Shown: positions 1-27,289 of the stretch, one piece after another
Numbering within the stretch: position 1 is the stretch's first letter
Layout of the letters: each line of letters starts with the position of its first letter
Virus record (IMG/VR): IMGVR_UViG_3300036913_000007
Coordinates: 1 to 27,289 of that record
From: a virus
Length of the DNA stretch: 27,289 nt
Direction: 5' to 3' (one strand)
Notes under the pieces: model-generated
Told to the model about the DNA's origin: nothing
The model's input: the letters and a program-made list of their open reading frames with translations, nothing else
Database searches by the model: none
Made by a program: the position numbers and the translations under genes

Positions 1-972
1 GAACTGGTCACGCACCGCGTTTGCGCGGAGGAACTTGTGGCCGTACCTTGTCTCGTAGTTGAACGGGTTCGCAATCGCGGCGGTCTTCACCGCTTCAAGT
101 TCCGCGTCACTCACCTTGAACCCCTGCCCTGTGGCCATCTTTTGAATAGCCTGAGAGTCGGTGTCAGCAACACTTGCGTTTGACTGCGTGACCGTCTTCG
201 CCGCCTCAAAGTAGCCTTCGGCTTGCTTCAGGTTATTGGCGTACAGGTCACGATAAGCCTGCTTAAACTCCACCGCGTAGTACGGATTGATCTCCTTCAG
301 GGCCTCGAACTCTTCCATGTTCGTCGGAAGCGAGATACCCTTCTTGGACATCTCCTGCGCGAGCGGAGAATTCGCAAGTTGTGAAACGGTGAGCTGATCT
401 ACTGCCTGAGACACCTTCGGATCAGTCGGGCTAAACGTGTCCGCTGCCGGGGTACCCTTGTCGGGTCCGGCATTGGGGTCTGCCACTGTTGCCGCAGGCG
501 CCGCTCCCTTTTCACTGAGCTGGCGCTCCAGCTTCTTGTACAGCAACTCCACACTCTTGAACTCGCCAGCCTCTTTCGCTGCGTCGAGTACGGCCTGGAG
601 CGCTTCCTTCTGGTACCCCAACTTCCCGGCGATCTCCGTGACACCCTTCGAGAGTTCGTCGGTTGTGGCGTACTTTCCTGCATACTTCCCGGCAGGTGCG
701 GCTTTACCAGCGTCAGTGTCTCCAGCGGGAGTGCCCTTGCCGGGTTCCGCTGCGGGTGAAGCTGGTTTCAAATTCTGAACTTCTGCGAGCTGCGCGTCAT
801 CCAGTCCAGCAAGCGCCTCGCTGTCACCTACGTCAACCTTTGATGCGTCAAACTCCGGGGCCGCTGGCTCTTCCGGTACAAGTTCGTCTGCCGCTGCCGC
901 AACTGGTTCCGCTACAGCTCCACCCTCTGTCCCATCAGGTGCAAAGAGTGCCGTCACTTTTCGCTCGAACAT
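1..972 (-). CDS. Putative scaffolding-like head assembly protein (3' end cut off by window edge)
   Basis: The frame is open from an ATG at 972 to the window edge (324 codons seen), so the C-terminus is missing. The ATG follows a GAGGTAACT ribosome binding site. The N-terminal ~120 residues are acidic and rich in Ala, Pro and Glu, with low-complexity PAAPE- and GKGTPAGD-type stretches. After that come charged, helix-prone segments containing YQKEALQAVLDAAKEAGEF and KKLERQLSEKG, which may form coiled coil. Acidic, Ala/Glu-rich helical proteins placed after the portal gene and before the coat gene are typically scaffolding proteins in podovirus-like phages; here the coat gene would lie beyond the left edge. 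No protease motif is visible. The scaffold assignment rests on composition and gene order, not on a recognised domain. Confidence 0.55.
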   Translation of the reverse strand, partial: MFERKVTALFAPDGTEGGAVAEPVAAAADELVPEEPAAPEFDASKVDVGDSEALAGLDDAQLAEVQNLKPASPAAEPGKGTPAGDTDAGKAAPAGKYAGKYATTDELSKGVTEIAGKLGYQKEALQAVLDAAKEAGEFKSVELLYKKLERQLSEKGAAPAATVADPNAGPDKGTPAADTFSPTDPKVSQAVDQLTVSQLANSPLAQEMSKKGISLPTNMEEFEALKEINPYYAVEFKQAYRDLYANNLKQAEGYFEAAKTVTQSNASVADTDSQAIQKMATGQGFKVSDAELEAVKTAAIANPFNYETRYGHKFLRANAVRDQF

Positions 973-997
973 AGTTACCTCGAAATGGTTAGAAGAA

Positions 998-1189
998 TTA
1001 CCGCCCGACGTGAATGTCGGGTACCGAGTGTAGCACACCAAAGACAGAGAGAAGGTACAGCACGAGCGCGACCACAACCGCAACATTCAGGATTTTCTTG
1101 ACCGTGTCCTGCATCGGGATGTACGTGTTGATCGCCCACAGGATCACACCAACGACAACGAGAAGAACAATAAGACCGACGAGTGACAT
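998..1189 (-). CDS. Small two-segment membrane protein (Thivi_2564-like)
   Basis: This 63-residue protein has two hydrophobic segments, roughly residues 2-20 and 35-53, joined by a short loop containing NTYIPMQDTVKKILN. That loop, with its Pro and following amphipathic helix, resembles the small Thivi_2564-type membrane protein family found in bacteria and phages, whose function is unknown. I chose the ATG at 1189 because GAGG lies about seven bases upstream. A GTG at 1201 overlapping the previous stop codon is the alternative and would add four residues. It sits between small structural-region genes and the scaffold-like gene, so it is probably expressed late. A lysis or host-membrane role is possible but not shown. 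Confidence 0.6.
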   Translation of the reverse strand: MSLVGLIVLLVVVGVILWAINTYIPMQDTVKKILNVAVVVALVLYLLSVFGVLHSVPDIHVGR

Positions 1190-1197
1190 TGGATGCC

Positions 1198-1464
1198 TCA
1201 CAGTGACTGAGAATTGTACGGGTTCTCTGATTGCTGGTTCCCGTACTTTGCTTTGTACGCCGCGTGAGCCTTCGCGATGACGGCCCCCATGTGCGCCTTC
1301 CGGTGCGCGTCTGATCCGGGTTTCGCTTTCTTCTTCTTCGCTACGTGCTCAGGGAGACCGCTCTGTCCCTTCGACGCCTGATCGAACTCGTCAACCACAT
1401 TCTGCGATACCGGCGAGTTCGGTGAATGGAAGAGTCCCTGTTGTGCCTTCGATGCGTATGGCAT
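1198..1464 (-). CDS. Small basic phage protein of unknown function
   Basis: This 88-residue protein begins MPYASKAQQGLFHSPNS, an opening I associate with small phage proteins of unknown function in structural regions. A Lys-rich patch (KKKKAK) lies mid-protein, followed by an Ala/Lys-rich helix with AHMGAVIAKAHAAYKAKYG. The ATG at 1464 shares a base with the upstream TGA (TGATG), which points to translational coupling. A GTG directly before it is a possible alternative start. The basic middle could bind nucleic acid or an acidic partner, but nothing in the sequence proves this. Confidence 0.6.
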   Translation of the reverse strand: MPYASKAQQGLFHSPNSPVSQNVVDEFDQASKGQSGLPEHVAKKKKAKPGSDAHRKAHMGAVIAKAHAAYKAKYGNQQSENPYNSQSL

Positions 1465-1727
1465 CACTTAAACCCTCCGAAGACCGGCTTGGCTGCTGGT
1501 TTCGGTGCAACACCGGCAACGATCTCGTCGTTGGTTTGAGGCGCCATCTCGCCCTCACCCTCCGCACCCTCTTCACTACCGAGTGCGGTCTTCAGTTGAT
1601 CCAACAGGTCTTCGATCTTCGAGATGAGCTCCACTGGATCGTGAGACGCTGCTGCTGGGGCCGCTGCTACCGGAGCCGCTGGTGCGGACGGTGCAAACGG
1701 AGTTGTTCCGGGAACTGGAAGTGCCAT
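1464..1727 (-). CDS. Small Ala/Pro-rich acidic protein of unknown function
   Basis: The protein has 87 residues. Residues 1-28 are almost entirely Ala, Pro, Val and Thr, which suggests an extended tether. Residues 30-50 (VELISKIEDLLDQLKTALG) form a probable amphipathic helix with leucine spacing suited to a coiled coil. An acidic Glu/Gly stretch follows, and a short tail ends in FGGFK. The start ATG lies one base after the stop of the preceding structural gene, so the two are presumably translated together. The layout of tether plus short coiled coil fits an accessory virion or assembly protein, but I do not recognise a family. Confidence 0.55.
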   Translation of the reverse strand: MALPVPGTTPFAPSAPAAPVAAAPAAASHDPVELISKIEDLLDQLKTALGSEEGAEGEGEMAPQTNDEIVAGVAPKPAAKPVFGGFK

Positions 1728-1728
1728 G

Positions 1729-2544
1729 TCATGCTCCCAAGATGGACACCGTCACATAATCCGAAGCGTCACCACTCTTCGTGAAGACCGTGATATTGAC
1801 GCGCCAGATTTGCGTTGCCTTGCCGGTCAAGAGGTACACGACACCGTCCCCTGTCTGCGCGAGCGCCTGGATGGTTGTCCAGTAGACACCATCAAGCGAC
1901 ACGTCGAGCGTTCCCGTCAAGGTCGTCGGAACGCGAGAGAACCCGACCACATCCGTCAGGACGAGGTCGTCGATATTCATGGCCGCGCTAATGTTCTCAG
2001 TGGCACTCTTCGCACCGATCCCGATAACCGTTGTCAGGGCGGTAAAGGTCACACTGTACTTCGCCCACGAGGTCGTGAGGGCAAACGACGCGCGTTCGGT
2101 CGCGGTGTCAAGCACCTGGACGATCTCTCCACCCGCTGCGCCAATGGCGTAGAAGGAAACCGTGTACTGTTTTCCGACAACGAGAACTGTCTGTGCGACC
2201 GCTGCCGCGTTGCCCAAAACGTCACACACGATCAAGAAGCTCTTGGCCCCACCTCCTGCGGCATGATAGACGACCGCGTCCTGCGAGAGAGCGCTTGTGC
2301 CCGCATGAGATTCGGTCCACGAGGCAAACACATCTGCCCCACCTCCACCTGCGGTCTCAAACCCACCGTTCAGGATCGCGGTCACGTAGCCGATGACCGT
2401 ATGGCCATAGCCCTTGACCTGCACCGAGAACTGTTCGACGATTCGATTGGTGAGGTGAATATCTCCGCTCGCTCCCGCGACCTTACCTATGGTCGTGATG
2501 TTGAACGACCCACCAATCTTCGTATCCTTGACGTTTGCGTACAT
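1729..2544 (-). CDS. Structural/decoration-like protein with an inserted carbohydrate-binding-like domain
   Basis: This 271-residue protein has a strong AGGAGA site eight bases before its ATG. Residues 1-55 and about 205-271 look like two halves of one beta-rich virion domain: the C-terminal half has GTLDVSLDGVYWTTIQAL and ends in DYVTVSILGA. Between them, about residues 57-200, lies a jelly-roll-like module. It opens with NGGFE, continues with a VGKQYTVSFYA strand and TTSWAKYSVTFTAL, and closes with MNIDDLVLTDV. That order resembles CBM_4_9-type carbohydrate-binding modules. Such modules on heads or tails are thought to bind glycans or mucus. No catalytic residues are evident. The structural role is inferred from position between the portal gene and the scaffold-like gene. 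Confidence 0.6.
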   Translation of the reverse strand: MYANVKDTKIGGSFNITTIGKVAGASGDIHLTNRIVEQFSVQVKGYGHTVIGYVTAILNGGFETAGGGGADVFASWTESHAGTSALSQDAVVYHAAGGGAKSFLIVCDVLGNAAAVAQTVLVVGKQYTVSFYAIGAAGGEIVQVLDTATERASFALTTSWAKYSVTFTALTTVIGIGAKSATENISAAMNIDDLVLTDVVGFSRVPTTLTGTLDVSLDGVYWTTIQALAQTGDGVVYLLTGKATQIWRVNITVFTKSGDASDYVTVSILGA

Positions 2545-2584
2545 GGTACTGTTCTCCTGATTGGTTTCCTACCACAATGAAAAC

Positions 2585-2613
2585 AAGATAGTCAAGTCCC
2601 CGGAGAAAATCAA
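2585..2613 (-). promoter_or_regulatory. Promoter for the head gene cluster, TTGATT type
   Basis: Read on the minus strand, TTGATT (2613-2608) and TATCTT (2590-2585) are separated by exactly 17 bases. The -35 box begins nine bases after the portal stop codon. It lies inside the 14-base sequence TTCCCCGTTGATTT, which recurs at the portal promoter. An alternative -35, TTGACT at 2595-2590, overlaps the -10 box and has no convincing -10 of its own. Predicted transcription starts near 2578, about 34 bases before the ATG at 2544. Confidence 0.6.
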
Positions 2614-2620
2614 CGGGGAA
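2607..2620 (-). repeat. 14-bp promoter-associated repeat, copy 1
   Basis: The minus-strand sequence TTCCCCGTTGATTT occurs here and, base for base, at 4770-4783. In both places it is intergenic and contains the TTGATT -35 box, with CCCC immediately upstream. CCCCG here can also pair with CGGGG at about 2598-2602 to form a short hairpin, which the second copy does not share. Confidence 0.7.
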
Positions 2621-2621
2621 A

Positions 2622-4724
2622 TTAGGTCATTCCGTTTGGTATCATGGCCCTGCTGTTTGAGGGAGTGTTCGATCCCTGTCCCGCCCCGAGCTGCTGCGCC
2701 TGGGCACTCTCCCGCGCGAGTTCCTGATCCGGCGAAGCGCCCCCCGTCGTATTCAGGGCACCAATCGCAGAGGCTGCGCCCTGGACGTTCTGGAGTTGAT
2801 TCTGTTGCTGCTGCTGCATTGCGCCCTGAGCCTGCTGCTGGAGACCGATCCCCAGCATCTGCGCCGCGAACTGTCCCATAACATCGGCTACCGGCGAGTC
2901 CCACAGCTTGAACAGCTCATCCCACTTCACGAGCTGCGGCGGGATCGTCTTGACAAAGTCCATCGCCTCGGCAAACTTCACCTGCCGTGCAGTCTCCCCC
3001 AGCTCGACGGTCGAGGCGGTGAAGTCATACTCGCCCTGACTCACGTCGTTGATGACACCCTGGAGCGTCGGCCAGTTCAGTTGCATCCATTGCGGGTTGT
3101 TCTGATTGTCGAGGAGCCTGATCTTGCGCGGCGTGTCCATGAATACCTGAAGGTTGCCGTCGCAGTAGCGGAAGATTTCCTTCATGGAGAGCTGGACATT
3201 GCCAAAGAAATATGACAGCGCGGTCAACGCCCTCTGCACCTTCTGTGCAAAGAGGACGCCGCTCTCACCCGAGTTCTCCGCCTGTCCCTGCGTGTTGGGC
3301 GTGATGTTCGTCAGCGCTTCAGCCAGGTCCCGATCTTCGTCAGCAAAGACTTTGAGGCTTGCAGCCTCAGCAAGCGGGTGATGCGGCTCGGGTTTCTGTC
3401 CGCCCACGATCTTGTACCACCTGATCTTCCCGCGTTCGCGAGACTGCCAGGTTGGGATGTCCTGCCCCTCGATGGAGTTCTGTGGCGCATCGTAGTTGGG
3501 ATTGACCGCGTCCATCAGCCACTCAAGGAATGTCATGCGCCGCTGGTTGTAAGAGTCCTGCGGGTCGATCAGAATGTCGATCAGCGACTGCGTCTTGGTG
3601 ATATCGGGATGGAAGTCGTAACAGAAGATCGGCTTGAACTGGAAACCCTTCCCCTGCACCGGATACGGTTTCTCGTAGAGCATAACATTCGCCAGGAGCC
3701 AGGGAGCACAGGCGGTGATCCACAGTTCCTGCGTCACGAGCGTCTTTGAGAGCCAGCCTCCACCGCTCTTTGCGTTGAGCGCCTGGAGCTGTTCTGCAAT
3801 CGAGAGCGTATCCGCTCCCGGCGTATCGCCATCGGGCTCTGCCGCCTCTTGCGTCTGCCGCGTCTGCACGTTGTAGAAGATCGTGCTCACGCGGGTCCGC
3901 CTGTCATGGAACTCGATCACGCGATAGCGCCCCATGCGCGAATCCACGAAGTCGTTGATGACGCCGCCCTCGTAGTTCGTCGTCTTCTTCGTGATAGTCG
4001 CCCGGGTGAAGAAGTCCTGGACCCCAGACCAGACGCGGTCGATCCATGACGCTGGAATGTCCCCGTTCTGGGATTTCACGCCACTGATCCGCGAGTCCGC
4101 TTCCTGAATCTGCGCGATCACATCTTCATCCAGGTACTCGGCGTAGATCGACGTGATCTCGTCTGCCGTGTAGAAACCTGTCACGCACATATAGCGCCAA
4201 TCCTTCTGGTCCTGCCTCCGGGCGTCAGCGTCGAAGAGGATCATAAACGGATCGTAACTCTCTGTGTACCACTTGCCCCTGGGGTCTTCCTTTGTGCTCC
4301 AGTAATTGTTCGTCCACCCGATCTTCCCAATCGCCGCATCGAGTGACGCCTTTGTGATCTCCTTGATCCCGTTGCAGTTCCCCATCGCCCAATCGCCCAC
4401 AAGCTGCGTGTGCATCTGGGCCGCAGCCTCATCACCCTCGCCGACCGGAATTGCCTCCATGTACATCTTGTTGGCCTCCAGGAGTCCGGCAATCGTGACG
4501 ATCTTCGGCTGCATCAGGTTGAAGATCATCGCGGGACGGTTCTCCTTGCGGAGCTGTTCCCGGATGTCGTCGTCGATCTGATTGCCGATCACGTACTCAT
4601 AAGACTTCAGGGCCTGGGAGCGGAACACGTTCCACTGTTGCCGCATCCGTTCGTAGATTGACTCGATCTTCAGGACGCGGCTCCCTGTCGAGCGAGCATC
4701 CGTTACGCTTACTGTATACGCCAT
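2622..4724 (-). CDS. Portal protein, P22-like family
   Basis: At 700 residues, this matches the usual size of P22-like portals (about 650-750). The portal is a dodecameric ring at one capsid vertex through which DNA is packaged and ejected; it docks the terminase and the neck proteins. The N-terminal half contains features typical of the family, such as ENRPAMIFNLMQPKIVTIAGL and YDPFMILFDADARRQDQKDWRY. The C-terminal ~90 residues hold a Gln-rich helix (GLQQQAQGAMQQQQQNQLQN) that fits the P22 barrel region. The ATG at 4724 follows a GGAGAA site. Large terminase lies upstream and head genes downstream, the standard packaging order. Confidence 0.85.
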   Translation of the reverse strand: MAYTVSVTDARSTGSRVLKIESIYERMRQQWNVFRSQALKSYEYVIGNQIDDDIREQLRKENRPAMIFNLMQPKIVTIAGLLEANKMYMEAIPVGEGDEAAAQMHTQLVGDWAMGNCNGIKEITKASLDAAIGKIGWTNNYWSTKEDPRGKWYTESYDPFMILFDADARRQDQKDWRYMCVTGFYTADEITSIYAEYLDEDVIAQIQEADSRISGVKSQNGDIPASWIDRVWSGVQDFFTRATITKKTTNYEGGVINDFVDSRMGRYRVIEFHDRRTRVSTIFYNVQTRQTQEAAEPDGDTPGADTLSIAEQLQALNAKSGGGWLSKTLVTQELWITACAPWLLANVMLYEKPYPVQGKGFQFKPIFCYDFHPDITKTQSLIDILIDPQDSYNQRRMTFLEWLMDAVNPNYDAPQNSIEGQDIPTWQSRERGKIRWYKIVGGQKPEPHHPLAEAASLKVFADEDRDLAEALTNITPNTQGQAENSGESGVLFAQKVQRALTALSYFFGNVQLSMKEIFRYCDGNLQVFMDTPRKIRLLDNQNNPQWMQLNWPTLQGVINDVSQGEYDFTASTVELGETARQVKFAEAMDFVKTIPPQLVKWDELFKLWDSPVADVMGQFAAQMLGIGLQQQAQGAMQQQQQNQLQNVQGAASAIGALNTTGGASPDQELARESAQAQQLGAGQGSNTPSNSRAMIPNGMT

Positions 4725-4747
4725 TTCAGTTCTCCAATCGTCTCATC

Positions 4748-4776
4748 AATATCGTACACTCCACCGTTGAAATCAA
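4748..4776 (-). promoter_or_regulatory. Promoter for the portal gene, TTGATT type
   Basis: On the minus strand, TTGATT (4776-4771) and GATATT (4753-4748) are 17 bases apart. The -35 box sits in the second copy of TTCCCCGTTGATTT. The 124-base gap between large terminase and portal also holds a CCGTTGA/TCAACGG palindrome centred on the -35 box (4763-4778), which could be an operator. The -10 box deviates from consensus at its first base, so activity may depend on a phage or host activator. Confidence 0.5.
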
Positions 4777-4783
4777 CGGGGAA
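4770..4783 (-). repeat. 14-bp promoter-associated repeat, copy 2
   Basis: This is an exact second copy of TTCCCCGTTGATTT, positioned identically relative to a -10 candidate 17 bases downstream of the -35 box. The flanking bases differ from copy 1, so the conservation is limited to the element. Confidence 0.7.
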
Positions 4784-4848
4784 TGTACCTGAACGGGTAT
4801 GATCCCAGATGGTAACATAAACATTGCACGGTAACGGGTATAATGTTA

Positions 4849-6375
4849 CTATCCCCTGCCGACGTAGAAACCTTCCTTCTGTCGCTGCCTTGCACCCTTA
4901 AAGTAGCGATCCTCCCAGGTCTCGGTTTCCTTCACGATCTCCCGAGGCTTCGCTATCGCAAACAGTCCGTACCGGCACTCATCCAGAGCGTGATCCTTCA
5001 CGTTTGGATCGTTCCCACGCCCCTTCAGGTCCTCCGGGCACTTCTCGTCACCTGTCGCCGCTGCCATCTCATCCAAGAGCGGCTGGTTCATCCCCTCGAA
5101 CACGAACCACCTGTCCGGCATCAGGCTCTTCCAGTTCCACCAGCCGTTGATCCGGTCGGTCGTTGCAGGTTGGAGGAATATCCCCTGAGTCTGGAACACG
5201 TCCGCGAACGTCTTGTCGCTCTCGACGATGGCGAAGCGGTCGTTCTTCGCGAAGGCATCACGCCCCGAGACTATCGTCTCCGGCATCCTACCTGCCGTCC
5301 ACTTGAAGTTGTCGATGAACTTCCTGATCCCCTCGGCGTGCTGCGAGGGCGAGAGCATATCCTGGTAGTACGTTGCGAGCCGGTAGTAGTTCCCCTTCGG
5401 GTCTGATGCGTGCAGCCCAAACGAGCACGGCGAGGAGAAGCCCGGGTCGATGGACCCCGTCAGCTTCCAGCTCGGCGGGATAGTGAAGGGCTTGACGATC
5501 TCAGTGTGTCTGTCGAATGAAGGGAACAGGTCCCCACCGAACGCATACCAATCGCCCCCCAGCAGCGCCTTCTCCATCTGCTTGCCCAGGGCTTTCATCC
5601 TGGTAGCGTAGCCAGGATCGTTCACAACGAGGACCTTGTTCTCATCCAACCAGAATGGTATAAACACTCGCGGCATGGAGCCTGCTGTGCCAGGTAGCAC
5701 CTCTGCGCCGCGCGGATCGGTCTCGGGGTCTTCAGGAGGCAGGAACCATTTCACTGAGCCCGGTTTCCAGTTGTCCACGAAGCGCTTCCTCACCCACCAC
5801 AGTCCCTCGCCTGTCGGGTTCGTCGTCGATCTCACCCTACATGGAAGTCCCGGTATCGTAGACCGAATACGAGAGAAGAGGTACAGGTACTGTGTCACAG
5901 TGAAGTGCGTCAGCTCATCGAAGCCGACGAACTGATACTCCTGTCCCTGGTGATTCTCCTTGTCGTTCTCGTTCTGCAAGTGACAGAAGAAGATTTTGCT
6001 GTCATACTCGGGGAACTCGAATGACGGTCCCGGCTCGCCCTGCCTGCCGCCGCAGAACACTCCACCGAATTGCGGGTAGTACAGCTTCGCCTCGGTAATG
6101 AGCCTGTCGAGCTGTGTACTCTCGCGTCTGAACAGTACAGCCCGGTAGCCGTGACACTGGAACGCTGCCCTGCCCAGGTCGGTATACACGAACTGAAGTC
6201 CAAGCGCATCGAGCACGAGGAACCATGACTTGCCACCGCCTGCCGATCCACCGCCCAGCACCTCGAAGGCGTCACTCCAGTATGCGGCATACTGTCCCCC
6301 CGACTGCGGGAAGGACAGCGGACGCCCTGGGTCAGCCCGATACACCTGCCCGTTGATACGAACGGCGCCTGTCAT
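4849..6375 (-). CDS. terL: Terminase large subunit (packaging ATPase-nuclease)
   Basis: This 508-residue protein is the motor that pumps DNA through the portal and cuts the concatemer. The Walker A motif GGGSAGGGKS lies at residues 41-50 and the Walker B motif FVGFDE at about 149-154. A coupling-motif-like STTNPTG follows near 184. The nuclease domain shows the first catalytic Asp in GSIDPGFSSP (~310) and a late acidic pair in KDHALDECRYG near the C-terminus. The frame is open upstream to 6462, but those 29 codons lie inside the preceding endonuclease gene in another frame. I chose the ATG at 6375, which overlaps that gene's TGA as ATGA and has a weak AGGCGG site upstream. Confidence 0.9.
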   Translation of the reverse strand: MTGAVRINGQVYRADPGRPLSFPQSGGQYAAYWSDAFEVLGGGSAGGGKSWFLVLDALGLQFVYTDLGRAAFQCHGYRAVLFRRESTQLDRLITEAKLYYPQFGGVFCGGRQGEPGPSFEFPEYDSKIFFCHLQNENDKENHQGQEYQFVGFDELTHFTVTQYLYLFSRIRSTIPGLPCRVRSTTNPTGEGLWWVRKRFVDNWKPGSVKWFLPPEDPETDPRGAEVLPGTAGSMPRVFIPFWLDENKVLVVNDPGYATRMKALGKQMEKALLGGDWYAFGGDLFPSFDRHTEIVKPFTIPPSWKLTGSIDPGFSSPCSFGLHASDPKGNYYRLATYYQDMLSPSQHAEGIRKFIDNFKWTAGRMPETIVSGRDAFAKNDRFAIVESDKTFADVFQTQGIFLQPATTDRINGWWNWKSLMPDRWFVFEGMNQPLLDEMAAATGDEKCPEDLKGRGNDPNVKDHALDECRYGLFAIAKPREIVKETETWEDRYFKGARQRQKEGFYVGRG

Positions 6376-6812
6376 CTGATCCGCCTGAACTTTTGTGCAT
6401 ACATCGCCAGCAAAAACAATCGAGCGGAACTGTCTCCCATTAGACCCAGGGCCATATTGCACTCACTACACAGGATGCCCCGGACCGTCCCGGTGACATG
6501 GTCGTGATCGACACAGGTTCGCCAGTCAAAAGGAATTTCACGCAGACACCCCGCACATCGCCCACCCTGGTCGGCATACATCTGAGTTTTATCTGCCAAT
6601 GTCAACCCATAGCGATGAATTAGATGTGCCTCGCGCCCATCCCTTCCTGTCCGTCGTCGCCACGCTTTTCGTTTCACATTGTGCTTTGGTCGATGTTTGT
6701 GTTGGTACGCCTTCACCTTGTCGGGGTTCGCTGCACACCACGCCTTTTGATAGGCACGTATACGCTCTCGGTTCCTCTCTCTCCAGACCGACAACGTCTT
6801 ACCCGTTGCCAT
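6372..6812 (-). CDS. HNH homing endonuclease, endonuclease VII-like
   Basis: This 146-residue protein has an N-terminal basic segment (residues 1-60, rich in Arg, Lys and Tyr) that probably contacts DNA. A C-terminal endonuclease VII-type treble clef follows: CAGC, then CVDHDHVTGTVRGILCSECN and ALGLMGD. The DHDH..TG..RG core and two CxxC pairs are the zinc and catalytic signature of this family. Free-standing members next to terminase genes usually act as homing endonucleases, though some assist packaging. Its ATG uses an AGGAGAAAG site within the last codons of the small terminase gene, and its stop overlaps the large terminase start. A paralogue lies at 10401-10811. Confidence 0.8.
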   Translation of the reverse strand: MATGKTLSVWRERNRERIRAYQKAWCAANPDKVKAYQHKHRPKHNVKRKAWRRRTGRDGREAHLIHRYGLTLADKTQMYADQGGRCAGCLREIPFDWRTCVDHDHVTGTVRGILCSECNMALGLMGDSSARLFLLAMYAQKFRRIR

Positions 6813-7188
6813 CTTTCTCCTTCTTACCGTGCTTCAGGATATACCACTTCGGCGGCACGAGTATCACCTGCGGCACGCCCTTCAGCTTGGCGCTCGTGTC
6901 TTCGATCTCGATGCTCTCCTTCGCCTTACCAAAGCCCATTTCAATCAGCAGCTTCGCGGCCTGCGGGTCAGGTGCCAGAGTGTAGATTACGCCCTCAGCG
7001 GTCTCCACTTTGATCTTCCCCAGCGCCCGAAGGATCATAGCGTCGATCATGCGGTCAATGCCGTCCATGTCCCCGACCCGTCCACGCTCAGAGGCAGCAG
7101 CCATGCGAACACGCCACAGCCCCAGGTCGCCCTTACGCTTACGGAGAGCCTTCGCGGTGATGTCTGCGGAATACTTCGTATGTGGCAC
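6799..7188 (-). CDS. Putative terminase small subunit
   Basis: This 129-residue protein starts with GTG at 7188 behind a strong GGGAGGTGA site. It is helical and basic at the N-terminus (ITAKALRKRKGDLGLWRVRMAAASERGR). It has a central helix around MDGIDRMIDAMILRALGKI and a C-terminal segment with KAKESIEIEDTS. Small terminase subunits recognise the packaging site and regulate the large subunit, and they normally lie just upstream of terL, as here, separated only by the HNH gene. I see no decisive family motif, so the name rests mainly on position, size and composition. It is the first leftward gene of the packaging block and is divergent from the plus-strand operon. Confidence 0.5.
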   Translation of the reverse strand: MPHTKYSADITAKALRKRKGDLGLWRVRMAAASERGRVGDMDGIDRMIDAMILRALGKIKVETAEGVIYTLAPDPQAAKLLIEMGFGKAKESIEIEDTSAKLKGVPQVILVPPKWYILKHGKKEKDGNG

Positions 7189-7244
7189 AGGTCACCTCCC
7201 AGATTATGTAAACTATGTTGCCGTAACTCGTTGTCCTGCAACAC

Positions 7245-7263
7245 AAAAGATTTTTCAGATTTC
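7245..7263 (+). promoter_or_regulatory. AT-rich upstream promoter element shared with the 15312 promoter
   Basis: AAAAGATTTTTCAGATTTC lies two bases before the -35 box. The same 19 bases precede the minus-strand promoter at 15312-15340, at the same distance. It may be an UP element for RNA polymerase alpha subunits or a half-site for a regulator. Confidence 0.6.
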
Positions 7264-7265
7264 TC

Positions 7266-7294
7266 TTGACAAACGCATTTCGATGTTGTATATT
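7266..7294 (+). promoter_or_regulatory. Promoter of the plus-strand operon
   Basis: TTGACA (7266-7271) and TATATT (7289-7294) are separated by 17 bases, close to the sigma-70 consensus, with GG after the -10 box. The predicted start is near 7300-7301. TTGACA has a mirror copy, TGTCAA, at 7301-7306, so the promoter is bracketed by inverted hexamers. Confidence 0.8.
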
Positions 7295-7335
7295 GGATCA
7301 TGTCAAACGAGACAACAACCAAAGGAGAGCGCATC

Positions 7336-7539
7336 ATGGACACCGAGACAAAAGAGTTCGACCTCACGCACGCGATCATATCCTACGAGTCAGGTGAGAT
7401 GGAGGAGGCAGAGTTTCTGGAGCTGTTCTCCTACCTTATCAAGACCAGACTGGCCTGGACCCTCCAGGGGTGTTACGGTCGGACGGCTGCTGCCCTGATC
7501 TCGAATCGCATCATCTCCCCAGACGGCGAGGTGCTCTAA
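7336..7539 (+). CDS. Small conserved phage protein, DUF7417-like
   Basis: The 67-residue product contains IISYESGEMEEAEFLELFSYL followed by KTRLAWTLQGCYGRTAAALI. I recognise this helical pattern (acidic helix, then LAW.LQG.YGRTA) from a widespread small protein of unknown function in unrelated phages, which I believe is DUF7417. I chose the ATG at 7336, which follows AAAGGAGA at a good distance. An in-frame ATG at 7300 sits at the predicted transcription start and could only be used leaderless. It is the first gene of the only plus-strand operon, a position typical of early, host-directed genes. Its function is unknown. Confidence 0.75.
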   Translation: MDTETKEFDLTHAIISYESGEMEEAEFLELFSYLIKTRLAWTLQGCYGRTAAALISNRIISPDGEVL

Positions 7540-7847
7540 TGACTACCAACGAAGCGAAGCAAATAGTCCGCGAACATATGGACGAACTCGGTATCTCGGC
7601 CTTCTCGTGTGGTTGGGATCGTCCCCGGGTTGCTGAAGAAATGCTCTATCCCCGTCTCACCGCCAAGACGCCCCGGTATTCTGCCACATCGTATCCGCCG
7701 ATTGACGTGTTTGTCCATGCTATACGGCAACCGCTGACCTGGATCGAACTCGTGAACCGCTGCCGCGAGGAGCACGTTCGGGTATCGTTCGCTCCCCAAA
7801 TCCACGTCCGTACTCCTTACGAGAGCAAACCGGAGTACGGAGTATGA
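7539..7847 (+). CDS. Hypothetical protein, second gene of plus-strand operon
   Basis: The protein has 102 residues and its ATG shares a base with the preceding stop (TAATG), so translation is probably coupled. The N-terminus (TNEAKQIVREHMDELGISAFSCGWDR) is helical. The middle has aromatic and proline residues (PRYSATSYPPIDVFVHAI), and the end is basic, then rich in Pro and Tyr. I recognise no family. The compact helical start followed by an irregular tail is consistent with a small binding protein or inhibitor. Confidence 0.6.
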   Translation: MTTNEAKQIVREHMDELGISAFSCGWDRPRVAEEMLYPRLTAKTPRYSATSYPPIDVFVHAIRQPLTWIELVNRCREEHVRVSFAPQIHVRTPYESKPEYGV

Positions 7848-8020
7848 AAACCTACCTCTTCATTGTTGTCTACGTCAAGGGACACCGCAAGGCTTACTTT
7901 ATTGGCAGTCAGCTTCGGTGTCTCTTGAACTGGAGCGATGTGCTCCAACATTCTGGCCCCCATTCCGCAGAGTATGCAGCCAGGATGCACAACCTTTACG
8001 GATATGAGGTGATCGAATGA
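7844..8020 (+). CDS. Hypothetical 58-residue protein
   Basis: The ATG overlaps the previous TGA (ATGA). The protein begins MKTYLFIVVYVKGHRKAYF, a beta-hairpin-like start with a short hydrophobic strand, and continues with a helix around SAEYAARMHNLYGYEVIE. This strand-then-helix layout is common in very small phage proteins that bind a host partner. No known domain is recognised. The unbroken overlap with genes on both sides supports its reality despite its size. Confidence 0.55.
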   Translation: MKTYLFIVVYVKGHRKAYFIGSQLRCLLNWSDVLQHSGPHSAEYAARMHNLYGYEVIE

Positions 8021-8190
8021 CTATCGTCAAGGTAAAACTTGCTCCCGGTCAAGACTGGCGCCCTGTGTGTGTTGCCTGCGAGAAGCGAATCCATCCCCCG
8101 GATGCGATCTATGCAGACATCGACGGCAGGACCTTCATTGACTACTACCACGCATCCTGCATCCCAACAGACGAAAAGGTGCCATCATGA
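8017..8190 (+). CDS. Small putative zinc-binding protein
   Basis: This 57-residue protein starts at an ATGA overlap. It contains CVACEKRI and, about 30 residues later, YYHASC, giving a CxxC...HxxC arrangement like half of a treble-clef or LIM-type zinc finger. An acidic turn (DAIYADIDGRTF) lies between the pairs. Such fingers mediate nucleic acid or protein contacts. The assignment rests on the spacing of Cys and His residues only. Confidence 0.55.
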   Translation: MTIVKVKLAPGQDWRPVCVACEKRIHPPDAIYADIDGRTFIDYYHASCIPTDEKVPS

Positions 8191-8309
8191 ACGCCGCGAA
8201 TGATCTATTTGGATACGCAATCTGCTGGGGCGTTGCCCTGGCGCTCGTGCTCTGCATAGTCAACGCGATCTCTCAGAAACTTCACCAGCCAAAGGACCCC
8301 TGGCAATGA
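8187..8309 (+). CDS. Small single-pass membrane protein
   Basis: The product has 40 residues and starts at an ATGA overlap. Residues 7-29 (LFGYAICWGVALALVLCIVNAI) form one transmembrane segment, followed by a short polar tail (SQKLHQPKDPWQ). Single-pass proteins this small in early operons may modify the host envelope or exclude other phages, but nothing here specifies a role. Confidence 0.55.
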   Translation: MNAANDLFGYAICWGVALALVLCIVNAISQKLHQPKDPWQ

Positions 8310-8515
8310 ACCACTCTCTCACGTATCGCCTGAACGAACGTTTCGTTGCCGCCTTCCGTCCTGTCACTCACGCGAAGGCTGCTGAGTTCGGATGGAAGAC
8401 CCGCCGCAAGTGTACCGCTGGCGACCTCATCTCCACTTCCCTCGGTCTCCAATGCGGGAACTGTGGCAGCTTCACCTCGGATCACGGCGCCACCTGGTAC
8501 TCACCCAAATCATAA
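8306..8515 (+). CDS. Hypothetical protein with a CGNCG motif
   Basis: The 69-residue protein starts at an ATGA overlap. It has a basic middle (THAKAAEFGWKTRRKCTAGD) and a late CGNCGSF motif. With the earlier Cys in RRKC this could form a zinc site, though a fourth ligand is unclear (a His follows in SDHG). I recognise no family. Confidence 0.5.
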   Translation: MNHSLTYRLNERFVAAFRPVTHAKAAEFGWKTRRKCTAGDLISTSLGLQCGNCGSFTSDHGATWYSPKS

Positions 8516-8526
8516 GGAGTCAAACC

Positions 8527-8850
8527 ATGAACACTCAGCCCGGCTACGCCTATGCGGTGGGCGACATCGTTTTACTCGTCCACCAGGGAACTATCCGATA
8601 TGGCAGGATTACCGATACCACCGGCAGATCACGGGTCACGGTAGGGTGGAACCAGGTGTTACACAATAGCACCAAAGACTACACGCGGCGCTGCACCGTC
8701 CTGAACGATATCGAGGAATGGCTGGTCAACCCCAACCGGCGCTGTCTTCTTGTTGCCGCAATCCCTACCCAGCTCTACATCGCGACCTGCAACAAGCGAA
8801 TGTCCCAGGTCCGTCACCTCTTCCGCGAGGCCGTGGACACGAAGTCTTGA
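8527..8850 (+). CDS. Hypothetical protein with SH3-like N-terminal half; last gene of plus-strand operon
   Basis: The protein has 107 residues. The ATG at 8527 follows AAGGAGT with good spacing, and it is the only gene of this operon not overlapping its upstream neighbour. Residues 8-40 (YAVGDIVLLVHQGTIRYGRI...) alternate strands and turns in the manner of an SH3 or KOW-like barrel. The second half is basic and helical (RRCLLVAAIPTQLYIATCNKRM). A terminator begins 32 bases after its stop. The function is unknown. Confidence 0.6.
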   Translation: MNTQPGYAYAVGDIVLLVHQGTIRYGRITDTTGRSRVTVGWNQVLHNSTKDYTRRCTVLNDIEEWLVNPNRRCLLVAAIPTQLYIATCNKRMSQVRHLFREAVDTKS

Positions 8851-8871
8851 CGTGTCCACGCCGTACACACG

Positions 8872-9210
8872 TTACGCGAGAGACCCCGGCCTTGTCCCAG
8901 CCGGGGTTTCTGTTTTGTTGTTCTCCTGTTTGCGAGAAAAGAGATATGCAACCATCTTATCGTGGCAATAATGTGCAAGGTCCTTCCCTGTGAGAATCCG
9001 ATTCATGTAACTTACACCATTCTTGCCTGCCATGACACCCTCAAGAAATGCCCGCCGTAATTCCTTCTCGTGCTCCTCCTCCAAGCGGGTGAGTTCGGCC
9101 TCCAGGTCTTGAATCTTGAGACGGGCATCGACGAAAACGTCAAACGTATCACACTCGGAGGTCCAGCCCAAGTCGGCAAGCGTTTGCTTCTCCATCTCTT
9201 CTCGTGTCAT
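8872..9210 (-). CDS. Coiled-coil hypothetical protein
   Basis: The product has 112 residues with a strong AAAGGAGAAG site before the ATG at 9210. Residues 30-60 (LKIQDLEAELTRLEEEHEKELRRAFLEG) form a clear coiled coil, so the protein is probably oligomeric. The segment after it (MAGKNGVSYMNRILTGKDLAHYCHDK) is not recognised. Its 5' end overlaps the previous gene by 62 bases. Its last codons lie over the terminator hairpin of the convergent plus-strand operon, so the Gly/Pro-rich tail may be shaped by RNA constraints. Confidence 0.6.
   Translation of the reverse strand: MTREEMEKQTLADLGWTSECDTFDVFVDARLKIQDLEAELTRLEEEHEKELRRAFLEGVMAGKNGVSYMNRILTGKDLAHYCHDKMVAYLFSRKQENNKTETPAGTRPGSLA
8883..8925 (+). 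terminator. Intrinsic terminator of the plus-strand operon
   Basis: ACCCCGGC (8883-8890) pairs with GCCGGGGT (8900-8907) in an eight-base stem with a nine-base loop. A T-rich run with interruptions (TTCTGTTTTGTTGTT) follows. On the minus strand the hairpin is not followed by T residues, so it should act only rightward. Confidence 0.8.
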
Positions 9211-9619
9211 GGTTTCTTCTCCTTTGAATAGGGGGCGGCGTCTGGTTTGTGTCGGCTGCTGGCACCGCGATCCGGTACCCAACAACGATATCATCGAACT
9301 GCAACACAAGAAAGAACCCGTTCCCGTTCCGCACGAACTCCAGGATCGCCCGCTCGCCCTTCTGGTTCGATACAAGGAATGTTCCCCCCTCTTTGTTCTC
9401 CCCGATCAGCGTGTACACCTGTTTGTTCTGCGTCAGGATTGTCACGCTATCCGAGAGCACGATCATCACGGGCGTCTCAAACTCGTCTTCCCCGATCCCC
9501 ACCCCGTCAGGCGTGTAGGCGAAGACCTTGTCGCTCCACAGGATTTTGTTGTTCTGTGCCTGCGACAAGCCTGCCGTCAGGGTCAACACCAAGAACAGTC
9601 CCACCATCCACGTCTTCAT
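9149..9619 (-). CDS. Secreted or periplasmic hypothetical protein with signal peptide
   Basis: The product has 156 residues. It starts with a canonical signal peptide (MKTWMVGLFLVLTLTAGLSQA, then QN) with an Ala-x-Ala-like cleavage site near residue 21. The mature part is beta-rich (ILWSDKVFAYTPDGVGIG, VSNQKGERAILEFVRNGNG) and may be a small barrel. The tail after about residue 125 turns Pro- and Arg-rich where it overlaps the next gene. The ATG at 9619 follows GAGGGCA; a longer frame to 9676 lacks a site. Exported phage proteins like this may act in superinfection exclusion or lysis. No lipobox is present. It overlaps its upstream neighbour by 113 bases. Confidence 0.6.
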   Translation of the reverse strand: MKTWMVGLFLVLTLTAGLSQAQNNKILWSDKVFAYTPDGVGIGEDEFETPVMIVLSDSVTILTQNKQVYTLIGENKEGGTFLVSNQKGERAILEFVRNGNGFFLVLQFDDIVVGYRIAVPAADTNQTPPPIQRRRNHDTRRDGEANACRLGLDLRV

Positions 9620-9749
9620 AGTTGCCCTCGTTGTTTTCTGTATCGGTTGGTTGGGGTTCCCCAGCCCTGTACACATAGATCGTCACGGCAATAGCGCCGC
9701 CACACCCAGCCACACACAGCGCGATCCCACACCAAAGCAGGGCCAGCAT
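9507..9749 (-). CDS. Small membrane protein with acidic tail
   Basis: The product has 80 residues. Residues 1-27 (LALLWCGIALCVAGCGGAIAVTIYVY) form one membrane segment, followed by an acidic, Asp/Glu/Gly-rich tail. GAGG lies seven bases before the ATG at 9749; a GTG at 9755 is the alternative. The C-terminal 37 codons overlap the next gene in another frame, which makes the tail's composition hard to interpret. The pairing of a membrane-anchored protein with a following signal-peptide protein in overlapping frames resembles spanin gene pairs in layout, but the expected coiled coil and lipobox are missing. Confidence 0.5.
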   Translation of the reverse strand: MLALLWCGIALCVAGCGGAIAVTIYVYRAGEPQPTDTENNEGNYEDVDGGTVLGVDPDGRLVAGTEQQNPVERQGLRLHA

Positions 9750-9758
9750 CGTCACGCC

Positions 9759-9908
9759 TCATTGTCTTGACCTCGCGATACGGGGATGGTACCAATATCC
9801 CTTACGCTTCCCGGCCTGATACACCACAAAGATGCAGCCGGAAACAAAGCCCATCGCAAAGTACGCGAGAATCCAAAGAATCTCAATCGAGTGTTGCAGG
9901 ATCGGCAT
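9759..9908 (-). CDS. Small single-pass membrane protein
   Basis: The product has 49 residues. Residues 8-32 (EILWILAYFAMGFVSGCIFVVYQ) form a membrane segment, followed by a basic tail (AGKRKGYWYHPRIARSRQ) that should face the cytoplasm by the positive-inside rule. The start overlaps the preceding gene by 26 bases, and the stop lies nine bases before the next start. No family is recognised. Confidence 0.5.
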   Translation of the reverse strand: MPILQHSIEILWILAYFAMGFVSGCIFVVYQAGKRKGYWYHPRIARSRQ

Positions 9909-10110
9909 AGACGTTGTCTACTCCAAGCTGAAGTTTTTCGATCTTGACGCCGCGCTGCCTCAAAATCTCAATCGCGATTCCCAGGGCCTGCCGCTCGGTG
10001 CTGTCCCCGTGTTCCAGCATGGAGACCAGTTCCTTCAACCTCTCGGTCTCCATGCCGCGCATCTGAATCTCACACCGCTTTCTCGCTGAGTTATTCACCG
10101 TCGTCTTCAT
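9883..10110 (-). CDS. Small helical hypothetical protein
   Basis: The product has 75 residues, with an ATGA overlap at its start. The central region (METERLKELVSMLEHGDSTERQALGIAIEILRQRG) is two amphipathic helices with a short turn, a layout consistent with a dimeric regulatory or adaptor protein. The N-terminus is basic. No family is recognised. Confidence 0.55.
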   Translation of the reverse strand: MKTTVNNSARKRCEIQMRGMETERLKELVSMLEHGDSTERQALGIAIEILRQRGVKIEKLQLGVDNVYADPATLD

Positions 10111-10349
10111 TGCCCATCGAACCCACCCGTGGGACCGCCATCAAATTGCCCGTCGCCTCGCGGGTCCACTCCTGTTGCCCGTCGCCTCGCGGGTCCACTC
10201 CTGTAGGGAACGCAATCGCCCACATGAACATCGTCGTACTTACAGAAGTTTTGATTCCAGAAAACAAAGTGCACCCCATCGTCGTAGCGAACGGTTCCGA
10301 TCACCTCGACGATCTGTTCTCGTTCAGGTATGTAGGCTTTGTGCAACAT
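10107..10349 (-). CDS. Small hypothetical protein extended by a frameshifting 29-bp duplication
   Basis: The product has 80 residues; the ATG at 10349 follows AAAGGACG. Residues 1-49 (beta-strand-rich, with EQIVEVIGTVRYDDGVHFVFWN) look like a compact small domain. From residue 50 the frame runs through two tandem 29-base copies. Because 29 is not a multiple of three, the second copy is read in a different frame. With a single copy the frame would stop at 10141-10143. The duplication therefore adds a Gly/Asp-rich tail and brings the stop into an ATGA overlap with the next gene. The first 49 residues are likely the conserved part. Confidence 0.55.
   Translation of the reverse strand: MLHKAYIPEREQIVEVIGTVRYDDGVHFVFWNQNFCKYDDVHVGDCVPYRSGPARRRATGVDPRGDGQFDGGPTGGFDGQ
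10147..10204. repeat. Perfect 29-bp tandem duplication inside a coding region
   Basis: Positions 10147-10175 and 10176-10204 are identical. They lie near the 3' end of the gene at 10107-10349 and change its reading frame. Slipped-strand replication is the likely origin. An assembly artefact is possible but less likely, because assemblers tend to collapse rather than expand short repeats. Confidence 0.9.
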
Positions 10350-10375
10350 GGTATCCCGTCCTTTCTCTTGGTCTA

Positions 10376-10404
10376 AAGATACACTTCGGCGTAGTGAAAG
10401 TCAA
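10376..10404 (-). promoter_or_regulatory. Promoter of the leftward small-gene operon
   Basis: On the minus strand, TTGACT (10404-10399) and TATCTT (10381-10376) are separated by 17 bases. CCCCC lies directly before the -35 box, as in the structural promoters. The first three bases of TTGACT's TGA are the stop codon of the HNH gene upstream. Predicted start is near 10369, about 20 bases before the ATG at 10349. Confidence 0.7.
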
Positions 10405-10811
10405 GGGGGAAATTTCTCAAGATAACACGCAACGGCACGCGCAACCCGCGGATCATCCCGGACCATCGCCAGGGCAGTATTACAACTTCTGCACACTAAG
10501 CCCCTCACCATTCCCGTCCGGTGATCGTGGTCAACATGGCCCATGTCAGGATGATTTCTGCCGTGTACCACCAGTGAGATCGATCGACCACAAACCGCAC
10601 ACTTACCCTCTTGCGCGTCAAACATCTGTTGGCGGTCTTCACCTGAAATACCGTACCTTCGCTTTAGGTGCATAGCGGAAAGTTCGTTGGGGTGTGCAGC
10701 GTTCCACGCTCGGTTCCAAGCACGAACCTTTTCCTGATTCCGTTTCCGCCACTTGGGGCCGTAGGCACGCTGATAGGCGCGTGTCGCCTCCCTGTCAAGT
10801 CTCGCCATCAT
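10401..10811 (-). CDS. HNH homing endonuclease, endonuclease VII-like
   Basis: This 136-residue protein has the same two-part layout as the one beside terL. Residues 1-60 are basic with Arg/Trp/Tyr-rich repeats (RAYGPKWRKRNQEKVRAW). A C-terminal endonuclease VII domain follows, with CAVCG, GHVDHDHRTGMVRGLVCRSCN and TALAMVRDD. All zinc ligands and the DHDH core are present, so it should be active. Its two consecutive ATGs overlap the preceding stop codon, and its own stop is embedded in the -35 box of the following promoter. The mobile gene thus occupies a junction without separating that promoter from its operon. Confidence 0.8.
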   Translation of the reverse strand: MMARLDREATRAYQRAYGPKWRKRNQEKVRAWNRAWNAAHPNELSAMHLKRRYGISGEDRQQMFDAQEGKCAVCGRSISLVVHGRNHPDMGHVDHDHRTGMVRGLVCRSCNTALAMVRDDPRVARAVACYLEKFPP

Positions 10812-11272
10812 CGTTTCTTTCTAAATAATCCAAATGCCGCCCGTCCAATTCTCCGCCTTCCCTCATGTCTCACCGCCAGCATTAAAGCGAGAGATATGGC
10901 GCCTACCTTACCTCTACAGCGGTTCGTGTTTGCAAGAATTTCAAGTTCTTCTTGACCAAGAACCTGTCTCTCTGTTGGTTTGGTCCACACCTTAAAACAC
11001 CATCCCGCGTCTAACACGTATTTTACCTTCGATGGATCGAACAGCACCCGCTCGACCTGAGCCTCGTAGCCCAGGAGGTCGAGGAACGCATCGAAGTCAT
11101 CCTGCGAGCCAATAAGCTGTTCACCAACCACGCCAATCGTCGGCAAGAGCTGGCTGTCCCCGTTCATCTTCAGGATGAACCCGTTGGGCAGGAGCTGGTA
11201 CGAACACTGTGCCCTGAACCACTTCGCGATCTTCCGGGCTGCGCCCGACAACATTCTCTCTGGTTTCTGCAT
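10808..11272 (-). CDS. Hypothetical protein
   Basis: The product has 154 residues. The ATG at 11272 follows GGGAGACCC; the frame is open further upstream but runs into the preceding gene. Mixed alpha-beta content is suggested by strands (GFILKMNGDSQLLPTIGVVG) and helices (DDFDAFLDLLGYEAQVERVLF). The C-terminus is strongly basic (RHEGRRRIGRAAFGLFRKKR), which could bind nucleic acid. I recognise no family. It lies between a winged-helix protein and the HNH gene. Confidence 0.55.
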   Translation of the reverse strand: MQKPERMLSGAARKIAKWFRAQCSYQLLPNGFILKMNGDSQLLPTIGVVGEQLIGSQDDFDAFLDLLGYEAQVERVLFDPSKVKYVLDAGWCFKVWTKPTERQVLGQEELEILANTNRCRGKVGAISLALMLAVRHEGRRRIGRAAFGLFRKKR

Positions 11273-11280
11273 GGGTCTCC

Positions 11281-11583
11281 CTATTTGAGTGTGAAATGTT
11301 TTCGAGTTGACTTGTACAGCACAACATTCTCCCGGTACCACCTCGTGCCGCGTTCTGTGATCGTGTACCCCACCGTCGTATGATCGCGGAACCCTCCGCC
11401 ACACACACCACGAGCGATGCGCCTATCTTGCAACAACCTGCGGATCGTGGTCTTCGACACTTCGGACGACGAGTGCGTGATGATGTAGCACGGGACAGGC
11501 CCGTCTCCGCGCTCATCGTGCAGCATGAGAGCGCGAAGAAAGTCAAGTTGTAATCCAAACGAACGAAACCCCGACTCTGTCAT
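11281..11583 (-). CDS. Winged-helix DNA-binding protein
   Basis: The product has 100 residues and its ATG overlaps the previous TGA, with GAGAGAAG upstream. A helix (FGLQLDFLRALML) leads into SSSEVSKTTIRRLLQDRRIARG, which reads as helix-turn-recognition helix. The wing follows as VGYTITERGTRWYREN, a beta-hairpin typical of MarR- or PadR-like folds (YxITxxGxxWY). It probably acts as a dimeric transcription regulator of the phage. No effector domain is present. Confidence 0.65.
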   Translation of the reverse strand: MTESGFRSFGLQLDFLRALMLHDERGDGPVPCYIITHSSSEVSKTTIRRLLQDRRIARGVCGGGFRDHTTVGYTITERGTRWYRENVVLYKSTRKHFTLK

Positions 11584-11819
11584 ATCTTCTCTCTCATTGG
11601 CCTGGTGGTCTGGAGCGGAAGGAGAGAGGTGATCTCGCTGTCCGCGAACTTGTCGAGCATCCCACACGCCCCACAGAAGAATATGGGGCCGTCTGGATTA
11701 TACCCCGCTCCCATGTAGGTCCACGTCTCGGGCTTGTGGGGGCAAATTCGCTCGGTAGCTTCTGTGTGCCGCTGCGAGCGTTTCGCGGTAGCACGAGAGG
11801 AGGTCCTGGCCTGTCGCAT
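11580..11819 (-). CDS. Small putative zinc-finger protein
   Basis: The 79-residue reading contains ICPHKPETW and then FFCGACGMLDKF, a CxxH...CxxC set that fits a zinc ribbon. Its first 40 codons overlap the upstream gene in another frame and are rich in Arg, Ser and Thr, so the true start is uncertain. An unusual start nearer the first Cys is possible. The stop overlaps the next start (ATGA), which supports it being translated. Confidence 0.45.
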   Translation of the reverse strand: MRQARTSSRATAKRSQRHTEATERICPHKPETWTYMGAGYNPDGPIFFCGACGMLDKFADSEITSLLPLQTTRPMREKI

Positions 11820-12021
11820 GAATGATTTCGTCTCCCTTGAAAAACTTCACCGAGTACAGTGTCTTCCCGAACACCTTCATCGAAGATTCGGTAGAGGTGT
11901 TGTAGCCGCCCTTCTCCATGCGCGTGATGATCTGGGTGATCGCGTCCTGGGTCCGTATAGGAAGGAGGTCGAAGTCGCGGAATACCTCCGCCCAAATTTT
12001 CATATTCTCGTCTGTCAACAT
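11698..12021 (-). CDS. Hypothetical protein
   Basis: The product has 107 residues, with the ATG at 12021 overlapping the preceding stop by seven bases. The first 40 residues are helical (MKIWAEVFRDFDLLPIRTQDAITQIITRME). Strands follow (SMKVFGKTLYSVKFFKGDEIIHATG), then a helix (DLLSCYRETLAAAHRSY). This alpha-beta-alpha order resembles small proteins of unknown function in phage replication regions. No ribosome site is obvious, so coupling to the upstream gene is likely. The last 40 codons overlap the zinc-finger reading. Confidence 0.5.
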   Translation of the reverse strand: MLTDENMKIWAEVFRDFDLLPIRTQDAITQIITRMEKGGYNTSTESSMKVFGKTLYSVKFFKGDEIIHATGQDLLSCYRETLAAAHRSYRANLPPQARDVDLHGSGV

Positions 12022-12125
12022 GATGGGAACCCAAAACTGAAGAGAAGACATACGATCAGCCAGAGCACGAGAGCGGCGGCAAACATCCACCAGCTCCACA
12101 GGGGAGTATACTCAGAATGGTTCAT
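12015..12125 (-). CDS. Very small single-pass membrane protein
   Basis: The product has only 36 residues. The ATG at 12125 has a good AAAGGAACG site, located at the end of the helicase gene, with which it overlaps by 14 bases. Residues 9-30 (LWSWWMFAAALVLWLIVCLLFSF) form one membrane segment. It lies between replication genes, so it could tether replication proteins to the membrane, but this is conjecture. Confidence 0.5.
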   Translation of the reverse strand: MNHSEYTPLWSWWMFAAALVLWLIVCLLFSFGFPSC

Positions 12126-13401
12126 CGCCGTTCCTTTCGTTGTAGTCTCTCGCTGCGCCCACGATCCCGGCGCCCGATTCTTCCACCATATCCTGTGTCG
12201 GCAGGTTGTAGCGAACAGCAAACGATCCCGTGTACCCTCCACGGTTCTTTACGATCTCGCAGTTCACGGTGCGAATCTTCTCATCCGGCATACCGTTCTC
12301 CGTGTCCGTCAGGATCATCGCGGTGTAGCAGTCGTGCCCAAGCTGTGAGCCACCGTAGAAACTGTTCAGCGTCAATCGCTGCGCTCCAGCCTCCAGACGG
12401 TTCAAGCTCGACGCCGCGAGGATGTGGACGTTGTTCACGAGCGTCAGTCTGCGGATAGCCTCGGAGAGCGCCTTGATCTTCGCAAACTCATCCTGCGCCC
12501 GTCCGTTCTTGTCCACAAAGACCTGGAGGTAGTCCACCAGGATCATCTTCGCGCCCTCGTTGATCGCTGCCTTGATCCCAGCAACAAGGCTCGCTACGTT
12601 TCGGTTAAAATCAAATTGAACTTCATACTTCAGGAACTTCATCTGTTCACAAAACTTATACGCATCTTCCAGGTGTTTCCCCGCTTCGAGTTCGTCAACC
12701 GGAATGTTTGAAAACTGCCCATTCAACCGTGCGAAGATTTCGTTGACCGGCATCTCCCCCTCGATGAAGGCCGTCTCAAATCCCCGCGAGGCAGCGTTCA
12801 TCCCGATCTTGAGCATGAACGATGTCTTCCCTGATCCTGGTCCACCGCCGAGGAAGGTCATGTTCCCCAGCTTCAAACCTCCGTGGCACTTCTGGTCGAG
12901 TGTCGGAAACCCTGTCGGCACCCGGAGCATCCCGCCCTGCCCGTTCGCTTGGCAGTAGTCGAGGTACGCTGTCGCGAGCGCGGACTTTGGTACCCGCGTG
13001 TTGTCGGCCAGGATTGCAGCGTACTCGTTCGAGGCACCGTTGACCGCCTCGATGATCGCAAAGGCATCGTCTTCGGTCACGAGGCTATCGACGAGGGACT
13101 GCCGGTGCTCGAACACGTAGAACTCTGCCAGCCTCTTCGCTGCGATCCCGAGGTCCACACAGGACGATGTCTCCAGTCCCGGCAGGAAGGTCTCACCGGG
13201 AGACATGGTGTTCGTGACGTTCTCCCAGGACACCGGGGAGCCGGATGACGTGAGGAGGTGCATCGCCTCGATGGACTTCCGGCAGATTTCATCCGAGAAC
13301 ATCTTGGGCGAAAGCGCCCGAGAGTAGCGGACAAACAGGTCGCCGTTGTTTATGGCGGTCCAGACGATCTCGCGTTCGAGGTGAAGGCGGGTAGGGGTCA
13401 T
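12112..13401 (-). CDS. dnaB: Replicative DNA helicase, DnaB-like
   Basis: The 429-residue protein fits DnaB-type phage helicases, hexameric motors that unwind DNA at the fork. The N-terminal ~130 residues are helical, as in the primase-interacting domain. The RecA-like domain has Walker A (GGGPGSGKTS, 185-194), the family signature FIEGEMPVNEIFARLNG (~213-229), Walker B (MILVDYLQ, 286-293) and motif H4-like AASSLNR. The glutamate in EGEM matches the DnaB 'E-M' motif. The start ATG overlaps the upstream gene as ATGA, with GAGGAAAC before it. Next to a loader-like protein, it forms the core of the phage replication module. Confidence 0.85.
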   Translation of the reverse strand: MTPTRLHLEREIVWTAINNGDLFVRYSRALSPKMFSDEICRKSIEAMHLLTSSGSPVSWENVTNTMSPGETFLPGLETSSCVDLGIAAKRLAEFYVFEHRQSLVDSLVTEDDAFAIIEAVNGASNEYAAILADNTRVPKSALATAYLDYCQANGQGGMLRVPTGFPTLDQKCHGGLKLGNMTFLGGGPGSGKTSFMLKIGMNAASRGFETAFIEGEMPVNEIFARLNGQFSNIPVDELEAGKHLEDAYKFCEQMKFLKYEVQFDFNRNVASLVAGIKAAINEGAKMILVDYLQVFVDKNGRAQDEFAKIKALSEAIRRLTLVNNVHILAASSLNRLEAGAQRLTLNSFYGGSQLGHDCYTAMILTDTENGMPDEKIRTVNCEIVKNRGGYTGSFAVRYNLPTQDMVEESGAGIVGAARDYNERNGDEPF

Positions 13402-14075
13402 TGTTTCCTCGGCTGGTTGAGTCGTTTGTAGTTACCGTCGATCCATGTACGCAGAACCGCCGTCCAGTCTGTAATCTTTTGCCCATTACCCTTCTTCCAG
13501 CCCTGTCCGGTATATGTGTCGAAGAAGAGTCTGCACCATTCCATCAGCAGGTCGTTGTTGACGTTGTGGTGTCGCTTGTCGCGATACTGCTCAGCGTAGC
13601 TTGCAACAGCCACCTTGTCTGGGGGGACGAACCCTGGGGTGTGTGGCGCAACGCGCACCCCACTCTCTTTTCTTTCTTGTTTATATAGTTCTTCTTGTTC
13701 TCCTACCCCCGGGGGTACGCTACGAGTAGGCTGCGAGTACGCTACTCCCGAATTGTTCCATTTTGAGAAGTTTTTGAGGGTGAGTAGCGTACCCATGTGG
13801 GTAGGGTACTCCCGCTGTATCATCCCCTCGGACTCCAGCACCTGAAGCGCCTGGAGAATACGGGATTGCCCACACCGAGTCCATCGCTTCATGGTGGATA
13901 TGGCTACGACACATTGACCGGCATGAAGCTGAACTTCGTGACCACGATCATCCCTGTGTCGGTAGTCTCCCCGCTGTGCAAGAAGAAGGAACCGAGTGAA
14001 TAAAATATAGCAAACCGGGTCTTCAAGCACCTTGTTGGTGAGGACGCTGTCAAAGACCATGACGAATCGGTTCAC
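13398..14075 (-). CDS. Replication initiator / helicase-loader-like protein
   Basis: The product has 225 residues and starts with GTG at 14075 in a GTGA overlap, with GAGGAGA upstream. Residues 10-110 form a winged-helix domain: YILFTRFLLLAQRGDYRHR, then the LHAGQCVVAISTMKRW loop, QSRILQALQVLESEGMI as recognition helix, and a short wing (TLLTLKNFSKW). This layout is characteristic of phage replication initiators and DnaD-like proteins. A Pro-rich linker leads to a helical C-terminal part with LLMEWCRLFFDTYTGQGWKKGNG and WIDGNYKRL, typical of the DnaD-type or loader region. Immediate coupling to dnaB supports a loading role. Confidence 0.7.
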   Translation of the reverse strand: MNRFVMVFDSVLTNKVLEDPVCYILFTRFLLLAQRGDYRHRDDRGHEVQLHAGQCVVAISTMKRWTRCGQSRILQALQVLESEGMIQREYPTHMGTLLTLKNFSKWNNSGVAYSQPTRSVPPGVGEQEELYKQERKESGVRVAPHTPGFVPPDKVAVASYAEQYRDKRHHNVNNDLLMEWCRLFFDTYTGQGWKKGNGQKITDWTAVLRTWIDGNYKRLNQPRKQ

Positions 14076-14368
14076 TCGGCGGTCTCCTCGTTCTCGGCGG
14101 TGATCTCGATGGTATACCAGTTCGTCCTTCGATAGCGAGGTCGCTTTGTTACAGTAATCACTCCGAGTGATTCGAGGGTAGCGAGTCTTTTCCGTGCGGT
14201 GCGCCGGTCTACTCGCAACACGCGAGACAAGTATTCATCGCACACCGAGAGCGAGTCCGGCGCACGTTGCTGTGCCTCACAGATTAAGATGGTGAGAAGA
14301 ATCCAAAAAGGACACTGATATTCCTTGAAGAACTGTACTCCCTTATATTTCAAAGCTACACGCGTCAC
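14072..14368 (-). CDS. Small winged-helix DNA-binding protein
   Basis: The 98-residue protein uses a GTG start at 14368 behind a strong GGAGGAG site. The longer frame to 14587 has an Arg/Ser-rich, unnatural beginning and no site. SLSVCDEYLSRVLRVDRRTARKRLATLESLGVITVTKR is a helix-turn-helix with recognition helix and wing. The opening (VQFFKEYQCPFWILLTILICEAQQ) is an N-terminal helix packing against it. The protein resembles the N-terminal domain of the next gene's product and may be a paralogue or partner in initiation. Confidence 0.65.
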   Translation of the reverse strand: MTRVALKYKGVQFFKEYQCPFWILLTILICEAQQRAPDSLSVCDEYLSRVLRVDRRTARKRLATLESLGVITVTKRPRYRRTNWYTIEITAENEETAE

Positions 14369-14420
14369 GATGCACTCCTCCGTAGATTTCGCTGCACGAT
14401 CGGTTTGGGTTCGACGCAGA

Positions 14421-14612
14421 TCACTTCGCCTCCCACTGTTCGCCAATGCACTTGACGCGCCTGATCCCCTCGTGTTTCCCGATCTTCCCGGTGAGGAGGA
14501 AGGGAAGCTGTGCCTTCGTCGTGTCGTCGGGGACTTCGAGACGGGCGGTGCGAACATGGTTTCTGATTCCCTGGTCCATGTGAGCAAAGTAGTCCACCTC
14601 TAAAATCTTCAC
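14421..14612 (-). CDS. Small hypothetical protein
   Basis: The product has 63 residues and starts with GTG at 14612, six bases after AAAAGGAGGG. It is mixed-charge with short strands (MKILEVDYFAHMDQG, HVRTARLEVPDD) and no recognised domain. A 52-base gap separates it from the next gene, in which I see only that gene's ribosome site. Confidence 0.5.
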   Translation of the reverse strand: MKILEVDYFAHMDQGIRNHVRTARLEVPDDTTKAQLPFLLTGKIGKHEGIRRVKCIGEQWEAK

Positions 14613-14626
14613 TGTGTACCCTCCTT

Positions 14627-14818
14627 TTATCGCTTCACCATCGCAATAAAATCATCCACCTCGTCAGCGGGGTAGTATGGGTCGCACGAGTCTATCCACG
14701 GGATTTCCTCGATGCCCTCACGCTTCAGGTTGACGAGGGTCCTGCCGCCGATCCCGTTCTTGCGGAACAGGTGGGCAATATGTTGCAGACTGTACACTCG
14801 CTTCGGTTTCACGTTCAT
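14627..14818 (-). CDS. Excisionase/MerR-like small DNA-binding protein
   Basis: The product has 63 residues with an ATGA overlap at its start. RVYSLQHIAHLFRKNGIGGRTLVNLKREG is a helix-turn-helix. It is followed by IPWIDSCDPYYPADEVDDFI, in which the late YYPADEVDDFI matches the end of MerR/Xis-like winged helices (the wing, then a last helix). Such proteins bend or bind DNA as recombination directionality or replication factors. No integrase is in the window, so a lysogeny role is not implied. Confidence 0.6.
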   Translation of the reverse strand: MNVKPKRVYSLQHIAHLFRKNGIGGRTLVNLKREGIEEIPWIDSCDPYYPADEVDDFIAMVKR

Positions 14819-15039
14819 AGGGGCGCCGTCCTGTTCTCGGGAGGGATTCGATATTTCCCGTAGTAGATGTGTGGGTTGGTGGTGGACTGAACCCTGTCCA
14901 TCTGGATGTGGTAGCCGCGCTTCCTCAGGTCGTTGATCCTGGCCGCGAGACGAGTGCAGCCAAACTGGTCGATGGCCTCCAGCTGTGCGATCGTATAGCC
15001 GTGGAGAAGGTGGTTCAAGATTGCGTTCGCCTGTGTCAT
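14815..15039 (-). CDS. Helix-turn-helix protein, HTH_39-like (PF14090)
   Basis: The 74-residue protein begins with an ATGA overlap. AILNHLLHGYTIAQLEAIDQFGCTRLAARINDLRKRGYHI matches the family pattern: a first helix, a 'T..EA...FG..RLAARI.DLR.RG' recognition region and a terminal wing. The end of the protein (NPHIYYGKYRIPP) is the wing strand. Family members are common small regulators in phages and prophages. Confidence 0.75.
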   Translation of the reverse strand: MTQANAILNHLLHGYTIAQLEAIDQFGCTRLAARINDLRKRGYHIQMDRVQSTTNPHIYYGKYRIPPENRTAPL

Positions 15040-15272
15040 ACCAGCACCTCCAAATATGTGTTGACCCGCTGAGAGGTGGCGTACATCAGGATGCCGCGCA
15101 CCTCACCGTGGACCGTGATCTCCTTGCGGCCACCCCACGCCCGGGCTTCTCGGCGTGCCAGTGTTGCCGCCGTGAGTTTGTCGTCTCCGAAGAAGTACCT
15201 GGTCGCAACACAGACCAGTCCTTCGTAGTAGCGGACGATGTACCCTCGGTCACACTTGCTGTCTTTCTTCAC
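15036..15272 (-). CDS. Small hypothetical protein, first gene of the replication operon
   Basis: The product has 78 residues. The GTG at 15272 follows AAGGAGAACG. The frame is open far upstream, but the promoter at 15312-15340 lies there. The sequence alternates strands and basic patches (GYIVRYYEGLVCVATRYFFGDD, then ARREARAWGGRKEITVHGEVRG) and may bind nucleic acid. I recognise no family. As first gene after a strong promoter it should be well expressed. Confidence 0.6.
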   Translation of the reverse strand: MKKDSKCDRGYIVRYYEGLVCVATRYFFGDDKLTAATLARREARAWGGRKEITVHGEVRGILMYATSQRVNTYLEVLV

Positions 15273-15311
15273 GTCCGTTCTCCTTGTGATGGGTTGTCTG
15301 ACCTCACAACC

Positions 15312-15340
15312 AATATACGGAAAAGATTTTTCAATGTCAA
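15312..15340 (-). promoter_or_regulatory. Promoter of the leftward replication operon
   Basis: On the minus strand, TTGACA (15340-15335) and TATATT (15317-15312) are separated by 17 bases and followed by GG. The upstream 19 bases match the plus-strand promoter at 7266. Predicted start is near 15305, with 33 bases of leader before the GTG at 15272. Confidence 0.8.
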
Positions 15341-15361
15341 GTGAAATCTGAAAAATCTTTT
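15321..15361. repeat. 13-bp perfect inverted repeat spanning a promoter
   Basis: AAAAGATTTTTCA and its exact reverse complement (15321-15333 and 15349-15361) flank a 15-base core that contains the -35 box. The outer arm is the upstream element and the inner arm fills the spacer. An inverted repeat at this position is a typical repressor operator. A terminator is less likely since the stem is AT-rich. Confidence 0.75.
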
Positions 15362-15654
15362 CAGCGCAGGATGCCCTCGCGCAGCAGGAGGAGCCAGGTG
15401 CGCTCCATCGACGTATCGAACCCCATCTGCGGCATCTTGTGGCTGTCGTAATCCGAGTGACAACGGGAACACAGGAACGCAATGTAACAGTCGTGCGCCT
15501 TGATCCCCACGCCCTTACCGTGGGACATCGTGTTCGAGTGAGCCGCTACGGTGGTCCCATCGTTCCTCCCGCAGTATTGACAGGGACGATCCCTTGCAGC
15601 CTGGAGTATCTTCTTGTTTCGGTAGTGCGTCTGCTTGAAGTTCGGCTCACTCAT
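15361..15654 (-). CDS. YbcO-like recombination nuclease (DUF1364)
   Basis: This 97-residue protein opens with a basic helix (NKKILQAARDRPCQYCG), then AAHSNTMSHGKGVGIKAHDCYIAFLCSRCHSDYD. The CxxC...CxxCH zinc ligands, the AHS histidine and the GKGVGIKAHD stretch fit the YbcO/DUF1364 family. That family has an HNH-like fold and is thought to cut recombination intermediates such as D-loops. It fits its place at the end of the recombination operon. The ATG at 15654 overlaps the previous stop (ATGA). A GTG at 15666 is the alternative. Its stop codon is the first part of the following promoter's upstream element. Confidence 0.75.
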   Translation of the reverse strand: MSEPNFKQTHYRNKKILQAARDRPCQYCGRNDGTTVAAHSNTMSHGKGVGIKAHDCYIAFLCSRCHSDYDSHKMPQMGFDTSMERTWLLLLREGILR

Positions 15655-15929
15655 GTTGGCGCCCACACTTTCGAGGAGTCTACCTCAATCGCGATGCAGC
15701 CGGAGGAGAGCCGTTTATTGAGAATCGCCTGTCGTTCCAGGGAGTCCATCCATGCCAGATCGCCAGCAGTCTCCGGGAGGCGGCAAATACAGTGTCTGTG
15801 TGGACCGAGGGAAAGAATGTAGGGGTAGTAGTTGCCATGATAAAACTCTCTATCCCAATCCCGCTCCGCCTCTCTTTCGTCTGCAACGTCCCTCGTCACG
15901 CGGATCACCTTAATCTTCGGTGTACCCAT
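15651..15929 (-). CDS. Hypothetical protein
   Basis: The product has 92 residues. The ATG at 15929 follows GGGAGGGAG, within the last codons of the preceding gene, with a 20-base overlap. It begins with a beta strand (PKIKVIRVTRDV), then an acidic/basic helix (ADEREAERDWDREF). The centre contains HRHCICRLP, and the end has SSGCIAIEVDSSKVW. The His/Cys cluster could bind a metal. No family is recognised. Confidence 0.5.
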   Translation of the reverse strand: MGTPKIKVIRVTRDVADEREAERDWDREFYHGNYYPYILSLGPHRHCICRLPETAGDLAWMDSLERQAILNKRLSSGCIAIEVDSSKVWAPT

Positions 15930-16353
15930 ACTGATCTCCCTCCCAGGGTTGAAGTTGAATACCCAGCCACTCGGCATAGAGCTTGCACGTATCCACGTAG
16001 GCCCGGAACGTGTCCTTGTCCATCGAGCGGGTCTGCACGGAAACCTGCGTCTCCTCAACCTCGCCGGTCTTCTCGTTCACAACATACATGATCTCGTTCG
16101 CGAACTTCGCCTTGAGAAGAGCATGGACCTCGTCCTTCGTGTACCCGGTGTACTCCGCGATGGGCGTGACGATAGCAATCCAATAGAAGTTGTTGGCCAC
16201 CAGACTGCGCCGCTCGGTCCACGCCTGGATGCGAAGGATCACCTTCTTCCCGGGCCACCGCGCAGCGAGTATTGCCTTCAACCAGTTCCAGTCGATGTCG
16301 AGGTCTCCGTTCGGGCAGACCTCGGCATCGACAAAGAGAGTGTTGTCCATCAT
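15910..16353 (-). CDS. NinB-like recombination protein
   Basis: The product has 147 residues. ERRSLVANNFYWIAIVTPIAE corresponds well to the lambda NinB (Orf) signature R.RSL.QN..W, and the later QTRSMDKDTFRAYVDTCKLYAEWLGI corresponds to its S.T.R....F...L.....ERGV region. NinB binds single-stranded DNA and assists early recombination by displacing SSB, replacing host RecFOR functions. The N-terminus (NTLFVDAEVCPNGDLDIDW) is a strand-rich part as in Orf. Two ATGs at 16353 and 16350 overlap the previous stop; GGGGAG precedes both. Its neighbours, exonuclease, annealase and YbcO-like nuclease, fit the call. Confidence 0.6.
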   Translation of the reverse strand: MMDNTLFVDAEVCPNGDLDIDWNWLKAILAARWPGKKVILRIQAWTERRSLVANNFYWIAIVTPIAEYTGYTKDEVHALLKAKFANEIMYVVNEKTGEVEETQVSVQTRSMDKDTFRAYVDTCKLYAEWLGIQLQPWEGDQYGYTED

Positions 16354-16601
16354 TGAACTCCCCGGCGCCTGAAGATACGGCTGAAGAGTCTCGCCACGAG
16401 TCCCGTCTTCTTGGTCTCTGGTGCGGGGGTGGGGGGCCCGAGGGTCTTGCTCGGCTTCGGGAACTTACGCCTCTTCGCGTTCTCCAGCACCTCCCCAAAC
16501 TCCCGGTAACACTTCCCGCAGATTCTTCCGCCCCACACCTTGTTGTTCATGGAGAACCGCTTTGGTGTACTCTTCCCGCATCGCTTGCAGGTGACGTTCA
16601 T
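16350..16601 (-). CDS. Small zinc-ribbon protein
   Basis: The product has 83 residues. CKRCGKSTPKRF and ICGKCYREF form a CxxC...CxxC zinc ribbon at residues 5-32. A basic and Pro-rich linker follows, and the C-terminus is a basic amphipathic stretch (GLVARLFSRIFRRRGVQ) that could bind membrane or nucleic acid. GGGAGG precedes the ATG at 16601, which overlaps the annealase stop. Confidence 0.6.
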   Translation of the reverse strand: MNVTCKRCGKSTPKRFSMNNKVWGGRICGKCYREFGEVLENAKRRKFPKPSKTLGPPTPAPETKKTGLVARLFSRIFRRRGVQ

Positions 16602-17716
16602 TTCTTGCCTCCCGTGACCTGGGTGAGTTTCGCATTGAGCGAGCCGACGAGGATGTCGCGCTCCTGGTCCGTCAACATTCCCTTCTCGATCCGCCCCTTG
16701 ATCGTGAGAAGAACCGAGACCTTCGACGCTTCCTCGATCTGCGACATCAGGCTCGCAGCGGGGGAAACCGTCTTGGCCTTTTTTGCCTCGGATTTGGGCT
16801 TCGGCTCGGGCTTGGGTGCCGGTGCAGGCTCCGGGGTAGATCGTTCAACCACGGGTGGTTTCCGCTCCGGCGTGGGGGCCTCTGCCGGTGCTCCCGATCC
16901 GTCAAAGAGTGCCGGTCGGGGTGGAGGCGGAAATGCGGCCACAAACGCAGCCACAACCTTATCGAACTCGACCTGGGTCAACTCCTGCCGGTCGAGCATC
17001 GCCTTCGCCTCGCGCCCGAGGGCCTGCGCCCCAGGCTTGTCTGCCGCCCTTCCCTTCGCCTCAATCGCAATGATGGCGTTCTGGAGCCACTGTTTCGGGT
17101 CCATTTTGGTGGGAACATCTTCCTGTTTAACGACCGTCTCTGTCGAGACCACCTCGGTCTTCAGGGTGGGGGCGATAGACGTGGGGAGTGGAACCGTGAC
17201 GGCGTCCTTCAGTCCCTCGATCTCAGACTCGTCCATCATGCCGAGACCCAAGAGAGCGAGCACCGCCCGACGCTTCGCCTTTGTCATCGCCTTCATCCGG
17301 GCGTTCGCGAGGTCTTCACCCTTGAGGCCGAGTACGGCAACGCTACCGTCTTCGACGGTGAAACGTCCGTCCGGCATAGAGGCTTTGATCGTCACGGTGT
17401 AGATGTCTTCGTCCTTCTCTTTCGCAACCACGTCGTGACTGATTTTGTACTGGAGAGAGAGCTGTTGGGTGGCCCCCTTGTCCGCGTAGAGGATCAGTTT
17501 GCCTTTCAGGGTGAGTAGTTTGAAGGGTTGCGTTGCAGGGTCAAGTCCAACACGTTCGCAAAGGGCGTTGTAGTATGCAACACGCTGAGTAGGGGTCAAC
17601 TTGGACAAGTCCCCATTTAGGACCAGGGAAGCGACAACATCCGCATCCAATCCTGCGGCGGTGTTAGCCACGGCCTGATCCACCCCACGTTTCGCAATAT
17701 CTTGCACGTTTGTCAT
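16598..17716 (-). CDS. Annealase-like recombination protein (probable partner of YqaJ exonuclease)
   Basis: The product has 372 residues. Residues ~35-190 form the conserved part: LTPTQRVAYYNALCERVGLDPATQPF, LKGKLILYADKGATQQLS, then ANARMKAMTKAKRRAVLALLGLGMMDESE. This pattern recurs in phage proteins next to YqaJ exonucleases and SSB and resembles RecT/Rad52-like single-strand annealing proteins, though I cannot confirm the fold. A Pro/Ala/Glu-rich linker (~275-325) leads to a helical C-terminus. I chose the ATG at 17716, which has GGAG upstream and overlaps the preceding HNH stop (ATGA). The ATG at 17731 has no site. Confidence 0.65.
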   Translation of the reverse strand: MTNVQDIAKRGVDQAVANTAAGLDADVVASLVLNGDLSKLTPTQRVAYYNALCERVGLDPATQPFKLLTLKGKLILYADKGATQQLSLQYKISHDVVAKEKDEDIYTVTIKASMPDGRFTVEDGSVAVLGLKGEDLANARMKAMTKAKRRAVLALLGLGMMDESEIEGLKDAVTVPLPTSIAPTLKTEVVSTETVVKQEDVPTKMDPKQWLQNAIIAIEAKGRAADKPGAQALGREAKAMLDRQELTQVEFDKVVAAFVAAFPPPPRPALFDGSGAPAEAPTPERKPPVVERSTPEPAPAPKPEPKPKSEAKKAKTVSPAASLMSQIEEASKVSVLLTIKGRIEKGMLTDQERDILVGSLNAKLTQVTGGKK

Positions 17717-18099
17717 CGAAAGGTTCTCCATGTTTTATTGAGACCAATTTGGGAAATGTTGGAAGGGTCACACCCCACATCTCGCGCTATCGCCCTGCGT
17801 GATTCTCCACTTCGGAGACGAGCGCGAATCTGGGTAACCATTGGCCAGGTGAGCTTTTTCCCGGCCCTGCGCTTTTGTGCTTTGTCCCGCATATTGTCTG
17901 CGTGTGTTCCTAAGAATAGGTGCTCCGGATTGACGCAGGGAGGGTTATCGCAATGGTGGCAGACACATATCCCTTTGGGGATCGGTCCATTGACGGCCTC
18001 CCAGGCGGCACGATGAGCATACCGGGTTGATCCCCCGTCCCTGAAGGTACCGTACCCCCTCGTCGTCCTTCCTCCCACCCAAATCCAGCAGTCGGTCAT
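17713..18099 (-). CDS. HNH endonuclease, HNH_3 type (homing)
   Basis: This 128-residue protein starts at an ATGA overlap with the exonuclease stop. It opens with CWIWVGGRTTRGYGTF and continues YAHRAAWEAVNGPIPKGICVCHHCDNPPCVNPEHLFLGT, the HNH_3 core with HHCDNPxCxNPxH. A C-terminal helix-turn-helix (SRRAIARDVGCDPSNISQI) gives DNA specificity, and the end reads NKTWR. All catalytic residues are present. It is a paralogue of the endonuclease at 19025-19429. Its last codons TGGAGA provide the GGAG site for the annealase gene. Confidence 0.85.
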   Translation of the reverse strand: MTDCWIWVGGRTTRGYGTFRDGGSTRYAHRAAWEAVNGPIPKGICVCHHCDNPPCVNPEHLFLGTHADNMRDKAQKRRAGKKLTWPMVTQIRARLRSGESRRAIARDVGCDPSNISQIGLNKTWRTFR

Positions 18100-19028
18100 G
18101 GGAGTTTTGCGCCCTTTTCTCTTTTCAGGGAAAACACTCGAATATCCTTCGCTGTTACGGCAAAAGCAGCCTTATGCTGAATAGAGTAAGTCGCCAGGAC
18201 CCGTTCGCCTTCTACCAGGTTTTCATATTCTCCAACGAAGACTACCAGCTCCGCCTTCAACTCCTTCTCGATCTTCTCCAGCTCGGTGATCTTTGACTTC
18301 ACCGAAACGAGGGAGGCGACCTTTTCCTTGATCTCCTCTGTCGCCTCGATCTTCGATCCCAGCTCCGGCTTCATGCTCTCGGTGTCCCGAGCGGCAACGG
18401 GGATGTCTGTGACATCACCGAAGACTACCGCGTTGTGGAACTTCACCGCCGCGTCCACCATCACCTTCTCGAACTCCTCACTCCAGTCCACGTCCAGCCG
18501 GATAAACTTCTTCTTGTCGAGAACGGCCACCCAGATGATCGCCCTCCTGTAACCCGTGACGAACATCTGCCACTGGAGCTGCGCGTAGTACGACGTGGGA
18601 ACCGCTGCATCCCAGGCGCCCACCGCATAGCTCGTGGTGGTCTTCAGCTCCAGGATGATCGGATTGCCGTCACCAACAATCAGCCGGTCGAGGTTGCAGG
18701 TGGCCCAGGGGAACGCAGCGTGTCGCCTGATCTTGTTGTCGCGCTGCACACCATACTTCCCCGCCTCTTCGACCCCACCCTTCGGGAAAAAGTCCGGGTT
18801 CTTGCGCTGGAACATCAGGGCGCAGAAGTCTTCCAGCTCTGTCCCCCACTCGGTGTTGTCGTTCCCCTCAAACTCGGGAGCGAGGCCCACCTTCTTGTTG
18901 AAGAGTTCTCGGGGGGTCTCGTAGTTATTGAGCTGAAGAATCGCGCCGATGTCGGAGGAGCCGATGGTGTCCCTCCGCTGCGCTAACCAGTCCGCCCGAT
19001 CCATTCCAACGGTTGATACAGAGTTCAT
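18096..19028 (-). CDS. YqaJ-like viral exonuclease (lambda Exo family)
   Basis: The 310-residue product is a 5'-3' exonuclease that produces single-stranded ends for annealing. Motif I is RRDTIGSSDIGAILQLN (a Ser-Ser-Asp core). The nuclease core is CNLDRLI followed by IILELKTTTS, the D...ExK pair of the PD-(D/E)XK fold. YYAQLQWQMFVTGY is the conserved QLQ helix. The C-terminal 100 residues are a Glu/Lys-rich coiled coil (KSKITELEKIEKELKAEL). The ATG at 19028 overlaps the preceding HNH stop (ATGA) and uses GGAGG encoded by that gene's tail. A GTG at 19040 is rejected. Confidence 0.85.
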   Translation of the reverse strand: MNSVSTVGMDRADWLAQRRDTIGSSDIGAILQLNNYETPRELFNKKVGLAPEFEGNDNTEWGTELEDFCALMFQRKNPDFFPKGGVEEAGKYGVQRDNKIRRHAAFPWATCNLDRLIVGDGNPIILELKTTTSYAVGAWDAAVPTSYYAQLQWQMFVTGYRRAIIWVAVLDKKKFIRLDVDWSEEFEKVMVDAAVKFHNAVVFGDVTDIPVAARDTESMKPELGSKIEATEEIKEKVASLVSVKSKITELEKIEKELKAELVVFVGEYENLVEGERVLATYSIQHKAAFAVTAKDIRVFSLKREKGAKLP

Positions 19029-19429
19029 CCCAGCCTCCACGTTTTGTTGTGAATGATACTAAAAATCCTTGAGTGGGATACGTTAAAAATTGTCGCAAGC
19101 TGGCGCATCGAGAAACCACGCACACCGCGAACAACACCCACCTCTTCCCATGTTAGTTTTGCGGCGCGTCCGGCCTTCTCGCCACGATGATCCCCGCCAC
19201 GTCTCTTCGCCTCTCGATCTCTCGCATTGTCAGCGGGAGTTCCCAAGAAAAGATGGTCGGGATTGACGCATGGCGGGTTGTCGCAATGGTGACAGACGCA
19301 CATCCCGGGCGGTATTGGACCGTTGACCGCCTCCCACGCAACGCGATGGGCCTTCCGGGTTGACCCACTCCAGTGTAGTTGTCCGTACCCATAAGCGTCG
19401 GCAGAGTGCCGCCAAATCCAACATCCCAT
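19025..19429 (-). CDS. HNH endonuclease, HNH_3 type (homing)
   Basis: This 134-residue protein has GGAGGG upstream and its ATG shares a base with the preceding TAA (TAATG). The HNH_3 core reads KAHRVAWEAVNGPIPPGMCVC followed by HHCDNPPCVNPDHLFLGT, nearly identical to the paralogue at 17713. The C-terminal helix-turn-helix (MRQLATIFNVSHSRIFSII) and closing NKTWR match too, whereas the linker differs (RRGGDHRGEKAGRAAK). It lies between the gene at 19429 and the exonuclease gene, and its TGGAGG codons supply the latter's ribosome site. Confidence 0.85.
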   Translation of the reverse strand: MGCWIWRHSADAYGYGQLHWSGSTRKAHRVAWEAVNGPIPPGMCVCHHCDNPPCVNPDHLFLGTPADNARDREAKRRGGDHRGEKAGRAAKLTWEEVGVVRGVRGFSMRQLATIFNVSHSRIFSIIHNKTWRLG

Positions 19430-19665
19430 TATACGCCCTCCACTTTGATCGTGATCTCCGAGAGAATCTTGTCGAGCTTCGCCTTCTGTCGTGCAGCGGC
19501 CCCGTCGATCACCATTGCGACCGTGTCGCGGTCCCGCTGGTCGAGGACGTTGTTGCGGCTCCCATTCCTGGTTGACCGAGCGTGGGATTCAATGTCCTGG
19601 ATGTCGGTCTGGATACGGGCAACATCCCGGTAGAGTTCCCGGAGCTGTTCCATCGTGATCGCCAT
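19429..19665 (-). CDS. Small helical hypothetical protein
   Basis: The product has 78 residues, with GAGAGG before the ATG at 19665. It is nearly all helix: MEQLRELYRDVARIQTDIQDIESHARS followed by a basic loop and AMVIDGAAARQKAKLDKILSEITIKVE, which suggests an antiparallel coiled coil. It may be an accessory factor to the exonuclease, given its position, but no family is recognised. Confidence 0.55.
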   Translation of the reverse strand: MAITMEQLRELYRDVARIQTDIQDIESHARSTRNGSRNNVLDQRDRDTVAMVIDGAAARQKAKLDKILSEITIKVEGV

Positions 19666-19686
19666 ATTATACCTCTCTTTGTTAGT

Positions 19687-19950
19687 TTAGTTTTGCGCGA
19701 TAAACTCAAACTCGGCTATCTTCTCAAAGCCATCCATCACCGGTATTCCGCGATGCCCTATCGCATACGGTGGACCGTCACCTCGATTTTTGTACACCCG
19801 TTGAATTAGGGTGTGTACGGCTGCGTTCACCGCCAATGTCGCAACGTTGTCGGAGATGTTCGGGGTGTCCCGCCCCATCGAGTAATCTCGAAGGATGATG
19901 ATGCCGAAGCCCAGGTTCTTTATGTGCCTGATGTAGAGTTCCTTCTCCAT
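19687..19950 (-). CDS. Hypothetical protein at the head of the recombination operon; possibly leaderless
   Basis: The 87-residue reading starts with ATG at 19950, six bases after the -10 box, exactly where transcription should start, so its mRNA may have no leader. The other in-frame start (ATG at about 19878) has only a weak site. The protein is mixed alpha-beta with DYSMGRDTPNISDN, a helical VATLAVNAAVHTLIQRVYKN and GPPYAIGHRGIPVMDGFEKIAEFEF. No family is recognised. Confidence 0.5.
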   Translation of the reverse strand: MEKELYIRHIKNLGFGIIILRDYSMGRDTPNISDNVATLAVNAAVHTLIQRVYKNRGDGPPYAIGHRGIPVMDGFEKIAEFEFIAQN

Positions 19951-19956
19951 GCCACA

Positions 19957-19985
19957 AAGGTACAAAAAAGAAACGACAATGTCAA
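19957..19985 (-). promoter_or_regulatory. Promoter of the recombination operon
   Basis: On the minus strand, TTGACA (19985-19980) and TACCTT (19962-19957) are 17 bases apart. The spacer begins TTGTCGTTTCTTT, closely like two other promoters in the window. It begins directly after the SSB terminator's T tract, so the operon is transcriptionally reset here. Confidence 0.75.
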
Positions 19986-20024
19986 GAACAAAATAAAATA
20001 CCCCGCAATCGCTTACGGGGTATT
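19986..20024 (-). terminator. Intrinsic terminator after SSB
   Basis: Read on the minus strand, AATACCCCG (20024-20016) pairs with CGGGGTATT (20005-19997) in a nine-base stem with a 10-base loop. TTATTTTGTT follows. It lies 25 bases after the SSB stop. Confidence 0.85.
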
Positions 20025-20049
20025 GAGTTACATGGATCGCGATATGCGA

Positions 20050-20448
20050 TTAGAAGGGTAGACCGCTGTTGTCCACTATGGGCGTAGACGGCTCCTCCTG
20101 AACCGGCGCACCCTCTTTCTTCGTGTCGAGCATGAGCATTGACTGAATGGTGATGATTGTCTTGTACTGCTTGACGCCGTCTTTATCCCAGGTCTGCTGC
20201 CCGATACTTCCCTCGACGTAGACGCGAGAGCCTTTGTGGAGGTATTGCTGGCAAATCTCCGCCAGTTTTTTCCACGCGGTGATGTTGTGCCACTCGGTCT
20301 TCTCCTGCTTGTTCCCGTCCGCATCCTTCCAGGTGTCGGTGGTCGCAATCGAGAAGTTTGCAACCGCGATGCCGCTGGAGGTGTAGCGTGCTTCGGGGTC
20401 TCCCCCGAGATTGCCAATCAGGATTACCTTGTTGAGTCCCTTTGCCAT
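20050..20448 (-). CDS. ssb: Single-stranded DNA-binding protein
   Basis: The 132-residue protein has a single OB fold (residues 1-105): LNKVILIGNLGGDPEARYTSSG, WHNITAWKKLAEICQQYLHKGSRVYVEG and YKTIITIQSMLMLD, all matching bacterial SSB. A short acidic linker ends in DNSGLPF, the conserved tip that recruits partner proteins. It coats single-stranded DNA during replication and recombination. GGGGAAG precedes the ATG at 20448; a GTG at 20454 is the alternative. It is the last gene before the terminator. Confidence 0.92.
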   Translation of the reverse strand: MAKGLNKVILIGNLGGDPEARYTSSGIAVANFSIATTDTWKDADGNKQEKTEWHNITAWKKLAEICQQYLHKGSRVYVEGSIGQQTWDKDGVKQYKTIITIQSMLMLDTKKEGAPVQEEPSTPIVDNSGLPF

Positions 20449-20450
20449 CG

Positions 20451-21056
20451 TCACTTCCCCTCTGTTGGTTTTTGTTTGAGCAGTTCGTGCAGAATACCCA
20501 TCACGTTAAACATAATGGCACAACACAGTTCTTCGAGGGAGACGGGTAGCCCGCTGTCTGGATCGACAACGCCGTGCCCTCGCCATCCCCTCCAGAAGTC
20601 GAACGTGTGCCGGATCAGTGACTTCGCGTACACGTCCTTCGGGATTCCGGCTTGCCAATTATCCCCCGAGCGCAGCGAGCCATCCTTCTGTTTCCGGTGC
20701 GAGTGCATATACCGGGCGTAGCGTTCGAGAACTACGGGAGACAGGCACGCCTCGTAGTCCAGTTTGTTCTCGTCCAGATTGCGGGTCGCGCCGGTATTGA
20801 AGGTGCGAACGTCGCCCATACCCCACATCTGTGCCTCGGAGTACAGCGCCTCCTCAAGATATGGGGGAACCCGGGCGACGTTCTGGAACTTCCTGATGCC
20901 CTCCTTCTCCGTCATGGCGACATCGTCCGGCAACGGCTTGATCTGTAACGGGCACATCAGTCCATCCGGTGTCAGGGTGTGTGCAGACTGCGGCATCCGG
21001 CAGTTCAGGCAGTATCGCCAGCCGTTGTGCAGCTCCCCTTCTGCATAGTGTTGCAT
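20451..21056 (-). CDS. dATP/dGTP diphosphohydrolase-like protein (PF18909/DUF5664-like)
   Basis: The product has 201 residues. The central part, TFNTGATRNLDENKLDYEACL followed by SPVVLERYARYMHSHRKQ, SGDNWQAGIPKDVYAKSLIRH and LEELCCAIMFNVMGILHELL, matches a phage family named for dATP/dGTP diphosphohydrolase. Helices with E..LC.I.FN and the SLIRH motif fit a MazG-like metal-binding bundle. Members hydrolyse dNTPs and in some phages remove dATP to favour a modified base. The N-terminus has a CLNC...C possible zinc site. GGAGGG precedes the ATG at 21056; ATG at 21062 is the alternative. It is followed directly by ssb. Confidence 0.7.
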   Translation of the reverse strand: MQHYAEGELHNGWRYCLNCRMPQSAHTLTPDGLMCPLQIKPLPDDVAMTEKEGIRKFQNVARVPPYLEEALYSEAQMWGMGDVRTFNTGATRNLDENKLDYEACLSPVVLERYARYMHSHRKQKDGSLRSGDNWQAGIPKDVYAKSLIRHTFDFWRGWRGHGVVDPDSGLPVSLEELCCAIMFNVMGILHELLKQKPTEGK

Positions 21057-21089
21057 CGTCATTCCCTCCAAACTAAAATGTGGAAATTG

Positions 21090-23132
21090 TTATTTTAGGT
21101 TCGGGTTTTTGAAGTGATATTTCCACGCATCGGAAGAGTAAAATCCTTTGTCAAAAAATGGATGCCACGCTACCTTGACGTTGTGGATGATGCCGTGATC
21201 GTCCTGGTCGAACTCCAGCGTGACACCTCCAACGTGGGCGGCAATCTCTTTCTTCCGCATGAAGGGCGTCTGGTCTTCAGTACAGTTATGAACCGCGATG
21301 CCTCCGGCGATATACGTGTGATCTTCCTCTACGTCGAGATTGTAGACAACCTCCCGTTTCCGTCGTTTCGGCACTATCTCTGTCACAGAGATCACCCGAA
21401 CCTTCGCCAATCCCATTTCCGGGTCTATCGCATAGTCCGTGCGTGGTTGGGCTTTTCTGGTGGACACGGGGACCCAGAGCACCTCGTCGATGAACTCCAT
21501 GATCGGAGAACCAACATATTTGTTCTGTTTGAACTCCAGAAGTGCTCCACGCGAACGCTCGGACTCAATTGCAACAACCTTACCGTCCTTGAAACCAATC
21601 GCGTCCGGAATCACTCCGGCACCAACCGGAACGACTTTCCACCCCATCTCCTGTAGCTCGCGGCATAGCGGCAGGATGTCGCGTTGCATGTGCGTGTCTC
21701 CGTCCGAGCCGCCCCGGGTTCTTTCTTTCGATCCACCCCTGGATATTGCGATCTTCTCTCGCACAGCGGGATCATCTACCGGATTGCATGAGACACACAT
21801 CTTACCCCACCACGGAATCTTGGTCCCACACGCCCGACAAGTTGTCGTCTGAGTAAACACCAAATCTCCAGCCTTAACGTTCTTAGCTGCCATCCAACAC
21901 CGAATACCCGACCTTTCGATTAATATAGGATGCTCCTCCGTTGCCACAACCGATTGATCGGGGCGACCTTTGCGGCCATAATTGATCCGTACTCGCATCT
22001 GGCCTGACATTCGCCGGAAAACCCTTACTACTTTTCTGGCTTTCCCGTCGGCACAAATCACTTCATCCCCAGTCTTCATCTTGCGAATCGGCGTACGTCC
22101 CATCGGCGTCAGTACGCTTGTGTTACCCGTAAAGCATCCTACCTGAATCGCCGTGACCTCCCGGGGATAGGAGTGATCGAACTTGTGGAAGTGTCCGATG
22201 CACAGGATGTTGGGCTTCTCGCTACCCTGGTAACTCTCGACGATCTTCTGACTCTTGTAGCTGATCGCGTAGGCCGTCCCTCCTCCACCGTGGATCAGGC
22301 GCATGATCGACCGGCCATCACCTACGCGCAGGTCCATCGTGTGTTCCATGTGTCCCAGATACTTCAGGTCGTGACGCCCCTGGGACTCCGCCTCGAACTG
22401 AATGTGGCGGCCAATGTCGATTCCCTCGCGCTGCACATACCAGCCCTCGTGATCGTCGCCTGTGACGAAGCACGTCTCCATTCCCGTGCGTTGGGGCCAG
22501 TTGTCGATCAGGTAGTCCGTTTGTCCGCCGATCCCCTTCACCAGAAGATCGTGGACATTGAACCGTGCCTCACCGTCGATGATGTTGCCACACTGGTAGA
22601 CGGTCTCGACGCCCTCCTCTTTCCAGATATCAAAGAGAGCGTTGAGCACATCGAGGCGCGAATACTTCGAGCCGAGATGGTTGTCCCCGGTGAGTCCGTA
22701 GATGTGGTGCTTGAACTTCCACTTACTCATGTCGATGACGCGGGTGGGACTCGGGACGATAGTGTTTTGCAGCTCCACCGAGAGGTGGTCCGAAACGATG
22801 TTGTACCCCTTCTCCACGAGACCGTTGACCGCGATCAGCACGTCGGCCACGTCCACGCGCATCATCCTGGCAAGGTCCGCGTAGCCCACGCTGGCGCTTT
22901 TCAGTAGGATGACGTGCAGCCTCTCTACCAGGGCGTCACGGTCCACCGGGGGAGGCACGGGAACAGGTTTGGCTGGCCTGTCCTTTTTCATCTCGTGGTA
23001 GATATCGCGAAACCGTTTGTTCGAGAAGGAGCCTCCCAGCCGTACCAGGGCCTGCGCCTCTTCGAGATTCTCACCTGCCGCGATATGGAAGGCGATCCTG
23101 GTTCTCAATTCACCGTCGCTGAGTGATGCCAT
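21090..23132 (-). CDS. Metallophosphoesterase interrupted by an intein
   Basis: The precursor has 680 residues (about 396 after splicing). Residues 65-120 form a winged helix (DLARMMRVDVADVLIAVNGLVEKG). The calcineurin-like phosphatase domain shows GLTGDNHLG (first metal motif), CGNIIDGE, FVTGDDHEGW, RLIHGGGG and IGHFHKF (last motif, GHxH). SbcD/Mre11-like phage enzymes with these motifs act on nucleic acids or nucleotides. The reading continues through an intein at 21285-22136, placed shortly after the GHFH motif, then resumes with CTEDQTPFMRKKEIAA. GGAGTTC precedes the ATG at 23132; the frame upstream has no site. Confidence 0.8.
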   Translation of the reverse strand: MASLSDGELRTRIAFHIAAGENLEEAQALVRLGGSFSNKRFRDIYHEMKKDRPAKPVPVPPPVDRDALVERLHVILLKSASVGYADLARMMRVDVADVLIAVNGLVEKGYNIVSDHLSVELQNTIVPSPTRVIDMSKWKFKHHIYGLTGDNHLGSKYSRLDVLNALFDIWKEEGVETVYQCGNIIDGEARFNVHDLLVKGIGGQTDYLIDNWPQRTGMETCFVTGDDHEGWYVQREGIDIGRHIQFEAESQGRHDLKYLGHMEHTMDLRVGDGRSIMRLIHGGGGTAYAISYKSQKIVESYQGSEKPNILCIGHFHKFDHSYPREVTAIQVGCFTGNTSVLTPMGRTPIRKMKTGDEVICADGKARKVVRVFRRMSGQMRVRINYGRKGRPDQSVVATEEHPILIERSGIRCWMAAKNVKAGDLVFTQTTTCRACGTKIPWWGKMCVSCNPVDDPAVREKIAISRGGSKERTRGGSDGDTHMQRDILPLCRELQEMGWKVVPVGAGVIPDAIGFKDGKVVAIESERSRGALLEFKQNKYVGSPIMEFIDEVLWVPVSTRKAQPRTDYAIDPEMGLAKVRVISVTEIVPKRRKREVVYNLDVEEDHTYIAGGIAVHNCTEDQTPFMRKKEIAAHVGGVTLEFDQDDHGIIHNVKVAWHPFFDKGFYSSDAWKYHFKNPNLK
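21285..22136 (-). other. Intein with probable PD-(D/E)XK homing endonuclease
   Basis: The insert spans 284 codons. It begins with Cys in GCFTGNTSVLTPMG (block A) and has ATEEHPILI (block B, TxxH-like). It ends with VVYNLDVEEDHTYIAGG (block F) and AVHN followed by Cys (block G), so all splicing residues are present: N-terminal Cys, penultimate His, terminal Asn, and +1 Cys. Between them lie a zinc ribbon (CRACGTKIPWWGKMCVSC) and a domain with VIPDAIGFKDGKVVAIESER, resembling PD-(D/E)XK nucleases, with Glu in place of the usual Lys. No LAGLIDADG or HNH motif is visible. Confidence 0.85.
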
Positions 23133-23133
23133 A

Positions 23134-23748
23134 TTAGAACTCCAAAAGGTAGAGAATGAGTGAGGCCCCACCAGAGATCAGGGCGCCGGTCGAGTTCTTC
23201 TGTTGAATGAAATAGGCCGTTGAACCGCCTCCAGCAAATAGCGCTGGCGCAGCCCAGGCGGGTGGGAACTTTGTCTTGGTGATCTCGGGGAGTGAGAGTT
23301 CTGTGGGGGTGAGCGTGAGGCCAAACTGTTGCTTCATAGGAACGTATGCCAGCGCCGCGTTGCCGTTTAAGTGTCCCTTGCCATCGAGGAGGTTGAATGA
23401 GAACGTCTGCACAGCTTGGTGGGGAGCCAGGAGCACAGCCAAACGGGAAGCAAGGGAGTCCTTGTTAGCCAAGAGCGTATCGAGCTGACCGCGAAGCGCG
23501 GCGTTCTCGTTCTGGAGCCATGCTGATTCGTAGACGGCGGTCGAGTCGATCCGGTCTCGGTAGACGATCTTCCCGGGAATCGCCACATAGGAAATCTCTG
23601 CCGGAGGTTTCACGATCACAGAGACCGTGTCGATCCGCGCTCCCTTCAGGGCCTCATGTTTGCCGGAATAGAACCCGACACAGAAGATCAGCACAAACAT
23701 CCCGACACCAATCAGGACATCCTTGTTCTTGGTGATAAATTCGTTCAC
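23134..23748 (-). CDS. Spanin-like membrane protein of the lysis cassette
   Basis: The 204-residue product uses a GTG start at 23748 (GTGA overlap, GGAG upstream). A membrane segment lies at residues 9-29 (KDVLIGVGMFVLIFCVGFYSG). A strand-rich part follows, then a coiled coil (AWLQNENAALRGQLDTLLANKDSLASRLAVL). The C-terminus has two hydrophobic stretches (AWAAPALFAGGG and STGALISGGASLILYLLEF). An N-terminal anchor plus periplasmic coiled coil and a position beside lytic enzymes resemble inner-membrane spanins. The C-terminal hydrophobic end is unusual and might touch the outer membrane, making a one-gene spanin. No lipobox is present. Confidence 0.5.
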   Translation of the reverse strand: MNEFITKNKDVLIGVGMFVLIFCVGFYSGKHEALKGARIDTVSVIVKPPAEISYVAIPGKIVYRDRIDSTAVYESAWLQNENAALRGQLDTLLANKDSLASRLAVLLAPHQAVQTFSFNLLDGKGHLNGNAALAYVPMKQQFGLTLTPTELSLPEITKTKFPPAWAAPALFAGGGSTAYFIQQKNSTGALISGGASLILYLLEF

Positions 23749-24344
23749 TGTGGGTCTCCATATATTGTGTGAAGTTTGTTGAATCGCGCATAGACGAGGG
23801 GCGGATAGTCCGACGATCCGTTGTACCGGGTAAGAGCGGCGTCGAGAGAGTGATCGGTCCCCATCCCCTGTTTCTTCTGGAGGAACTTGCACATTGTGTC
23901 GATCTGCTGATCCGGCGAGGCAACGTACTCGTCAAGACGAACCGCGATAGAAACGGAATCGGTCGCGGGGAAATACCCGATTTGGAGAAGCGAATGGCCG
24001 AGGAGTTGACCAAACCCAAAGGATGACGCGAGGAGCGCCTGTACCGAGGGACTACACTTCGATCCCACGGGATCGGTCTGCACATATTTCACAAGATAGT
24101 TCTGTTCCAGACGCACCGCTGTTTCGCGGTATGAAGACTCCTGTTCGACCTGCGCGAGCACTATGAGGGGATTGAACCCGTACTTCGGGGCGATAGTCTT
24201 GCAGAGAGCGTATACAGAGTCTCGGTCCACGAGAACCCTCCTTTCGGGTTGAGTGTAGGTGAAGGCAACAACCTCTTCTGATCCCATCACCAGCGGAACC
24301 AATATACAGAGAAGGAACGACAAAGTCAAGACAATTCTTCGCAT
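23745..24344 (-). CDS. Secreted lytic transglycosylase / endolysin
   Basis: The 199-residue product has a signal peptide or SAR-like anchor (RRIVLTLSFLLCILVPLVMG, residues 2-21) ending before SEE. The lysozyme-like domain has YGFNPLIVLAQVEQESSYRE, with catalytic Glu in QES as in SLT enzymes, FGFGQLLGHSLLQIG in place of the G.MQ motif, and ALTRYNGSS corresponding to AYN.G. It should cleave peptidoglycan outside the inner membrane to release progeny. GGAGG precedes the ATG at 24344. A promoter-like sequence lies within its first codons. Confidence 0.8.
   Translation of the reverse strand: MRRIVLTLSFLLCILVPLVMGSEEVVAFTYTQPERRVLVDRDSVYALCKTIAPKYGFNPLIVLAQVEQESSYRETAVRLEQNYLVKYVQTDPVGSKCSPSVQALLASSFGFGQLLGHSLLQIGYFPATDSVSIAVRLDEYVASPDQQIDTMCKFLQKKQGMGTDHSLDAALTRYNGSSDYPPLVYARFNKLHTIYGDPQ
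24301..24329 (-). promoter_or_regulatory. Promoter-like sequence inside the lytic enzyme's signal-peptide codons
   Basis: TTGACT (24329-24324) and TATATT (24306-24301) are 17 bases apart on the minus strand and followed by GG. The spacer (TTGTCGTTCCTTCTCTG) closely matches those at 19957 and 24428. It starts 15 bases into the gene and would yield a transcript lacking the signal-peptide start. Confidence 0.45.
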
Positions 24345-24402
24345 CTCGGCCTCCACAAAAAGGTATCGTGCCCATGTTGAGAGGAGGCGTTGACGGGACG
24401 CC

Positions 24403-24416
24403 CTACCTTTCGGTAG
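24403..24416 (-). promoter_or_regulatory. 5'-leader hairpin with GAAA tetraloop
   Basis: CTACC-GAAA-GGTAG forms a perfect five-base stem with a GNRA loop, starting about five bases after the predicted transcription start of the lysis promoter. There is no T tract, so it is not a terminator. Hairpins this close to the 5' end often protect mRNA from decay. Confidence 0.5.
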
Positions 24417-24427
24417 ACAACACGGAC

Positions 24428-24456
24428 ACGATACGGAAAAGGAATGACAATGTCAA
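24428..24456 (-). promoter_or_regulatory. Promoter of the lytic enzyme operon
   Basis: On the minus strand, TTGACA (24456-24451) and TATCGT (24433-24428) are separated by 17 bases, with CCCC immediately upstream. The spacer TTGTCATTCCTTTTCCG resembles the promoters at 19957 and 24301. The 166-base intergenic region (24345-24510) holds this promoter, the hairpin and the ribosome site. I see no terminator after the holin gene. Confidence 0.75.
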
Positions 24457-24510
24457 GGGGTATTTTGGTTATTTATTGTCCCTTCGATTCCTTTCATGGT
24501 TTCCCCCGCT

Positions 24511-24771
24511 TTAGGGTTGGGTTGGTTGACGCGAATCCGCCGCTCCCTCGGACTGTTTGAGCCTTGACACCACCCCGGGCGTAGCCTGAACCCCAACGAG
24601 CGCACACAGGGCAACAACCCAGCCCCAATCGAGGTCCGCGAAGTCCTTTGTGGCCCAGCACACCTTGAGGTAGCTCACGGCGAATACGCCAAAGATACCG
24701 AGAGAAACGGTATGCTTCACGGCAGAATCGTCGTGTAGATAGTTCACGAGCATCTTCCTGAGTGTGTTCAC
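24511..24771 (-). CDS. Holin candidate
   Basis: The 86-residue product starts with GTG at 24771, overlapping the previous stop (GTGA), with GGGGG upstream. Two hydrophobic segments lie at residues 22-40 (HTVSLGIFGVFAVSYLKVC) and 49-66 (WGWVVALCALVGVQATPGV), separated by a charged loop, with a basic/polar C-terminus. Size, topology and position before the lytic transglycosylase fit a class II-like holin, which opens the inner membrane at lysis. No direct family match is claimed. Confidence 0.6.
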   Translation of the reverse strand: MNTLRKMLVNYLHDDSAVKHTVSLGIFGVFAVSYLKVCWATKDFADLDWGWVVALCALVGVQATPGVVSRLKQSEGAADSRQPTQP

Positions 24772-25046
24772 TTGATCCCCCAGAACATTTTGAAGGTATT
24801 GAGGAGCACGAAGAACGCAGCCTGAACCCCAGCCAAAACCCCGGCCAGTTTCCAGTACCGGCTGTCGGCTTTGTCGAGACGTACCTTAATATCGACCACC
24901 TCCCGGTACAGTCCCCCGTCCCGGCGTGGTCCATATATCGTCATCTCGTGCTCGTCCACCAGTTTCTTCACCGTGACCATGTTGGTGGCGATAGCCCCCT
25001 CAATAATCACCTTAATTGACATCAGATCGTCTGAAGACAGTGCCAT
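24768..25046 (-). CDS. Membrane protein with N-terminal coiled coil (XhlA-like)
   Basis: The product has 92 residues. Residues 5-62 are helical and charged (VREV..DIKVRLDKADSRYWK-type heptads) and residues 65-90 (LAGVLAGVQAAFFVLLNTFKMFWG) form a C-terminal anchor. This order matches XhlA-like accessory lysis proteins, often encoded just before holins. The ATG at 25046 shares a base with the preceding TGA (TGATG). A tail-assembly or immunity role is an alternative. Confidence 0.55.
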   Translation of the reverse strand: MALSSDDLMSIKVIIEGAIATNMVTVKKLVDEHEMTIYGPRRDGGLYREVVDIKVRLDKADSRYWKLAGVLAGVQAAFFVLLNTFKMFWGIK

Positions 25047-27289
25047 CACTCCGTCTCTTGTGGTTGTTCGTTCTGCTGTTCCGCCTGTCTCTCGTACAGG
25101 TCCTGGAACATCTCCATTTTGACACCTCGCCGTACATTGTGGACGATCATGTCGATGGTCTCTTGCTGCTCACTCTTGGGTATCTTGGCAAAGCTGGGGT
25201 CGAGGACGGTGCTCGTGATCTCCTGCTTCACGTCCTGGCCCACCTCCTTCACGTACCTTTGGTACTGATCGTTCTCCAGGGTCTGTCCGAAAACTACCCG
25301 GGAGGGAACACCGATCTTGAGACCCAGACGCCCCACCGCCCTCACAACCGGATCAGTCGATTCCACGCTGGTCTTGATCGGCGTGAGGTTGAACAGGTTC
25401 TGCGCCGGTGCAACCCGTGTTGCCGGTTCCCCGAGGGGTGTAGACCTCTCGGTAAGGTTCTGCGAGAGTCCCGGGATGCCTGATTCCAGGCGCTCGAAGG
25501 GACTGGTGGCAACGCGAATCTTCGGATCAAATATCGTGTTCACCCAACCCTGGAGCGCATCCAGTGGCACGAGCTGTCTGGCAAAGTTCGCGGGAGTATC
25601 CTGGGCAAACGACTTGACGTTCCCCTCCAGGTTTTTGGTGAGGTCCGTGAGGCCCTGAACGTAGGACTGATCCCCGAAGAACTTGGCGTACCCTGCCATC
25701 GCAGCCCCCACCCTTCCACCCAGGTTCTCGTATCGCGGGTCGGTCGAGTATTCCTTCCAGGCCGCAGCCAGGGCGATGGGATAGGCAAGCGCCCCCATCT
25801 TGTTGTACTGAAACCACCGATCTCCAATCTTGATCGCGTACGGGACCTTCCCTGCCGCCTGGAAGTCGGCCCGGTCGCTCGCGTTGTTCGGAGTGTCCCA
25901 GGTTGACTGCGTGTTGGCGACAAGCGCCGCAGCTCCAGCGAAGACCGTAGAGCCGATCATCGCCTTCGAGAACTGCGTGGTCTTATCTCCAGCCCTTATC
26001 ATCGTCGTGAACCCCATCGGGCTGTACTCGATCCCCGCCTTCAGGATGTTCATGGGCGTATTGACGAACGGGATAAAGAAGTTCGCCACGTCCCTCACGC
26101 TCTTCTGCGCCGAGTTCCCCTTCAGGCTTCTCAGCTTGTTGATCTGTTCGGTGACAGCGTCGATGGTATTCAGGACCGATCCCTGTCCATTCTCTCCCGA
26201 GGAATTGGGTCGGCTTCGGAACATCCACCGCCGTGCAGCCTCGTGCGCGTCTACGGCGATCTGCGCCATCTGCGCCACCGGGTCCTGTCCCAGCTTCTTC
26301 GCCTGGTAGGTCCGGGCCTTGATCTCCCCGCCCTCGGCCATGTGAATCCAGAACTGCGATGCAGCTTCCAGGGCGTGTGTCACCGAGCCGAACGCCTGGT
26401 TGAACTTCGCTATCGGGATCATCGCCTTGTTTGCAGCCTGCCCCATCGAGGGGAGTCTGTCTACACTGTACCGATCCATCGCGGTACGTCCGGCCATCAC
26501 GTCTGCCGCAGCCTTGATCGCGCCGGGGAAGGCTTGCATGGCCCCACCCACGAACCGGGGCGCCTCGCCCATGTAGTGCTCACCCTTCAGGCCCACGGCT
26601 CGCTGCATCGTGCCGACAACACCGGCACCGGCCCGGGTCGCTGTGGCGAGGGTGAACGCCTGCGCCTCGCTCGCGCTCTTGATGATATGAGTCAAGGGCG
26701 AGGAGAGCATATTGATGTACCGGAACTCTGTCAGGAGTTCCCAGGCCGTAGGTTTCACGTACTGCCGATAGAACTTCGCAACCTCACGGGGGTTCTTCCA
26801 GTCAAGGCCGTGCGCCTGGTCGATCACGTCATCCATCCGGGCGCCCGTTGCGGCGATCTTCTGGAGCACGTCCATCTGGAGCTGGTTGGCCGCAGGTAAC
26901 TTGGCGGATTCCCCACCCATCGCGTTGAACGCATTGGGGTCGGCCTTCACGTTGAACTTCTGGAGAAGCCTGCCAGCGAACTTCGCGATTGACTGAAGGC
27001 GGACGTAGTTCTCGTAGTATTCTTTTGTCACGTCTCCACGCATCGAGCCTTCCGCGATCACCTGTCGCAGCTTGAGGACGCCAGCGGCCACATTCTTCTG
27101 CATCGAAAAGGGCATCACCTGGTCCAACGGCGGAGAGTTCTCCGCTGCATCCCGTACCTCTTCGTCGCTCAGTGTCTTCCCGAGGAGCTGTTCGAGCTGG
27201 GGTTTCATCGCCTGATAGTAGGCGTGGAGCCTCTTCTTCGCATCCTCGTCCACGTTCATCTGGTTGACGTTGATCGAACCCGCGTACTT
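25046..27289 (-). CDS. Large virion-associated protein, C-terminal part (start outside window)
   Basis: At least 747 residues are encoded, open to the right edge. The residues before the Met at 27259 (KYAGSINVNQMNVDEDA) look internal, so the true start is upstream. The sequence is largely helical, with segments such as YINMLSSPLTHIIKSASEAQAF, ANFFIPFVNTPMNILKAGIEYSPMGF and VRRGVKMEMFQDLYERQ. The 'FF.PF..TP.N..K...EYSP' segment resembles the LPD38 module of large polyvalent phage proteins, thought to be injected with the DNA or to be internal virion proteins. Gly/Ala-rich helices around 'AMIGSTVFAGAAALVA' could insert into membranes. Confidence 0.6.
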   Translation of the reverse strand, partial: KYAGSINVNQMNVDEDAKKRLHAYYQAMKPQLEQLLGKTLSDEEVRDAAENSPPLDQVMPFSMQKNVAAGVLKLRQVIAEGSMRGDVTKEYYENYVRLQSIAKFAGRLLQKFNVKADPNAFNAMGGESAKLPAANQLQMDVLQKIAATGARMDDVIDQAHGLDWKNPREVAKFYRQYVKPTAWELLTEFRYINMLSSPLTHIIKSASEAQAFTLATATRAGAGVVGTMQRAVGLKGEHYMGEAPRFVGGAMQAFPGAIKAAADVMAGRTAMDRYSVDRLPSMGQAANKAMIPIAKFNQAFGSVTHALEAASQFWIHMAEGGEIKARTYQAKKLGQDPVAQMAQIAVDAHEAARRWMFRSRPNSSGENGQGSVLNTIDAVTEQINKLRSLKGNSAQKSVRDVANFFIPFVNTPMNILKAGIEYSPMGFTTMIRAGDKTTQFSKAMIGSTVFAGAAALVANTQSTWDTPNNASDRADFQAAGKVPYAIKIGDRWFQYNKMGALAYPIALAAAWKEYSTDPRYENLGGRVGAAMAGYAKFFGDQSYVQGLTDLTKNLEGNVKSFAQDTPANFARQLVPLDALQGWVNTIFDPKIRVATSPFERLESGIPGLSQNLTERSTPLGEPATRVAPAQNLFNLTPIKTSVESTDPVVRAVGRLGLKIGVPSRVVFGQTLENDQYQRYVKEVGQDVKQEITSTVLDPSFAKIPKSEQQETIDMIVHNVRRGVKMEMFQDLYERQAEQQNEQPQETE

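Follow-up and report, generated by a model that had tools for sequence, protein, structure and literature searches.

Introduction

In phage lambda, the distant promoters PL and PR carry, in OL and OR, the same near-palindromic sites around their -35 boxes, and one of the two promoters reads toward the replication genes. The UP-element consensus is likewise shaped as a near-palindrome, made of an A-tract and a T-tract. UP elements are described as lying at -60 to -40, with a distal (-58 to -45) and a proximal (-45 to -37) subsite bound by the C-terminal domain of the RNA polymerase alpha subunit (PMC2613000), and most T4 early promoters are described as matching them excellently (PMC2988021). 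Perfect hairpins are attributed to template switching in an account of quasipalindrome mutation (PMC8794818). Here we analyse a viral DNA stretch of 27,289 nucleotides (IMG/VR record IMGVR_UViG_3300036913_000007; hereafter the window), with two promoters whose likeness touches on all three of these systems.

Two convergent promoters share an upstream block

The plus-strand promoter P7266 (core at 7266-7294) and the minus-strand promoter P15340 (core at 15340-15312) point toward one another and, as the original prediction held, agree in 26 of 27 bases over a stretch that ends in the -35 box. The 19-mer AAAAGATTTTTCAGATTTC occurs exactly at 7245-7263 (+) and 15361-15343 (-), followed by one variable base (T in P7266, A in P15340), a C and TTGACA. 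Six of the 27 positions are the -35 box itself; of the 21 that precede it, 20 are identical. A 17-bp spacer then leads in both to the same -10 box, TATATTGG (7289-7294 in P7266, 15317-15312 in P15340). These are the only perfect TTGACA-N17-TATATT sites in the window, and each scores 11/12 as a sigma-70-type promoter; at up to two mismatches there are six sigma-70-type sites in the window versus none for the reversed pattern (one versus one in another record, G002). Judged by sequence, P7266 and P15340 thus look like real promoters.

A/T-rich DNA is frequent in the window, where 22-mers with at least 16 A/T form 26 clusters, mostly within genes, and two A/T-rich promoters might on that account resemble each other by chance. 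The best match in six Markov-resampled strings was, however, 22/27 (in a search seeded with the exact central 8-mer), and at up to three mismatches the 19-mer occurs twice in the window, at P7266 and P15340, against an expected mean of 0.02. On these resampling and expected-count controls chance likeness was rejected and is scarcely conceivable: the resemblance is real and far beyond chance. The 27-bp pair is also the first entry (I1) in the inverted-repeat listing of the window, and its inverted orientation, 26/27 identity and separation of 8063 bp would suit the ends of an invertible 8-kb segment. Against this, resolvase or tyrosine recombinase matches were found in none of four records, all of them fragments, and a relative, L014, has a spacer of the same type as the one that adjoins the 7245 copy. 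Inversion, rejected as no recombinase match was found in these four fragmentary records, is very improbable.

The genes beyond the two promoters are of the kinds foreseen. P7266 lies ahead of small genes, the first of which (7336-7539, +) encodes a DUF7417 protein (Pfam PF24192, E 7e-22), and P15340 lies ahead of replication genes. On the minus strand these begin with a gene without family match in profile searches (15036-15272) and continue with an HTH_39 winged-helix protein that is a candidate regulator (14815-15039; PF14090, E 6e-15), a 63-aa protein that is possibly a small HTH (14627-14818; without family match, model pLDDT 67), a protein weakly matching O-like replication or winged-helix proteins (14072-14587; phrog_678, E 6e-4), a DnaD-like helicase loader (13398-14075; phrog_2514, E 2e-10) and a DnaB-like replicative helicase (12112-13401; PF03796, E 1e-23). 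The protein at 11281 has no family match and a low-confidence model (pLDDT 61). At P15340 itself ends an HNH nuclease gene of the DUF968/YbcO type (15361-15666, -); the shared element starts on the last base of that gene's stop codon (15363-15361).

P15340 is a mosaic

P15340 belongs to a set of promoter-like sites in the window, and its core resembles three of them, all on the minus strand: P24456 (24428-24456, repeat family D2), upstream of an endolysin-like gene; P24329 (24301-24329), in the 5' part of the endolysin-like ORF, with upstream DNA that is not A/T-rich (0.45); and P19985 (19957-19985, from the repeat and pattern scans), before a small ORF ending at 19687. The first ATG of the latter ORF (19950) is only 6 nt past the -10 box, which implies either a leaderless transcript or a site that does not serve this gene as its promoter. 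Further minus-strand sites lie at 10376-10404 (CCCCC-TTGACT-N17-TATCTT, from the promoter scan), upstream of the P22-type portal gene (4748-4776) and upstream of a 271-aa ORF (2585-2613), the last two in repeat family D3. The P15340 spacer matches that of P24456 at 12 of 17 positions (shuffle P 1e-4) and that of P7266 at 5 of 17. P15340 is hence a mosaic, with a core like those of P24456, P24329 and P19985 and the upstream block of P7266.

One relative keeps the core of the plus promoter, and both close relatives lack the module

Of 46 terminase relatives, only L012 (66%) and L014 (71%) are close, the next being at 33%. L014 conserves the P7266 core (25/31 over -35 to -5), and upstream of the core it has other A/T-rich DNA (0.77, a fraction that 0.2% reach), identical to P7266 at 10 of 24 positions (shuffle P 0.12). 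L012 has TTGACA and 64% A/T at the corresponding spot, but not TATATT at 17 bp. At up to three mismatches the 19-mer is missing from both of the relatives that have this spot upstream of their terminase genes. Conservation of the element at the same promoter in related phages, whose failure the original prediction had named as grounds for giving it up, is accordingly not seen at the plus promoter, which settles half of that question against it.

For the P15340 region (15300-15365), helicase and DNA searches found no relative that covers it. The search by helicase alone gave no loci. The helicase alignment gave five loci, one of which (L059) is the L012 contig, beginning inside the helicase, and the other four have 22-25% identity; RecE-like exonuclease and RecT-like protein searches gave one locus each (27% and 44%). 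Window DNA from 11000 to 16000 had no match among phages, and genome contigs gave none for the terminase and one, at 22%, for the helicase. No protein match exceeded 60% identity among the best 20 of 1369 terminase and the best 20 of 526 helicase records. In viral contigs the exact 19-mer occurs in nine stretches, none followed by TTGACA (near-identical records of the same genome being possibly excluded from this search), and a pattern search for the spacer family gave no matches.

The shared block sits where an UP element would

With the -35 box set at -35 to -30, the shared element occupies -56 to -38. At both promoters the A/T fraction over -59 to -38 is 0.73, which 0.7% of the 22-mers of the window reach (A/T is 0.49 in non-genic DNA versus 0.44 in the whole window), and the in-register match to the UP consensus is 10/14, reached at 0.06% of positions; this consensus is that of E. 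coli and may not be that of the host. By the same E. coli consensus, P19985, P24329 and L012 score 3/14. The A/T-rich clusters noted above, mostly within genes, show that such 22-mers are not peculiar to promoters, and this, like the higher A/T fraction of non-genic DNA, weakens the case for an UP element. The pair resembles T4 early promoters, as described in PMC2988021, in its A/T-rich block at -56 to -38, perfect -35 box and near-consensus -10 box, but differs in that the block is the same, base by base, in P7266 and P15340 while their spacers are not, and in that the TGn motif described for the T4 promoters is absent at both.

Given this position, a phage regulator is not needed to account for the 19-mer. 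As UP elements are degenerate, their function would not by itself account for 20/21 identity, and recent copying must be added. In the reading that we favour, and to which we give an even chance of being right as a whole, P7266 and P15340 would be strong promoters for the main, sigma-70-type RNA polymerase of the host, and the shared 19-20 nt a portable, UP-element-like A/T-rich module, which the C-terminal domains of the alpha subunit would grip, raising promoter strength. With the module at both, the plus-strand small-gene operon and the minus-strand replication operon would be transcribed strongly and early. The module would have been copied between P7266 and P15340, onto dissimilar cores, and the perfect inverted repeat at P15340 would have come from a weak, fortuitous one by a single template switch, its spacer copy being perhaps later recruited as an operator.

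A perfect inverted repeat surrounds the -35 box of P15340

An inverted repeat of 13 bp had been predicted around this box; the repeat is indeed perfect, but 14 bp long. Its arms, GAAAAGATTTTTCA in the -35/-10 spacer (15320-15333) and TGAAAAATCTTTTC upstream of the -35 box (15349-15362), are separated by a loop of 15 nt, and the longest repeat among 20,000 shuffled P15340 spacers was 11.

The centre of the spacer arm is where P15340 departs from P24456. All the differences between their spacers, at positions 4, 5, 7, 8 and 9, fall in block 4-9; the other 11 positions are identical, and the 6-nt block of P15340 is the exact mirror sequence that completes the repeat. When five changes were placed at random, 1.0% of trials had all of them within a span of six bases, and random A/T-only 6-nt blocks yielded the arm in 0.12%; 200,000 trials of spacers with five changes gave no perfect arm, which is uninformative, the expected number being below one. 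If P24456, picked as the nearest spacer in the same genome, stands in for the ancestor of the P15340 spacer, a template switch can account for the spacer copy in one step. As in the quasipalindrome mutations described in PMC8794818, clustered changes would have turned one arm into an exact mirror; unlike there, we infer this from two promoters in one genome and not from ancestor and descendant.

The repeat might instead act in RNA, as a hairpin in transcripts that read through from the HNH gene, which ends at 15361, serving in 3' end protection, processing or attenuation. The minus-strand RNA would form a stem of 15 pairs (-17.1 kcal/mol, z -2.3, with 7 of 200 shuffles as good), and the HNH stop codon overlaps an arm. 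The stem is, however, A/U-rich with no U run after it, an Rfam search of the window had no matches, and the P7266 copy of the module would go unexplained, which makes an RNA role a slim prospect. An intrinsic terminator at the repeat was rejected for want of the U run; the terminator scan covered loops of 3-8 nt, so that a stem with a 15-nt loop could not be listed.

Can the repeat be an operator?

Because the arms are near-palindromes in their own right (TGAAAA-GAT-TTTTCA), the repeat is equally readable as a symmetric site present twice, the centres lying 30 bp from each other. In P7266 this 15-mer occurs once, upstream, with two mismatches. Sites for the 15-mer occur in three places in the window, two at P15340 and one at P7266 (four matches at up to three mismatches, two of them being both strands of one place; expected mean 0.38). 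A dimeric regulator encoded by the phage could bind the 15-mer, a possibility to which we give well under an even chance. Two sites about three helical turns apart would flank the -35 box of P15340 and have it repressed, and P7266, with one upstream site, would be activated or less repressed. Beyond the symmetry of the arms, their confinement to the two promoters and the length of the perfect repeat relative to shuffled spacers, this is favoured by the HTH_39 gene within the P15340 operon itself. Candidate DNA-binding proteins are thus encoded, but nothing links the proteins at 14815, 11281 or 14627 to the element, and near-palindromes of A- and T-tracts are also the form of the UP consensus.

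As with lambda PL and PR, the two promoters lie far apart, carry the same near-palindromic sites and include one directed toward replication genes. They converge, however, where those of lambda diverge, and instead of several operators overlapping the -35 and -10 boxes at each promoter there are two sites at P15340 and one upstream at P7266. CI/Cro-type (HTH_3), integrase and resolvase searches found no match in the four records, all fragments, apart from one sub-threshold HTH_3 candidate each in G000 and G001. With the 19-mer at the UP position and absent from the orthologous plus promoter in both relatives, and the spacer copy mutationally explicable, the original proposal of a single regulator with opposite effects at the two promoters gains no positive support. 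The two ideas might be joined, one template switch having mirrored an upstream regulator site into the P15340 spacer, with the same regulator helping the plus promoter and blocking the replication promoter; we consider this combination unlikely.

Significance

The sites described here make up an initial promoter map of a little-known phage whose portal is of the P22 type, and P15340 illustrates neatly how promoters evolve by modules, upstream blocks and cores moving separately. Should a regulator bind the mirror copy, this would be an example of operator creation by one replication error; should that regulator also act in opposite ways at the two promoters, a phage regulatory switch would have been made by one such error.

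Two convergent promoters share an upstream block

The plus-strand promoter P7266 and the minus-strand promoter P15340 carry an identical 19-base element upstream of the −35 box (7245–7263 and 15361–15343, respectively), agree at 26 of 27 bases through the end of TTGACA, as originally predicted, and have TATATTGG at equal distance after TTGACA. Chance is a very unlikely origin of this likeness. Searching the window for the 19-mer, as the original prediction proposed, returned these two copies and no third at up to 3 mismatches. The promoters converge, P7266 being directed rightward into DUF7417 and small genes, and P15340 leftward into replication genes. The predicted inverted repeat at P15340 is present, but with 14-bp rather than 13-bp arms (15349–15362, upstream of −35, and 15320–15333, in the −35/−10 spacer) and a 15-nt loop. 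Since each arm is almost its own mirror image, an alternative reading is a single site present twice, 30 bp from centre to centre.

Such a site, TGAAAAGATTTTTCA, could be an operator bound by a phage regulator, a reading we consider rather unlikely. Within the window it is confined to the two promoters at up to 3 mismatches, and the P15340 operon encodes candidate binders, chiefly an HTH_39 protein (14815–15039); against this, HTH_3, integrase and resolvase searches found no match in four of four records, all fragments. The proposal that one regulator would activate the plus operon and repress the replication operon belongs to this reading and, though possible, is unsupported. That the repeat acts as an RNA hairpin is highly improbable: the hairpin is predicted to be moderately stable, but it lacks a downstream U run, and a search of the window against Rfam came up empty.

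Genome and gene content

The window is the entire virus record (27,289 bases). The genome is nevertheless larger, since a near-identical record, L013 (99.94% identity to window 1–5285), runs on past its left end. Among the encoded proteins are a large terminase (PF03237), a portal of P22 type (PF16510, E 1e-65), DnaB helicase, a DnaD-like loader, SSB, a RecE-like exonuclease, NinB and an endolysin-like protein. A DNA search of 11000–16000 against a phage collection gave no match.

HNH_3 endonuclease genes on either side of the RecE-like exonuclease (17713–18099 and 19025–19429) have in common a 141-nt stretch (78%, repeat finder) and are likely mobile endonuclease copies. Of two Endonuclease_7 (PF02945) genes (6372–6812 and 10401–10811), one is flanked by the large terminase gene, whose start it overlaps, and by a small ORF located upstream of the terminase. 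In a 693-aa ORF (21090–23171), a weak calcineurin-like phosphoesterase match, under Pfam's cut-off, is split by a Hint/intein-type domain (PF13403, E 9e-9). The later part of an 80-aa ORF (10107–10349) holds a 29-bp perfect tandem duplication (10146–10203), and the DnaD-like gene an imperfect 22-nt inverted repeat (86%, 13702–13805), a possible origin feature. The relative L012 has Met, Thr and Ala tRNA genes between terminase and portal (7362–7659 of its record); none were found in L013 or the relative L014.

Promoter set in the window

The pattern TTGACA-N17-TATATT at up to 2 mismatches occurs six times in the window and its reversed control not at all (1 versus 0 in the L014 record, 1 versus 1 in the further record G002; no forward match in another, G001). 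A repeat finder using no promoter model placed P15340 in one family with the minus-strand sites P19985, P24329 and P24456 (named by −35 position), at 62–71% identity to the first member. Any two of the four spacers have 9 to 14 of their 17 positions in common, and those of P24456, P24329 and P19985 share 13 or 14 with one another. P24329 and P19985 may, one or both, not be working promoters: the former falls within the first part of the endolysin-like ORF, and its upstream DNA is not A/T-rich; the latter has its first ATG only 6 nt beyond −10. The P24329 region (24301–24344), which nearly duplicates a promoter lying 127 bp farther upstream (spacers 14/17 alike), falls in DNA coding the hydrophobic, signal-peptide-like start of that ORF.

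Four minus-strand promoter-like sites (2585–2613, 4748–4776, 10376–10404 and 24428–24456, the last being P24456) have CCCC or CCCCG, then TTGA and a 17-bp spacer. They stand before portal, lysis and other genes and are possibly a second promoter class. Their pattern, devised after the sites had been seen, gave five matches in the window (two at the same site), compared with a mean of 0.05 and a maximum of one in 100 Markov strings.

Mosaic structure and the mirror copy

P15340 is a mosaic, its spacer resembling that of P24456 (12/17, shuffle P 1e-4; 9/17 for P24329 and 10/17 for P19985) and matching that of P7266 at just 5/17, although its upstream block is that of P7266. Taking the sister promoter P24456, picked as nearest, as stand-in for the ancestral spacer, differences fall at positions 4, 5, 7, 8 and 9, and all 11 positions outside block 4–9 are identical; P24329 and P19985 depart at extra positions (13 and 16; 15 and 16, respectively). 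Block 4–9 raises the match to the upstream arm from 9/14 to 14/14. When five changes were placed at random, all lay inside a six-base span in 1.0% of trials; A/T-only 6-nt blocks drawn at random reproduced the arm in 0.12%. A template switch has this effect (PMC8794818); selection for an operator could have the same result.

The shared block spans −56 to −38. UP elements are located at −60 to −40 (PMC2613000), and good matches to them are present at most early promoters of T4 (PMC2988021). The block's A/T content is reached by 0.7% of window 22-mers, and 0.06% of positions reach its UP score, computed with the E. coli consensus, which may differ from that of the host. This whole-window background flatters the test, because the window has 26 A/T-rich clusters, mostly within genes, and its non-genic DNA is A/T-richer than the remainder. 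In-register scores of 3/14 for P19985, P24329 and L012 count against an UP element.

The expectation that relatives keep the element at the P7266 promoter failed in both relatives with the equivalent spot upstream of terminase genes, where the 19-mer was not found at up to 3 mismatches. L012 has TTGACA there, without TATATT at 17 bp. The L014 promoter, divergent from the terminase genes, matches the P7266 core at 25/31 and its spacer at 12/17 (a value that none of 20,000 shuffles attained), but the P7266 upstream DNA at just 10/24 (shuffle P 0.12); the upstream DNA in L014 is A/T-rich all the same (0.77). Since one of the two relatives, L014, keeps the core but not the block, we regard the block as a portable module. 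The most economical account, to which we give an even chance, is that this module is UP-like and common to two promoters each read by host polymerase, and that P15340 would have gained the mirror copy in its spacer through template switching.

Follow-up and report, generated by a model that had tools for sequence, protein, structure and literature searches.

Results

HNH_3 genes at two start-codon junctions of a phage window

Comparison of occupied and empty insertion sites indicates that HNH_3 endonuclease genes probably lie between the former ribosome-binding site (RBS) of a core gene and its start codon, capturing that RBS, with the endonuclease tail supplying a new Shine-Dalgarno (SD) sequence. 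Two such genes, HNH-A and HNH-B, occur in the window, by which we mean the whole 27,289-nt stretch analyzed here (positions 1 to 27,289 of IMG/VR virus record IMGVR_UViG_3300036913_000007). Each sits 5' of a recombination gene, and both pairs are on the minus strand. The features of the two junctions are as follows.

19429..19665, minus strand: 78-aa ORF 5' of HNH-B, its 3' end overlapping the HNH-B start (TAATG) (ORF list)
19436..19441, minus strand: GGAGGG ahead of the HNH-B start, spacer CGTATA (sequence; predicted pairing -9.8 kcal/mol)
19025..19429, minus strand: HNH-B, HNH_3 endonuclease gene, 134 aa, C-terminus NKTWRLG before the stop (PF13392, E=1.3e-16; ORF list)
19034..19038, minus strand: GGAGG, SD-like, written by the HNH-B Trp-Arg codons TGG-AGG (sequence; predicted anti-SD pairing)
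19025..19028, minus strand: ATGA, the HNH-B stop overlapped by the exonuclease start (sequence)
18096..19028, minus strand: YqaJ-family exonuclease, 310 aa counted from the overlapping ATG (PF09588, E=1.8e-23; phrog_434, RecE-like exonuclease)
17713..18099, minus strand: HNH-A, HNH_3 endonuclease gene, 128 aa, C-terminus NKTWRTFR before the stop (PF13392, E=1.2e-16)
17725..17729, minus strand: GGAGA, SD-like, written by the HNH-A Trp-Arg codons TGG-AGA (sequence; predicted pairing)
17713..17716, minus strand: ATGA, the HNH-A stop overlapped by the start of the annealase-like gene (sequence)
16598..17716, minus strand: putative RAD52-like single-strand annealing protein, 372 aa (AlphaFold model; without Pfam or PHROG match)

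HNH-A and HNH-B each scored about 60 bits with the HNH_3 model (PF13392), against a curated cut-off of 24.8, and they were 55% identical to each other. The 3' end of HNH-B reads ..AAC AAA ACG TGG AGG CTG GGA TGA, with the exonuclease ATG (19028-19026) inside GGATGA and a spacer of 5 nt between GGAGG and this ATG. HNH-A ends in ..AAT AAA ACA TGG AGA ACC TTT CGA TGA, and 8 nt separate its GGAGA from the ATG of the annealase-like gene (17716-17714). The stretches ahead of the two core-gene ATGs that carry the tail SDs are TGGAGGCTGGG and TGGAGAACCTTTCG, and the predicted SD pairing was -9.3 kcal/mol for the TGGAGG of the HNH-B tail and -6.4 kcal/mol for the TGGAGA of the HNH-A tail. Both pairs are therefore ATGA overlaps with an upstream-encoded SD inside the 5-10 nt spacer range, in agreement with an earlier sequence-only reading of this DNA, which had described TGG-AGR codons forming GGAG near an ATG that overlaps the endonuclease stop. 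The same reading had both proteins ending in NKTWR; the motif is present in both, but it is followed by LG in HNH-B and by TFR in HNH-A.

A family match for the 78-aa ORF upstream of HNH-B was sought in Pfam and PHROG, and none was found. The protein encoded behind HNH-A was likewise without a Pfam or PHROG match. The best PDB matches of its AlphaFold model, which was built with distant homologues (mean pLDDT 61), were RAD52, Red-beta and Mgm101 (E about 1e-3, probability about 1), and homologues with 44% identity were present in Paenibacillus genomes. On this predicted fold, the name "annealase" first given to the gene is plausible.

The Trp-Arg tail recurs ahead of start codons in HNH_3 homologues

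The homologue set comprised 387 distinct HNH_3 ORFs (samples 1 and 2) and a further 130 (sample 3). The C-terminal Trp was kept in about half of the sampled ORFs, with the consensus [GRN]-K-T-W-[KR]-H-[IV]. T-W was invariant across a nine-member alignment, indicating that the Trp is a feature of the protein, and it was conserved whether or not a start followed. In samples 1 and 2, the next start most often lay 11 nt from TGG (19 and 6 cases, respectively), which places GGAGG about 8 nt from the ATG; in sample 3, 11 nt was found in 7 cases, tied with 8 nt.

Enrichment of TWR codons ahead of a nearby start, as anticipated from the window, was observed among 270 homologues with the window excluded: of the 54 tails followed by a start at 7-14 nt, 16 had W-AGR, compared with 14 of the 216 others (p=1.4e-5), the 7-14 nt range having been picked after sample 1 was seen, with p=0.012 for samples 2 and 3 alone and p=0.13 for sample 3 alone. 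In samples 1 and 2 the association persisted after clustering at 70% identity (p=5e-5) and at 50% (p=4e-4). The results indicate that the arrangement with a predicted SD in the tail recurs in independent homologues. A bias of Arg codons toward AGR over CGN (p=0.006) and a pairing of tail length with overlap type (p=0.002) were found in samples 1 and 2 and were not seen in the 130 ORFs of sample 3; therefore, neither was relied on, and synonymous codon tuning of HNH_3 tails for SD function is only suggestive.

The position and wording of the SD, not its presence, distinguish HNH junctions

Upstream-encoded SDs and overlapping starts are ordinary. Any gene that abuts an ATGA start might encode the next SD, in which case the HNH genes would merely conform and nothing would be specific to mobile elements. 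As a control, 590 ordinary ATGA or TAATG overlapping pairs were taken from the same contigs as the HNH junctions. An SD core was found in 16 of 34 HNH junctions (47%) and in 253 of the 590 control pairs (43%), and the median pairing energies were alike (-5.7 for HNH tails and -5.6 for control pairs). These results favor the explanation by ordinary overlap and rule out the idea that SDs are more frequent in HNH tails than in overlapping genes at large. Among the tails with TGG 11 nt from the start, 10 of 20 were without an SD core. However, ordinary overlap leaves unexplained why TGGAG stood at exactly -14 to -10 in 10 of 34 HNH junctions versus 3 of 590 controls, and neither does it account for the captured RBSs of T7-like phages (see below). 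We therefore regard it as an unlikely account of the HNH junctions. What is specific to HNH genes is only the position and wording (TGG-AGR) of the SD. The proposal that the Trp-Arg pair doubles as an SD is upheld insofar as these codons stand, recurrently, at the SD position, but encoding an SD in the tail of the upstream gene is a general property of overlapping pairs.

Occupied and empty sites in T7-like phages reveal displacement of the native leader

HNH homologues in T7-like phages have patchy occupied and empty alleles at the same site. T7 gene 7.7 (HNH_3) ends in KTWRHI and a stop, encoded by aagacaTGGAGAcacatttaATG, and the ATG in this stretch is the start of the portal gene 8. At empty T7-group sites, which have no 7.7, the gene 8 ATG directly follows CAGGAGGTGACAC, a leader conserved across some twenty different empty-site sequences. 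In T7 and HZ2R8, this leader is now located 5' of the endonuclease start and not of gene 8, which is left with a tail-derived TGGAGA or TGGAGG. TGG-AGR was located 10-11 nt ahead of the gene 8 ATG in all six occupied genomes (T7, HZ2R8, CR44b, EcoR1, KM02 and Katbat). Predicted initiation pairing at gene 8 was -11.6 kcal/mol in empty relatives and -6.4 kcal/mol in T7.

We compared 40 nt of endonuclease leader in occupied phages with the core-gene leader in empty ones, the empty comparators for genes 3, 16 and 5 being same-genus relatives. Identity was 37/40 at gene 8 (HZ2R8), 32/40 at gene 3 (T7 gene 2.8), 36/40 at gene 16 (Klebsiella phage phi1_146023 [Kp146023] against empty Henu1) and 40/40 at gene 5 (CR44b against empty KM02). 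In T7, the gene 8 leader has a few changed bases at the 3' end compared with the empty one and lacks one base, and alignment of the two requires a gap. The present core-gene leaders of the occupied phages matched the empty ones at just 6-11 of 40 positions. The replacement SD is written by W-R codons at gene 8 (six genomes), by G-R-R codons at gene 3, by G-E codons at gene 16, where the start lies within T-Y, and by G-G-E codons at gene 5, where the start lies within T-W (acATGG). At these four genes, the native signal has been displaced and replaced inside the endonuclease gene. At gene 5.5 of KM02 and EcoR1, which are occupied, the old SD GGAAGGAG, as seen in CR44b, has decayed to GGAAAGAG, and the endonuclease tail supplies AAGGAG.

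Two sites behaved differently. In CR44b, the endonuclease ORF at gene 19 continues into the native leader, and the SD there is unchanged; a supplied SD was ruled out here, the same gctggagggactctATG being present in empty KM02 and EcoR1. At T7 gene 5.5, the endonuclease stop precedes the native SD. JacobBurckhardt gene 3.5 resembles a capture, but it was not counted because its leader identity was 13/40 ungapped.

CR44b gene 19 is a case of what might have happened elsewhere, namely that the endonuclease ORF lost its own stop and extended into the core-gene leader, the Trp-Arg codons reading a pre-existing SD by chance. As an explanation of HNH_3 tails in general we consider this improbable: the tail SDs of genes 8, 3, 16 and 5 are without counterpart in the empty leaders, the native leaders of these genes are now 5' of the endonuclease, and T-W is conserved in the protein irrespective of a downstream start. 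For the four T7-group sites, the empty leaders refute it. The alignments thus demonstrated that at T7-like genes 8, 3, 16 and 5 the endonuclease took the old predicted RBS and its tail gave the replacement, so that the core gene retains a predicted start signal, consistent with the earlier suggestion that insertion leaves translation of the essential gene intact.

Origin of the window loci

Among 50,697 phage records, no nucleotide relatives of the window operon were found beyond short HNH or ssb stretches. No empty allele was found for the window loci, the relatives of the annealase and exonuclease being too distant (27-50%); in L003, a 44% relative of the annealase, an AGGAG of its own lies in the intergenic region. 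By analogy with the T7-like sites, we infer that the window loci arose by the same capture. The GGAGGG ahead of HNH-B is possibly the former RBS of the exonuclease. The leader of HNH-A is weak (predicted pairing, -4.4 kcal/mol), so that the annealase gene would be better served by the tail SD than by a return to that leader.

Does the tail SD make endonuclease loss costly?

The sequence-only reading had further proposed an addiction-like mechanism that makes loss of the endonuclease costly. As an addiction module, the embedded SD of an essential gene would make such loss lethal, and the element would be kept by selection on its tail. There are precedents for such an effect: segG and other T4 endonuclease genes contain promoters whose embedding has been argued to favor retention (PMC2988022), and engineered overlaps of similar design lessen the loss of a costly gene (PMC8528312). 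However, excision from start to start would bring back the old RBS at genes 8, 3, 16 and 5, empty sites occur in many T7-like relatives, and the native SD is kept at CR44b gene 19 and T7 gene 5.5. In addition, the endonuclease at the gene 5.5 site of KM02 carries an in-frame TGA with its SD tail intact; this nonsense-killed copy indicates that the SD tail does not shield nuclease function. Hafnia phage Ca carries a variant of a gene-19-site endonuclease with a 397-bp deletion; its authors connect the variant with small plaques and think that these virions are non-infectious (PMC8861465). Because the related CR44b still has the native SD at gene 19, this deletion is not a test of addiction. The comparisons lean against the addiction-like mechanism and suggest that any protection is limited; a cost of endonuclease loss imposed by the tail SD is weakly supported, and retention of the element through it seems doubtful.

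Discussion

We propose that the HNH_3 gene, a free-standing homing-type endonuclease gene, would become lodged between the former RBS of a core gene and its start codon, and that this RBS would then start the endonuclease. The replacement SD would arise from the last codons of the endonuclease gene, shaped by the conserved Thr-Trp-Arg/Lys motif that follows the helix-turn-helix. TGG is the sole Trp codon, and AGR for Arg completes GGAG. The new SD would stand at about the right spacing from a core-gene ATG that overlaps the endonuclease stop, and the core gene would be started either by ribosomes finishing the endonuclease or by direct binding at the new SD. From what is generally known of translation initiation, the tail SDs would be expected to drive translation of the core genes. 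A broader reading is that HNH_3 genes are specialized start-codon invaders across many phage groups, entering precisely between the RBS of a gene and its ATG and taking the RBS, with the codons of the DNA-binding C-terminal Thr-Trp-Arg/Lys tail preadapted as the replacement SD and its ACATGG able to act as the new start, and with insertion into core operons nearly neutral; we offer this tentatively, judging it possible but somewhat less likely than not.

Overlapping starts, upstream SDs, homing genes beside essential genes and promoter embedding are already known. Homing genes near essential genes are well documented (PMC10448857). In T4, the expression signal of a downstream essential gene lies inside the coding sequence of a mobile endonuclease at segG/gene 32, segA, segE, mobB and mobC (PMC2988022), as in the junctions described here; in the segG type, the signal is a promoter, whereas here it is an SD, sometimes with bases of the start codon, and the endonuclease has the native RBS for its own use. 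T7 genes 7.7 and 2.8 and related HNH genes share with the window genes the HNH_3 family, the position before a core gene and the SD-in-tail anatomy, and 7.7 also shares the tail motif; they differ in their downstream genes, in the phage group and in that empty relatives exist. Riboverlap/RiBoSor designs likewise place the RBS and start of an essential gene within the gene to be protected (PMC8528312), but these are engineered long overlaps that protect against frameshifts, whereas the natural ones described here span 1-26 nt and give protection to the tail alone. In ATGA/TAATG coupling, including the UAAUGA of nrdA/mobE (PMC2988022), the start overlaps the upstream stop and upstream translation may feed downstream initiation, as here; mobE, however, is the downstream partner limited by coupling, whereas in the present pairs the endonuclease is upstream and gives the SD. 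In the ShiLan element, an HNH gene lies out of frame within a phage methylase gene (PMC11855218), and the host gene is still translated, as here; unlike the present junctions, that element is inside the host gene and read through, and supplies no SD. No description of HNH endonucleases capturing an RBS and replacing it from their tail was found in the searchable literature; older T7/T3 comparisons were beyond reach, and the phenomenon may have been noticed earlier.

The arrangement offers a concrete account, open to testing, of how a free-standing homing endonuclease can enter a tightly packed core operon and not shut off the gene that follows. In the T7 portal gene 8 and several T7-like core genes, the translation start appears to be set by codons of the parasite. 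The HNH insertions alter the predicted strength of initiation, as at gene 8 (-11.6 kcal/mol when empty versus -6.4 kcal/mol in T7), and phage genome annotation and refactoring should count HNH tails as regulatory sequence.

Native codons at the gene 19 site

The gene 19 site was compared by sequence with that of relatives lacking the endonuclease gene, over the following regions.

L379 (compared sequence), 36120-36215: gene 19 site region
L382 (Escherichia phage KM02), 37955-38075: gene 19 site region

The first and last codons of the endonuclease were native sequence, and a mini-ORF (GTGTTAAGTGATTAC...GAGGGACTCTATGTCTAA) was present at gene 19 in the empty relatives. The endonuclease body seems to have been inserted in frame into this mini-ORF.

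Endonuclease tails and the starts of the following genes

L382 (KM02), 15630-15985: endonuclease gene occupying the gene 5.5 site, compared with EcoR1
L386 (Shigella phage ESh1), 13383-13796: endonuclease gene preceding the ligase gene

The KM02 gene contained an in-frame TGA where EcoR1 has GGA; despite this, the C-terminal tail bearing the Shine-Dalgarno (SD) site and the start of gene 5.5 was unbroken. In ESh1, the tail had lost its Trp (KLRKYI in place of KTWRHI), although an SD-like GAGGAAA was retained upstream of the ligase ATG.

In one group of HNH_3 genes, ending in TWQK* or TWKK* (compared sequences L011, L013, L014, L017, L019, L025, L031, L035, L036 and L047-L049), the T-W codons were overlapped by a start codon (acATGG or GTGG) that begins the frame of the next gene, about M[AE]KIELREYQ. 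As read from these overlaps, such tails provide the next gene with a start codon rather than an SD site.

Other putatively mobile or nuclease-like genes in the window operon

21090-23171, minus strand: 693-aa ORF, Metallophos_2 profile match with internal Hint and intein-splicing matches
15361-15666, minus strand: 101-aa ORF, DUF968/YbcO putative nuclease profile match

The 101-aa ORF is an additional nuclease-like gene of the operon. Because the Hint and intein-splicing matches lie within the Metallophos_2 match, the 693-aa ORF looks like a metallophosphoesterase split by an intein, which would be another type of mobile element, besides the HNH_3 genes, in the same operon.
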